A stretch of DNA of 64,000 nucleotides, taken from assembly GCA_032821775.1 (NCBI GenBank), contig JAVLRN010000003.1, positions 1,736,001 through 1,800,000 of the forward strand, in the 5' to 3' direction. This DNA comes from Sanguinoderma infundibulare. Its lineage: Eukaryota > Basidiomycota > Agaricomycetes > Polyporales > Polyporaceae. Made by a program: the position numbers and the translations under genes. Below are positions 1-64,000 of the stretch, one piece after another (position 1 is the first letter of the stretch; each line of letters starts with the position of its first letter). The notes under the pieces were generated by a model. It saw nothing but the letters and a program-made list of their open reading frames with translations, was not told the DNA's origin and made no database searches.

Positions 1-1635
1 GCCGGACCGTCTCGTGAAGGACCTCGAGAACGCTAAGAGGCTTGCCGCCATCTTGGAGGAAGAGTACATGACCCTTCGCAAGGCGAAGATTGACGCGAAG
101 CCTCAGAACGGAGACGCTTCTGCGGGTGCTAATGGTGATCATCCCGAGGCGCTGTCCGAGGACGCCGCCATGGGGGATGGCGCTGACGCCGAGGACGACC
201 CGGAGCCTCGGGAGATGGGCAGCGAAGCAGTCGAGAGACGCATCGAGAAGGTCATGGTTGATCTTCAAGAACAGGGTGCTGTGGACACGAGCGACGAGAA
301 GGCCTTAGAAGCGAAGAGGGTATGATCTTCTGTTTTGGCTCGTTCGCTTGACGTGTATACTGAATTTGTTCCTGGACGTTCGTTTGCAGACGGTGATAGC
401 TTTGGATCTGTACCTCGCCTATCTGCGAGCTGCTTTCAACACGTGCTACTACTGCGCAGTTATCACAGACCATGTAGAGGAATTGCAGCGGAAGTGTGTT
501 AAGCACTTGAGAAAGCCCATGTCGAAGATGTTGCTTCAAGAGGTGCAGGCTGCTGAAGCGTCGAAGGCTGAGAAAGACCCCAAGGTTGAGGAGGGTGTGG
601 ATGCTGTGAAGGAGAGGGAAGCGTTGACCGTGAAGGAGAAGGAGAATCGAGACTGGAAGCGTAATGGTATGTTGCTTATTCAAATTGGCGAAGAAATCGT
701 ACTGACATTGCTCAGACGAGCGTTGGCTTGAGTGGCTTGATTCCAAAGTCGCGTTGCTTATCGACCGTAACGGAGTCGACCCTCGAGATTATGGTGGCAA
801 GAGCTACGAAGAGTGCGTTCCCGTCTTCGAGTGCGCACCGTTTCATTACTCACCAAGATCCAGGGAATTGTCGCGAGCTTGTGAACCTTATATCAAGCAG
901 GAGGACGAGGGCAAGTTCCGCTGCAAAACTTGTCAAAAACTCTTCAAGGCGACGTCTTTTGTTGAGAAGCACATTGCCAATAAGCATCCGGACCTCGTGA
1001 AAGGGCTGGAGGAGGTGCAACAACTTTTTCTGTGACGTTAACTATTCGCTGACGCCGTTTGATAGATTCCATATTTCAACAACTTTGCTTTGGACCCTCA
1101 CCGCATCCAGCCATTCACGCATCCTCCTCAGACGATGGGCTCTAGTCAGCCGCCACCCCCTCAGGCATATGGTCTCCAGGCGTCTGCAGCGTACCCTCCA
1201 CCAGCTGCTTACGATGCCCGTCCACCACCTCCCTACAATCCCTATGCAGCGCCTGGCTACCCGCCATACCCTGGTCCAGGTTATTGGGACCCGTACGCAT
1301 ACCCGTACGGCGGAGCGTACCCTCCTCCGCCTCCCCGTCGGGAGGAAGGGGCAGCTGTCCCTCGACGACTAAGCGATCGTATCAGTGGCATTGCTCCCAA
1401 CCTCGATCAACCGCTCGAACCATTACCGGTACCCGCGTCCGCAGGGCTTCCTGCGAAGCCTGCCGTGAGTCTGGAACCAGGCCCAGGCGCACGGCGTGGT
1501 CGTGGCGGCCCCGGCGGCCCACCTGCCCCGCCACCCCCGGATGTAAAGGAGGATCCCAGGGCACAGGCAGGCAAGAAGGTTAGCTATGTTGACGTGGATC
1601 GTGTTGCTGAGGGGGATGTGGAACTTTCGTACTAG
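1..1635 (+). CDS. ARS2/SERRATE-like zinc-finger protein (5' partial)
   Basis: Exons: <2..319, 390..666, 716..1014, 1066..1635; all three introns (70, 49 and 51 nt) join in phase. About 487 residues are visible; the N-terminus lies outside the window. The middle region (LDLYLAYLRAAFNTCYYC) and the segment ERWLEWLDSKVALLI match the conserved core of ARS2/SERRATE. A single C2H2 finger (FRCKTCQ...FVEKHIANKH) lies near visible residue 265-288, followed by the diagnostic IPYFNNFALDP, then a Pro/Tyr/Gly-rich, Arg/Gly-containing tail. Family members bind the nuclear cap-binding complex and steer capped transcripts to export, processing or decay, and support small-RNA biogenesis. Acts in the nucleus. 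The family assignment comes from motif recognition; which RNA pathway it serves in this fungus is inference. Confidence 0.88.
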
Positions 1636-2271
1636 TTCTTGTAATACTGTCGTCGTGTATGGCTTGTCTGAGGTTTTTATATTGGTTTCTCGCATCAGGC
1701 TCGTTCTCGGAGAAGAGCCTCGTGTTGTCTGACATCGTAGGAATGGACGCATGCCAGCGCACTCGTGGACTGTTCGGAATATTCTCAAGCCTCCGTCGTC
1801 CGTCTGGACCCGGTATAATCTCCGACGAACCTCGCTTCCGTTCCGCCTGTGCGCATGTGCTGGGAGGATCTGCAGGGGCATCAGGGTTCGAGCAGAGTTC
1901 CCGTAGAAGTTTTATATACAGGCCCCTGCGTGCATGAGTAGGCGAGTGCCCCTCAATGAATCAGACATCGGCGACTGGCCCGCACACTGAGAGAGCTGTT
2001 CCTGGGAGTGGGTGGCCTGGGAGGGAGCCCGCGGGCGCGCACTGGGACGAGGGAGGCGACATTGCTGTTTTGGGCTGTTTGTGACGGGCAGCCGATGGGC
2101 AGGTCACGGCCCAGGTCACCTCTGCCGCCAAGTCCAGTCTCGTACTTTGTGGCTTGTCGCCAACATCCATCCCCGCCCTTTCCTCTCTTTGTCCCCGCTC
2201 TCCGACGGTCGCCTCTCTCGTCCTTCTCAGGTCCTTGCTGGTCGGGTCCACCTTTCTCGAGGCCTTCCGCG
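1636..2271. other. Intergenic, ARS2-like 3' end to Ssk1 promoter
   Basis: Noncoding. The part just before the next ATG is pyrimidine-rich (2150-2250), as in many basidiomycete promoters. No convincing exon was seen on either strand. Confidence 0.6.
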
Positions 2272-5200
2272 ATGTCTGGAGCGAGGTTACCTTCAGTCCG
2301 TCTTCCGGCAATCGTCGCAGGTCCGGCGGGAGACGAGGAGGAGGCCGTTCTTGTAGAACTCCCTGCTTCCAGCAGGTTTGGGATCGCATGGCCTGTAGAA
2401 CCTACTCCGCCCCTTCCTGTCCCTGCAGAGCGCCCCGTTGGCGTCTCGCTCAGCTCGTCGGAAGGCGAGACCGACATATCCGAGGAGGAACCCTGCGCGC
2501 CAACAAAGCGTCCGCCGCGCACCGAAGAGAGCGACGATTTCGAGTTCATCACCCCCACAAATCACTTGCACACCGACCGGGATCCAATGGAGCAGGCAGG
2601 ACAGTTCAGCACCGTCCCCCGAATATCGAGAGCGTTCTCCATGCCCCTCCCCTCGCAACTTGGCCCGTTTCAGAACCCCCGGCGGGTCACCTCTTCCTCG
2701 GGCCCTTCTCCTGTGGCTGGACCTTCCGAGGAGCCCGTCCACCTGCAGGAGCTCTCCCTGGAGCTGGCGGACTCCGTGCAGATGGTTATTCAAACACTCT
2801 TGCAGCTATCACCCCCGCAAGTCTTGGATCCCGCCAAAGAGCAGTTCTCCGCATGTTCCCTGTCTATTCCCACCCCCTGTGTCTCCGCAATGTTCACCTC
2901 CATGAAGAACCTGAACTACATGTCGGCAAACATGTCTACGTTTGGCGTTGACAGCCCATCATCATCATCCTCTTCAACCTCGCGATCTAAGGCCGACTCA
3001 GGTACGAACACCCATGTCGACTTTGATGTCGGAGAGATGCTCCAGAGCGTGGGGGATGCTCTCAGCGGCGTAGCCGCGCAGGCAGGGGTGGACCTAGTTC
3101 TCTTCCACGACGATCTCGCCATGCGGCACGTTGCGGTGAAGGGTGACGAGAGTGGCATATCTTATACCCTCTCTCATGTGAGTCCTGTCCTCCGTTCAAT
3201 ATCCATATCCATTTCCACGACACCTGAACGTTGGGTCTAGATCCTCCGTCAAGTTATCAGCGTGGCAAAGCGAGGCGACAGCATTGAAATCGGGCTCTTC
3301 ATTGAGTCAGCGAGGGGTGCACGTCGCTCGTCAACGCCTGGGGAGGCGCAAAGGTCTGGATCACCACATTTGGACATGGACGGGCCACTTCGCTGCTCCT
3401 TCCGCATCGCACACAGATTTGGCACTCCAGAGCAGCCCACGGCTTCGACGTCTGGTTATGGCGACATCACAGGAGAACCTATCTCATCCTCTCCGCTTCC
3501 TGCCCGAAATCAACCATCTTTCCAGACCCTCATCCTCCGCCGCTTGCTCCATCATGTGGAGGCGCAGCTGGAACCCGATGTTCCCCCGAGGGGCATGTTC
3601 GTAGGACGTTGTTGCGTTCTGACCGTGACCCTAAACCGTGGGGCTCCTTCGGTCGTCGATCCTGCCGTTAACCTCACAGCAGAAGAGGCGTCATACCTTG
3701 GTTGTCCAGCTGATCTGCGAATAGCCAACGAACCGACCCTGGCGGAACTAACGCAGTTCGCAGAATCCCTCAGGGGACGAAAGGTCACACTTTTTGCGCA
3801 CTCGAAAGGTTCTTTTGCCCAGCACCTGACGAGCTATCTTACTTCCTGGGGTCTGGATGTCAGCCACGTATCAACTGAGCCCGGGGCAGACGCATCTCTA
3901 GACGTCAGCGACAAGACCGCGGAGAGTGACGTGACGCCGCTCGAAGGGACTGCCGCCGCTTCTGAACAAACTCCTACTGCAGTGCCTCCACCTACTGGAT
4001 CCCAAACTGCTGCCGAACCATTCATTCTCATCGACGACGATGTCGAGGCTCTACGGACTAGGTTGCAGAAGATTCGCGCCGAGCAGGCCTATCCTCTCCA
4101 CCTCCACCCGCGTAAGCGTCCATCACTTGCCACCAATCACAGACCGCGTTCGTCACCGCAGGTGGCGCGTGTGATGGGGTTCACGTCTGCCTCTGCCCAA
4201 CTTCCCCAGGCGACGCCGCCGGTGGTCATCATACACTACACGTCACTGGCCAACTACAAGCTGGTGAAGGATGCTGTCCAGTCCATGATGATTACTGGCA
4301 ATACGTGGACTCGACTACCTGAGGTGATAGTCGTTCCGAAACCCGCCGGTCCTCGACGCATTCTGACTGCCCTCCATACGGCGGTCACGAAACCCATCGT
4401 TGACCCTTTCTTCGCGCCTATTGCCACTTCTCCTGTCAGTCCTAGTTTCCATCCAATGTCACCCATCTGGTCCGCGAACGGCGCGCAGCGATCTCCCGGA
4501 GGACGGTCAACGGCGAGCTGGCGGGCTAACTCCGACCGGTCGACGAAATCGCCCAAAGACGGCATGGAACCCGTTAATCTTGCTCCATCCTCTCCACTCG
4601 GCATCCCAGACAATATGGAATACTTCTCCGATGCGGCAACTGCGACGAAGCTCGGATCGTCACCTTCCTCTGGCCTTGTTATCCAAAGTCCAGATGGTCA
4701 AGCTGCAGGTATTTTCTTCCACCCCAAGCCGAAGGGTAAGCGCAGTCCCCAATCCGACCGTTGACCTACTCACGATAGCTCAGGAGAGCGCCCCGTCGGA
4801 AGGTCGCGTGGTCAGTCGTTCCGCCGCACCTCGGAAGGCGAGGACGGGAGGAAAGGACTTCCCGCTTCCCATTCGGACGGCAACCGTCGTGGCACTCGTC
4901 CGCCGCATCCTCAGGACAAACCAGCTTCCGCGGAAGCGGCGCACGAAGCTGCACCGTCCACGAGCTCGTCCAAGGGCAAATCACGACAGTCTTCGGTCCA
5001 GTCTTCGGTCTCAGAAGCTCCTTCAACTGAACCAGAGAGTATTGCTACCACATCTCCTGATCCTACGTCCCCGCCGACAGCCCCGAAGTTGCCCAAACGG
5101 TCAAGCCAAGATCCTCGCTATAGCCCTCCCCTATCGCCGCAGACTCCTCGGCCGTCAGGCGGGTCTACCACGAGCCGGCGCCCTGCGAAGCGGCCTACCA

Positions 5201-6548
5201 CGGAAAGTTCAAATTCCGCGCCTGCCGCAATCCCGAAGAAAGGGACTCGTAGTGGGGAGGCCAATATCGTGCCCCCGATTAGCGTCCTCATCGTGGATGG
5301 TACAGTTTTACCTATCCCACGTCCTTGTCGGATTACCTCAAACCCTACTCCACAGATAACCCCATCAATCAAACGATATTGTCGACATTCATGAAGAAGA
5401 AAAAGATCAAGTACGATGTCGCGAAGAACGGCGAAGAAGCTGTTCAAAAGTGGAACTCGGGTGGATTCCATCTTATCTTGGTACGACTTCTTGTCTCGGA
5501 AGCGTCCATATTCTGACTTTGTGGTACAAGATGGACATACAGATGCCCGTCATGGACGGCATACAGGCGACCAAGGAGATCCGGAGATTGGAGAAATCGA
5601 ACGGTGTGGGAGGCTTCCCGTCCACCCCTCAGTCCGATGGTCAGCAGACACCTTCGGAAGCTTCCACGTCAGACTCTCGGTCCGCATCCACACCGTCGTA
5701 TCGTTCCTCGGTCATCATCGTCGCGCTCACGGCGTCGTCGTTGCAAAGCGATCGTGTTGCCGCGCTCGCAGCGGGCTGTAACGACTTCCTCACCAAACCG
5801 GTATCGCTTCATTGGCTGAACAACAAGATCATCGAGTGGGGTTCTATCAAGGCTCTACAAATGTGGGCTGACATCCGGCCTGAAGTCGTGCGGAGCATCA
5901 CAACAGGGCAGGTGGCCCAGGCTCGGGACGTGGCTAATAAGCTTCATGTTCCTGAAGGCCGGGCGACGCCAGTGGGGCCGCGGAGTCGGTCGTCGTCGAT
6001 GTCGCGAAAGCCCGTGTCTTTGGACGCCGCGAAGATCGCTGCTGCTACGCTTTCCAAGGCAGACAAAGCTCCGACGCTGTGTCAACCACCTGATGGGGTA
6101 CCACAGTCGTCATCGGAGTCGATTGTCAAGTCTGGCAAGAACGCTGATGTTGCTGGTGCGTTGACTGCGGAGTCCACTTCTGAAGGAGTTGTCTGAGCTT
6201 TGATTTGTCCACAGTTCCCATAGCCATCCGACGATGCGACACGATGCCGCAAGCGGCGCCGTCAGAACATGTGCAGAAGCCTAGTACGTTACTGTCTACT
6301 CATGGAGATGAGCTTGGCTAAAACCAGTTTCCACACGTCCAGCTCCACCCGAAGGCGCGCCGTCTTCGGCACCAGACCGTACTCTGTCCGCAGCGGCATG
6401 TGAAGGGCCTGCTGGGAACGCATCAGCTTCCCCAGCGGAAAAGAGTGCCGCTCCCGCGACGGTACCTGACGCTCAGCCTATTGAGAAAGACACTGTCGCG
6501 CCGCGGGACGACGCTAACGATGGACCTCTGCCTCCGGATCCGCAATGA
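2272..6548 (+). CDS. Ssk1-type response regulator (HOG pathway)
   Basis: Exons: 2272..3177, 3241..4735, 4784..5299, 5356..5480, 5531..6155, 6215..6283, 6328..6548; phases agree, giving 1318 residues. A C-terminal receiver domain starts near residue 965 with ISVLIVDDNP (acid pair), continues with the phospho-acceptor Asp in LILMDIQMPVMDG (about residue 1016), the LTA threonine and the FLTKP lysine (about 1106). A Ser/Thr-rich insert of about 40 residues sits between the third helix and the fourth strand of the receiver. The long N-terminus is disordered and Ser/Pro-rich. Ssk1/Mcs4 proteins receive phosphate from a histidine phosphotransfer protein and, when unphosphorylated, activate the MAPKKK of the HOG stress pathway in the cytoplasm. 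The start is the first ATG opening the coding-like sequence. The last two exons rest on a good gtgcgt donor and frame continuity; stopping at 6196 is the alternative. Confidence 0.87.
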
Positions 6549-8473
6549 CGGTGCGGGGCGACCTTTGGGTTGTGTGCCATTTTCGCACTCCCCCTCGTGA
6601 TACCTTTCCTTCCAAAGGTCGCCGGGTATGTTCGCAAATACTTCTGACATGGTCTCGTCTTGTTCTGCCCCTACGGACTGGACGGTTTGCTCGGTTGTAG
6701 TATATTTCGTCTCTGTCGGTTTTCATCGGGTTTTGGTGGTGTCGCGGTGCGCGTCTCCTTTCCTTTGGGATATAGTTGGTTATAACTGGGCCTCATGTCA
6801 CGACGTATTGTGCTCCCGCTGGTTATCATGTCCCTTGCTGGTTTCGGTTTGCAAACTCTCGTATACCTTGCATTCCCATACTCGTTCTAGCCTCCTGACT
6901 CATTCCGCCCTTCGTTTATTTCGCGCGAACGGCCACGACCTGGCGTTCGTCATCGGCTTTCATGCCTTGCATCGATTTACCATCGCGCTCTCACACCTTG
7001 CCACAGTTGCATTTTTTGTCCATCCTTTGCGCTCAGCCACTGCTCGTCTTGCTGCTATCACCCGTGCTGTATCATACGAAATGACCTACATAGCTTATTC
7101 ACGCATACTTAGACATATATCCATACACGGTGATATACATTATCTCTCTATGCACTGGACGTGCGTTCTGTATACCGAACTGGATGGATATATCGAGAGA
7201 GGGATGTATTTGGAAACGAACACGACTGTACCTCGCGAAACGTCGGCCGGTGGCCATGTCAAAGTGGCACTTGGCAGGGCAGGCCATATGGACGTAACTC
7301 AAGTGTCAACGTCCGCGGGGAGCGAGGTGTAGAGCTTAAATGGGGAAGGACAAGGTTGGTCCTGGGCGAGATCGAGAAAGGGAGGACGAGCTCTAAGTGG
7401 AGGTTCTGGGAGGGCGGGGATGGTAGGCTGTGTGACAGCCTAATACAGGGCAGGGGAGATGGCAAGCGGCTGAGTCATGGCGGATGACAGGGCGAGGAGG
7501 GCGGGATCGAGGACAGTGTTCGCGGGAACCGAAGCGGTCTTGCCGACGGCGCGCCGGGGGAGACGCGTGGTTATCACGGCCGTTAACGGCTGTGCTGCGC
7601 GGGGTCTCGTGTGCGCGCGAGAAGAAGGAAACTGCCTATCGCGGCCGTCAGGTCTGATGACTAGCTCGACTGTTCCCCGTCCGCGCGGGGCCCCATCTGC
7701 CGCTGGGGTGAATGCCGGCGGGCGGGATAGGAGAGGTGCCTAAGGTAGCGCGCAGAATCCAGGCAAACAGCCCTTCGTACCGCGAGTGCTGCCGAGGACG
7801 ACGGGAAGGAGGTGAGGATCTAACATGGGTCCCTCCGTTCTTCGCGGGACGAGAGGACGTGGATGGTACGGAAGACGCTTCGCGGGCGGGGGACGATGAT
7901 GAGCGATCGAATTGCACGCGATGCGCGTCAGGGCTTGCAACGTGCCAATTGGACTCGGGCAGATGGGCCGACCGCTCGAGAACGTGTCCGCTCCCGCGGT
8001 AGACAAAATGAATTTGGGGACGGTGATGGCGGGGTGCCCGAGGCCGTGCTGGGTGGGGAGAACGGAAGAGCCTGGGACGTCGAGTGGGGGAAATGTTCGC
8101 GGATGCAACGCCGGGTGGGGCTTGGGGGACGTGCGCGCGCGGACTGTTGCAGGAGGCTTAGTGATAGTCGATGAGCCAAGCGGCGGGCGGACGTCTGGAG
8201 CTTCGCGGAGGGACGGCTCTTGACCGGGCGGGCGCCGGACTGGTGGGGGGAGTCGGAGATGTAATCTGATCAGAGGCGCGTGTGTTCCATAAGGGGGATG
8301 CGAATCTGGCGGAGCGTGTCGGACCCGGCTCAGGCTACGGCTCAGGCTACGGCTCATGAGCCTGAACGAGAACCAGACGGCCACTCGAATCCTCCCTCAT
8401 CCTCCTCCTCCCTCCCTCCGTCGCCTCCCTCCCACGACGCCCCGCCTCGCCCCGCGCACCCCGCTCGGCGACC
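6549..8473. other. Intergenic region, no gene seen
   Basis: About 1.9 kb. The first part is T-rich and probably the 3' UTR of the response regulator gene. An open frame at 6628-7332 has no domain, no codon bias like its neighbours and no plausible splice structure, so it is not called. The last 200 bp form the promoter of the JmjC gene and hold a small 12-bp repeat with a palindrome (8327-8362). Confidence 0.5.
8327..8362. repeat. 12-bp direct repeat ending in a palindrome
   Basis: Two exact copies of GGCTCAGGCTAC (8327-8338, 8339-8350) are followed by GGCTCATGAGCC (8351-8362), a perfect 12-bp palindrome sharing the first six bases of the repeat. It lies 112 bp before the JmjC start codon. 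A regulatory role is only a guess. Confidence 0.6.
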
Positions 8474-11400
8474 ATGAATCCCCTTCACGATGCCCACGTC
8501 CACAACAAGCGCACCTCCATCAACGAGCTCCTCAACCCCATCGCCGCGACCGCGTCCTCCCTCGACCCCCCCTACAGCCAGCAGCAACTCCCCAGTCTCT
8601 CTGCAGCCCTTCAGTACCCTCTCCAGCACCATGCACAGGCCCCGCCCCAGTACTCCCAACAGCCCCCGCTCCCTCAGCTGAACGTCGGTCCACAGTACTC
8701 TCTCCGCGCCGCCAACTGGGAGTCTTCCAAGGATGAACTCGGCCCTCCTAGACGATCCGAGCCTGATTCCGCCTCCTGTCGCTACCCGTCCTCATCGTCC
8801 GTTCCGCCACACTCAATCTATCCTGATAGCTACCCGAGACACGCCAGGCCAGTCGAGGAATCGCCTCAATACAGCATGGACCCCGCCCAATCCTGGCCCC
8901 CTTCTCACGAAACGCCTAGCGCGTCTTACGGCCCCCCGATGATGTCGCCTGTGTATTCGGATGAGCGGACAGGTAAGTCTTTATCTGTCATCGACGTCAC
9001 GGATCAGCCCCGTCATTCCCGTTCTTTCTCCCAGCGCCGTCAGGAGAGGGCATGCCCAGAGGTGAGTCTTCCACTGGCTCCGACCATGTTTCCTGTCAAA
9101 CCATCGCGGCTCCAGCACCCTACCAAGCGCCCCCACCATCCCAGGCCCAGTATGACCAAGACTTGCACCATCCGCCTCCCCCACAGCCCCACCCGGCCTA
9201 TGTCGCCAATGCCTACCATCTTCCCTACTATGCACACGCCCATCCACCACGTGAATATTCATACTTGGCTCCTTGCGATATGGCCTGCTAAATGAGTCTT
9301 CTCTTCGCCTCGCAGCACGCGGTGCTCCTTCTCAGCCTATCCCACTGCCTCCACATCGTCCAGGTCCCACGCCGCCGCAGGCATATTACCCACCCCCTAT
9401 GAACATGGCATTCGCTGCAATTCCTATTGCGCCACCACCACAAATGCTTCAGCAGCAACAGCAACAACAGAAGAGAGCTCAGGATCCAGAGGAGGATCAA
9501 GGACCAAAGGCTAAAAAGCCTAGGTCGACAAAAGTAAAGGCTGGCGAGTCTTCAGGTCAGTCTCCTCTTTGTACCTCCCGCGCTTTGCGTGCTTATCGTC
9601 TTCAGCACCGTCTCGTCGAGGATATAGCCAGAAGAAGCGCAACGACCCCGCCCAGATTACCGCTCAAAATGGTAAGCCATTCCCTCGGCTCCCTCCTGTA
9701 TGAAGCGACCCGTCGCCGCTTCTTCTAGCGTCGAGATGACCCATGCTCACGCGTCTGACGATGCAGGCAAGGACAAAGCAGCAGGCTCAAACGGTAATTT
9801 TGTGTTTTCACGCGTTATCATTCCATCGCTCATATCGCGAAAGCTCCATCCTTCGGTGCCATGCGGATCGTAGCCGAGGATGGCTCCAGCAACCCCGAAG
9901 CTGCTGGCCCTCTCCAGCCGGAACTACAGTTCGCGCGCTGCATGTCCAATCGTTACCGCTCGGAAGAGTTCCCTCGCTGCGTGTCTTGCACACGACGATG
10001 GGCTGGGGACACCTGCAGGTTCCAGGGCATTCGATTCTTCCTCAAGAATCAGAACAGGGATATCGTCGGTATCAGCTTCGTGGAGAGCCAGAAACCTGAT
10101 GCTCCGACGATGAACTTCCCCAACAAGTGGAATATCAACCTCAAGTTGGATCACATATACCACGTCAAGGTTAGCTTGTTGGCTGCATGCGCATGTAGCG
10201 GTCAACTTTTACTAACACAACCATCGTAGCGGACGGTTGCTGAAGCGCTACTACCCATACTCAAACAAGAGATGCAGCACCTGAGCTTGCCTGAGATTAT
10301 ACGTCGACCGCGCGAAAGCGAAGTTCGTGCGACGTGTGGTAGGAAATCTCGACACTTGATCCGTGACAGCGTGTCTGATAGCCTTGGCAGACACTTGTAT
10401 GACATCCATATTCTCAAGCAGCTGGATGTGCCGTCTTTGCGGACGCGAGGCTTGCGCCGAATGCTTCGAGCAAGTCAAGGAACTAACCACTGACAGAATC
10501 GGCGCGCCAGAGGCCGAAATCGCGGCGCTTCAAGCTCGCCGGGAGAAGCACGCGCACATTAACCCCTTCTTCCTCTCTTGCACGCGCCGAAACGAGCACC
10601 AAGCCAAGGATTTCTCACCGATGTCACGCTTCTGCAAAACCGAACTCACGCAAGCCATCGAAGAGATGGAGGCGCTGGTCAAGCGCCCAGCCATCGCAGA
10701 TGGGGAGTCGAATGAGGTGTCGGAGATTACTATCAAGTCGTCGCCGAAGATATCCAGGGACGTCTGGGGCTCCAGTCCAAGTTCGTCCTCGTCTTCGGCG
10801 GGCGATACGGTGAGACCGACGGATTCTTCTTCGTTCGCCAGCGTTTCGGCATCCTCGGCATCCTCTGCATCGAATGGCGCCAGCATCCCATCATACGAAA
10901 CTGTGACCTTCGCGGACGCCGAGCTCACAGAGGAGACCTTCCGCCGCGCATGGGAGAAGGGCGCACCGCTCGTGGTCAACGGGGTTCTTTCGAAGTTCCA
11001 CATGCAGTGGACGCCCGAATACTTCAGCAGCAAGTACGGTACGCAGAGCTGTTTGATCCTCGAGTGCCAGACAGAGCAGAACAAGCGGGTGACCGTCGCC
11101 GAGTTCTTCGCTCTCTTTGGCAAGTATGAGGGTCGGAGGGATTGCTGGAAGCTGAAGGTAGGAACGGGCGCACTTTCACCGCGAACTCACCGCTAATTCC
11201 CCGGCGATAATTTTCTCCTGCAGGATTGGCCCCCGTCGACTGATTTCAAGACCGCCTTCCCAGAGCTGTTCGACGATTTCAGCCGTGCGACCCCAGTGCC
11301 CAACTACGTCCGTCGCGACGGTGTCCTGAACATCGCTTCCCACTTCCCAAGCAACGCGATTGCTCCAGATCTCGGTAAGCCGCTCAAGCCCCACGACCCA

Positions 11401-12083
11401 AGGCGGGCGTTCGTCCGTTAATTCATATGCACTCACGTCTCGTCATGTGCTTAGGGCCTAAGATGTACAACGCCATGGCTTCGTTCGAGTCTCAGGGCAG
11501 TAAGGGATCGACTAGGCTCCATATGGACATGGCGGACGCTGTCAACATCATGACCTACGCCTCGCCGACGCCAGACGGTCGTCCAGGAAGCGCCGTATGG
11601 GACATCTTCAAGGCGGAAGACACGCCTAAACTACGCAAGTTCTTGCGGAAGAAGTTCAAGGGCCAGTACCAACACGATCCCATACACTCGCAACAATTCT
11701 ACCTGGATACCTCGCTTAGGCAGGAGCTGTACAAGGACTACGGGGTCCAGAGTCACCGCATCTACCAGAAGCCCGGCGAGGCGGTTTTCATCCCCGCCGG
11801 GTGCGCCCACCAGGTTCGTGCAGCATTTCACATGCTGGGGACGTGACGGTGACTGACATTGGTCGTTTCAACTCAACAGGTGTGCAACCTCGCGGACTGC
11901 ATCAAGGTCGCATGCGACTTCGTCAGTCCCGAGAACATTGAACGGTGCGAGACCCTCACGCGCGAGTTCCGGGAGCAGAACCAGTCAATGGCGTGGAAGG
12001 AGGACGTTCTGCAGCTGCGAACGATGATGTGGTTCGCTTGGCTCTCGTGCGTGCGTCAGGAAAAGGAGATCCTCGAAGAATAA
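8474..12083 (+). CDS. KDM3-like JmjC histone demethylase
   Basis: Exons: 8474..8972, 9035..9061, 9116..9250, 9316..9555, 9606..9671, 9767..9793, 9874..10169, 10230..10338, 10391..11157, 11224..11374, 11455..11813, 11880..12083; 959 residues. The N-terminal 300 residues are disordered, Pro/Gln/His-rich with a Gln run near 9449, followed by a basic KKPRSTK stretch. A cysteine-rich zinc module spans roughly residues 360-490 (RYRSEEFPRCVSC, then ATCDTC...MCRLCGREACAECF). The JmjC domain follows: iron ligands H795 and D797 in RLHMDMADAVN, distal His 891 in AGCAHQV. This zinc-module plus JmjC arrangement is the KDM3/JHDM2 type, Fe(II)/2-oxoglutarate enzymes that demethylate H3K9me1/2. The 54-nt intron 9062..9115 keeps the frame open if retained. 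Substrate is inferred from the family. Confidence 0.88.
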
Positions 12084-15000
12084 TGTTTATTAGGGTCGCT
12101 GGTCGCCGCCGATCGGGGACGCGCTATGCTCGCGCCGCCGTCTGGGACATTTCATATATTCTCTTCACAGTTTCCCACTTCCCACTTGCTTCCCACCTCA
12201 ACGTCAACTTCACCCTCGTCATCGTCATCCCTATCACGTACTCATTTTCCACGCTCCATGCACAATATCCTCCCGCTCGCAAATCGTGTCTCTTTGTGTT
12301 TACGTGCTTCCACCATGCTTTGTTGTGTCTTTCTGATGTGCTGCGTATCGTCCTCTCCGTCTCATTCATGAATAGCTCTGTTCTCCCGTTACGATATTGC
12401 GTCCTTTCAATCTCCTTCATTGTAACACGTAGTTCCTTGTGCCGTAGTATATCTCGCACGGTTGTCAAATGAACGGAACGGTTGTCGGGGTTCTGTCAAA
12501 TGCTACGTGTTGTCAGCACCTGGTGTGGAAGATCGTCTGCTGTGGTAAGGAAGTTCTCGGTCTGGTATAGTAGGATTCGCACTGCGATCTTTTGTGGCGT
12601 ACTGAAGGTTCGTACACCGCGCGGTTGGTAGCACGCCTCTCCCTTCCCTTCGGAGACCCACTCGCGTCCTGGATGCCCTTGCGTTCCATGCATGGAATGC
12701 GAAGGCCGCAGATACACGCCGATACTAACGAGCCATCCTACCGGGCTATATCAGATCAATCTCCGCTCATTCAAAGTCAGCTCTCAACGCCCATACCGGT
12801 GGTGCCGATGAGGCTGACGATCAACCCCATGAAGCCCCACTGAATATTAATCGCTTAGACTGAGACTGGCGGCCGGGGAGCAGGGCACATGTGTACCGAT
12901 GGAAACTAGATAACACGTAAGACGTAACCGCCACTGCTCAGTCCGCCCGTGCCAAGCGAGCGACCGCCCCGAGGCCTCTGGCAGAGAGCTTGGGATTACG
13001 GTAGTCGGACGCACGCGCGCGGCTCTGAGTTTGCGGCCAGCCGGCGGGTGGTGCTCCACGCCGCGTGGGTTCCCCCTTGTCCGGGCCCTAGAACAAAGGG
13101 AGAAGGGGGCGTGCAGCGAGGTCTGAATGCGGCCGATCTCAGGCGGAGAAGGTGCGCGCGGACTGAACGGAACAGGCCTTGAGGCAGATCAGCCGCAGGG
13201 GGGGGAAGGCAGCGCGAGGCGCGAGGCTGCCACATTGGCCCGGCTAGGAGCTGGAATGCGCCAGGTGCCCTATCCGTGCGCCGTTTTCGCAGCTTCGCTG
13301 ACGGCCTGCGTGCGGCCGGCCGCCCCTGCAGGCGGGGCTAGAAGGTGCGGGGGTGCGGAGAGGACATCCAGAGGTGAGTTGTCTTTCGGCAAGGTTCACG
13401 AACCCCGATCCGTTTTTTTTTCAATTAGAGTCCGCCGCCCGAGGGTGGGCCGAACCCCGAATCCTTCGTGTTCTTTTGACCCTTGTCCTTTCCGTGGGCA
13501 CCACGTCCCGCCCGTCTGCGAAAGGACAGATTGCGCTGTCACATGGGAGCCCACCCGAAGGCGTCCCGCGATGGCTGGCGCAGGCAGTAAGAAGCCAGCC
13601 GTTGGATTCTGCGGCCAGTGTTCCGCATGAGCCCGTGTCTAGACCGCATGAACCGAAATGAAACCGTGGGCTTTCATTCCAAGCTGGACGTGTTGCGGCC
13701 AGGGGCCTGAGAACGGCTGGACGGTGTGGTGTGGAAATAAGAAGGTTTTAGCCTCGATCGGGTAGCTGTTCACATGTTGAGAGACCGACCCCGTCGTGCA
13801 CCCCGCCCTGCGTCCGGAGCTGACAATGACTCCAGCCTCCAGGCTCTGGCGAGAGGGCAGCGTGGGCACTTGTTTTTGCAAGTGGCTGGTCTTGAACGTT
13901 GAACGGCGCTCTAATGGCGGTTTCTAACGGGGTATTAGGCAAGCAGGAGGAGTTCTTCCCAGCATCCCTTCACGGATTGGCGCAGGGCGCCATTCAGTTG
14001 GACTCCCCGTTTGTCAAGCGCATATTGTCAGCGAGAATAGGCGACAATCAGCCCGCCCAGCCGCATGTCGCGGGATGCTGGGCAAAGGCCGTCGCCGGAC
14101 TGGTCGGCCGCTAAGTAGATACCGGTGAAGGTGTCTAAGAGTTGCACATTTTGGGGGTGGCCGTGACGGTCGCGGAAGAGGAATCTGTTCTGCATTAGAT
14201 GAGTGGTGCTTGGGTGGGGTTAGACGGGGCGCTACCCCAGCCGCCCCCCTCCGGAGCAGTGCCCGGTTCCGTCCCTGAAACGATTCGTTTGAGATGCCGC
14301 GGCCTATGTATGTTAAGGCAACGGACTGGGATCCGCGGGTCCGATGGCGGGATCGTCGCGCTGTTTTGCCCGACGCGAAAACATTGGGAGACCTAAATTA
14401 ATGTTAGCATGGTGTCAGCACGGTTTCGTTATATGCCCCGGCACTGCACGTTGACGTTGATCCTGGTTCCTCGGAGCTCTGTAGAACTCGACGTCCGAGC
14501 TCAAATCATGGAGTTCGCCGAGTAACAACTCGGGTTACGGGCAGAGTCACCACATTCCGACGGATCGAAATGCTTAATTTGTCGGGCTCGGAAAGCTGCA
14601 ATTTCCGGTTGCCAGGTTGCGGGGAGATCATACAGTTCAACAAAGACACTTCTGCAGGGCACTCAGTGACACTCACCGATTACAGAAAGACGCCAAACCG
14701 TCAGGGTAACTTCTGTCGGACTTTTGATGGAGTTCGCAGCGCCAGAGGATCCTAGTTGATCCCAGTCGTCGGAACTTTCGTGAAGGAGGCCAGCGAGCCG
14801 CTTGGGGTCCTGGTTACGAGCACGGCGCTGATATCCACATAGTCCAGCGAACCGCCCGCTGACGCCGCGGCAACAAGATTTACATCCAGAAGACGTTTCT
14901 GTTCACATTTACCGGGCATGTGGGAGGCGCCTCGGACTCAGAGGAGCGGCGGATGCCTACGGTTGAATGGCAGCAATGTTTCCCAGTATGTCTCTGCCCG

Positions 15001-15284
15001 GTCTTCCGGGCCTGGCCATGTGATTGCCGCTAAGCTCAAATAATCGGGGGCACATAACCATCCGATCGTGGCTGATCAAGTTCACAACCAAACGGCGACG
15101 GGTACGTGCTTGAGGAGCGCGGCGTTTACGAAAGTTGACAGGTGAATCTGGGAGACAGAATCACCTGTTTGGAGCTTTCTATACGCGTCTAGATGCAAGT
15201 GATATTGCTGGATCAATTTACTACGGAAGTTCTTTGAGTTCAAGATATATCTGTAAATGGCACAACTCGCCCTTCACAAGCTTC
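12084..15284. other. Gene-poor 3.2 kb stretch
   Basis: It starts with a pyrimidine-rich 3' UTR of the JmjC gene (to about 12480). From there to the end of the ATPase copy A only short, low-complexity frames occur (longest 13127-13630), with no domain and no coherent exon chain. A T9 run is at 13411-13419. No terminal repeats, transposase or reverse transcriptase motifs were seen. It may be decayed element sequence, but nothing proves it. Confidence 0.45.
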
Positions 15285-17296
15285 TTACACGACCATTCTG
15301 GATGCACCGCCGTCAAGCGTTACGCGCCGCCTAGTCCGAGCAAGCAGATACCGCCGCCCGAAGGGTTGCAACCCGATCGCACTGCTGCTTGAAGGCTTGA
15401 GCGATGTCGGGAACACCCCCAGGCCGGAGGGCGCGAGGACGACAGCTTCTCCGGTCTATTGTGCCTTTGTAAACATGCGCCATAACATGGCAACTTCCCA
15501 TAGATGACTAACCTTCAACTTGACGACGTGATCGAATGCGCCATCGTCAGAGAAGTCCGCCGAGACGTGCTTGACTATTGCCTCCCACCATGACGGCGAC
15601 GAGAAGCGATGCAGAATCGCGATACTGCATAGGTCGATCAACACGGGCGGGAGAGCAGTTGGTTCTGGTGTCGCCAAAGCGGTCCTCGTTAAATTGCGCA
15701 CTCCGTCTGAACGTTTGTAAGGATCAAACCTTGGGTGCTAATAATAACTCTCATGGCAAGGTGTCGTTGTTGCCGTGTCAGCGATGTCAAAGCCTTCGTA
15801 AGTCCTGTGGTCCCCCTGTTGAACGACAGGTACTGCAGCAAATTCGTAAATATGCAGCATAGATAGAGGATCTGCTAACCTGCCTTGTGGGCCTCGTCAA
15901 CAACAAGGACTTTCCCGGTATCAACGTCGGCTCGCACAAAAAGGCGGGTGGCGATCTCGAACAAGGCACATGCCATGGCGGGATCGATAAACGGGTCGGA
16001 CAGGTCGATGACGGTGAGCTGCCCAGCAGTGAACCGAGTCTTGACCTTGTCGACTGATGTGTTGACATATGCCTTGAGAAGCACCAGGCGCTGGTCAAGA
16101 GCTGCGGTTTGCACGGGATTCATGTCCTTCTTTGCTCTCTCGATCTCCTTGAGGAAGCGAGCATACGTGAACTGCTCCCCCAACTCCCGCAAGATCGACT
16201 TCATTCAGCTACGTGAGTATTGCATTCATCGACCAATGAGATGATATCAGTTCGACTTACCAGTACCCGATGCATGTACAGCGGCGCAGAGTCGGACGTG
16301 CCCACAGCCATCATGGTTAAGATGGCCTCTGCGTCGAGTTCGCTTTCGCAGAACTGGAGGGATTTTACCGTGACCTTGTCGCCCAACACCAAGTAAACTC
16401 GGCGCATGGTTGCAAGAGAGGACCGGGAGACATATACTTTGACCTTTGGGGGGCGCACGCCCACTACGTCGCTGCATCCGATGAACGCAGCTTCACAGGG
16501 AAGCGAGCTGGAACCACCCTCCCCGAAGTGGAGGACGAGACCGCTGAGGGTCTTGTGCGAGACGCCAATAGCGTCGCAGCCCGAAAGCAACATGTTCTCC
16601 AGTAGAACGGAGACTGTATGCGACTTCCCCGACCCTTGTACCCCACAAACGATGGCCGAGAACGGCGCGTTCTATGGATACGATATAATTACTTAGAGAT
16701 GCAAGCTCGAAGTGATAGAGACTTCGTACTTACGGTGTTGACGTAAAGACGGGGATCAGACGGTGCGTAGCTGCAACCCTTCTCGCTGCATATGTCTCAG
16801 TAGGGCCATCGAAACACAAAGAGGTATCGAGCACTCACCGGATTGCGGTAACACTTCCGAGCACTCCGTACTGGGATCGCTTTTGCGCCAACCCAGCTGC
16901 TTCGTACGCTGCCAGAGTCAAGAGGGGCGCCGTCACGAGCTCGTGCTCATCCGCTGCATCGTCTAATGTAGTATCGAGGTTCAGCAGGCGCATCTCCTGG
17001 ATGCGAGCATTGAATGAAACGTCTAGCACCATCTATACTCATCGAAACTCACCTCGCAACCGACGGGGGACTGTTAACATTTATCAGCCTCCTGCATGCG
17101 GACGGCCGGCGCAAGTATTATGCCCATACGACGTACCGTAACGCAAGTAGATGCGGTCCCTGGTGAGCTGCACGTGCGCACGCAGTCTTCGCTCGACTAG
17201 TGTGCAATTGTGAGCGGACAAGCTGGAGATATTATAGCTAAGTGATCGTACCTGGGATGAGTCGACGGGCGACGGGGGCTGCGATTCGATGTTCAT
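15285..17296 (-). CDS. HerA/FtsK-like P-loop ATPase, copy A
   Basis: Exons (read from the right): 17296..17137, 17022..16839, 16785..16734, 16671..16261, 16198..15884, 15832..15730, 15664..15513, 15455..15285; 515 residues. Walker A is GVQGSGKS (142-149). Walker B is KVLVVDEAHK (D370, E371), preceded by GQLTVIDLSDPF. The motif ISTQEP (STQ at 406-408) follows a helix with Gln/Arg (SLTRQQRH), and the C-terminus has TGEAVVLAPSG. That order (Walker A, IDLSD, DEAH, STQ, GEAV) matches HerA/VirD4-class hexameric DNA-translocating ATPases; the similarity is my reading of motifs, not a search. No NurA-like nuclease is nearby. Intron 15883..15833 uses a GC donor (AAG|GCAGGT). The first exon is less certain: the 114-nt intron 17136..17023 was preferred over an extra 18-nt exon. 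Function unknown. Confidence 0.72.
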
Positions 17297-17992
17297 TGAG
17301 GATAAATGACTTAAACTGAAGAAAGAAGGGCTTGAAATGGGATGGAGAAACCTGGAGCTATAGGGGGTGCTGTAGGACGGACGAGACGAAGGAATGAATT
17401 TATACCCTGAGCGATCCCTCCCGCTCCAGCTCACATCGTGCTGCGGCAGTAGTGGCGAGCGCCGCATGGCTGCTGCATCGACTACATGCGCAACGCGGAT
17501 CCCTGCGCATAGCAGCACAGAACCAAAATCAGGCGAACGCAAAATGGCAGCCGATTAAACATCACTCGCCGAACTTCTACATCCTTCGACTGGTGAGTTG
17601 ATTTCCCCATTACCATTGAGCCCTTCGACCTTGCTGTGTCCTACAGTGCGTTGAACCGAAGTACCTAAGAATGCTTGGTCAAAAAGGGCGTGGCGTCACG
17701 TCTGGTACCGTTGCCGCAGCAACTACCGCGATGGATCCACATCGGTTAGGAACAGCAACGCAAGAAAGATCTTTGCAACATACCAAAGCACCGCCGATGC
17801 AGCACAAACTGCGGGGGATATGCCCCGGATACACCAGTGTTAAAGGATCTGTGACCGCAGTGCCCATACCAGTGAATACAACCGAGTGTGCCATCATAGA
17901 AGAAACAGGCCACCAATTAACGTAGCAATACGATATACGCATGAAAAAACAGAATCCAGCTAGTAGTCCATTGTCCGTGATAGAATAACGAT
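17297..17992. other. Spacer between the tandem ATPase genes
   Basis: About 0.7 kb between the start of copy A and the stop of copy B. It should hold the copy A promoter and the copy B 3' UTR. No coding sequence was recognised; open frames here lack domains. Confidence 0.55.
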
Positions 17993-19916
17993 CTAGGCCT
18001 TCAGGGCCATGATGGATGCTCCGCCATCGACAGTAATGCGCTGTCTCGTCTTGATGAGCAAGTACCGCTGCCCAAAATGGGCGACCTGGACTTTCCGGTG
18101 CACGACGGCGCCCGACGCGGTCTTCCTTGTGATGGCGAAGAGCCCGAGGCCGCTTGGGCACAAAACGAGTGCTTGACCGGCCTGCCCAAGTGACATGTGG
18201 TCAACATACGTAAGTTGAAGGAAAACGTCGTAAATATACAGTCACCTTCAGCCTGACGACGCGTTCGAACCCCTCGGCGGCGGAGACATCGGCACATACC
18301 CGCTTTGCGACCGCTTCCCACCATGCAGGTGACGAGAAACGGTGGAAGATGGCGATGCTGACCAAGTCGATGAGCACCGGCGGAACAGCGGTTGGCTCTG
18401 AGGCATGTGCGAATGTTAGTGGAGGGACGCGGCACGGAAGAATTGAAAGACCACCTTGCGTACTGATGACGACGCGCATGGCCAAGTGGCGTTGCTGGCG
18501 AATGAGCGACGTCAGAGCCTTGGTAAGACCAAAATGGCCGCGATTTGCCGACAGGTACTGCGACAGGATGAGTTGTGCACGATCTAAGAACGGCATGAAC
18601 ATACATACCTTATGAGCCTCGTCGACAACCAGCACCTTCCCTGTGTCAAGATCCGAACGAACGAAGAGACGAGTTACGATTTCGAACAGAGAACACGCGC
18701 TGGTGGGGTCGATGAAAGGGTCGGACAGATCGACAATGGTCAACTCTCCGCCCTCGAATAGCGACTTCTTGCGATCCTTCTCTGGAAGAACAAAGGAATG
18801 CAGCAGAGCAAGCCTTTGATTCAACATTGCATTCTGGGCTGGGTTCATGTCCTTTTTGGCTTTTGTCACCTCAGCCAAGAACCGTTCGTAGGTGAAACCT
18901 TCCCCAAGATCGCGGAGTATGGACTGCAGATCACATTAGCACAAGCCTTTGATTCGTCACTAGCGACATACCAGGATCGAGTGCATATATAAGGGCGCGG
19001 TTTCAAGTGAGCCCATTGCCATCATGGACAAGATAGCCTGCGCATCCAACTCCGCCTCTGGGAAGTGCAAGGGACTGACCTCCACACCCTCAAGTGGAGC
19101 ATATACGTTCCTCATGGTAGAAAGAGAAGAACTGGAGACATAGACATGAACGCGGGGGGGATCTAAACCCTCTCCCTTGGGACAGCCGACCCAAGCCGCT
19201 TCGCATGGCTGCGCGCCTTGGCCGCCTTCGCTGAAATGCAGTACAAGCCCTGTAAGCGCTTTCTTACAGGAACCGATTCTAGGGCAGCCTTCGTAAAGCA
19301 TATTTTCCAGCATAATGGAGACCGTGTGCGACTTTCCAGATCCCTGGACGCCGCATACCAAAGCGGAGAACGGGGCATTCTACCGAACGAAACGGTTAAA
19401 TGACTGCATTCTCTGACATTCCGAACGCACCGTGTTAACGTATAAGCGTGGTTCTTGAGGCTTCTGCGAACCCGACGGATGGCTACGGTGGTCTCTCGTT
19501 CATGAACGGAACAAGGAATGGCATTACGCTGAACTCACTGAATAGACAAGATGCGGCCTAAAACCCCGTACTGGCTACACTCGCTCGGAATATCGCATTG
19601 GAGAAACGCCTCTCTCGTGAACAGCGGGGCAGTCTTGACTTCATGGTCCTCTACAATCTCGTCGAAGGTGAGGTCATCGGACAACAGGGTCAATTCCTAA
19701 TAAGACATCAATCCATCATGCTCGCGTCGACGAGTGAAGCTGCCTACTCGCGTCTACTGCGTTGTCCTCATCCTGAACCCTTTGTCAGAAGCAACAAGAT
19801 CACAAGTACAACCCACTCACCAGTTCAGCGACCCTCGACATTTTACGTGTCATGCTTCGCGTCTGACTGGCAGGTGGTTGCACGGAAGTAGACCTCTTCG
19901 ATGTCTTCTCCTTCAT
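17993..19916 (-). CDS. HerA/FtsK-like P-loop ATPase, copy B
   Basis: Exons (read from the right): 19916..19821, 19696..19539, 19482..19431, 19379..18972, 18923..18609, 18557..18455, 18397..18246, 18181..17993; 490 residues. Walker A GVQGSGKS is at 112-119, Walker B DEAHK at 339-343, STQ at 375-377, and the C-terminus AGQALVLCPSG parallels copy A. Five internal exons are the same length as in copy A (52, 315, 103 and 152 nt exactly; 408 against 411), so the pair is a tandem duplication with conserved intron positions. The N-terminus differs: copy B lacks the ERRLRAHVQLTRDR segment of copy A, and its first intron (124 nt) is a weaker call. The start codon lies 272 bp from the divergent RRP8 gene. 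Both nucleotide-binding motifs are intact, suggesting an active enzyme of unknown role. Confidence 0.72.
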
Positions 19917-20071
19917 TGATGCAGTCCGATCAAGCGCGAAGTGCTAAGAAGAGCGCGACAGTTATTGCGCAATTGTGGTGTGTGATCAGGTTGAACTCAG
20001 GATGGTAGCTGTCTGTGGAGAGAGACACGTCGAGTGGGCGCTTACGACCTCGTCGCACTGGATGGCGTTCA

Positions 20072-20079
20072 TCACGTGA
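20072..20079. promoter_or_regulatory. TCACGTGA palindrome in divergent promoter
   Basis: An 8-bp perfect palindrome containing a CACGTG E-box, in the 272-bp interval between ATPase copy B (minus) and RRP8 (plus), about 110 bp before the RRP8 ATG. CACGTG is bound by basic helix-loop-helix factors of the Cbf1 type in fungi. Binding here is inferred. Confidence 0.4.
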
Positions 20080-20188
20080 CCCTGATTGGAATCTTTCACT
20101 GTGACCAAGTTTGAAGTCCCCAACTCTCCGAAGTGCCGTTTCGGCTTCTCGTTTCCTTCCTCTTCCAATCCGCTCTGTCTCCACTATA

Positions 20189-21729
20189 ATGTCGCTCTTC
20201 GAGGTGCCTGGATGGAGTGTACCGTCTGCACCAGTGCCCCAAGGAAACAAGAAGCGCAAACGACCAACGGCGAAGGACTCCGTCGATGTCGACGAGGCGG
20301 AAAGAATGCACTCTGCGCAGAAGAACATAGAGACGTTGATGAAGAGTCTCGGTGCGGGTATGGACGCGTTGGACGGTGAGGACGCAGGCCCACCTTTCAA
20401 GAGGAAACGGGACGGGAAGGAGAAGAAAGGGAAGGATGTCGAGCGAGGCCAGGGACAAAAGGAGACAAGGGGCCGAAAGACGGGACGAAGGGAAAAGGCG
20501 GAAACGGTACAGCGAGACGACAGGAAGGAGCAGAAGAAACGCAAAACGGGCGACGCCGCGACTCCAGCAGACAGGCAGGAAGACAAGTCGGGTCCCTCCT
20601 TGGCGAAGAGCAAAAAGAAGAAGCAAAAGCAGCAACGCGCGCAGTCCGCAGATGGTCACTCAGATGCGCACTCTGTTCACCATGATGCCTCAACTTCACC
20701 TGTCGTGAACGAGAGCATATCTCATATCTCGTCCGACCAAGGGGCCAAGGGCAAACGCAGACACGGTCATGACGGCCTGACGGCCCTCCAGGCCAAGATG
20801 AAGGGCAGTTTAGATGGAGCTCGTTTCAGGTACGTCTTCTTCACGACGGCGTCGTTTGAAGTTCTGGAATGTAACGATGCACGTGTAGGTGGATCAACGA
20901 GATGCTTTACAAGTCCGATAGTAGCAAAGCACGCGAGGTCATGAGCCAGGATCCCGCCGTCTTCGCAGACGTAAGTTCGTCGTGGTTGGTCTAATTTATT
21001 CTTAATCCATATTGCTTCCCACAGTACCATACTGGATTTCGGCATCAGGTCGAATCCTGGCCCACAAATCCCGTATCACACTATACATCTGTGCTGTCTT
21101 CTTACCCAGCGAAGACCACCATCGCAGACCTGGGCTGCGGCGATGCTGCTCTCGCTCGCGCGCTCACTCCCAAGAGAATGTCTGTTCTTTCCTTTGACCT
21201 AGTTTCCGACGGCGCATATGTCATCGAAGCGGACATTTGTTCGCGTGTGCCTCTGCCGGGATCCGAGCCTCTCTTAAGCGGGTCTGGCGGCGAAGAGGAG
21301 GGCGAGGGCCAGGTGGTTGATGTAGTCGTTTGCGCGCTCAGCCTTATGGGCACAAACTGGCCAGGCTGCATCCGCGAAGCATGGCGGATCTTGAGACCTG
21401 GGTACGTGAATTGTTTCCGTTGCTGCCTGCTTTGTTCTCACTTAGTCCTACAGGGGAGAGTTGAAGATCGCGGAAGTGACCAGCCGGTTGACAAGCGTGG
21501 ACGAGTTCACATCCCTAGTCTCGTTATTTGGTTTCAAACTGAAGTCCAAGGTACGCTCACAATCCCACGGGCACGGATCCATGCTAAGCGAGTTCAGGAC
21601 GAGCGGAATTCGCACTTTGCCCTATTCGAATTCAAGAAGATACCGCGGAAGCCGAAGTCCGAAAAGGACTGGGAGAGGCTCTTGTCGCGGGGAAGCATGC
21701 TCAAGCCTTGCGAATATAAGCGACGGTGA
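20189..21729 (+). CDS. RRP8: rRNA methyltransferase RRP8
   Basis: Exons: 20189..20829, 20889..20970, 21025..21401, 21454..21550, 21598..21729; 442 residues, phases consistent. The first half is lysine/arginine-rich and disordered, as usual for nucleolar RRP8. The catalytic half begins ARFRWINEMLY and contains the SAM-binding motif TTIADLGCGDAALA (about residues 276-289), VVVCALSLMGTNW and IREAWRILRPGGELKIAEV, all hallmark RRP8 sequences. The enzyme makes the m1A mark of 25S rRNA (helix 25.1 in yeast) in the nucleolus. The ATG chosen begins MSLFEVPGW, typical of fungal RRP8; upstream in-frame codons are not AUG. The 3' exon ends EYKRR. Confidence 0.93.
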
Positions 21730-21974
21730 CAAATGTTGCTAGCCTCTCCAGACGTGCTGCAGAGGGTCTAGTTTGTTCGCCCTCTGCGTCCATTTTAGTG
21801 CTGTACCTACTGATGATCAACGCGATCCGCGAGCACGCTGAAACCTCCACCGAGAAACGTTCAGTGTGACGTCCTTATTCGTCAACTGGCACACGCCCCC
21901 CGAACCTATCATTTACGTATTTACTTTTATCCTCATCCCGACAGCTGCCCTTCCTCTCTCCACTGCAACCTCCC

Positions 21975-23849
21975 ATGGCTGAACGCAATCTGTTACGGTA
22001 TCCGCCTGACCTCACTAAGTAAGTTCCCGAGGTCGGTATTGGATAGTCTTACATCTGATCAAACGCCTTTAGGGAGCTGCAAGCTCTAAAAGATCAGCTT
22101 TCTGAGTACAATGCGGCAGCACTCGAACTTAGCTATCGAATCAACGCGCTCTCCCTCCCCCCCAAACTTCCCGCGGAGATCCTTTCAAGAGTTTTCCTCA
22201 CAGCCGCCGCCCTCGTCCACAAGAACGATATCTCCTTGATGCTCGATCCGTCTATTGATCATAGGTCCGGCTCTTACTACAAGTGGGTCCGCATCGCGCA
22301 CGTTTGTCGGTACTGGCGCAAGGTCGCGTTGGGATGCAGTGCGTTATGGGCATTTCTCGCCTTTGAAACGGTCCACATATCCTATGATGCGCATACAAGG
22401 TGTCTCGAACGCGCAGGGGACTGTCCTTTGACCGTCATCTACCACCAGAACCACGGAAATGCCTGCGACCGATGCACCACGGGTTACATGGACGAATTTG
22501 GGCTCGAGCACATTCGAAAACTCTTGCCTCGCATTCGAGACCTCGTCGTCATCGTCGAGACGGACACGGCCACCGGGGCCCTCTGGGAGACCTTAGAGAA
22601 TCCCGCCCCGAGTTTGGAACGCTTCCAAGTGGCGCTCCGGGGATATGCTTTCTTGGAGTACACCGGAGGCGAGAACCACTTCACATTCGACGTGCCTAAC
22701 AAACTCTTCGCTTCGACGACGCCACGGTTGCAATCCCTCGAACTTGCGAGCGTCTTTTTCCTGTGGTCGAACTCCATCTTCGCCTCTTCCCTGCGCCACC
22801 TTGAAATCCAGGATCACATAGGCCAGAAGATGGGCACGGATATGGGCGGGTTCCTCTCGACGCTGCGAACGCTTCCCCACCTCGAGACGCTCATCACGGA
22901 TTCTCTTCCCAGCGTCACTCCGTTTCTGACTCTCACCGTGACCTCGCTCCCTTCCCTTCGCTACCTTCACGTTACGTCGTCAATTGCCCAGGCCGTCTTT
23001 GTCTTATCACACCTCCTTGTCCCCCGGCACGCAACCATATCCCTCAGGCTCGCCGGCGGTGATTCGCAAGAAACCCCGTCCCTCAGCCAAGCTCTTGCCG
23101 AGCTTGTCAAAGCGACCGCTATCCACACGGGTTCTTATACTTCCGCTTCGGGAGGTCTCTCGTTGGGTGAAGACCAAGCGTCCTTTCGCGGTTGGGCGGG
23201 GTTAATCACGGACGTCTTGCGCCTGTGGGATCCCAGGTCCGACATCCCACCGCGCCTAGTCCTCGCTATGGACAGCAATGCGGAACCGGACCAACTGCCC
23301 AACATCATCCGAAACCTATCTTTTCCACACCTCCGCGCATTGTATGTCTCTGGTCCGACCCCGTCCAACAAGCCGTGGAGCGAGATGTTCTCGGAAGCGC
23401 CGAACGTCTCCCTCCTGCGGGTCAGTGGGTGCGCTGGGTTCCTCCTTGGGACATGTCTTGCACGGCCTGTCGCTCGCCGCGTCGGCGAGTATAGAGACGG
23501 TAGCGGAGATCCCGGAGTGGAAGAGGCGGGAGTCGTGTTGCCTCGTTTGCAGGTGCTGCAACTGGCCAAAGTCCGCTTTCCTCCCCCTCGTGAGCGGGAT
23601 TACTTCAAGTATCTCGACGACTGCTGCTGCGACTCGTGCAAATACGGCGACGGGCGGGGGAGGAAGCGAGGAATCGACGTGCAGGACTTGGTCATGGGTC
23701 TGCGAAAGCGCCGGCAATTGGGCGCCATGGAGATCGGTGTCGTCGAATTCGCAAATTGTGAGTACATGAAGATCACGCACATGCGTCCCCTGTTGCGGAC
23801 CGCACCTGTGGTTCTCTTCGATGGCCTTCTGCTGCCGTCGAATCTATAG
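21975..23849 (+). CDS. F-box/LRR-like protein 1
   Basis: Exons: 21975..22018 and 22073..23849 (intron 54 nt); 606 residues. A short coiled-coil-like start (KELQALKDQLSEYNAAALELSYRI) leads into an F-box: LPPKLPAEILSRVF (about residues 43-56) and WVRIAHVCRYWRKVALG. The remainder looks like degenerate leucine-rich repeats (SLRHLEIQ, LPSLRYLHV, PRLQVLQLAKV), ending with a Cys-rich patch DDCCCDSCKYGDG near residue 535. This architecture is greatly expanded in Agaricomycetes; F-box proteins tie substrates to Skp1-Cullin1 ubiquitin ligases. Substrate unknown. A paralogue in the same orientation follows 458 bp downstream, indicating tandem duplication. Confidence 0.85.
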
Positions 23850-24307
23850 TCGGTTTGGAGTCGGACTTCTGCTCAGTGCTCATCACGCCGACCACGTATC
23901 TCTCGCATTGGCGCCGTCCGTGTTTCGTGTTTCCCATGTGGATACGGACGCCACAGTCTGCAGTGTGTGGATCGAGTTCTGTGAATAGCCATGCTACATA
24001 CATTCAGGTCCATTAAAGCACACGGTTTTACAAGCGGTTCCGTTGATATGTCGAATTCGTCATGAAGCCAGCTTTTGGTGCTGGCATTTCTCAGACTGTT
24101 GGCGCTGGTACGTCTTCGCCGGCGATTCGTGTCAGGCAACTCGACTATTTTGTAGCGTTCCATTCCATCCGTTAACGCCTCCTGAACTTTAAGCGACTGC
24201 ATGCGGCCTAATCGGCTCCCTGCGCGCTCCCCGCTGCACTTAACTCCCCCGCCTTGTGTCCAGGACCCGTCCAACAGCACCCCCGAACCCACGCTCTCTC
24301 TGCCAAC
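23850..24307. other. Intergenic between F-box paralogues
   Basis: 458 bp, expected to hold the terminator of the first gene and the promoter of the second. Nothing distinctive was seen. Confidence 0.5.
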
Positions 24308-26119
24308 ATGTCCGCAACGCAAGTGAGCGTTATGAGACGCTACGCGGTTCCTTCCAAGTGAGCATCGCTCTGCAATGTGTCCCGTGCCTACCGCTCACTT
24401 TGTTCAATCTTCATCCATTGTGCTATGTCTTGCGATAGTGGTGGCCTCATGCTCGCTGCGCACAGCGCCCCGCTTGTCGGATTGTCACAGCCCGCGTGTA
24501 TGAAGATGCCACCGGAAATCCTTTCCAAGATATTCCTCCTCCACATGTTGCACCTCCGGGAAGAACACCTACAGATCCTCTTGGATCCATGGCGGGATGG
24601 CCCCACTCCGCGATACTACAAGTGGATCCTCGTAACGCACGTGTGCAGGTATTGGCGCGACGTAGCTCACCACTATGCCAAGCTGTGGACCTTCGTTGCC
24701 CTCCAACCTCGTACCGTCCCAGGAGTTCTACACCCTGACGTCATGCAGCGCGCAGGCACTCTTCCTCTCTCTATCGCCTATCACCAAACCCGAAGCCGCA
24801 CCCCCGAAGGCAAGGCATGGCGGACGCCTGCCGTCGCCCATATCGGTCATCTGTTGCCCAGGATGCAGAATCTCTATCTCGTCCTGGACGACACCGATTG
24901 CACTGCGGGCGAGTTATGCGGCGCCCTGCGTCGGCCGGCCAAACGCCTCGAGTCTCTCCATATCGCCTTTGGCTCGGAACGGCCCTGCCAGTTCGTCGCC
25001 CAAAACCGGGAGATCCCGCCATTGCTTTTCGAGTCCACGTTGCCCATGCTACACACCCTCACGATCTCCAACGGCAACTTCGCCTGGAACAACTCCCTCT
25101 TCCGTCCCTCTCTTCGGCACCTCGAGATCATTCACCGCAAGCGTCTCGAGCCCGGCGTGGATGGTATGCGCATGTTCATCGACATGCTGGCCACCCTACC
25201 CCTTCTCGAAACCTTCATCATCGACTCCGTTCCCGAGTGCAGCGCCGTCGAACAGGTTGTGACCCTGTCGAATCTGCGTTTACTCGAGGTTCGAGGGACC
25301 GTTAGGAAGACGGCGCTCTTGCTCTCCCACTTGCGCTTCCCGACGTCGGCGACGATCTCGATCGGCATACCCTGCGATGGCATCGGCGCCGTCAACGCCC
25401 GAGAGCTTCAGTCGCTCATCCAGGCGCTCCTCCCCATTTTGCAGGAAGAGCCCCTTCAGACGATCAGCTACGCAGTCGCTTCCTCCGGCGCGAACACGCC
25501 GGACGCTTTCCGCGCATGGGCCGGGGACTCAGCGGACGGAGATCACCCATCGCCGGAAGTGGGACCACGCCTTATCCTGACCGGAGACGGTTCTCGTGCT
25601 TTGGACCCCGTTCTACGCGGCCTCGATCTATCGCACGTCAGGAGCGTTCACATTTCGGGGTTGGCATCGTCTACTCCCAGGCCGAGCTGGCTAGAGGGAG
25701 TGCCTGACGTTGCGCTTTTGCATCTGGAGGAGGACGATTCGTCAGCTGTGGACGCCACTGAGGAAGCCCAGGCAATCACTGAGCATCCACAACGTCCAGC
25801 CAGCTACTCCCCCGCTCCAAGCCATGCACTTCACTACCACGCAGCGCAAACGACGGCATGGTCTGGGGGGCTACTGGAACCGCAGGAAGGGCTGTACATG
25901 GGGCCGAAGTTGTCTTTGCCGCCGTTGGGAGAAGTACTGGAGTATCCAGGTGGGGTTTCTGGACCGTGGGTATCGGGAGCGGCGCAGACGAAGGACAGCG
26001 GACATCAGGCGTATCGTCTTGGGGGAGTTCACTCATGTGTCGCATGCGCGGGCCCTGCTGAGCAGTTTAAGCACCGGCTTCCCTCTCTGCTAGGTTGGTG
26101 GGGTGGTGACGATTGTTGA
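24308..26119 (+). CDS. F-box/LRR-like protein 2 (3' end uncertain)
   Basis: Exons: 24308..24357 and 24439..26119; 576 residues as read. The F-box region MKMPPEILSKIFLLHMLHL and YYKWILVTHVCRYWRDVAHHYAKLW aligns with the neighbour upstream (KWVRIAHVCRYWRKVALG), and LRR-like segments follow (SLRHLEIIHRKRL, LPLLETFIIDSVPE). The two genes share exon-1 phase and overall length, so they are tandem paralogues. After about 25740 the frame used becomes Pro/Gly-rich and unlike the paralogue, whereas the frame one base over reads PPLQAMHF, which resembles the paralogue's PRLQVLQL. Either a 31-nt intron (25741..25771) leads into that frame, ending at 26093, or a frameshift has altered the tail. Confidence 0.75.
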
Positions 26120-27160
26120 GCGCGGCTTCGAGACTGGCAAATCGCCTTCGTGGCTATGTTCTTCATACGACGACACACCTAATATCTGATGTACCTGTAC
26201 GTAGTACGAGATTCGGAACTGCCTCCCTACTTATGCCAGAAACCGTACTTATGCCCGAGACTTGGACTTGAAATCTTCCAGCAGGCCTCCGAAGTTGGAA
26301 AGCATGTGTTTTCACGTGATCGCGTCAGGACCGCAGCAATTTGTTGGCGCTCGCGTTTGTCGCGCCGACACAAGACCGCGTGCACTAGTAGCTTGCACGA
26401 CGCTACCTACTTACTGGTCTACGTAAACCATCTCCGAGCGTGACCGTCGCAGCGGCCTCCCACTCTCTTTCATACACCGCACGTCCGGCCTCCCTCCTTG
26501 CTAGAAAAGCCGAGCAACCCACCGTGAGTAAACGGGATCATGTCGCAGCCGAGGTAAGTGGTTGCTCGAACGAGATTTACTTCACGTTGACTACCATCGT
26601 CATGCGGATCGAGTTCGAGAACTGCTGCTGTGCGGACATGGCGCAGCTCTCACCGCTCGTGGGGGCGGTCAAGGAGGTGTGGTGGAACGGGAAGCGTGTG
26701 GATTTCGCGGACGTGAAGGTTTGAGGGGAGCCCATCTTGGTTGGCTGCTTGCACGTCGTACAGTATTGCTTAAAGGCTTCCGTCCTAACGGTGCTGCCAT
26801 CTAGGTTTTGCACTTGATATAGTTGCTGTCGACCATGCTCGTATTCTCTTCGACGGTATCCTTGTTACTTGAAAGTTTCATCTCCTCCGGCCCTATGGAT
26901 GACAGACCCGTCCCTGTTGAGGATCTGAGCGACCCTGACGCTGAATTCGAACCAGGGGATGATGAGCACGGCCGATGTTGACGAGGAGGCGAAATGCCCT
27001 GGACACATCTGGCGATACCCATTCTTGAACAAGGAGCATGTTTGCTGGACACGCATCTGCCTTCATCCGTAGCATTCTCTTATACTCCGGATCATATAGC
27101 ATACACCATTCAAATTTAATCTGCATTGATGTCGTACCTTCCCCTGTTCAATTCTTTTCT
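26120..27160. other. Intergenic, about 1 kb between convergent genes
   Basis: Lies between the 3' ends of F-box gene 2 and the oxidoreductase. A CACGTGATCGCGTC string at 26313-26326 recurs exactly at 34953-34966 upstream of MET10. A short open frame (26601-26723, opening MRIEFENCC) has no recognisable domain and no convincing upstream exon, so no gene is called. Confidence 0.45.
26312..26326. promoter_or_regulatory. TCACGTGATCGCGTC motif
   Basis: CACGTG E-box embedded in a 14-bp string (26313-26326) repeated exactly in the MET10 upstream region. It is 200-300 bp before a possible short transcript start, but no gene is confirmed downstream. A functional role is inference. Confidence 0.3.
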
Positions 27161-28559
27161 TCATTGGCGCGGAGGGACAGGCAAGGTACGCTCCTCCGCC
27201 GAGCTCTTATATACAAGCTCAATAAGCTCGATGACCTCCGCGGACTCTTCCCACTTGACCGCCTGCTCGGCGCCATCGCGGATGACTGCGGCGACGTTCT
27301 CGAACAGATTGATATACTGGCCACGCTCTGTGGATGGCCATCTAGATAGCGGAGTACGCTGTTAGTTCTACGTTTGTCGTAAGTGGAAGGAATAAGAAAA
27401 ACTGGCTTACACAGACTTGACCACGTTACCCTCCGCGTCCAGGTTCTCAAGGGTCCCGTAGATCTCCTCAGGCTCGACGCCGTACGTCTCGGTCTGCACG
27501 ATTGCTGCAGGGCTTGGGACGACCTTTAGCTGGTCCTCCTGGACATCCACGCCGGACTTGAGGTACGTTCCGTGCGTGCCGCGCACGACATATCGCACCT
27601 GGGGCGAGCGCACTGAGAGAATGTGACCTCGAAGAATCACGGTGAATGACGTGGGTTGGAGGCCCAATGCGGCTGGGCGCGATGGGTAATGGAGGAAGAT
27701 CGTGAACTGCAGGCTCGTCAGTGACAGCACGGAGCCGTGCCGGGGAAGGGGCTCACGGCATCATCGACTTGCTGGCTTCCGATGCCGCGAATGTTCTCCT
27801 TGAAAGCGGTGAGCTTGGTGGGGCGGCCGAAGAGGACAAGGGCCTGGTCAAGGGTGTGCGCTGCGAGGTCGTAGACGAGCCCGTTGGCGTCGAGAGGGAG
27901 GTCTTTCCACGTCCCCTTGAGTTCGGCGCGGAAGCGATCGAATCTAATCGAAGGATGGTTGATAAACACGACGTTTGAGGTGCAATGCACGGAGCACGGA
28001 CCGAGATTCGAATTCGTAGAGGGTGCCAAGCGACTTGGGATGGTCGGGAGGGAGGTCGAGCAATTTCTTGAGTGCGAGGAAGTCCGAGTCCCAGCGGCGG
28101 TTTTGGAACGGGTAGAGAACGAGGTTGTTGGATTTTGCGAGCGCGCCGAGCTCCTGCGCCTGGGAGAAGTGGGCGGTGACAGGCTTGTCGACGAGGACTG
28201 CGGGCACGGACGAGACGGTCGGTCTACTTGGCGTTTTGTAACAGAGTGCAGATGGACGTACCGTGCTTCCCTGCCTCAAGTGCCTTCTTGGCTAGCTCGT
28301 AGTGGGTCTCGCTCGGGGTGCTGATGACAACAAGCTCGATCTGGGGGTCGGCGACAACGGCGTCGAAGGTACGGTGGATCATGACGCCGTTAGCCGCCTC
28401 TTCCCCGAAGCGAGCTTGGAGCTTGCCACCTGGGGTGACAGGATTGCGCTCCATGACCGCATGGAGGGTAAAGAGGTGGGGAAGGGCAAGCACAAACGGG
28501 ACATGGAAGGTAAGTCCACCGAGACCAAGGCCAATAACACAAACCCTAATGGGAGCCAT
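27161..28559 (-). CDS. Gfo/Idh/MocA-family NAD(P)-dependent oxidoreductase
   Basis: Exons (from the right): 28559..28262, 28197..28002, 27943..27757, 27706..27411, 27341..27161; 385 residues. The N-terminus has the Rossmann motif VCVIGLGLGG (G10, G12, G15), then IELVVISTPSETHYELAKKALEAGKHV and VDKPVT (K104, P105), equal to the EKP motif that carries the family's catalytic lysine. The C-terminal half has the open beta-sheet dimer-type domain (LKGTWKDLPLDANGLVYDLAAHTLDQ). Size is usual for the family. No signal peptide, so cytosolic. Substrates vary from sugars to inositols and biliverdin and cannot be told from sequence. It is divergent from the GH9 gene with a 448-bp shared promoter, which might mean co-regulation in carbohydrate use, but this is inference. 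Confidence 0.88.
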
Positions 28560-29007
28560 TTGCGTCGCTGTGCGTTGGATGTCCCAGGAGAAAATGGGCG
28601 GGCAAGAGATGTCCTCCGCCTGTAGCAACATCGATTGCACAGGAAGGGCGGGTCATCGGCCCGGGGCTGGCATAACGGTGACTGAGTAGAGGTCGACGGT
28701 GTTGAATGCTCGTGGGTCGCTGGGGATCTAGGACGACGTCGAGCATACCGCAAGCTAGGGGTCGAAGCAGGGGATTTGCATATGATCGAGGCGCGAGGGA
28801 GGACAGGGGCCCTACGCGTCGCGCGCTCCTAAACCGGCAGGTGAGTTGCCCGATATGGGCAGACGGGCACGCCACGCCAGGGGCTGAGGTGAGCGAGTTT
28901 CAGCGCGCCGGTCAGCCTCCGTCCCGCACATATTCACCCGAACGTCATGGTCAAGAACCCCCGACGGTTGGGTTCAACCCCCTCTGCCTTTCCCCCCCGC
29001 CGCCACC
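28560..29007. promoter_or_regulatory. Divergent promoter, oxidoreductase / GH9
   Basis: 448 bp between two start codons on opposite strands. The GH9 ATG sits in a strong context (GCCGCCACCATG). No operator-like repeat was found by eye. Confidence 0.5.
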
Positions 29008-31206
29008 ATGCGGTTCGCGTCCGTGCTCCCGCTGGCCCTTCTCGTCCTGCGCCCCGTTCTCGCACAGGTCCCACTTCCTAACCCACCATGGCTACCTCCC
29101 GACGCCTCTACCGGCACCCAGTCTACGAATGGCACATCACCTAACTCACAATGGTCAACTATGCTCGGAAACTTGCTCTATTTCTACGATGTACAGCGAA
29201 GTGGCAGGCTGCCTTCGAGTAATCGTGTCCCTTGGCGTAATGACAGTGCCCTCGACGATGGCCGAGACGTCGGTCTTGACCTCACCGGTGGCTTTTACGA
29301 TGCTGGAGGTACGTCCCTCTTCCCGTTCAGTGTCCATCCGTCCATTCCTCACCCTTTCCCTTCTAGATTATGTCAAGTTCACGTTTCCCATGGTATGCTC
29401 TTACTCTACTCGCCCGAGCCCGGTCGACGCTCAGTCCCTTTTGATAAGTCATTCTCTATCATGTCAATTTGCATGGGTGCACTCGCCACCGGAAGAGGTA
29501 TGTAATCCTGAACAGCACTACTTATCGTCCATGTATACCAACATGTCATCCGACAGGTTACGACCTTGCCAACCAAGCTCCCTATCTAGACGACACCCTC
29601 CGCTGGGGACTCGACTGGCTCATCAAGGTAATCTTTGCCACAGTCGCGGGGTGCCCGAGCAACATAACAGTTCACTTACCTTGATCTTCACAGGCCCATC
29701 CCTCACCCAACACATTCTATGTTGAAGTCGGCGAAGCTGACATAGACAACAACAACTGGGGAGGTGACCGATACATAGCCAATCCCCGCCTTTCGTACCA
29801 GATCAACAACACCAGGTCCGTTTCACGCCCCATTTCCTCCCTCCCAATATCTCATGAATTTTGTACGACATAGCCCCGGCACAGACGCTGCAGCTCAAGG
29901 CGCCGCTGCCTTCGCCGCATGTTCAGCCCTGTACAACAACCGCACCCTTTCCCCCTCTTCCACCTCCTCGCTCCAGAACGCGTCTTATGCTGCTTTGCTT
30001 CAAGCACATGCTCGCGACCTCTACACGTTTGCTACCACCGCAAATCAGCAGGTCTACCAACAAGCCGTTCCCGTCGCCGGAGAGGGTTATCCGTCTTCAG
30101 GCTTTATGGACGAACTTGCCATTGCTGCCTTGTTCCTCGCCCTGTCCGAGACGAGCTCAAACGCCACCAATTACTACGCTGACGCCGTAAAGTGGTATTC
30201 CTCCGGAGGCCTTGGCTCCGGTCTAGTCCCGGGCCAGGAGGCCGTCTTCAACTGGGACTCCAAGACGCCTGCCGTTCCCCTCCTCGGTGCCGCACTCGCT
30301 AACGCATATCCGAACGTGGTTTCTGGGAGCAACATGACGCTCCAGGTGTGGCAGAGTACTCTGGAAAACTACTTCAACATCTTCATCAACAGGAGTGGGC
30401 GAACGCATCTCACCAAAGGTCAGCCCAGCAGTAATTGCCCGTCCAACACCCTTTAATCTCGAGCTAGGTGGCCTGCTGTACTTCCCCGGAGACTCTGACG
30501 AAGCATCTCTGAATCCCGCGCTCAACACGGCCATGCTCATGATGATCTACGCGGCGACAGGCATTCAGAGCAGTCAAATGGACAAGTACCGCGCGTTTGC
30601 CCAAGGCCAGCTGGACTACGTCATGGGCAAGAACCCGATGAACGGTGCGTGATATCCTCATGCGTTTGTTCGAGCGTATCTAAGGCGACCCCAGTTCCCT
30701 ACGTCGTCGGCACGCACCCCAACTCGCCCGTCAACCCGCACTCCGCGATTTCCACCGGCTGGGTCCCTCCCAACCCCTCCGTACAGGCTCCTGTCAACTT
30801 CGACACCGACCCGCCTCAGGAGGCGTACGTCCTATACGGCGGTGTCGTCGGCGGCCCGAGCGATCAGGACCTCTTCTTTGACCTTCGCCGCGACTGGGTC
30901 CAGAACGAAGTCGCGCTCGACTACAACGCCCCTCTCGTCACGCTCGCCGCCAACGCCCTCACCATCGGGTCCGGCGACCCGTACTACACGCAGGTCAAGG
31001 CCGGGTCCTATGCCGCCGTCAAGCCGAGCGGGTACCCGTGCGATGCCGCCGTCAGCACAGGCTGCACAACGGCCCAGCCAGGCAACCTCAGCACGGGGGC
31101 CAAGGTCGCCATCGGCACCGTCGTTGGTCTGGTGGGTCTCATGCTAATTGCGCTCGCGGCTTACTGGTGGTGGACCGCCAAGCAGAGGCGCAAGAGTCGG
31201 TACTGA
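29008..31206 (+). CDS. GH9 endoglucanase with C-terminal membrane anchor
   Basis: Exons: 29008..29308, 29367..29392, 29449..29497, 29557..29627, 29694..29815, 29874..30418, 30468..30644, 30695..31206; 600 residues. A signal peptide covers residues 1-19 (ending VLAQ). GH9 hallmarks: [15 protein letters not shown] with the Asp pair D98/D101, [29 protein letters not shown], then [10 protein letters not shown] and the C-terminal acid Glu 502 in [12 protein letters not shown] Ser/Thr/Gly linker with [10 protein letters not shown] leads to a single transmembrane helix (about residues 567-590) and a basic tail KQRRKSRY. Family enzymes hydrolyse beta-1,4-glucans by inversion. Membrane-anchored GH9 enzymes occur in basidiomycetes and may act on the fungus's own wall or on plant cellulose; which one is not decided by sequence. 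Exons of 26 and 49 nt are well supported by motifs. Confidence 0.92.
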
Positions 31207-31454
31207 CTCCTTGCGCCATCTCGTGTGTTCTAGGCCGATTCTATAACCGATCCTCCTTCAAGGAAGGGACCACGGCGCCTCCCATCTGTACACTGAAACA
31301 TACCTTATAGTAGCTTACGACCCAACCTTCCTTTGTTCAGAATGTCGCATGACGGACTGTGGTGGTATATCATACTCGATAACCGTATGTAAATCTATGA
31401 TATATCATCTTCCCATCGACCCGGCCGTAACCCCAGCCGAATGGCTTGGGCCAT

Positions 31455-34400
31455 TTAGTACACCTCAAGCACATAACGTTCCTCCTCCTTCAGACCCTCC
31501 AAGAACGTGCCCGCCCTCTCGCGATCCAGCCCGGCAGATGTGCCCAGGGCGTCGACAAGCGCCTCATACACGTCTGGCACGGGCCACGTTGGGCCGCACA
31601 GGTAGAACACGCCCTGCTCGGCCCAGAGCATGCGCGCGAGGTCCTCGCCGTCCTCGCGCATCTTGTGCTGTATGTAGACCTTGCGGGGCGTGTCGCGCGA
31701 GAAGGCGAGGCCGGCGCGGGTGATGATGCCGTTGAGGATGAACGCCTCGATCTCCTCGCCGTACAGGTACTCCTGCGACTGGTGGCGCGAGCCAAAGTAG
31801 TAGTACGTTGGCCCGACGGGGATGCCTTGCGAGGCGAGGTGGGCGCGGTACTGGAGGAAGGCGCGGAAGGGGGCAGCGCCGGTTCCGAGGCCGGCCATGA
31901 TGAGGGGCTGCATGTTGTCCGGCGGGAGCTGTGTGCCAAACGTGTGGATGAGAATCTGCCGGGGGAGTGGAAAGAGTGAAAAAGACGGACCTTCATGACG
32001 CTGGGCTTGATGGAGACGGTGACCTTTTGGCCGACCTTGAGACCGGCGAGGTATCGCGTGCATTGGCCGTAGCGAGGGGAGCCTGAAAGCAAAGCATCGT
32101 CAGCATAAAGACGCGTACGCGGGGGGGGGGGGAGGAGAAAGGACACTACGCACCACTCGGCGTCACCCACTCGACGCTGACGACGAGCAAGTCGACGCGG
32201 TCGCCGACGACGGCCTGCGCGCTCGCGATGCTGTAGTGCCTTGGCTTGATGTCCCCGACGAGCTCGCACAGCACCTCGATCCCCGGCCGTGCGCTCCGGT
32301 ATCTCCGCAGCACGTCCGCGAACGTCACCGTGTCCTTCTCGCCCAGCTTCTTGAACGTCGACGCGCCCTCGGGGCTCCCGACGAACCGCAGCGCGTACCG
32401 ATCGGCGACGTCGGTCGCGTGCTCCGCGAGGTCCGTGTAGAACGCCTTCGTCGGCCGCCCGAACAGGTCGACCTGCTGCTGCAGCGCCTGGAAGACCGTG
32501 CGGGTGTGCACCCGCGCGCCGTCGGCGCCGGGCACGGGGAGCGTGACGAGCTTGGCGGGGTCGACGCGGTACCACGCGCAGAAGTCGAGCACCTCCTCGG
32601 CGTCGTTCCAGCCGTGCACGCCGAGCGCCTCGCCGATCTCGTACGCGAGCCCGGTCCCGCGCGTGTCGAACTCGAGGTGGAACACGTTCCGGTCGTACTC
32701 GAGCGGCGTCAGCCGGCGGTTCACCGCGCACGTCACGAGGAACGTGCGCTCGGGGAGCTCGGGGCGCAGGGCTGGGTTTTGGTCGTACGACGAGGCGGCG
32801 AGCGCGTCGGGCGGGGTGAACGCGGAGGGGAAGAGGATGTGTTTCGCGGCGTCGTGCCAGGAGCCCAGACGGGCGCCATTGACGACGGTGTCGCCCTCGG
32901 CGGTCTCGACTGCGATCGCGTTGAACTCAAAGTGCTTGAGCGGGGTCGACTCGGGCTGCTCGGCCTCAGAGTCGGCGGGGAGCTCCACCTCTACGAGGCC
33001 GATCCACGCTCGATGGACGACCTTCGCGAGCTCGACACCCTGGACGACGTCGCCGAGGTCCGCAGCAGCGACCTTGCGTACAAGATCCTCTGTTGCGGCG
33101 GCGCCGAGATACAGGCGGAGGAAAGCCAGGAGGACGATGACGTTCTCGAGGACCTTTTGGACGTGTTTGCTGCCCGCGGCGAGCTCAGCAGCGAGCTTCT
33201 TCGCGTCGAGCGTGCAAAGGCGGAGGCTGCGCGCCTGGATGAGGGTGATCGCTTCCTTTTGCAGCGCCGCTGCCAACTCCGCTGCGGTCCAATCGGTCAC
33301 GACAAGCACTGGGGAGCCCGGGGCAGCATGGGTGAGGACGTCGTGAGATTTGAGGAGGGACTGATCGAGGATCGCGACAAAGTTGGCCACTCCAGCGCTC
33401 TGGGAGGATATCGGCAGGATGGTCGATAGGGGGACGTAAGGCGCTGTGTCGCCCTTGGGCGAGAGCACGATCCTGTCAGCTGTCACACCTCCTGGCTTGG
33501 AGAAGACGTCGTGGTCGGTCAAGAGGCGTGAAGTGAGTGATTTATGGGCCAGAAAAGTGGTCTCGACCATGCGAGGGAGTGAGGACAGGGACGAGTCCGG
33601 AGTGGTGAAGAACAGCAGCTTCTTAAGATTGGGAGCATCTAGGGATGTGACGGCAGGGAGGATCTCCGCAATGAAGCTGGTAAACGTCGCAGGCTCCGTG
33701 ATGAACTCCTGAGTGCGTGCGGGGACAACACGGTGTGACTTGACGATGGGACCCGGCTGCGAGGGATCGAGGAGGGTGGAGAAGACGTCGAGGTATAGCG
33801 CACCCTGGGTGCTCGCGGTCGGGACCTCGTCAACGACATGCACACGCTTGACGGCACTAGGCAAGACGCTGCGAAGGGCGTCCTCGTTCCATGGGCGGGG
33901 GGCACGGACGACGACGACGCCCAAGCTCGAGACACGGCTTGCAATGGCCTTGGCTGTGAGCGCGAGAGGGCCGTTGAGCAGAACGACCACGGTCTCCGCG
34001 TCTTGACTGCCTGCGTAGTCGAAGACGCTGTAACCAGCGGCCTTGAGACCATCCTCGACGGTAAGCCCGGGTTCCGGTGCGACGATGGAAGGGCTGGTGA
34101 CATGACCGGTCTCACGAGCGGCGCCATGGTGGTCGAAGAGGTGGATGACATGTGTCCCCGTCAGCTTATATGCGAGTGCGGCGAGGTCAACCGTCTCTTG
34201 GGGAGTCGCGGATGCAAGCACGGTGAAACCCTCAGGGAGGATGGCCAACGCGGGTGTGAACGGCGCGAGAGTGGGCGACAGAGCGAAATGCTCTCCGACA
34301 GGTGTGACGGTCGGCACCTGGATAACCAGCCGGCTCGTCGGGCTCGCGGGGGGTAGGAAAGACAGCGACTGGACCATTGCGGCAAGTCCAGAGGGGGTAG

Positions 34401-34773
34401 TGTAGGCGGTGAGGACCGCACTTTTAGCAGCATCCTTGCTTGAGCCTTGGGAGAGGCGTCCGGCCAAGCTGAGACCTGCACCCGCGCGAGTTTGGAGACA
34501 GACGACGGGAGCAGTGTCGTCCGCTGTCTCGGACCATGATTTTGTTAACGTACCAAAGCCGGCGTGTTCTGCGAGGTCGTAGACGAAGACGGAGGAGCTG
34601 GAGGAATTGCGAGACGCAATGTATTCGACAAGCGTGGAAGCGGATAGAGCGCCAGCGTCTGCAATCCTCTGGAGATCATTGGACGCTGCCTTGAGCTTCG
34701 GAGTGGGAGGCGCTGACAGGGTCGTCGTAGATGAAAATGGAGTTGATGCGCCCGAATGCTCCGGAGAGACCAT
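31455..34773 (-). CDS. MET10: Sulfite reductase (NADPH) flavoprotein subunit, MET10-type
   Basis: Exons (from the right): 34773..32154, 32082..31991, 31955..31455; 1070 residues, close to yeast Met10. The N-terminal 600 residues resemble the pyruvate-oxidoreductase-like region of Met10 and lack a flavodoxin FMN domain. The FAD-binding module contains the RHYSIAS motif (near residue 850) and RYLAGLKVGQKVTVSIK; the NADPH module has MAGLGTGAAPFRAFLQYR (about 923-940) and FYLCGPTWPVPDV near 1035. With the MET5-type hemoprotein it reduces sulfite to sulfide in sulfate assimilation (cytosol). The start MVSPEHSG was chosen because the upstream extension is not coding-like. Intron 1 carries a run of 12 G on the plus strand (32121-32132). 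A TCACGTG element lies about 185 bp upstream. Confidence 0.92.
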
Positions 34774-35089
34774 GGTTAAGGACGAGAGGCGGGAGAGAGG
34801 CAGGAGAGCGAGGGCAAGTATGCAGTCGACCGGGCCATCGGCCAAGTTTTAATCGCGCTGGAATTCGGAATGTGGGACCCAGCGTCGTCAAAATCGGTCA
34901 TCGTTTCCTTTCGCAAACGATGCAAAGAATGGCGTTATCTCTCTCTTACCAACACGTGATCGCGTCCGGCTTCCTCAACGCGTCGCGCCCTCCGCGCTCC
35001 GTCGACGCAGTCCGATGACAAGTCAACACCACGATGCCTTCCGAGTCCGATATACAACAAAACTACATGTTCCGATGTTCCGAAAATCA
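34774..35089. other. MET10 promoter region
   Basis: 316 bp between the MET10 start and the 3' end of the uracil phosphoribosyltransferase gene, both on the minus strand. It contains the TCACGTG element described separately; otherwise nothing distinctive. Confidence 0.5.
34953..34959 (-). promoter_or_regulatory. TCACGTG (Cbf1-type) site upstream of MET10
   Basis: Read on the MET10 strand the sequence is ATCACGTGTT, about 185 bp before the start codon. In budding yeast, TCACGTG is the Cbf1-Met4-Met28 element of sulfur-assimilation promoters including sulfite reductase genes. Presence is seen; use in this fungus is inferred. Confidence 0.5.
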
Positions 35090-36220
35090 CTACAATGCTT
35101 CATGATCACTGTCCTTCATCGTGTTGTACAAACGATCACCCTTCAGAGAAGCGTTACTTAGAACGTCGACAGTTTGTGAATGGTGCAGGCAGCTTACCGT
35201 ATCGCCCAGTCCAGGAGAGATCAGGCCATTGGGAGTCAAGTGCGGGTCGACTGCTGCCGCCCAGATCTAACACTCGAGTTAGGCACCGATGAATTCGGAA
35301 TCACCAACCCAAGCTCACTTGAACCCCGGGATAGTCCGTCTGCACGCGAGTCAACCCGGTCTGCGATCCAAGGACGCACAACAGCTTGATCTTATTCACT
35401 AGTAAATATACCGTGGCGTCAGCATGTACCGTGTCTAGGCGATTCATGAGCGACTTGCCCGGGATGCCCCATTCAAGAAGCATGTTCATCGCCGCACACG
35501 CAGTGCCTCCCGTTGCGATGAGCGGGTCGAGCAGGAACACTTGGTCCACATTCGGGTTCGGCGGAAGCTTCGAGTAGTCTTGCGTGCGTCATGCCGGGCC
35601 CGATCGTTTGGATGAGCGCGGACGAGAGGAACCAGGGCTGAAACTCACATTCAACCGGTTGCAGCGACACCTTCTCCCTGAAGATTCCGAGGTGATATAC
35701 GCGCGCTGACCTACGACGTTCGAGCGCATATGACCGCATGCCGTCAGCTTCGTCTGCTCACATCCGCCAGAGAAGCGAAAGGTTGAGCGATGGGACGTAC
35801 GGGAACAGATCGAGCAACGCATCCGTCATGCCCATCCCCGCGCGCAACACCGGCGTAAGGCCGATCTTGGGCTTGACCACAGAGCCTGTGAACGGTCCTA
35901 TTGGTGTTTGCTACCAACGAACGCCGTCAGAAACACAAGCGTGATTCGGATGCCCTGGGCGTGACGCTAACGGGATAAAGCGTACCCCACTGAACGTCTC
36001 TTCCTCCAGATCCCGGCTTGCTTCGATCCCCAGGATCAGGCTGATGTCGCGGATGCCCTAGATGCGACGGAACTTTGGGTCAACGGCACGACAGAACGCA
36101 GGCGCGGCGGATAGGGCGCACCTCGCGGAACTCCTTCCCTGTCGTCGTCGTCTGGCGCAGTTTCGAGAGGCGCGCGTTCACGACTGGGTGCTGAAGAACG
36201 TGCAGTTTCGACATCGTCAT
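35090..36220 (-). CDS. Uracil phosphoribosyltransferase
   Basis: Exons (from the right): 36220..36122, 36057..35986, 35910..35801, 35710..35649, 35578..35459, 35398..35319, 35266..35198, 35140..35090; 220 residues, normal for UPRTase. Motifs: HPVVNARLSKLR, EFREGIRDISLILGIEASRDL, IGLTPVLRAGMGMTDALLDLFP, RVYHLGIFREKVSLQPVEYY, the PRPP loop LLDPLIATGGTA (about 131-141) and the uracil-binding end ISPGLGDTGDRLYNT. Catalyses uracil + PRPP to UMP + PPi (pyrimidine salvage, cytosol) and is the usual target of 5-fluorouracil resistance mutations. Intron 35458..35399 begins with a GC donor (G|GCAAGT) and is required to keep phase. Two ATGs (36220 and 36214) are possible; the first was used. Confidence 0.93.
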
Positions 36221-36678
36221 CAAGCGGAACTGTGGTCTCTCGTTGAGTGAAAGAAGGGAGAGCAGATGGTGGGGTGAGGAGAGGATGCGTTTGAAACGAG
36301 GCGCGGATGCAGCTCCAAGCCTCGAGCTCCGCGTCCTGCAACCTCCTGACCACGACATGATATGCCGTGTCCTGATCGGGACAGTTATCACGGATGGCCG
36401 GACATATCTTCGACGATAGCAGTGGATGCCCTACGGTTGAAACGTTAATGCCAGACGTCCAGTAGTGGATTCCCCAGTATCGGTAGATATGGGACGAAGT
36501 CAAGGTGCCCGCTTGTCGGGACGTCCAAGTCAGCGCGCAAGCGCTGATACCGATAAGCGATTTCATGTCGTAAAACATAGGAAGTACGGTAGTAACAAGC
36601 CAATGGATCTCATCCCGTTGTTCTCCAACCACTCAAAAATCCTTGTGACCCCGAAAACTTGAGGTACTCCCAAGCACT
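36221..36678. other. UPRTase promoter / spherulin 3' UTR
   Basis: 458 bp. The interval must hold the UPRTase promoter and the 3' end of the spherulin-4 gene. No exon recognised. Confidence 0.5.
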
Positions 36679-37637
36679 TCAAGCTTGCGCCGTCTCGATA
36701 GCAGCGACGAAATCCTCGATGTCGGCCGGCAACGTATCGTACGGGTTCGCGCCGTTCGCCTGGCTGTCGTCCGTCACCCAGAACGCCCCTACCTTGTCGG
36801 TCGTGATCAGCTCCGAGATCAGGGCCGTCGGAGGGGTCGACGGCGCGTCGGTCAGAACGATCGCCTGCTTCGCCGCGGGCGTGTTCGTGCCGAGAGAAAG
36901 CTGGCTGGTGCTGTGGTCGAACAATTCCTTATGGGTGAGGGCCGTTGGAGGAGAGCACCAATAGGGAGCATTCACCTGAAGCTGTCGTAGAAGTTCTCCG
37001 CCGTGAGGAGGATGTCCGCGAGGTTGTAGTAGTCGGTGTCCGCCGGAGCCGCGCCGGGGTTCAACGCGATCTTCAAGTTCCAAACCCAATCAGTAAGTAT
37101 GAGGCGAGCGGGAGCAGTCCATCGCTTGTGTCACTTACGAAGTCGAACGTCTCCCGCGCATGTGACGTGTAGTTCGTGTATGCGCTCAAGTCGCCTGCTG
37201 CGCCAGAGACCTGGTCGAAAAAGATGCCGTCCACCCGGTACGACGCGTCCCAGCCGGCGTACGTGTCGACGTCCTGGATGACGCCGGCGGCCTTGCTCTC
37301 CTCCGCCTCCCACGAAGCGACGTACCCGAGCACGACGACGCTGTCGGACTTTGCCTTCAAGATGGGGATGCACTGCTGGTACTCGGCGCCAGGCTGGGTG
37401 TTAGCGTTCCCGGGTCCGCTGTTCGGGTTTATGACGGCGTAGTAAGGGACGTTAGGGTGGGCAGAAATGCTAGCAGGCGATGGAAATATCAGTCAAGAGT
37501 TACTAGTACATCCTTCAGGCGGCTTACGTGCTGAGAAGTGAGGCCCAGCCGGAGCAATCGGGTCCGCCTACGGGGTCGATGTACAACGGAATCAACACTC
37601 CCGAGGAGAGCGCAGCGGCGGCACGAGCAATATGCAT
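36679..37637 (-). CDS. Spherulin-4-like protein
   Basis: Exons (from the right): 37637..37528, 37469..37139, 37070..36976, 36910..36679; 255 residues. Spherulin-4 family signatures are GVLIPLYIDPVGGPDCSGW, ISAHPNVPYYAVINPNSGPG, VVVLGYVASWEA, YAGWDASYRVDGIFFDQ, IALNPGAAPADTDYY and LADILLTAENFYDSF. The fold is a TIM-barrel related to glycoside hydrolases; biochemical activity of most members is unknown and the name comes from a slime-mould encystment mRNA. No signal peptide is visible on this start, unlike secreted relatives. A TATA-like box (about 37768-37777) followed by a good intron (37702..37642) in the 5' leader makes this ATG the first one after splicing, which supports the start. Confidence 0.85.
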
Positions 37638-37641
37638 TTGT

Positions 37642-37702
37642 CTAGGATCATGGCGGAGTCGATTGTTAATACACGACTGACAGCACGTCCCAAAAGGCTC
37701 AC
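37642..37702 (-). other. Probable 5'-UTR intron of the spherulin-4 gene
   Basis: Donor AAG|GTGAGC and acceptor CTAG flank 61 nt directly before the start codon (exon continues ACAAATG). A TATATATGAG sequence lies about 65 bp further upstream. Removing it deletes an upstream ATG in another frame. Confidence 0.5.
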
Positions 37703-38600
37703 CTTGTTTCGCTTTCTAACTTCAGATCCCTTGGAGAGAGCCTGCTGCAGAGAAAGGAGACTCCCCTCATATATACCGAACAGCAAAGCTTGTTCCGTCT
37801 CGGCACAGACACGAAGCACACGTACCTTGCCCCTGCCGCCCTGTCGTTGTAATACGCCGATCGCGTATGCAGCTTAGCTTCGCAACTCATCACAGATCGC
37901 AGCTTTGCCTTCCGCGTGGGCGAGTTGAACCGACGGCTGAGCTGCTGTGCACTATACATGATGGAAATTCCAGACCACCTCGTACCGTCCGCTAGCTAGG
38001 TATGAAGGCATGTCCATCGAGTCTCATTCGACTTTGAAGTGAAGTTCAAGATCGAGAACGCAACGGTCGTGCCTGTGGTAGCCGATATTCAGCGTTCAAC
38101 CCTCGCGGAGGAATACGGCGTCATATCATACCAAGAACGATTGCGAGGCCTTGGCTTGTGGATCCATCAGGTCTGATCGCCCACCTCGATTCCTCGAGTC
38201 TGGAGCAAAGGTTCCTGAAGGCTGGACCGACGAGTGCCCTCGAATATACTTTACACGCAGGAACCTGTGTAGCTTGCTGTGCGAGGACCATCAGCCCTTG
38301 ATGTGGAAACCTCATTGACTGGATACTGAACGCCAGAGGAACACGTACGCACTGTACGCCGGCCGGCATCGATCCGACTTTGAAGTCGCACCATTATGCA
38401 TATGAACATCATAAATATCCGCCCGCTGGATCATCTTGGAAGATCCGTTAATTAGTAGTAGCGTCCCTATGACCCACGACTCGGACTACACAATCCAAGA
38501 CAAATTGCAACATATCATACATCTAGACCGCAATCAGCCGTCTAACACCCAAGCCTCTCCGATCCCCTTCTCACTCACCGCAATGCCCCATGCCATCACT
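37703..38600. other. Intergenic, spherulin promoter to HERP-like 3' end
   Basis: About 0.9 kb. Holds the spherulin promoter with its TATA-like box and the 3' UTR of the HERP-like gene; AT-richer than its surroundings near 38400-38520. No gene seen. Confidence 0.5.
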
Positions 38601-40399
38601 CTACGGGTCGTCCACCCACTCAGTGAGCTCCACCCTCTGCACGTATTGCTTCAGCCACGGTGGCCTCCTCTCGTGTCGCGCCACCATCTGCTCCCTCTGA
38701 CGCGCCCTCGCCAAATCCTCTTCACTCCTCGGCTGTTGCTCCTGCTCTCGTTCCTGACCCTCCCCGGTCGCGCTCGCAGCCTGTTCGCGTTCGTGAATGG
38801 CCGCCTCGCGCGCGTTCGCCTCGGTCCGGATGCGCCCCTCCCTCCTGCGAAGCGCGTTCCGTCTGCGATCCCAAGCGGAAGGCCAAAGCGTCATGAAGAA
38901 CAGCGCGAAGAACATCTTCGTCTTCTGCACCACGCCGGGCTCAGGAACGGCCACTCCCGTGTCGAGGATCGCGTCCTCCGCGGCAAGGTTAAGCGTGGAC
39001 AGTCGATCGAGGATCGCACCCAGGTACGATCGGTTTGCCGAGCTGTTTGTCGGACGGTTGCCGTTGGCACCCGCACCCGCACCGTCACCCGCTGCCGCCG
39101 GAGCCGGAGGTTGGCCTGCGGCCTGACCACCGTTTGCCGCACCAGGGTTGGGGGCGCCACCCGCCTCGCGCTCATTCCCGTCGTTCAGGACGAGGCGCAT
39201 GGCGTTCCATGCCTCATAGAGGATCCACACGCTCAGCAACAGACCGAATAATGGTCGCTTCGATGGGGAGAAGAAGTAGAGGATCAGAAGGGTGCGGAAT
39301 GCGAGCATCACCAACGGAATAATCAGCGCCCGGATAGGAATCGCACGAATCTCTACGCCTGGGGCGGCGAGGGCGTTGAGATTGTTAGGATCAATAGGAT
39401 TGGGGTTGGCGCCTTGGGCGAGGCGGAGTTGAGGAAGACCAAGCCGTTGGAGGTGCTGGTTCACGTTCGTCGCTGTGGCGTGTGGGGACGGGTACTGTGC
39501 AATGGCGGGAACGTAGAGCATGGGATCGTTTGCCATGGAAAGAATAGAGAAGGTGTGCGAAAGCACACGGAGGGCATGTAGTTGGGACGGTGCAGGAGTC
39601 GCATCCTGATTTGTAAGTTGCAAGTACGGGAGGCCCCTTGAGACTCGTGTGAGCATGGGCCGCTCCGAGGTGAGATGGGGAAACACTTACTCTAGAGTTA
39701 CTGGTTGATATACTGCTCCTTGGGCCGGGCTGCCAGAGGGGAAAGGCTGGTCAAAGATGTGGGGCCATGTCCACCCTTGAGAACGATAGAGACCCTTGGC
39801 GGTCGAGCGCCATGTCTCGAGTTCGTTGATCGAGGGTGGCGTCGGGAGCGTGATGCTACCACCGGATAAGATGCCTAGTGCAGTGTTGTGCAGATGCTGA
39901 ATATATGCAAGGGGCGGGAAGGAAGACATGAGATGAGGATACGGATAAGGTTGAGGCAACTGCCAGGAAGTCGGGGTAGGTGTAGGCTGTCCAGCAGAGG
40001 CTCGGGGTTGTGATAAGTTAGAACGGTGATTGCCATGGGCAGATGCCGACACAGGAGATGCGGAAGGGAGAGGCGGCGGAGCTGAGGTCCATGCTGAAGG
40101 GTGGACGGCGAGATGAATGACTCGAGAGTCCTCCGGAGACTGGGGAAGGGGAAACGGGTTAATGAAATGAATCGGGCAAGTCACGAACAGAGACGGACCT
40201 TCCAGACGTCCTGGACCTTCTCTTCATCCCTTAGAAAGCGGCCTCTCCAAACGAGCCGCTGACCCTCTGGACTGGGAGAGCCCGGGCAGACCTTGGCAAT
40301 CTCACGCTTGACATCATGGACGGTCGACGAGGGGGTAACCTGTACTTGAAACGAATGGGAATACGCCGGGAGTTCGACTCTAAGAGTGGAAGAAGACAT
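38601..40399 (-). CDS. HERP-like ubiquitin-domain membrane protein
   Basis: Exons (from the right): 40399..40199, 40139..39691, 39636..38601; 561 residues. Residues 1-80 form a ubiquitin-like domain (TLRVELPAYSHSFQVQVTP, TVHDVKREIAKVCPG, QRLVWRGRFLRDEEKVQDVW). A Pro/Ser-rich linker follows, then two close hydrophobic segments (about 318-339, ALIIPLVMLAFRTLLILYFF, and 345-360), a Gly/Ala/Asn-rich linker and an acidic/basic coiled tail rich in Arg and Glu. A ubiquitin-like head plus paired membrane helices is the layout of HERPUD1 and yeast Usa1, scaffolds of the Hrd1 ER-associated degradation complex. Direct orthology is inference. The gene is divergent from the PKA regulatory subunit with 442 bp between starts. 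Confidence 0.78.
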
Positions 40400-40841
40400 A
40401 AAGCCAGGGCAAAGACAAAGCAACGAAGCTTGCCAGGCGCGGTGGGAATAAGCTGAAGAGGATTCGTGCCCAGTGTGCAGTCCGAAGGCGCACTGGCGGC
40501 GGAGAGGTGACACGACCCCAGGCGCCCATAAACGTGGACCTCTGTCATGGTGTGACAGGGATGTGCCTTGTGACGCACAACGGTCACACAGGTGCATGGC
40601 CAAAAGCGGGGCAAGGGACGTCGAGAGGAGAACAAGCGGTTCGCGGATTCGGGAACAAGACTCGTCCCTCATCGTGCATCCCAGCGCACAGCCAATGACC
40701 ATCTCTCTCTGATAGTTGCACCGTAAGGCCGTCTTCGATCTTGTCTGTAACAAAGCTTAATCTCTCCCAGACAACAACCGCACCCATCGCTCGCCCAACA
40801 GCCCCATTGTCTCCGTTCTGGAGATAACCTAGGCAGTAGGC
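40400..40841. promoter_or_regulatory. Divergent promoter, HERP-like / PKA-R
   Basis: 442 bp between opposite start codons. No TATA box or obvious repeat; open frames crossing it have no domain. Confidence 0.5.
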
Positions 40842-42377
40842 ATGTCTGACATGTCCACTTTCGACCTGCTCATCTCGGACCTCACGCGCGACGCACGACG
40901 CGTCCAGCCTAAGGACGCCCTTCAGTTCTGCGCCCGCTGGTTTCAGTCTCGGCTCGAGGAGCAGCGGACCCGCACTCGAGACGCACTTGTGCGACATCCC
41001 TCGCTCGCGGCGGCATTGCCACAAGACCACTACATGGACACACCCCTTTCTCCAACCGCTGGAGCATCGGGTGGCCCCACCAGTATATCCCCGTTCTCCC
41101 AATCTTTCCCCCAACAACGCTCTTCCCTCCAGAATTCCATGTCTAACGCCAGTCCATTCGGCACTCTCAATGTCCCAGGGAACGCCCTGCTGGACAACAG
41201 TCCCCGCACGGTGACTCCGGTGAGTCCTCCCAGCTTCCAGCTCGAGGGCGAAGACATCACTCCCGCCACCCCCGTCTCGGCCCCCAACCCTTTCGCGTCC
41301 TTTGCAAATGGATCCATCTCCCCCAGTCCCGGCGAGTTCCTTCACCCTCCCACTGCTACCATCCTGGCCCGCCGCACATCCGTCAGCGCCGAGTCTATCC
41401 CTGTCGACAGTGAGACACACGAGCCGCTGCCTGTGTTCCCAAAGACGGACGACCAGCTCCGGCGGATTCGTGCGTCGATTGCGACCAACTTCATCTTCCG
41501 CGACCTCGACGAGGAGCAGGAGACGGGCGTTCTCAACGCAATGCAAGAATGCAAGGTCGTGATCGACGACGTCGTCATCCGACAAGGAGATGTCGGCGAC
41601 TACTTTTACGTCGTCGAGAGCGGCCTACTCCACTGCTACATCCGACCCGAGCCGCTGCCTCCTAACTGGTTCATTGGACCCGTGTCTCCGTCGGAGATGT
41701 TCAACCAGACCGGATACCACCCCGTCTTCGGACGCAAGGTCGCGGAGTGCCGGGAGGGAAGCTCGTTCGGCGAGCTCGCGCTGATGTATGGCCACCCTCG
41801 GGCAGCGACGGTGCTCGCGATGGAGCCGTGCACGCTGTGGTCCCTGGACCGAATTACGTTCCGGACGATTATTCTCAAGGCGGCGCACAGGCGTCGGACC
41901 ATGTACGAGCAATTCCTCTCATCGGTCGACTTGCTCGCGTCGCTCGAGCCCGAAGAACGGAGCAAGGTGGCGGACGCGTTGGTCAGCCGGGTGTACGAGG
42001 ACGGCGAGGCGGTCGTGCGGCAGGGCGAGATGGGAGACACGTTCTTCTTTGTGGAGGAAGGGATCGCTGTCGTGACAAAAGCCCAGAATGGCGTGTCTGA
42101 GGTCGTCGGGCACCTGAAGAAGGGCGATTACTTTGGTGGTAGGTTTGCATATGCTCTGCTCGGACGCATTCACTCACATGATTGTCCAGAGCTGTCATTG
42201 CTCCGCCTGGAACCACGCGCTGCGTCAGTTAGTGCGATGGTGCGTGCGGATCCTGTTGTACCTCGGTTGAAGGTGGCAGCGTTGGATGCGCATGCATTCA
42301 CGCGTCTGCTCGGGCCGTTGCGGGAGATCATGGAGCGGAATGCTCGGAGCTACGTTGGAATCGGCTTGTCTCGGTGA
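40842..42377 (+). CDS. cAMP-dependent protein kinase regulatory subunit
   Basis: Exons: 40842..42138 and 42190..42377; 494 residues. The N-terminus (FDLLISDLTRDARRVQPKDALQFCARWF) fits the RII-type docking/dimerisation helix bundle. The inhibitor sequence ARRTSVSAE (about 177-182) has a phosphorylatable Ser, as in RII and fungal subunits. Two cyclic-nucleotide-binding domains follow: the first with IRQGDVGDYFYVVESG and FGELALMYGHPRAATV, the second with VRQGEMGDTFFFVEEG and, after splicing, FGELSLLRLEPRAASV. It holds PKA catalytic subunits inactive until cAMP binds (cytoplasm, nucleus). The 51-nt intron has no in-frame stop and a length divisible by three, but splicing is needed to restore the second phosphate-binding cassette. 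Confidence 0.95.
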   Translation: MSDMSTFDLLISDLTRDARRVQPKDALQFCARWFQSRLEEQRTRTRDALVRHPSLAAALPQDHYMDTPLSPTAGASGGPTSISPFSQSFPQQRSSLQNSMSNASPFGTLNVPGNALLDNSPRTVTPVSPPSFQLEGEDITPATPVSAPNPFASFANGSISPSPGEFLHPPTATILARRTSVSAESIPVDSETHEPLPVFPKTDDQLRRIRASIATNFIFRDLDEEQETGVLNAMQECKVVIDDVVIRQGDVGDYFYVVESGLLHCYIRPEPLPPNWFIGPVSPSEMFNQTGYHPVFGRKVAECREGSSFGELALMYGHPRAATVLAMEPCTLWSLDRITFRTIILKAAHRRRTMYEQFLSSVDLLASLEPEERSKVADALVSRVYEDGEAVVRQGEMGDTFFFVEEGIAVVTKAQNGVSEVVGHLKKGDYFGGRFAYALLGRIHSHDCPELSLLRLEPRAASVSAMVRADPVVPRLKVAALDAHAFTRLLGPLREIMERNARSYVGIGLSR

Positions 42378-43105
42378 AGATACCATTGGGAACTCTAATA
42401 TTGTCTTGTTATTGCCTGCCTGCTACTGTACGAGGTTACAACTGGGTCATGTGGTGTGTTCTGTAGCTTTAAGTGTAGATACAGTGGGCGTCTGATGATG
42501 CCTGGTGGCGTGATCGCGATGGGAACAATCGAGGTGATATCGGAGCGCCGTGCTCGTCGTCGCTGCGATGGTCGTCATCGGCTACCCTGTGCCGCCGACG
42601 CGGGAAATATGCGAAGACGAGGGAGTGTCGAGCAGCTTGGGGGCGATATACGGGCAAGCGGCTGCGCAAAGCCTGCGGAGCAAGGGGCCGATATGATTGT
42701 AGTGTGGGGCGGTAAGGAAGGCCTCATGCAGCGTTTCGATGGTTACGGATCGTGCGCGCGCCGGGGTCGAGGAAGAGACAATAGCCCCGGAGGACTGTGT
42801 GGAGGACCATAGCCGGACTATCACCTCCACTTTGACGTCTCAAGCCGTTGGGCAGTCTGCAGCTGCGGTTCGTCGCTTTCGCTTTGTCTTCCGCCTTTGT
42901 CTCTCCCTCACCCCTCTTTGTCCCTCCGCCCTCCTTCTTCTCGACTACAGACTGGCTGTCCTCATCATTTCTTCCTCAGACATCCTCACTCTGGTCGCTG
43001 GAAGGCCACTGAGGTAATACCCTTGCGGCCAACGCCCACGCTCCTTACCAGCCAAAAGCCTGAACATCACCCCACGCCGTCTCCCGATCGCACACTGCGT
43101 CCCCC
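42378..43105. other. Intergenic, pyrimidine-rich promoter
   Basis: About 0.7 kb. The part 42870-42990 is strongly C/T-rich, a common basidiomycete promoter feature, and precedes the mucin-like gene. No coding sequence seen. Confidence 0.5.
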
Positions 43106-44755
43106 ATGGCTTTTCGAAGACCCGATGTGTTTCATGTAGTCCATACTGGCGTGCAGCCCCGCGCCGGTGGTCGTGAGTGTTCACATTCCTCTGCGCATGT
43201 CAAGTACGAGCATGTTGACTGATATTCTCCGTTGGAACTTGAAGTTTTGGGTAACATTGGTCTCCTGTGAGTACCCAGCCACAAATCCAGTTCCCTCGCC
43301 CTCCTCCTCATCGTCTCCCGCAGCCCCTCGGTTTCTGTGCCCGATGTCGGAGATATCACGAGCATCCTCGGTCTCCCTAATCCTGGCGCCTCAACGACAT
43401 CCACGACGACGTCAGATCTGTCCCCTACCAGCACCTCCGACACCACGTCGCTGGCCACCTCCATATTGCTGACTACTAGTACTACTAGTACTAGTAGTAC
43501 GACGTCGTCCGAGACCCAGTACGCCGTCTCTTTACATGCTGTTCTCTTGTACCTGGCTGATTTCGCGAACAGGACGACGTCCTCGACTGCCAGTGCAATA
43601 TCAACATCCGACACAAGCACCAGTGCTACATCCTCTTCTACTACATCCTCTTCTGCAACATCCTCGCTTTCGTCCACCACCGATGCGGCGGCGATCACAC
43701 CCTCCCAGACTGAGAGTGCGACCCCGACTTCGTCCCACACAGTGACAGTCATCGCCAGCTCCTCGACGTCTTCGTCCGCAACTGCCACCGCCCAACCCGA
43801 TATCACACCCAAGTCCTTCCTCCAGAACAAGGCCTTGTCGGTCGGTGTCATCACAGCCGCGACCCTCGTCGGCCTTGTCGTGCTCATTGCGATCGCAACA
43901 TGGTTTATCCGCAAACGGCGCCGCGACGACAGCCTGGAAGCGGACATTCTCGACTTCTCCCCGTCGGGCCTCGCCAACCAGCCTTACGACACGGAGAAGG
44001 GCGGAGGTGTATATGCCGGCGGTTCTGGCAGCCCCGAGACTAGCTCAGTCGGTCACGGCAGCGATGGCTCTCTCGTCCAAATTCCGCCGTCGCGCCAGAT
44101 GTACCAGGGCATGGACGCAGGTTACGGTGCGCCAGCCTACGGTGCTCCCTCTCGACAGCCTAGTCGTTCTCAGCAGCCCTACGGCGCTCAGGCCGCCTAT
44201 GGAGCTCCCTACGGTGCATACCAACAGCCGAATGGCGCATACCAGTCACCCAACAACACCTACAACAATTGGGGCTATGGTTATCCTGCTGCTGCTCCTC
44301 CCTTCTACGACCAGGCTTACGGTGGCATGGACGATCCCTATGCAGGATATGCCGACGCTCAGGCCAACCCCGGTATGACAGGTGTTGGTGCGGGCGCGCA
44401 GCAACTTGCGGCCAATCCTCCTCAACGTCGCCCATCAGGACAACGCAAGCCCGCTCCACCGCTGAACATCTCGGTAGAAAATCCGATCTCGCAATCCAAC
44501 GTGGCAAGTCCCGAGACCACAACGTCGTTGAACAACCCACCCGTCCAGGCTGCCGCGAGCACCACCAGTGCGAGCCCCCCGCCTGCAGCGGGCAGTGCAA
44601 AGAGCATGAGTGGAAACGCTTACCCGAACTTGCCTGCGCCCAGCCCCTTGCCCGATGAATTCCGCGTATCCATCGGTTCACCGACGGAGATCCAAGACAC
44701 GCGCCGCCTCATAGTGGGTTCTACTCCATATTCGATATCTCGTTCTTATGAGTGA
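43106..44755 (+). CDS. Mucin-like single-pass membrane protein (5' end tentative)
   Basis: Supported exons are 43324..43518 and 43573..44755; a tentative start joins 43106..43172 and 43245..43266, for 488 residues in all. The ectodomain is a Ser/Thr-rich, probably O-glycosylated stalk (many TTS, TST and SST units, coded in part by ACTAGT repeats at 43473-43500). A transmembrane helix (SVGVITAATLVGLVVLIAIATWF) is followed by RKRRRDD. The cytoplasmic tail is long, with a Tyr/Gly/Ala/Pro-rich low-complexity tract (YGAPAYGAPSRQ, YGAPYGAYQQPNGAYQ). This resembles wall-stress sensors in layout, but no WSC or other domain is present, and no signal peptide was found in the tentative first exons. Intron 43519..43572 is 54 nt and stop-free. 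Function unknown. Confidence 0.6.
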
Positions 44756-45832
44756 AATTGATGTTTGATCTTTCATGTAGGTTCGCAACGAGTAAACGTA
44801 CTTTGGCCATCGCTGGTCAAATGCCGATGGCCCCCGCTACCGGCTGGGACGAAGTCTGGCGATACCATGTCAATGTTATACGTTACTGCCGACCATTGTA
44901 GCATGGCTCTACTCCCGTTTTCACGCCTTTTCCTTCGACTTCTCGCACATGCCGCGCATCGCGTTGTTTTAACTTCATCGGCCGCAGCCCCGTTCTGCTC
45001 TCGCTCGCTATCTCTCGCTTTTGGCTCGAGCACGGCGTACCTATGGCGCCCGCCGTCGTCCCAGGATACCTTCCCATTCCTTCCCTACGACGCGTTAACC
45101 ATTCTGGCATGCCGGACACTTAGAGCTTCGGCCTCTTGAGGGGCTTTGGTTGACCCGAGGCACTTCGAGGGCCGCGCGTCGCTTCTTCCTACCTTCTTCC
45201 ACCGCTTTTATCCTTGTCGCTTTTATCCTTCCCGCCTGCTATCAGCATGGCTACCATTTCCGCTATTCCCACCTTGTCTGCTTCATCATTGTTAGGACGA
45301 GCGGCCGCGTATCTGATTCGTCTGGGCACATCTGTATCATTAGCTTACTTTGCTGTTCGCCCCTATATCGCCACTGCTGCTCTGCTGTGCACCCTTTGTC
45401 TGGTTTCCAAGTAGGGCTTATATGGATCCGCTAGATAGCTACAACGGTACCAACTGCCTACAGTAATGCCCGTGGCGCGGTTGGCCGCCATCGTTAAATG
45501 ATATGAAGCGCTATGAAGCTGTACCGTTGTGATATGGTGTTCGGCCGGTGGCAGGTCTGTGGAAGCTGACCTGCAGTCGAGCCCAGTGCGACTACTAGAT
45601 CAATTTCAAGAAGCGGCTCAGATGAGATATCGTGAGTCTCGTTCCCTTTCATCCGACCCAGTTATAGTATCTAACCGTGAAAAAATTCTTGTCCAATAGA
45701 TTTTTCGCAGCATTGACGATTGCAGACCCTAAATACTTGCAAGTTGCAACCGGAGTGCTACACCGGCATCGACAACTTGAAACCGACTCTCTGCTTCGGT
45801 ACGTGGCACACCAGGCTTGTCATGTCCACATC
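44756..45832. other. Intergenic between convergent genes
   Basis: About 1.1 kb, with 45170-45240 rich in CTTTTATCC-like pyrimidine strings. Open frames at 44765-45139 and 45214-45414 have low-complexity translations and no domain; not called. Confidence 0.5.
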
Positions 45833-46851
45833 TCACCTCGCTACGGTCTCGACAGACTGAACTACAGTGACGCATACTACGGAATGGAACTGTGCCTTAT
45901 GCTTTGCATAGTTGCTGTTCGAAATGCGATATTTGCCCGGGCCCTGTCAATGTGAACGTTCAATACGGACCGCTTAACCTCCGGAAGTCCCCTTCTTCCC
46001 CACTCACCTTGCTGTTGACGAGGATCGAAGTGTTGTTGAGACCCCGCTTCATCGCCCTTGTCCAGCGCCTCAGCAGGTCTCGGTGCTTCCCCACCTCCAC
46101 TCCCTCCGGCGTGACGCACATCCCGGCGATGTCGACCACGACGTATCCGCCGTCGAGGCTATCCGAGTCGACGACCACCGGGTTGGACACCTCGTCGTCC
46201 TGCGCGGCGCTCTCCAAGAAGAGCGCGGCAGTCTTGCAGGCGTGGAGGGGGTACCCAAGGTCGTCCACCCCGAAGCCCGTGCCGACGAGAGGATCCAGGA
46301 CGAGGGTCTCAGTGCTCGGAAGCCGCTCGCCCTCGCCCGGATTCCTCTGCCCGTCCTTGTCCCCGCCCTCCTCGACTCTGCTGTCTTCTTCTATCACGGT
46401 GTCGCAGGACCTCCTGCGCGGTACGGGAGGGTCCGGTGGCCCGTTCGCCGCCCGGAGCTCTTCACTCAGTGTCTCGGCCTTCACGATGACGAAGGATTCG
46501 CCGTCCACCGTGCTTCCCGTCTTGACAGGGACCTCGAACAGCGTGGCGGACTTGCCGTCGGCGGACAGCTCCTGCTCGACCTCCTCCGCCCACTCGACGC
46601 TGCCTGGGGACGGGATCGAAACATTCCGGTAAGCCCGTCGTGCGCGCTCTTGGACTGGAACTGAGCTCACCAACGTCTCCGTTTGGCCAGGCTCTATCGA
46701 CTCTGGAGGGAGTGCTCAAGCTTAGCGAGACGAAGGACTGGGAATCGCCATCCCAGATGAAGATGGAGGTGTCTCCGCCTATCGTCAACGCCGTTGTCGA
46801 GTTCGCAGGCAAGGGCAGCCCAATGCCGGGCTTGACGCGGTGCGATGGCAT
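45833..46851 (-). CDS. Unrecognised conserved-looking protein, 295 residues
   Basis: Exons (from the right): 46851..46671, 46603..46008, 45943..45833; both junctions keep phase. No known domain was recognised. The N-terminus has a beta-rich pattern (TTALTIGGDTSIFIWDG, SFVSLSLSTPSRVDRAW), the middle an acidic low-complexity stretch, and the C-terminal part a compact block with GYVVVDIAGMCVTPEGVEVGKH and DLLRRWTRAMKRG, then a short last exon rich in Ser, Asn and Tyr. No signal peptide or membrane segment. The start is the first ATG in the coding frame; an earlier GTG-initiated extension exists but is unlikely. The neighbour on the same strand is an MFS transporter 495 bp upstream. Calling it a gene rests on long open exons with consistent splice sites. 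Confidence 0.6.
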
Positions 46852-47346
46852 GATGAGGGACGAATGTGCTGTTGTGCGCGACTGCGATTGGTAAGGAACG
46901 TCGACCACTGGCCAGCAGCGCGGAATCGGATGCGAGCGTGCAGGATGCGAGTGCCTGCGTCAAGCAAGCAGAGAGAGTGAGTGGAGTTGCGCGGATCGGA
47001 GGGGCTGGTACGGTCGGCCTCCGAGGAGCGCGTACATTTGGGGGGCGGAGGCTGGCATCCATTCTGCCGCCGACCGTATACTGCGCGCCAGTTGCGTTCA
47101 AGACGTCTCTATATCGGGACCGTGAAGCGTCCGTGTTCAAGTCAATATGAACGTTCTGAAGTGCTTCCCTGACATTCACACCGGCCGTAAGACGAACATA
47201 ACCCTCCTCTTACCCGACTACGCCGCGCCGGTGAACAACGCGTATGGATTACGGCTTGCCGGAAACAAGTCTGTCTACGTCAGGGAAGGCGTATGCTACA
47301 ATTTCACTTGTGAGAAAAGACGGTCGCGCGTCATTGGGATATTACC
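46852..47346. other. Intergenic, promoter of the 295-residue gene
   Basis: 495 bp between two minus-strand genes. Nothing distinctive; apparent frames overlap it without domain content. Confidence 0.5.
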
Positions 47347-49573
47347 TTACAACTTGCGACTGTTTGGCACGGTCTTCTCGTCCTCGTCTCTCTTCTCACC
47401 CACATCTGGCTTCTCCGGCGCGTCCTTCTCCTTCCCTTCCCCTGCCTCGTCGTTGATCACCTTCGAGCGCTTCTCCCTCCCTTCCAAGCACCACACGAAC
47501 CACGTCACGAGCAACGTCGCAACGCTCGTCCCGATCATCGCCCACATGCCCTTCGTGAACCGCGGCGCGTCGGTCGCAGGGTAGAACACGAGCGGCCACC
47601 ACGCGTTCACGACGTTGTTCCACATGTTCATCGACGCGAGCACGACGCCGCGCGCGGCGTGGTCGTCCGCGCAGATCTGGTTCGCCCACGCGAACGTCGT
47701 CGCCTGCCCCGCGTAGCTCGCGCCCGCGATGTACCACGCGAAGAACTTGAGGCCGGTCGGGGCGCTCCAGACGAGGAGGATGATCGAGGCGGTGATGGTG
47801 CAGGCGGACATGTAGACGAGGACGGGCCAGCGCGCGCGAGACTTTGTCGCATCGGTCCAGGTCGCGCAGACGAGGGTGGAAACGATGGCGAAGGCCGTCA
47901 TGCCGGACGGGTAATTGTCTGCAGTTGGAAGATAGCTGCATGAGCAAGATATATTGACGATTGGGATGAAGGGCGATAACGCGTACTGATTTGCGGAATG
48001 GTGAAGCCGCCGACGGCCTTCATCCACTGGCCCATCAGGTTGTTGGAGCTGAAGCTTTCTGTCTCGCCCGAGATAGCAAACTGCGAGTTGAGGCTCAGTT
48101 CGTGGTCTAGAGAGAGGAAGATATCATTTTACGGCCTACCAGCAGGCTGCAGCCGTACCACCTCCAGTTGCCTAGAAGCCGTTTGACGAGGTTCCAGTTG
48201 AGATGTCCGCGATTGATGTCCCTGTCCCTGTCCGACCCGAGTCGCTCGGAGGAGAGCAGGCGTTCCTAAAGGAATATACGCCAATCAGTCGCCGATAGAA
48301 TTCGGAGACGAGAAACAAACCTCTTCGGAGAGATAAAATGCTTTGGTTGTCGTGGGGACATCCGGAAACATAAGGAAACCGTAAAGCGCGATAGGCATAG
48401 TGATGATTCCATCTATGATGAACCTGCGAAGCATGTCAGCTCTCGCCCCTTGCGGCGCAGATGGCAATTACCCACAGCCAACGCCACCCACTACGACCTC
48501 CCTTGCCATTAAGATGACTGTGTAATGGAAGCCTGTCAATCGCGGGTAAACCGTTCCGTTGACCAGCCCTACGTGTAGACAGCCGCTTGCAGGATTCCTG
48601 AGAAGCTGAAAGTCTTTGGGTAAGCACTCCGTTGCATCGGAATTGCGAACTGAGGTTCATGCACTCACAGAGTACCTATCAGGCCGGAGGAGGTAAATAT
48701 TCCCGACCGCTTCCCTAGCTCTCCAGATTTATACCACCTTTGCAACACGTCAGCGGGAATCTTTTGGATATCACCGTGACTCGTTCATGAGCGGCCACCT
48801 ACGATCCGAGAATGTAGTGCGTCCCAACAAAGGTGGATGATTCCGCGATACCTTGGAAGAAACGTATTGCATATACCTAACAAGTCGTAAGTTAGCACAT
48901 CACCCCGGACCGTATCAGTTAGGACACGTTCACCTGGTGCACATTGGTCACCACGCTCGTGCTAGTGTTGGTCCGGATCAGATCGGTTTCAATGGCGTCA
49001 ATTCGACACCTTACCAGAAGGTCAAGACTCCCCAGACGATCTGCATGGTCGGGAACCATATCCGCGGGGGCACAATCTGAAGCATTAGGTTATCTGTACG
49101 GACGACAATGGTCAGCGCGCAGCTTGGTCACGTCGACGGATGGGGCTTACTTGGTATCATTCCTACAATATAACCACAAGTAAATATGGTATTGATTTGC
49201 TGGAAGGAGGACGTGAGCTCCCGGCCAATATGATAGTTCAAAGGCGAAATATACGTTGAATTCGGTCCCATACATGCGCAATTCTTCTTTCATGCCGGAG
49301 ACATATGCGTTGGAAATATTACTTCGATCGAGATCTATGTTCGGGTATGGGGTCCTTCGCTGTTCGTGGTGTGGCAACGGTGCGAAAACTCACAATTGGT
49401 GAAGTACTGCGTCTCGTGTCAGACGGGTGCGCCGAGAATGTTGTTGAGGCACGTACCATCAAGCAACAATACGATAAAATGAACCAATCTATTTTGAGTA
49501 GGAGGTTGCGCTCCGTTTTAGACTCGGGGATCTCCCCCCACACGAAGTGTCTGATTTTGCGTAGAGCGGCCAT
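47347..49573 (-). CDS. MFS permease, allantoate/anion:cation symporter type
   Basis: Fourteen exons (from the right): 49573..49457, 49406..49394, 49334..49255, 49199..49151, 49093..49015, 48961..48934, 48876..48803, 48737..48669, 48605..48573, 48517..48476, 48423..48321, 48265..48140, 48080..47987, 47918..47347; 492 residues, all phases agree. Family landmarks: YLDRSNISNAYVSG, GYIVGMIPNNLMLQIVPPR, VYAIRFFQGIAESS, WYKSGELGKRSGIFTSSGLIGTLFSG, GWRWLFIIDGIITMPIAL, FYLSEEERLLSSERLG and WANQICADDHAARGVVLASMNMW. This is the Dal5/Tna1/Yct1/Liz1 family of plasma-membrane anion permeases with 12 helices. Possible substrates include allantoate, nicotinate, pantothenate, biotin precursors, cysteine or sulfonates. 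Exon 2 is only 13 nt. A TCACGTG element is about 250 bp upstream. Confidence 0.9.
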
Positions 49574-50504
49574 GCGAGGTCAGAGCTACTTGGAAGAGGG
49601 ACTTCGTCAGCCTCGGGTGGACTGCCAAGCTGAACTGGGGTTGAACGTCAACGTGGTATCGTACGATGTTTTGTACTCTTGTACGCAGTCGAGACGATGG
49701 CGTGCTACGTGGCGGTCTGCATGACAGTCGTTGAAGTAAGTACAGGGCGAAACGCGCGGCGGGTGTTGGGTGGTCCCATGCAACTTTGACGTCCACCGCC
49801 ACCAGAGCCGAGACATCACGTGTTCCTTCCCGGGACGGAGACGTTGGATCGACCGAGTCGGACGTCGAGGTGGTTGCTCAGTGGACATGTCGACTGCTTG
49901 GTGGCCATCTCAGTAGCCCTGACTTCTTGACAAGTATGTATTTCGTCCCGCTGATCGACCCCTCTCCCGCAGTTTCCCAGGATACCGTAATGGTGTTCTA
50001 GCGCATTTGCCACCATGCGGATGCCGACAATTAGGCTTTGCTCATCACCACGGTCCTATTCGAACCGCTCCATGGCTGTCAAGGCGAGTTTTCCTTTTGG
50101 TTGACCTGTGTGTGGCCACTTATGCGTTCCACATCCCCCGACCCTTAAGACGGTTGGCCTCGGCGTATTGCTGTCCACACAAATCTTCTACCCATCGACC
50201 ATGGCAGTGTCTCAAGTTCTCTCAACATTATGACGACTCAACTCCTCGGAACATTCCATCATTTATCCAGATAGGCTCGTCATTTGCTGTACCCCCGGTG
50301 CCTAATTCAAAAGCTGGGACCCTTGGCAACGCAAGAAGTATCCTGTGTCATCGGGTGTCTCCCATCCCTGTGGGCACGGGGCGGCAACATACCCTTGTAT
50401 TGCGGAGTATCACCGCAGATCGGAGGAACGCATGTGTGCGCAGTATATATCGCCATACCGCACTTGATGGGAACGTCTCTGGTCGACGATCCGCAGCCCC
50501 AGCT
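49574..50504. promoter_or_regulatory. Divergent intergenic region, MFS / DUF6533-like
   Basis: About 0.93 kb between opposite start codons. It contains TCACGTG at 49816-49822, about 250 bp from the MFS start. Open frames here (for example 50007-50597) show no domain. Confidence 0.45.
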
Positions 50505-52228
50505 ATGTCCTCCGGTGAGGGCTTTCAAGCTGACGCGGACATTGTGGTATTGCGAGTATCATATCAGTGTGTTCGTAGCCTTGATGATGATTGCTGATCT
50601 TTAATTTAGGGCTGGCTCCATCCTCCTTCATAACTATTTGACGACTGTCGCCTTGAGTGAGTCAATTCTTATCTTCCCTTCTCAAGTTCTCACAACCTCG
50701 TCAGCTATCCTCTACTACGACTACTTCTTGACTTTTGCAAGAGAGATAGATCATTTCTGGAAAAGGGCCAACCTTAGCTTGGCGGCGTTCCTCTTCGTTC
50801 TCAACCGCTACCTTGGCCTCCTCGGAAACATACCGGTTGCGATAGAGTACTTTTGGTATATTTCTCCACAAGTAAGCCATCTCGCCCGCGTTTGGGTTGC
50901 AACTTAGTCGACGCTCATATGTGCAGCGGTTTGCCTCTCAATCCATCCTAGAAGACGTGATGACCTAATACTCGTGCTTCCAGCTGCAGACAATTGCAGA
51001 GTTACCATGCGTACTACACTGTGGCAAGCCAAGTGATTGTTGGACGTGAGTCGGTCGCGTGTCTCTTCCGTTCCGCCTGCTAACGCCACGCGTGTAGTAG
51101 TCCTGATTCTTCGCACCTACGTTCTTTACAGCAGAAGTATACGAGTATTGACCGGCCTTGTCATCCTTGGAGTGCTCTCCATCGTCGTAAGTCCTTGGAC
51201 GCAACTAACATGATCAAAGATCGCCGTGATAATCCCTCGGTCGAAGGTCGCTCTCCTTGCCCTGAATCTGAATATCAAGAAACCAAGTGAGACTCCACCT
51301 CCATCTGTTACCGTCGGAACTGTCGGTTGCGACCTTTCGATATCCGACGCAGTGTGAGTTGTTTATTCGAACATGGACCATATACACTGACACACTGACA
51401 TGTGGACCATGTTTTCAGGGCCCTGAGTAAGCACATTCCAAATCGCATTTGTCCCAGCCTTAAGAAATTTCCCACAGGAACTGCCGTGGGCTGGATAGGA
51501 ATGATCTATATCGATACAATAATCTTCGTGCTCACCGTGGTCAAAGCGACGAAGATGGCCTCTCTCCGGCGCAATCGACTGTTTTCCATCCTATTCCGAG
51601 ACGGTGGGAGACTACCTCTATCTACATTGCCAAAGGCTTTATTGATCGCCTTACTTTCTTCATTTAGGTGCCATCTACTACGTGTACGTCGCAACGGGGA
51701 CAACCTCAATATATAAACCATGGGAAACTGATAGAACTCGCAGAATCATGGCCTTTGTGAATGCGGGGAACCTCCTCACACTAGTGGTAAGTTCCATGAA
51801 TGCTCATTTCACCGAGAGGGGATCCGTAACATGTCTATTTTCAGCTCCCCAATGTAAGCGCAACGTTTACTTCAGGATCTCAGGCTCTCGGCTCATCGGA
51901 AGCTAGATCGGATATACGAACAGGGGCCTTCTCACTACGTTCACCAATGCGTGCGTAATCTCGATATGCTGGCCACGGACCTCTCATCAACTAATCCTGG
52001 CATCCGGACGACAGGCTCTGCACCACGATAACCTCGCGGATCCTGCTCAACCTGCGTGATCCGGAGCTGAAGGGAGGCACGTTTCAGGTCGGGGAATGGC
52101 CGACAGAAAGAACGTCACAGATGATCGTGATACGCTCAATGGTCTTTACCGAGACGTCGACGCAACTCATGGAGATCGACCTTGCCCGCATTTCGGACCA
52201 TGAGGCCCTTAGACTCTCCGCTGAATAG
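50505..52228 (+). CDS. DUF6533-like multi-pass membrane protein, possibly disrupted
   Basis: Recognisable exons: 50505..50566, 50610..50656, 50705..50855, 50984..51045, 51098..51186, 51220..51353, 51419..51603, 51668..51786, 51924..51950, 52015..52228. The N-terminal block YYDYFLTFAREIDHFWKR...FLFVLNRYLGLLGNIP is the DUF6533 signature; SYHAYYTVASQVIVG, LILRTYVLYSR, DTIIFVLTVVKATK, LLRDG-like ILFRDGAIYY and SRILLNLRDPELKG follow in the family's usual order. Seven helices are expected. Two places are weak: the exon ending 50855 needs a poor gtatat donor, and between 51786 and 51924 no canonical splice restores phase (the 9-nt exon at 51845..51853 leaves it one base pair short). Either a short intron was misread, or the copy is decaying. 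The family is expanded in Agaricomycetes and has no known function. Confidence 0.55.
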
Positions 52229-52771
52229 CGGGCGCCGCGTTCGCCGGTTTGAGATCGGATCCCTCCAAGGTTCGCGAGAAGTTCCAGTTGGTGAGTGTCA
52301 TTGCCAACTACCCGCTCTACCGTAACTCACGGCTGGAGTCAAGCGTCGTACTTCGAGCTTCCCCTTCGCCTAACCTCATGATGGCATCTTCCTTATTCAT
52401 TATCTTGAATTTTCCCCCGGTTTGCCTTACCATGAACAATCGAAGCAGTCCCATCTGAATGGCTGGCTGGTTGAGGTAGGTCAATTCCTAAACGATCAAT
52501 TTACGCAACATGGGGGACGCATTGAGATGAGAATGAAATATTCAAATGCTATACGACGCATATACAACCCCAATCTCCAGCCATAGGCGACGTAAAGGAG
52601 GTTCGTCCGGGTACTCGTAGGCTGCAAGCTAACAATCAATGAAACCTAGGAAACCAGATCTGCAGAGAACCCTATAACTTGGATCAATGCATGGAGACGT
52701 AAGACGACGAGAATTCCACGCACCTCGCACGGAAACCCAAGGCCAAACTCCCTACTGAGCTCCCTGACCCA
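52229..52771. other. Intergenic between convergent genes
   Basis: 543 bp of 3' untranslated sequence from two converging genes. Nothing distinctive. Confidence 0.5.
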
Positions 52772-54349
52772 TCAGCTCATCCACATCGTCTCAACCTCCT
52801 TCGCACGCTTCTTGATGCCGTGCTTCTTGAGGTACGCCCGGAACTCCTTCTCCCACCGCTTAACCCAACGGCGCGCGATGTACGCGTCGTCGTCGAGGCG
52901 CGCAGCGAGCGGCGTGTCGCACCGCCATCTGCAGACGGACTCCTCCACCCTCCAGACGTTAGCCGTGAGGGCGTGGATGAGCACGCCGACGCGCCGGATG
53001 GTCCCGTCCTTGTCCCGGATGGCGAACACGAAGTGCGCCTTGTTCTCTGCCACGATCTCGAAGAAGACGTCGAGGTCGTGGATCGGACGGTTCTTGGGCA
53101 GGATGAAGAGGTTGAGGCGGGTGAAGATCCTCGGTGCCGGGACGGGCGCAGTATCGGACAAAGGAGCGATGTCGTATGGGTCGTCTTTAATGACCTGGAG
53201 TGGAAAGAGCGTTGCGGCGAATACGCCGAAGTTCTTGGCGAGGAAAGCGCCGATCTTGACCATGTCGCTGGTGTGGAACGCCAGGCTGGAACTGGGCCGG
53301 CGGATTTCGTCTTCAGGGCAACAAGAGTCGGTACGAGGATCATCCGCAGGAAAATAAGAGCCGGTACGAGGAGCGTCTTCAGGGAACCAGGAACCGGTGG
53401 GAGGAGGGAGAATCGCAAGCGGTGCCCGTGGAAAGACTGAAGTAGCCTGGACATGGTCGACAGTTGGAGCAGAGCGAAGGACTTGCGTGGACGCAACGGC
53501 CAGAGAGGCCTGCGCTGTAGAGGAAACAGCTGTAGAGGAGAGATCGGCCTGCGTCATTGACGCAACGACCAGAGAAGAGAGGACTTGCTGGGGCTTGCTG
53601 ACGGGAATGGTATCGTCGATTGCATTGGGTGTCGTCCGAATCGAAGCAGAAGCATCAACCCGAGCCGGGACGCTGGCCAGGGTAGGAACGTCGATGGAGG
53701 TAGGGATGGGGACGGTCCTAGGAACGTCAACTGGCACGACAGGAACGTCGGCTGGTGCAGAAACGGCGACTGGCGCAGGAATGTCGACGGGTGCAGGAGC
53801 ATCTAACGGCGACGACTTGGTGGGTGGCGCCACCTCGAGTGGGACTGGCTCGGTTGCCGGCAGAGAGGTCACGACGCGAACTGACGCTGTTGGGGTTGAA
53901 TGAGGCCCGACGTGGACGACGGTAGCTTCCAGCGACTTCGAGGAGATCGCTCTAACCCAGTATGATCGCAGAGGTGAAGACGTCGCCAGGATCGAGAAAG
54001 CCTTCCACAGAGCCTTCGAAGCGAAGACGAACACCGTCGCCAAACCCTGTGCGAGCAAGCGAATCCACGGGGAGACGGACTTGAAGGCGACTTTACAGGC
54101 GGCGTAGAGCATGACCACTTGGGCGTGAAACAGCAGTGGACAGTAGACCATCGCGCAGAGAGCACAGGCGAAGTCCAAGGTGTCCGCTGCCGACATGTAG
54201 TCGCCAAGGAAAGCGCAGAGCTTGAGAACTGCAGCCGGATCGGCGAGTTGAATCGGTCCGGCTGATGGGTCCACCACAAGGCTCAAGTCGGAAAGGATAC
54301 AGATGAGGAGAGGGAAGAAGGCGAGAACCAGGATCAGCGGAACCATCAT
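52772..54349 (-). CDS. Unrecognised 525-residue membrane protein
   Basis: Single exon, 525 residues from the ATG at 54349 (an open extension upstream to 54592 is less coding-like). The N-terminal 140 residues hold three or four hydrophobic segments: MMVPLILVLAFFPLLICIL, VLKLCAFLGDYMSAADTL, FACALCAMVYCPLLFHAQVV and IRLLAQGLATVFVFASK. A Pro/Val/Ala-rich low-complexity tract (DVPVVPVDVPRTVPIPTSIDVP) covers about residues 160-260, and a Pro/Asp/Ser tract follows. The C-terminal 180 residues look globular: LNLFILPKNRPIHDLDVFFE, HFVFAIRDKDGTIRRVGVLI, then WVKRWEKEFRAYLKKHGIKKRAKE. No known domain was recognised. The long uninterrupted frame, unlike the intron-rich neighbours, may reflect retroposition or a young gene, but this is inference. 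Confidence 0.6.
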   Translation of the reverse strand: MMVPLILVLAFFPLLICILSDLSLVVDPSAGPIQLADPAAVLKLCAFLGDYMSAADTLDFACALCAMVYCPLLFHAQVVMLYAACKVAFKSVSPWIRLLAQGLATVFVFASKALWKAFSILATSSPLRSYWVRAISSKSLEATVVHVGPHSTPTASVRVVTSLPATEPVPLEVAPPTKSSPLDAPAPVDIPAPVAVSAPADVPVVPVDVPRTVPIPTSIDVPTLASVPARVDASASIRTTPNAIDDTIPVSKPQQVLSSLVVASMTQADLSSTAVSSTAQASLAVASTQVLRSAPTVDHVQATSVFPRAPLAILPPPTGSWFPEDAPRTGSYFPADDPRTDSCCPEDEIRRPSSSLAFHTSDMVKIGAFLAKNFGVFAATLFPLQVIKDDPYDIAPLSDTAPVPAPRIFTRLNLFILPKNRPIHDLDVFFEIVAENKAHFVFAIRDKDGTIRRVGVLIHALTANVWRVEESVCRWRCDTPLAARLDDDAYIARRWVKRWEKEFRAYLKKHGIKKRAKEVETMWMS

Positions 54350-55553
54350 GACGCTACGCGCACTGCTTCTGCTGTGATGAATACCTGTCGGTAGGGGAGA
54401 GGGTAGAGGAAAAAGGGTAAGTGGGTGGCGGGGACACAAAGGAAAGTGGAGGAACGAAGGCAAGTAGGTGAAGGAAGAACTGAGTAGCAAGTCCCGCCTA
54501 TATGCCCGGAGACATGGGGCTGACAAGGTGCTTACGCTTGTGTCAACCGCATGTCGAGCCAGCCTCCTTCGTAGGTTTGAGAGGGCCGGCAACTCCGCAA
54601 GCTACTGTCTGAATCGATGCGAGTCTCCGCCTACAAGTGTTATTTGGTCTGGAGTCTACGATACCGATCATTTGAAGCGCGTGTATAGGACTGAAGAACA
54701 AAGACACAAGACCATATATCTGGAGCCGGCGTGTCATTAGGATTAGGCCCAGGTTTGCATAACATAACTTGCGAGACAAGTACAGTGCACGACGCTAAAT
54801 GTTGTCACGGCGAGGATGGTGAAGCAAGTGGCGGGTGGCAGGTAGCGTCCAAGTCCAACGTTTACCCGACCAGCGGCGGCATTCGCCGAACGGTAGCGCT
54901 CGCTTGACATCGTGATACCCACTCGGAGCCTGCCCGAGTTTGCTACCCTGAAAGTCCTTGAGCACCGCGTCCACAACGTGAGTTAGCTCGATTCAAAAAT
55001 GGTCGCACTAATTCTAAGCAATGACAGGGGCAAATAGCAATGCTCACTGGCAGATCGCCCTAACTGACACTAAGTGTCCGTCAGCCTTACATTGGAGGCT
55101 ATTGCAGAGTACTAACTTGAAGTAATAAGCGAGTAAGCGACTTGAGGGTGCCGCAGTTAGTTCAATGACCTACCGATGCTCAAGGGGATCAACATGTCGT
55201 GAGTAACCTTACGTGAATCCGGGGCAAATGGCAAACGGATCAACACGGGTTTAACACGGTGAGTAAGTATATCAGTCACCTTCACGGCCGAAACCCAAGG
55301 TCATGCCTGCACGACCCGGGGCTGGGTTGAGTCAACAATCGGAGTTTAGAGCCAAGGGCCGTCAGCCAACCAAGGGGTCCTCAATCGGCCTACATACTGA
55401 GGTTCCGGCGAGACCCAGCGTCCGCTGAAGAGCATGTGTCTTCGTCTGCTTCTGCTTCTTCCAAGGAATGTCCTTTGTTGTACTAGCGTAGGTTGCGCGG
55501 CTTGTGCGACCACTAACACAGTTTCCGACCTACTCCCATACAAACCAACGATC
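54350..55553. other. Intergenic, 1.2 kb
   Basis: Starts with the promoter of the 525-residue gene. The rest (54980-55320) is AT-richer with many short GTAAG and TAAC strings and no open frame of note. Confidence 0.45.
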
Positions 55554-56180
55554 ATGTCGGAGCAGGCCAAGTCCGATCGGACAGAAAGTCCCACCCCCCC
55601 CCCCCCCCGGCCAAGCCTATGCCGTGTGCCAGGCTGAGGCGTCCATCTTCGGACCTCGTTTCTTCATGCACACGACATGTGGTCGTCCGGCGAATTATTC
55701 TTCCAAGTATACCAGTCTTCTGGCACAGGCGGCATTGAATCCACAAGCACGCCAGCTGACGGCGGAAGGGGACCCGAAAGAAGAAGAACTTCTATCACTA
55801 CATACCAATAAGTTCGCGCCCAAGGGTTGAAGGTCCAACTTCTGATGTCGCAGAAGCTTGCATTTACGGAGGTGCTCGCGTTTACGGGTCCCTCATCCCG
55901 CGCGAAGCTACAGAGGTCCCAGATTTCGAGCATGGCAACTCGGTCATTGACATCATATACCCCATGCCTGGTACGTAGACCATGGAATATCCAGAAAAGC
56001 CATACATGTCAACGGGATCGGACACCGGGAAGTCAAGTAAAAAATGCTGACGTTCGGCGGAACACAGAATCGGAACGCACCCTCTCAGCGTTCCGTATCG
56101 CAGCGGCATACCCACCAGGCCGACCGAGAGTGACCGAGATCGACACTGTTAGTTGCGATATGCACCCTCATCCTGAATAG
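55554..56180 (+). pseudogene. Candidate frame-disrupted ORF interrupted at a C15 run
   Basis: From ATG 55554 the frame reads MSEQAKSDRTESPTPPPP and then enters a run of 15 C (55594-55608); past it the sequence stops quickly in that frame but stays open one frame over (AVCQAEASIFGPRFFMHTTC onward, to 55830). That frame stops inside AAGGGTTGA, while the next frame continues from 55831 (GPTSDVAEACIYGGARVYGS, REATEVPDFEHGNSVID) to a GTACGT donor near 55970 and can splice to an exon ending at 56180. Each change could be one base in a homopolymer. So this is either a decayed gene or one with sequencing errors. No domain was recognised. Confidence 0.3.
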
Positions 56181-57605
56181 AAGAGCTACCCCCACGATAT
56201 TCCAAATCGCCGCGCCTGAAAAGTCGTCATCGCGGCACCCAGTTCCGGAAAGATGATTGGGTTCAAGGCGAGGTCGGTATTGCATCTGCCGTAAGCTCAC
56301 CGGTCGAGACGGCGTGGTTTCCCGATTCAAGCTCAAGGTTGGGTCGGTGCCTGAGGTATAGAGCAGTTGGCTTGTTCTGGGTAGGTTTGACTGCGCCAGC
56401 ATACGTCAGCTACAGGCTTGCACTATCAGCGCAACCGATGGTATCGGGTCGAGTCACATCAATGGCCCATGCCAAGAATGGGCTGACAAAAGGGGGATGG
56501 ACAAATACTCACCCTGAACATGGCGCAAGAGTGCAAATAGAACCATGCGTGCGGAACGGGATGAGATGACAGAAGGATGGTCTTGCCGAGCGAATGTGAT
56601 AGCGAACCCCGAGAAGCACGCACTAGGAGCGTGCGCAGTTCACATGATGAGGCGCATGAGGGTTTGAGGACGAGTTGAAGCTGCACCAGTGGCAGTCGTG
56701 AATGTCTCCGAGATGAATGAGGGAAGACGGGTCAGGAGCATTTAGGAAGATGCAAAGTGTGCCATTGGTTCACAGCCGATAGAACGTCCCAGTGAGCCTC
56801 CAAGAGTCGTTGGATCGGGTTACAGCTTCGGATGACTTCGGTCCGCCACGGATTCGAACACATCATCTGCGTTTACAAACCATCCTGCGCGGCACAAGAT
56901 TGGAACCGCACCCGTTGCGCAGGAAAAGTAGCCAGAAAGTGACACTCCCACATACATTCCCACTGTCTACAGGAGTGGTTCGCGGTGCGTCTGGACCGAG
57001 AATGATCAGCGGCGTGGTTGTACCGTAGAAGGGCGGACAAACAAAGAAAGGCTGAGACTGCCTGAATTTTGTGAGACTATTCGCTGTTTTGGCTATTGTG
57101 AGAGGCTGCGTCGCAAGGTATTGCGCGGTCGAGTCGCAACGGTAGATATGGGTCTCAGTGCTGGGCAGACTGCAGAGGGGTGTGTAGGGTTACCATTCCT
57201 GTGCGACCCGCTGATGGGCCCATGACGTATAGCCGCGGGTCTGGAAATCCGAGTCCTCTGATCGCTGCATCTGTGCGGCAGCAAGGGTCAGCCTCTAGGG
57301 GCAGGGGTAGAGCACAGAACAGGTGCAGAAAGCTTCCGGACAAAAGCGAATGCGGAGTCTAGGAGGGACGCGGCTTTATGTGCAGTGTTTAGTCATCGAG
57401 ATCTCGATGTTTGCCGATGCGCTAGGCGGACGCGCATGCTGGTGTCCACAAATCCGAATCCCGAACCTCTTGTCTTGCCTTACTCAGAGTCTCGAGCCTT
57501 CGACCATCCGAATGCTGCCGCCAGCCGCCCTCCGATCCCCATATTTCCATATAATCCGCAAAGTCTCCACCATGCGGCCCTTACGACCCCCCGTGCCACC
57601 CCGCC
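56181..57605. other. Intergenic, 1.4 kb
   Basis: Only short frames on both strands, none with a domain or usable splice chain. The final 100 bp are C-rich and form the promoter of the YTP1-like gene. Confidence 0.45.
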
Positions 57606-59768
57606 ATGCGCATGCCTCGTATCTGTACCGCCGCTTTTCTCATCCCCGCCCTTGCCACGGCGCTCACGGCCGCTACTGCTCTACCTTCATGTTCCGACTC
57701 TCGATCACTTGACTGTGTATCCCTGCTCTCAGATCACTCCGAGCACCACCTTGTACGACGAGACGGCGACGGACACGACGGACATGGCCACCACGATATG
57801 ACTGCCGTTGAATTGAACGAGACAGAAGTCAACATGTCCCACGGCATGACACCCCCTTCGTATTACTGGCACGACATCATGGAGCCGCCGGATGATGGGA
57901 AACGCTATCCAGGATTGATGGGACTGCATGCGCTGTTCATGTCACTGGCTTTCTTCGTGGCGCTGCCGATAGGTGTGTATGATCAGCGGTCTTTCTTGTG
58001 CGCTCGCTGTGCTGATCTATTGCCCTTCGAAGGCATTGCCCTCCGCTCCGTTAAGCACGCATGGCATGGCGTGACCATCTTCTTGTTCTATGGGTTCGTG
58101 GTCTTCGGATTGTCGACCAGTGCGCTCTATCGCAAATTGACGCCGGACATGTCCGTACTTGTCGGTATCTTGTTGTGCTAAAGGTTAACTGACGGGTGAT
58201 GTCGTCATAGGTACGAAGGCAGCAAACATGGCTCTCAGGGGTATCTCTTCCTCTCCTGTGCCGTCGTCCTCTCCGCCTTCGACCTCTTCACCCTCATCGT
58301 TCGCCTGGTGACGTATATCCGTTCCATCATCCGTGGTGAGGAACGATTCGCGGTCAAGGTCTTCTGGAGTTACGTCGTCCTCGATCGCGATGAGCACCCC
58401 TTAGGAGCCATCGCGGAGTACACCAACCTTGTTGTCAACGACCCGGAAGAGCTGGAGGAGGCTGAATTGAAGGCCAAGGACGTCGATGAAGATCCAGACA
58501 CGGAGACTGTCCCCGTCCGGCGAGCCAGGATCGTTGAGCCGATCCAGACGACTTTCGACGAACATGAGGAGACAGCGCAATGGGCCCATAACGTGAGTCG
58601 CCATGTTCGGCAACCGTCCTATCCCCAGTCGGCTGCTTCCGATCCTACCCTGTTCGCTCCCCACTCGCCGCGCCGATCCAACGATTCCCTTCATGAATCC
58701 AGCTATGTGTATCCCTGGCAGGGTAAAGACCGGCGTACTTTACTTCGCTTCGTTGGACGGGCTGCGTTTGCCATTACAGAGCGCGTGCTCGTGTTTGCGG
58801 GATTTATGCAAGTCGTAACCGGAATCGTCATCTACACTGGAGGATGCCGTGGCAATTGGGGCAATGGGTGCCTCGCGCACCTTATCAGTAAGTCCCGAGT
58901 TGATCGTCCGCGTTCAGCAACCTCATTGTATTAATTGCCGTGTTCTTTTGCAGAAGGAGCTATCTTCTGGTGCTATGGCCTTACAACCTTTGGACGCTTC
59001 CTCGGCGCATTCTCCGACCTCGGCTGGGCTTGGAACCGCGCACCCAAGCACCACGGCAAGTACCCAACCGCCGAATTCGTCGAGTCTCTCGTCATCTTTC
59101 TTTATGGAATCAGCAACACCTGGATGGAACGTTTCGGCGCACACCCGGGCGACCCTTACACAACCAAGCAGTTGCAGCACATTTCCATCGCTGTTATGTT
59201 CTGGTTTGCTGGCCTTGTCGGCATGGGTATCGAGTCGAAACGCATTCGACGCTGGCTCGCGGCAGGGTCAACTGCTGCCGTTCCGGCCGAGAACCGTTCC
59301 CAGGAGGCTGTTGCGGAGCCACCACAATATATCGCCAGCTTCAACCCGTTCCCCGCTCTGTGTATTGGCATCACAGGTGTCGCTATGAGCGCGCACTTCC
59401 AGCCCTACCTGTTCCAGGTCCAGATCCACATGCTATGGGGTTACCTGCTCTCAGGATTCGCCGTCATGCGTTGCCTCACGTACTTCTTCCTCTGGCTCAG
59501 CCCCCCTCGCTCCATCCTCCCATCGCGTCCTCCCACAGAAGTTCTTGCGTCGTTCCTACTTGCTTGCGGTGGTTTGGAGTTCATGTTCTCCACCGAGGAG
59601 GTTACGATCGCCGCGATGCGCCAGGGCCACGACGATGTCATGATGTTCCTCAACGTTGGCGTCGCGCTGACCTGCCTTGCGTTCTGCTGGACACTCTGCA
59701 TGGTCGGGCTCAAGGGCTGGCTCAAAAGTCGCACCCAAGGAACGATGCAGTTCCACAGTTCGGCATGA
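57606..59768 (+). CDS. YTP1-like multi-pass membrane protein
   Basis: Exons: 57606..57972, 58033..58171, 58211..58887, 58954..59768; 665 residues. A signal peptide (about 1-26) is followed by a His/Asp/Gly-rich segment (GDGHDGHGHHD), then the DUF2427-type N-terminal membrane part (YPGLMGLHALFMSLAFFVALPIG, VKHAWHGVTIFLFYGFVVFG) and the Ytp1 C-terminal domain (GRAAFAITERVLVFAGFMQVVTGIVIY, KGAIFWCYGLTTFGRFLGAF, NTWMERFG, QHISIAVMFWFAGLVGMG, SAHFQPYLFQVQIHMLWG). About ten helices in all. Yeast Ytp1 is a mitochondrial-type or vacuolar membrane protein of unknown function. The 39-nt third intron (58172..58210) uses a GTTGTG donor, needed to keep phase. A stop-free 36-nt segment after 58591 could be an extra intron but was kept as coding. 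Confidence 0.88.
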
Positions 59769-60425
59769 CCCCTTCACGATCTATGTTTCGTTCCCGTCCA
59801 TCCCGCCATGTGTATATCGCCTCGCCGTACTCCTCGCAACCTTGCCTAACATATGCACATTCCATGCTATTGCTGCTATCAACTAGCTGATCGCTATACC
59901 CTAACGCGAGCCTCTCGAATCCCCCTCGTCTGGATCTGCATGGGACCAGTAGCACCTACGCACCCTTCTCCATCCTTCTATTACACGATCGTCCGCCTAC
60001 GGTATCGCAATCTTAAGCATGTACCGGTACTGTTGTTCAACATCCGCAGATCCCGCTCCCGCCTTTGCATGTAGCTTTATTCATTGATATCCCTTCCACT
60101 GAAATCCTATCGCCCTTGTATATTTTGTAGGGCGTCGGGAGATTGGTTTTCGCACCCGTGTTGTTACACTTCTGCTATCCACTACAATAGATTGTACAAC
60201 ATTAACGGGAGTGCGAGCATATCTATGCTTGTAAATGGACTGTTTGTAATGTCGCCACTTCGCGTGAGATGAAGCAAATGTGCCGAGCATCTTGGAGGCG
60301 CGTGTGGCGCTGCTGACAGACCATCACCGACGATCTTGTCCGAGTACTTGCCCCATCCTGTACCACTACCAGAGCTGGTTTAGAGACTGCAGCGGCACCC
60401 GCCAGCTCTGCAACCGTGCCATAGA
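59769..60425. other. Intergenic, YTP1 3' UTR to ChaC promoter
   Basis: 657 bp, AT-richer than the genes. Nothing recognised. Confidence 0.5.
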
Positions 60426-61749
60426 ATGTCTGAAGAACGGCCGCCGTATCTCGTTTTCGGTTATGGCTCTCTCATCTTCAAGGTACATGCGGACGCCGGA
60501 CTCTTCGACGGTTGTCGCTTTGCTCACCGATTGGACTTCAGCCTCCTCCGCACGTCATTAAAGAATGTACGTTCAATCTTGTTGCAACAATCAATGATAT
60601 TCAAGGATCTTCTCACAGCGCCAGGCTATCTGAAAGGATACGTGCGTCGGTTCGCGCAGAAATCGCACGACCACAGAGGAACCCCGGAGGTTGGTGCAAG
60701 TCCGAGCTGAAGCATTCGCCTGGTGTGCTCGCGAGGCATTGACTTCGTGCTTCCATGGCAGAATCCGGGAAGGGTCGTTACTCTGATTCACAAGGAAGAC
60801 TGGGACAACTTCTCTGGCTCTGTGCGTCAGAAGCTGATCGACGAATGGGTCTGCAACGGTCCTCATTTTGTGATGCTTGCAGGACGCATTCCCTGACGAG
60901 GATGTTGTGTGGGGTCTGTTGCGCAGTTGCTCCAATATGAAGTAGGACACTAATGAGACACTCTAGGTATCGCATATACCATCGATCCTGCGTACGAATC
61001 AGAAGTGCGAGATTATTTAGGTAGGTGCTGGAGGGTGGCCAGTACTCAGCAGGTGCTGACAAGCTCGTGTCTAGACTACCGAGAGAAGGTAATTCCTCCT
61101 CTACTGTGTGCTTGGGTTCAAACGCTTATCGAGCATAGGATGGCTACACGCTAGAAGAGGTCGATATCTATGGGCTCGTCGATGGACACGAACAAGTTGT
61201 CCTTCCCAAGGTCAGTCTTAAGTTCCTAGTGACCAGGTTCCAGCACACCGCTTATTCATGATGAACACTCACTACAGACATATGTGCGTACATTGTTCAC
61301 CCTCATGTCACGTCATTGACCCATAACTCGTCAGTGCTATGTCGGCCGGCCTGATAATCCTTCATTCCGTATGTACAATTCTCACAACGCGAAATGCACC
61401 AACAGAGACTGAGCAAATATATTCGAAGTGGGTTCCGAACCCATAGACAAGCTCGCTGAACGTATATGGCACTCTGTAGGTCCCTCAGGACCCAACAAGG
61501 TGTGCCATTTCTGCTTTGCCGCAGCGAACGGGGGCCGATTTCCGATTGCTAGGAGTACCTTTACAAGCTGACGGAGTCCGTGCGACGCTTAGCACCGGAA
61601 TCGCACGACTCTCACTTGTTTGCACTCGAGGTAAGTTAGGATACCCCCTTCGATAATCCTTGCTCTCAGCGGAATTTCGTTAGACGAGATGCCGGGAGTT
61701 AGATCAGAAGGCGAGAGGTGGCGTTGGAAATAGTCCTAACGAGTTGTAG
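60426..61749 (+). CDS. ChaC-type glutathione gamma-glutamylcyclotransferase
   Basis: Thirteen exons: 60426..60482, 60542..60566, 60619..60689, 60762..60821, 60883..60913, 60967..61020, 61075..61088, 61139..61210, 61278..61283, 61335..61368, 61429..61499, 61553..61630, 61684..61749; 212 residues. All phases agree. Motifs: PYLVFGYGSLIFK (residues 7-19), [58 protein letters not shown] (YLxxRExxGY, which holds the presumed catalytic Glu), CYVGRPDNPSF and GPSGPNKEYLYKLTESVR. The family cleaves reduced glutathione to 5-oxoproline and Cys-Gly in the cytosol, recycling sulfur. One exon (61278..61283) is just 6 nt (Thr-Tyr) and another 14 nt, both needed to align with the family. Confidence 0.93.
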
Positions 61750-62066
61750 ACCATCCTGGTTGCAACTGTGACAACACTACACCATTTTAACATATTCAGC
61801 TAGTTTTTCTGGGGTATGTAGCGTTTCTAACCGTGCGATTGTTGTCGTCCGAGCCAACAATGCATCCTGCAACGTTGATGCGCGCTTAGACGAAGAGGCG
61901 ACCGGTCACTGCGGCCACCACGATTGTATTTGGCAGCTTGCCTTGTAACTTGACCATCTCAATATTTCTCAACTGTTTGCTCGCTGCTTGAAACTGCTTC
62001 GATTCTGTCTGCTCCTATACGCGCTCGGAACTTCTCTTCCATCCGGACTTGGCGAGAGGGTCCAGT
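61750..62066. other. Intergenic, ChaC 3' UTR and SEC10 promoter
   Basis: 317 bp, nothing distinctive seen. Confidence 0.5.
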
Positions 62067-64000
62067 ATGCTGCCGACACTTGAGCCGTCCGTGCAGGACC
62101 ATTTGCGTCTGGAAGCCTTCGAGGTACTTGCGAGCTGTCAGATTGAGGAACACCACTGACGTTCATGTATGCATTAGGGCAAGTTTGACGTGAAGGACTT
62201 TGTCGGCGGTGTCTCCGAAAAGCTCATCGCTCAGTCGAAGGCAGACACTGGACGTGCGTTCCTCGTATTGCTGCATGAATGCGTACGACTGACTGGTCGG
62301 ACGGCCAGCTTTCGACCCCAAGCCCTTCATCCGAACGTTTGAAGCCGCAGTAGACAGACTCATCGCCGTACGCAAGGATGTGCAAGCAAAGACGGAGCAG
62401 ATGGAGAAGAGCGTGCGGGTCGCGGAGAGGGATTACTCGAAGAAGATGGTGGAGTTGAACCGCGGGTTCGAGGTGTGTTTCTCCGTTATCGTCGTGACCC
62501 CTCGCCGACATCAAGTCTCTCATATGCAAGGCAGTCGGCCAATCTTTCTCGGGCATGGAGACGAAGATGAACGAGGTCGGGCGAACGGCGATTCGCATCG
62601 GAGAGCAGATGGAGTCTGTGCATCAGCAGCGGCAGCGCGCACAAGCTGCATACGACCTCATCGACTTCTATAATCAATTCGCAAAGGACGATACCGCGCG
62701 GGTGGACGCCATGAAGAAGGAGGGAAAGGATGGCAGGCGGAAGGTCGCTATACTCCTCAGACGACTAACTACGGTTGCAAAGGAGGTCGATTTGCCTCAC
62801 TCCGACAAGGTGCGTTCAAATCGTTTATTGTTTACGTCAGAAACAAAGCCAACCTCTATTGCAGACCCGAGAAAACATCGATCGTTACTGCGAGAAGTTC
62901 GAGAAGGATATGCTACACCTGTTCGACCGAGCGTACAGGAGAGGCGACCCGAAGATGATGCATGTACGCTCGGTCTACTGTCTCTGCTGCCCAGTGTGTA
63001 CTCATCATTCCGCCAGCACTGTGCACAAACGCTCCTCGACTTCAACGGCGGTGCATCATGTGTACAAGTCTATGTCAACCAACACGACTTCTTCATCAAC
63101 CGGGTACGAGCGGACCCCAACATCGACTCCCAGCTGTATGTGCGCAGTCTATTGTTCCTCACATACGTTCTCATTTACATCTCGCAGATGGGTCGCGATA
63201 GCTGATCCCGATTCCGCACCGCCAACGTCAGAACGAGGACTGCAAGAACTGTTCCAAGAGATTCGCACAACTGTCGGCCAGGAGGCCCAGATTGTGCAAG
63301 CCGTCTTCCCAAACCCGGCATATGTCATGCAGGTTTTCCTTCAGCGAGTGTTCGCTCAATCAGTATGTATTTGCCCTGTTGGTCGCTGCTGCTGTCGTAT
63401 TGAGTGTTTTATAGGTACAACAACACTTGGAGCAACTCATTGTGCGGACAGATCGAATGCCAGAGTTGGCATTCCTTCGGATATTACAGCTCGTGCACCA
63501 GTCGACGTCCGTTCTCGTCGAGGACATGAAAGCGTACGAACTACCGTCCGTCATCCCTAGGTCGCCTGTGGATGCGAGCGAATTCCAACGAACACTGAGC
63601 GGCATGCACGCCTCTAACGCGTCGAATACTGCGACCGCTGCCACGATCAGCGCTATGCTCGAGACAGCCATGGAGGAGCTCTTCATCCCGTACACTGAAG
63701 GGCAACGATATCTCGAGAAAGAGAGCCGAAGCTTGGGTGAGATGTACACTGGTTATCTCGTCAAGTTCACTCGCTATCATGTACGTTCGAAAACCTCTCT
63801 GTATGCTCGTGCCAGTGACCCACATATATGTACAGGAGAGAGTGGATACCAAAGGCAAATCCTCCGTGTTTGGTCGCATGGTGGACCAGCTCAGCGCCGC
63901 AGCGGCTACCACGTCGCCGTCAGGAACGTCGACAACGTCAGCTCAAGCCGCTGCGGCTCTGATGCGCTTCGGTGGTCTCAGTGCCTCCACCGATAAGTCG
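62067..64000 (+). CDS. SEC10: Exocyst complex subunit Sec10 (3' partial)
   Basis: Exons: 62067..62123, 62178..62253, 62309..62472, 62531..62809, 62865..62963, 63017..63135, 63188..63362, 63415..63780, 63836..>64000. About 500 residues are visible; the C-terminus is beyond the window. Family features are the coiled-coil N-terminus (ERDYSKKMVELNRGFEAVGQS, MNEVGRTAIRIGEQMESVHQ), then ARVDAMKKEGKDGRRKVAILLRR, ENIDRYCEKFEKDMLHLF and the helical-bundle core (LLDFNGGASCVQVYVNQHDFF, FPNPAYVMQVFLQRVFAQSVQQ, EELFIPYTEGQRYLEKE). Sec10 is part of the eight-subunit exocyst tethering secretory vesicles at growth sites of the plasma membrane. In the last exon the sequence is Ala/Thr/Ser-rich, a known fungal linker type. 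The ATG used gives MLPTLEPSVQDHLRLE; no earlier in-frame ATG is seen. Confidence 0.92.

What the first reader, a model, noticed from the sequence alone, without database searches (positions are those of the whole stretch)
15285..19916. Two tandem HerA/FtsK-like ATPases in a fungal nuclear genome
Seen: both proteins carry Walker A GVQGSGKS, a strand ending VIDLSD about 40 residues before Walker B (VLVVDEAHK), a following R/Q-rich helix (SLTRQQRH), an STQEP motif, and TGEAVVLAPSG/AGQALVLCPSG near the C-terminus. Known: HerA, VirD4 and FtsK translocases have that motif order, with STQ-like sensor before the last helix and GEA at the end; in bacteria and archaea they pump DNA, HerA with NurA nuclease in end resection. 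Inference: a eukaryotic branch of HerA-like ATPases retained with intact nucleotide-binding sites. No nuclease partner is adjacent, so its partner and job would be new.
Basis: partly seen in the sequence, partly recalled or inferred. Interest (0 to 1): 0.8.

Follow-up and report, generated by a model that had tools for sequence, protein, structure and literature searches.

The report
Tandem fungal HerA-like DNA-motor genes
Two neighbouring genes in a bracket-fungus-type genome encode ring-motor-type ATPases of the HerA/FtsK kind, found in many mushroom-forming fungi and closest among the bacteria searched to the motor domain of an anti-phage defence system; the family is already in print, but its job is unknown.

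Summary

New here: no third copy found in the genome; one duplication at the base of a Trametes/Ganoderma/Lentinus clade, then mainly vertical descent, which argues against the suggested mobility for this branch; and an FHA-domain fusion in eight Rhizoctonia/Ceratobasidium proteins. Most likely a host-domesticated ring translocase. Hexamer, DNA substrate, partner and role are untested.

The parts
15285..17296 (-). Gene A: HerA/FtsK-superfamily ATPase, 494 aa, 10 exons (17296-17252, 17196-17137, 17070-17053, 16996-16839, 16785-16734, 16671-16261, 16198-15884, 15832-15730, 15664-15513, 15455-15285)
   Evidence: Spliced model; groups with Ganoderma and Dichomitus orthologues
17993..19916 (-). Gene B: tandem paralogue, 490 aa, 8 exons (19916-19821, 19696-19539, 19482-19431, 19379-18972, 18923-18609, 18557-18455, 18397-18246, 18181-17993)
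   Evidence: Spliced model; groups with Ganoderma and Dichomitus orthologues
16621..16644 (-). A: Walker A GVQGSGKS (aa 121-128; K127)
   Evidence: this Lys in 179 of 186 sequences
19329..19352 (-). B: Walker A GVQGSGKS (aa 112-119; K118)
15887..15910 (-). A: Walker B VLVVDEAH (catalytic E350)
   Evidence: Glu in 183 of 186; aligns with HerA E356
18612..18635 (-). B: Walker B VLVVDEAH (catalytic E340)
15761..15775 (-). A: RQQRH; R376 aligns with the trans arginine finger R381 of Sulfolobus HerA
   Evidence: Arg in 184 of 186
18486..18500 (-). B: RQQRH; R366 is the putative trans arginine finger
15660..15739 (-). A: STQEP sensor motif (Q387), split by intron 15729-15665
   Evidence: Gln in 185 of 186
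18393..18464 (-). B: STQEP sensor motif (Q377), split by intron 18454-18398
15300..15344 (-). A: C-terminal signature LARTRRRVTLDGGAS
   Evidence: with the preceding L it fits hxhxxRxRhsxDsGx[ST] of PMC10853773
18014..18058 (-). B: C-terminal signature LIKTRQRITVDGGAS
   Evidence: with the preceding L it fits hxhxxRxRhsxDsGx[ST] of PMC10853773

Best explanation
Genes A and B encode stand-alone HerA/FtsK-superfamily ATPases of the eukaryotic clade whose nearest bacterial relatives found here are the C-terminal motor domain (Mad8) of large subunits in MADS anti-phage operons. Shown: intact genes, motif set, HerA-type fold with a four-helix insert and without a HAS barrel (model of an orthologue), purifying selection, two tandem copies with no third found, mainly vertical descent in the tree. 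Inferred: the protein forms a hexameric ring, hydrolyses ATP at subunit interfaces (Walker A Lys, Walker B Glu, arginine finger supplied in trans) and threads DNA, most likely double-stranded, through the pore. The conserved C-terminal RxR..[DH].G tail docks a partner that was not recognised next door. In this fungal branch it is a domesticated host gene with a housekeeping role in nuclear DNA, such as genome surveillance or repair, and not a mobile element.
Against: No DNA-binding, oligomer or expression data. The model is of an orthologue, monomer only. DNA as substrate is carried over from the superfamily, which also holds Zot and secretion ATPases. The two window proteins score under every Pfam cut-off. 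By sequence the solved DndH-C domain 7es4 is only a 0.11 hit to the mixed fungal/bacterial profile, while HerA chains reach 4e-10, so the DndH link rests on fold, on the published clade and on an SspH profile hit in one of two Mad8 proteins scanned (L014 yes, 1e-8; L016 none at 1e-5). A fourth HerA residue needed for normal ATPase activity, D176, was not mapped. The FHA in the Ceratobasidiaceae fusions resembles SLMAP and Vps64, which as I recall are not DNA-repair proteins. Synteny in other fungi was checked only by equal contig lengths. PMC10853773 reads the fungal class as 'genomic elements' with possible mobility. The tree has 33 open forks of 99.
Confidence: 0.7

Rival explanations
1. Mobile-element gene: the tandem is (part of) a selfish 'genomic element' of the kind proposed for the fungal clade-6 ATPases, and the ATPase serves its own mobility.
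For: PMC10853773 section 22 uses the term and suggests mobility; the divergent long members (31-46% identity) include several copies per species, for example in Mycena albidolilacea, two Phanerochaete species, Punctularia and one Auriculariales strain.
Against: Two copies only, no divergent relative found in the genome; mainly vertical tree; 9 and 7 introns with 7 shared; the longest inverted arms that flank the pair are 24 nt at 79%, not tested against shuffles but unremarkable; no transposase or integrase among the eight other ORFs of the window scanned.
Confidence: 0.1
2. Genuine HerA orthologue working with a diverged NurA-type nuclease in DNA end resection.
For: Best Foldseek and VIA rows are archaeal HerA; Lys, Glu and Arg of the active site align with those of HerA; the mixed profile finds HerA chains at up to 4e-10.
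Against: No HAS barrel: none of the 50 VIA rows starts before model residue 32, and in 4d2i the match starts at residue 111; the HAS domain is where DUF4297 docks in a bacterial HerA complex (PMC11291478 passages). No NurA hit in the genome, while the control search rings in 7 of 14 genomes (an exon-by-exon search that could miss a diverged nuclease). Mad8 is a better profile hit than any HerA model in all five proteins tested.
Confidence: 0.08
3. Defence function kept: the fungal motor still takes part in an antiviral or anti-transposon surveillance system in the nucleus.
For: The closest bacterial relatives found sit in MADS operons; an FHA phosphopeptide-binding fusion could parallel the kinase and phosphatase genes that accompany Mad8 (55 and 54 of 57 loci).
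Against: No kinase or nuclease recognised among the eight other ORFs scanned; the adjacent methyltransferase is Rrp8-like (PF05148), not of the Mad2 DNA-methylase type. Conserved evolution of A and B is unlike an arms-race effector. The FHA resembles SLMAP and Vps64.
Confidence: 0.25
4. Non-DNA cargo motor, for example a protein-translocating or secretion-type ATPase.
Against: The nearest bacterial relatives sit in a DNA-modification system; other profile hits are DNA motors (CedD up to 3e-8, HerA, a phage terminase family). Membrane segments were not tested.
Confidence: 0.1

Closest known systems
Eukaryotic 'clade-6' HerA/FtsK ATPases (PMC10853773, Nucleic Acids Res. 2024, gkad1213)
   Same: Fungal; four-helix insert; C-terminal signature hxhxxRxRhsxDsGx[ST] (A and B fit every position); no nuclease linkage seen.
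   Different: Most members are said to carry an N-terminal wHTH-derived extension and 1-2 C-terminal wHTH. A and B end within a few residues of the signature, so they have no C-terminal wHTH; their N-terminal part is unresolved. The published reading is of 'genomic elements' with possible mobility; this branch looks fixed and vertical.
Mad8 motor domain of MADS anti-phage systems (DndH/SspH-like large subunit)
   Same: Best PADLOC hit; shared QYG..G, GVQGxGKS, DLxD, DEAHKY, RxxRH, QxP, HxFxSPxW, G[EQ]A and RxR.T..GG in all 7 aligned sequences.
   Different: In bacteria fused behind more than 1000 residues in 75 of 83 loci, beside kinase, Mad7 and phosphatase genes, and the signature has H in 83 of 83 where the eukaryote-side sequences have D in 178 of 179. 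A and B are free-standing.
Archaeal/bacterial HerA (4d2i and others)
   Same: Fold and motif order; Walker A Lys, Walker B Glu and trans Arg equivalents.
   Different: No HAS barrel in the model; no NurA hit in the genome; 15% identity to 4d2i over the structural alignment.
Zot (PF05707), source of the automatic database name
   Same: Superfamily-level similarity over the Walker B to Gln-sensor region.
   Different: Scores under Pfam's cut-off for A and B; the automatic name 'Zona occludens toxin N-terminal domain' gives no reason to think these are toxins.

Membership tests
HerA/FtsK superfamily | Walker A Lys/Ser, Walker B Asp-Glu, Gln sensor in that order | tested here: met
   K 179, S 181, D 184, E 183, Q 185 of 186; present in A and B
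HerA/FtsK superfamily | Trans-acting arginine after Walker B | tested here: met
   Profile alignment to 4d2i puts HerA R381 on the second R of RQQR; Arg in 184 of 186. That it acts in trans is inferred from HerA (PMC4351679 passages)
HerA/FtsK superfamily | HerA-type RecA-like core fold | tested here: met
HerA/FtsK superfamily | Hexameric ring that moves DNA | not testable with these tools
   Monomer prediction only
HerA (proper) | N-terminal HAS barrel | tested here: not met
   No VIA row starts before model residue 32 (starts 32-86); in 4d2i the match starts at residue 111; that the barrel lies before this is recalled. The first ~30 residues of the model are of low confidence. Tested on orthologue P0001, not on A or B themselves
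HerA (proper) | NurA partner in the genome | tested here: not met
   0 hits at E <= 0.001 in the window's genome, six frames, exon by exon; control rings in 7 of 14 genomes
Eukaryotic clade-6 HerA/FtsK (PMC10853773) | Four-helix insert in the P-loop domain | tested here: met
   Helices 200-206, 218-232, 235-246, 251-265 between strands 186-190 and 283-288 of the P0001 model
Eukaryotic clade-6 HerA/FtsK (PMC10853773) | C-terminal hxhxxRxRhsxDsGx[ST] | tested here: met
   A and B; a relaxed form found in 179 of 186, with D in 178 of these
Eukaryotic clade-6 HerA/FtsK (PMC10853773) | N- and C-terminal wHTH ('most' members) | tested here: inconclusive
   No room C-terminal of the signature; no Pfam HTH family among the hits listed; N-terminal helices of the model are of low confidence
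Mad8 (MADS) | Profile match | tested here: met
   PDLC04140 7.2e-19 (P0001) and 5.7e-21 (P0018), best hit in all five relatives tested; A and B themselves were not run against PADLOC
Mad8 (MADS) | C-terminal domain of a large subunit in a mad operon | tested here: not met
   A and B are free-standing; no Mad-type partner among the eight other ORFs scanned
FtsK proper | FtsK/SpoIIIE family score over the curated cut-off | tested here: not met
   11.4 and 13.2 bits against a cut-off of 24

The most novel reading that the evidence does not exclude
A motor related to the translocase domain of bacterial MADS/DndFGH-type antiviral systems was fixed early in fungal chromosomes as a free-standing nuclear DNA pump. 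It now patrols the fungal genome (transposons, viral DNA, damaged ends), recruits its effector through the conserved RxR..DxG tail, and in some lineages is aimed by phospho-signals through a fused FHA domain. That would be a eukaryotic continuation of a prokaryotic DNA-surveillance motor.
Probability: 0.2. Interest if true: 0.85.

Novelty: new member of a known kind. Interest (0 to 1): 0.5.

Why it matters
HerA/FtsK pumps are generally thought of as prokaryotic and viral (my recollection). A conserved, intact, apparently host-fixed version in many mushroom-forming fungi, with the catalytic residues kept and no known function, is a directly testable gap in eukaryotic DNA biology. The link to Mad8 gives a concrete bacterial comparison, and the FHA fusion gives a handle on regulation. 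It also shows that the automatic database label 'zona occludens toxin' on these proteins is misleading.

Tried and rejected
Searches that gave nothing: fungal-only alignment A1 in genome contigs (0 of 42 pattern stretches) and viral contigs (0 of 26); the mixed alignment A2, whose first row is bacterial, then gave 306 of 501 in genome contigs (80 kept) and 4 of 45 in viral contigs. tblastn of one exon piece against phages: nothing at E <= 0.01. Rfam over 13000-23000: nothing.

Literature: HerA+FtsK+eukaryot+superfamily, 82 papers, 25 listed; HerA+fungi+ATPase+DUF87, 0; zona occludens toxin+Basidiomycot, 1, unrelated by title; hexameric HerA+NurA+arginine finger+Sulfolobus, 2; HerA/fungal/FtsK/basidiomycet, 3 of 4 terms, 344 papers, 15 listed, none relevant by title; HerA-FtsK+eukaryot since 2023, only PMC10853773; HerA-like+fungi, 5, of which PMC10853773; FtsK+Agaricomycet, 0. 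Read: PMC10853773 section 22 whole and passages; passages only of PMC12839542 (27, not used), PMC4351679, PMC11291478, PMC12926258 (62, no useful hit) and PMC12904381. The MADS primary paper (Maestri et al. 2024) was seen only as a reference in PMC12904381; 'mad8' occurs in none of the rows listed. The 2004 FtsK-HerA survey and the 2014 HerA structure paper (both recalled) are not held.

Set aside by judgement: fusions to VPS33 (P0127, P0128), to tetrahydrofolate synthase (P0137) and to a protein with PF12152/PF02854 domains (P0139), as probable merged gene models. Fold search against viral models gave a phage HerA-like protein first (2.4e-12) and many packaging ATPases; this is superfamily level and was not followed.

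Limits of counts: one search lists 120 of 552 hits; A1 used 73 of these 120; the tree used 100 of 184 relatives plus A and B, chosen by hand for spread; the tree used 24 of 184 relatives, A, B and 17 bacterial rows, and warned of long branches meeting. In one search, 7 of 186 sequences lack the signature match (P0118, P0093, P0123, P0125, P0141, P0180, P0184). P0184, an unnamed metagenome protein, groups next to the bacteria; its domain of life is unknown. In one search no methylase or S-subunit gene was counted in the 57 long loci, because the 10-kb flanks end near the kinase gene; they are annotated in L014 and L016, and L015 has a methylase. The large protein of L015 and all of L017 were not run against PADLOC. 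Order-level names of fungi are from my own knowledge of species names.

Mended after the filing check: the VIA start range (32-86, not 32-57), the neighbour of B is a methyltransferase (Rrp8-like), the weak 7es4 sequence hit is now told, FHA count worded by how the proteins were found.
Full report
What is there. The window lies in a 48.9-Mb, 87-contig genome. Two genes on the minus strand fill 19916-15285. Gene B (19916-17993) has 8 exons and 490 codons; gene A (17296-15285) has 10 exons and 494 codons. The two proteins are 59.1% identical over 484 aligned residues. Each of the seven introns of B has a counterpart in A at the same aligned place and phase, including the phase-1 intron that splits STQ|EP. 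Third codon positions differ far more (0.663) than first and second (0.353, 0.250). This is an old tandem duplication of a gene under purifying selection. No other copy was found in the same genome, whether searched with B or with a divergent long relative; both searches score only the best candidates, so a very divergent copy could be missed.

Catalytic residues. In Sulfolobus HerA, K154 (Walker A), E356 (Walker B) and R381 (trans arginine finger) matter for ATPase activity (PMC4351679, passages). Their fungal equivalents are kept in 179, 183 and 184 of 186 sequences, gaps counted as losses; the sensor Gln in 185; a Trp in the HRFSSPxW motif in 186 of 186. A fourth HerA residue, D176, was not mapped. 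So the motor should be active. That it forms a ring and moves DNA is inferred from the superfamily, not shown.

Already in print. PMC10853773 (Nucleic Acids Res. 2024; section 22 read in full; [quoted passage not shown] it suggests an unknown partner and perhaps mobility. A (LARTRRRVTLDGGAS, preceded by L) and B (LIKTRQRITVDGGAS, preceded by L) fit the signature at every position. The finding is therefore a member of a described class, not a new class.

Nearest bacterial relatives found. Among PADLOC models, mad8 is the best hit for all five relatives tested, including an ascomycete (P0149) and an unnamed EukProt protein (P0183) (6e-21 to 1e-10), ahead of HerA models. tblastn against plasmids with P0018 matches 95 records at E <= 10; four cover the core at 1e-30 to 2e-22, the rest are partial and weak. 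With P0183, the same four records match at 6e-36 to 5e-32, two more weakly. In the three annotated records of the four, the hit is the C-terminal ~400 residues of a ~1850-residue protein, next to an N6-methylase, an S subunit (two of three records), a large Ser/Thr kinase and a Mad7 protein; the fourth has an 1815-codon frame there. PADLOC finds mad2, mad5, mad6, mad7 and mad8 among six proteins scanned from L016, mad2, mad6, mad7 and mad8 among four from L014, and mad3, mad6 and mad7 in three from L015; some of these proteins score higher with generic methylase, specificity or kinase (PglW) models. The 'DndH-like' label for the large subunit rests on an SspH profile hit in L014 (1e-8; none at 1e-5 in L016) and on the published clade; by sequence the solved DndH-C 7es4 is only a 0.11 hit to the mixed profile, HerA chains up to 4e-10. 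The mixed alignment of 7 shares QYG..G, GVQGxGKS, DLxD, DEAHKY, RxxRH, QxP, HxFxSPxW, G[EQ]A and RxR.T..GG. A genome scan with it returned 306 relatives (best 80 kept, nearly all Bacteroidota by their titles because the lead query is from there). Over these 80 plus three viral-collection loci, the domain is fused behind more than 1000 residues in 75 of 83, five are shorter, three run off the contig; the C-terminal signature is present in 83 of 83, always with H where the eukaryote-side sequences have D; kinase and Mad7 genes lie nearby in 55 of 57 long loci, a PP2C gene in 54. An unrooted tree separates the 17 bacterial rows from the 26 others by one branch (SH-aLRT 90), with one unnamed metagenome row, P0184, next to the bacteria; the program warned of long branches meeting. 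Which side is ancestral cannot be said here.

Descent in fungi. The database search found 552 homologues, 120 listed; every listed row that bears a species name is a mushroom-forming fungus by my reading. In a 102-row tree, A groups with Ganoderma P0022 and Dichomitus P0017, B with Ganoderma P0005 and Dichomitus P0009; the A-type (11 rows) and B-type (13 rows) clades are each at 99 and are sisters. Judged by equal contig lengths, several species have both types on one contig (Ganoderma leucocontextum, Trametes punicea, T. cingulata, Daedaleopsis nitida, Pilatotrama, Lentinus tigrinus). Other clades follow recognised orders (Boletales, Agaricales, Gloeophyllales; names recalled), though 33 of 99 forks are open. 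That is the pattern of a host gene with lineage-specific duplications, not of a mobile element. A search made to see longer relatives (64 hits) shows a second, divergent class (31-46% identity) in Phanerochaete, Punctularia, Mycena, Auriculariales, Ascomycota and others, some with several copies; the published 'elements' may refer mainly to those (my inference).

FHA fusion. Eight Rhizoctonia/Ceratobasidium proteins share the FHA-linker region, and all eight also carry the motor core; the two further hits of that search (Bacidia, Xylaria) do not. PF00498 is precomputed for seven of the eight (P0188 starts inside the domain) and significant in the four scanned (3e-10 to 6e-11). The FHA resembles SLMAP and Vps64. 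The FHA-linker region is 71-92% identical at 95-100% coverage in six of the other seven (92% at 71% coverage in P0188), which speaks for a real fusion, but no transcript was seen. It is not mentioned in the parts of PMC10853773 that I read.

How it probably works. A hexameric ring hydrolyses ATP at subunit interfaces and pulls DNA through its pore; the conserved tail docks a partner. The bacterial counterpart sits beside a methylase and a kinase in a non-self DNA defence system; a fungal role in nuclear DNA surveillance or repair is the natural guess, but nothing here tests it. Confidence: superfamily about 0.97; clade-6/Mad8-like about 0.95; DNA translocase about 0.7; host-domesticated about 0.85; defence-like role about 0.25.

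Noticed in passing
window 20995-21729 (+), with an upstream exon in the open frame 20105-20944 (+): Gene head-to-head with B: Rrp8-like methyltransferase (PF05148, 2e-33; the Rrp8 name is recalled). Whether the arrangement is conserved in other fungi could not be checked.
   Followed up: partly
window 22059-23849 and 24362-26119 (+): Two large ORFs; the first has a sub-threshold F-box-like hit, the second looks similar by eye but has no Pfam hit.
   Followed up: partly
window 29779-30456 (+): Glycosyl hydrolase family 9 exon (6e-23).
   Followed up: no
window 32146-34848 (-): 900-aa open frame with an FAD_binding_1 domain (1e-46); sulfite-reductase-like by eye.
   Followed up: no
window 5360-6196 (+): Response-regulator receiver domain (4e-10), SSK1-like by eye.
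   Followed up: no
P0131 (Punctularia), residues about 610-800: C-terminal repeats of this long fungal member look like winged-helix/LOTUS-type units by eye; not tested.
   Followed up: no
P0121 (Psilocybe cf. subviscida), residues 38-487 and 522-962: One predicted protein holds two motor cores; probably a tandem pair merged by gene prediction, or a true double motor.
   Followed up: no
L098-L100 (IMG/VR contigs): Mad8 genes with kinase and Mad7 genes on contigs binned as viral: defence islands on mobile DNA or mis-binned host DNA.
   Followed up: no
L014 and L016 (NZ_CP110138.1, NZ_OY725936.1): In two of the plasmid records Fic-family and HipA-type genes lie near the MADS operon.
   Followed up: no
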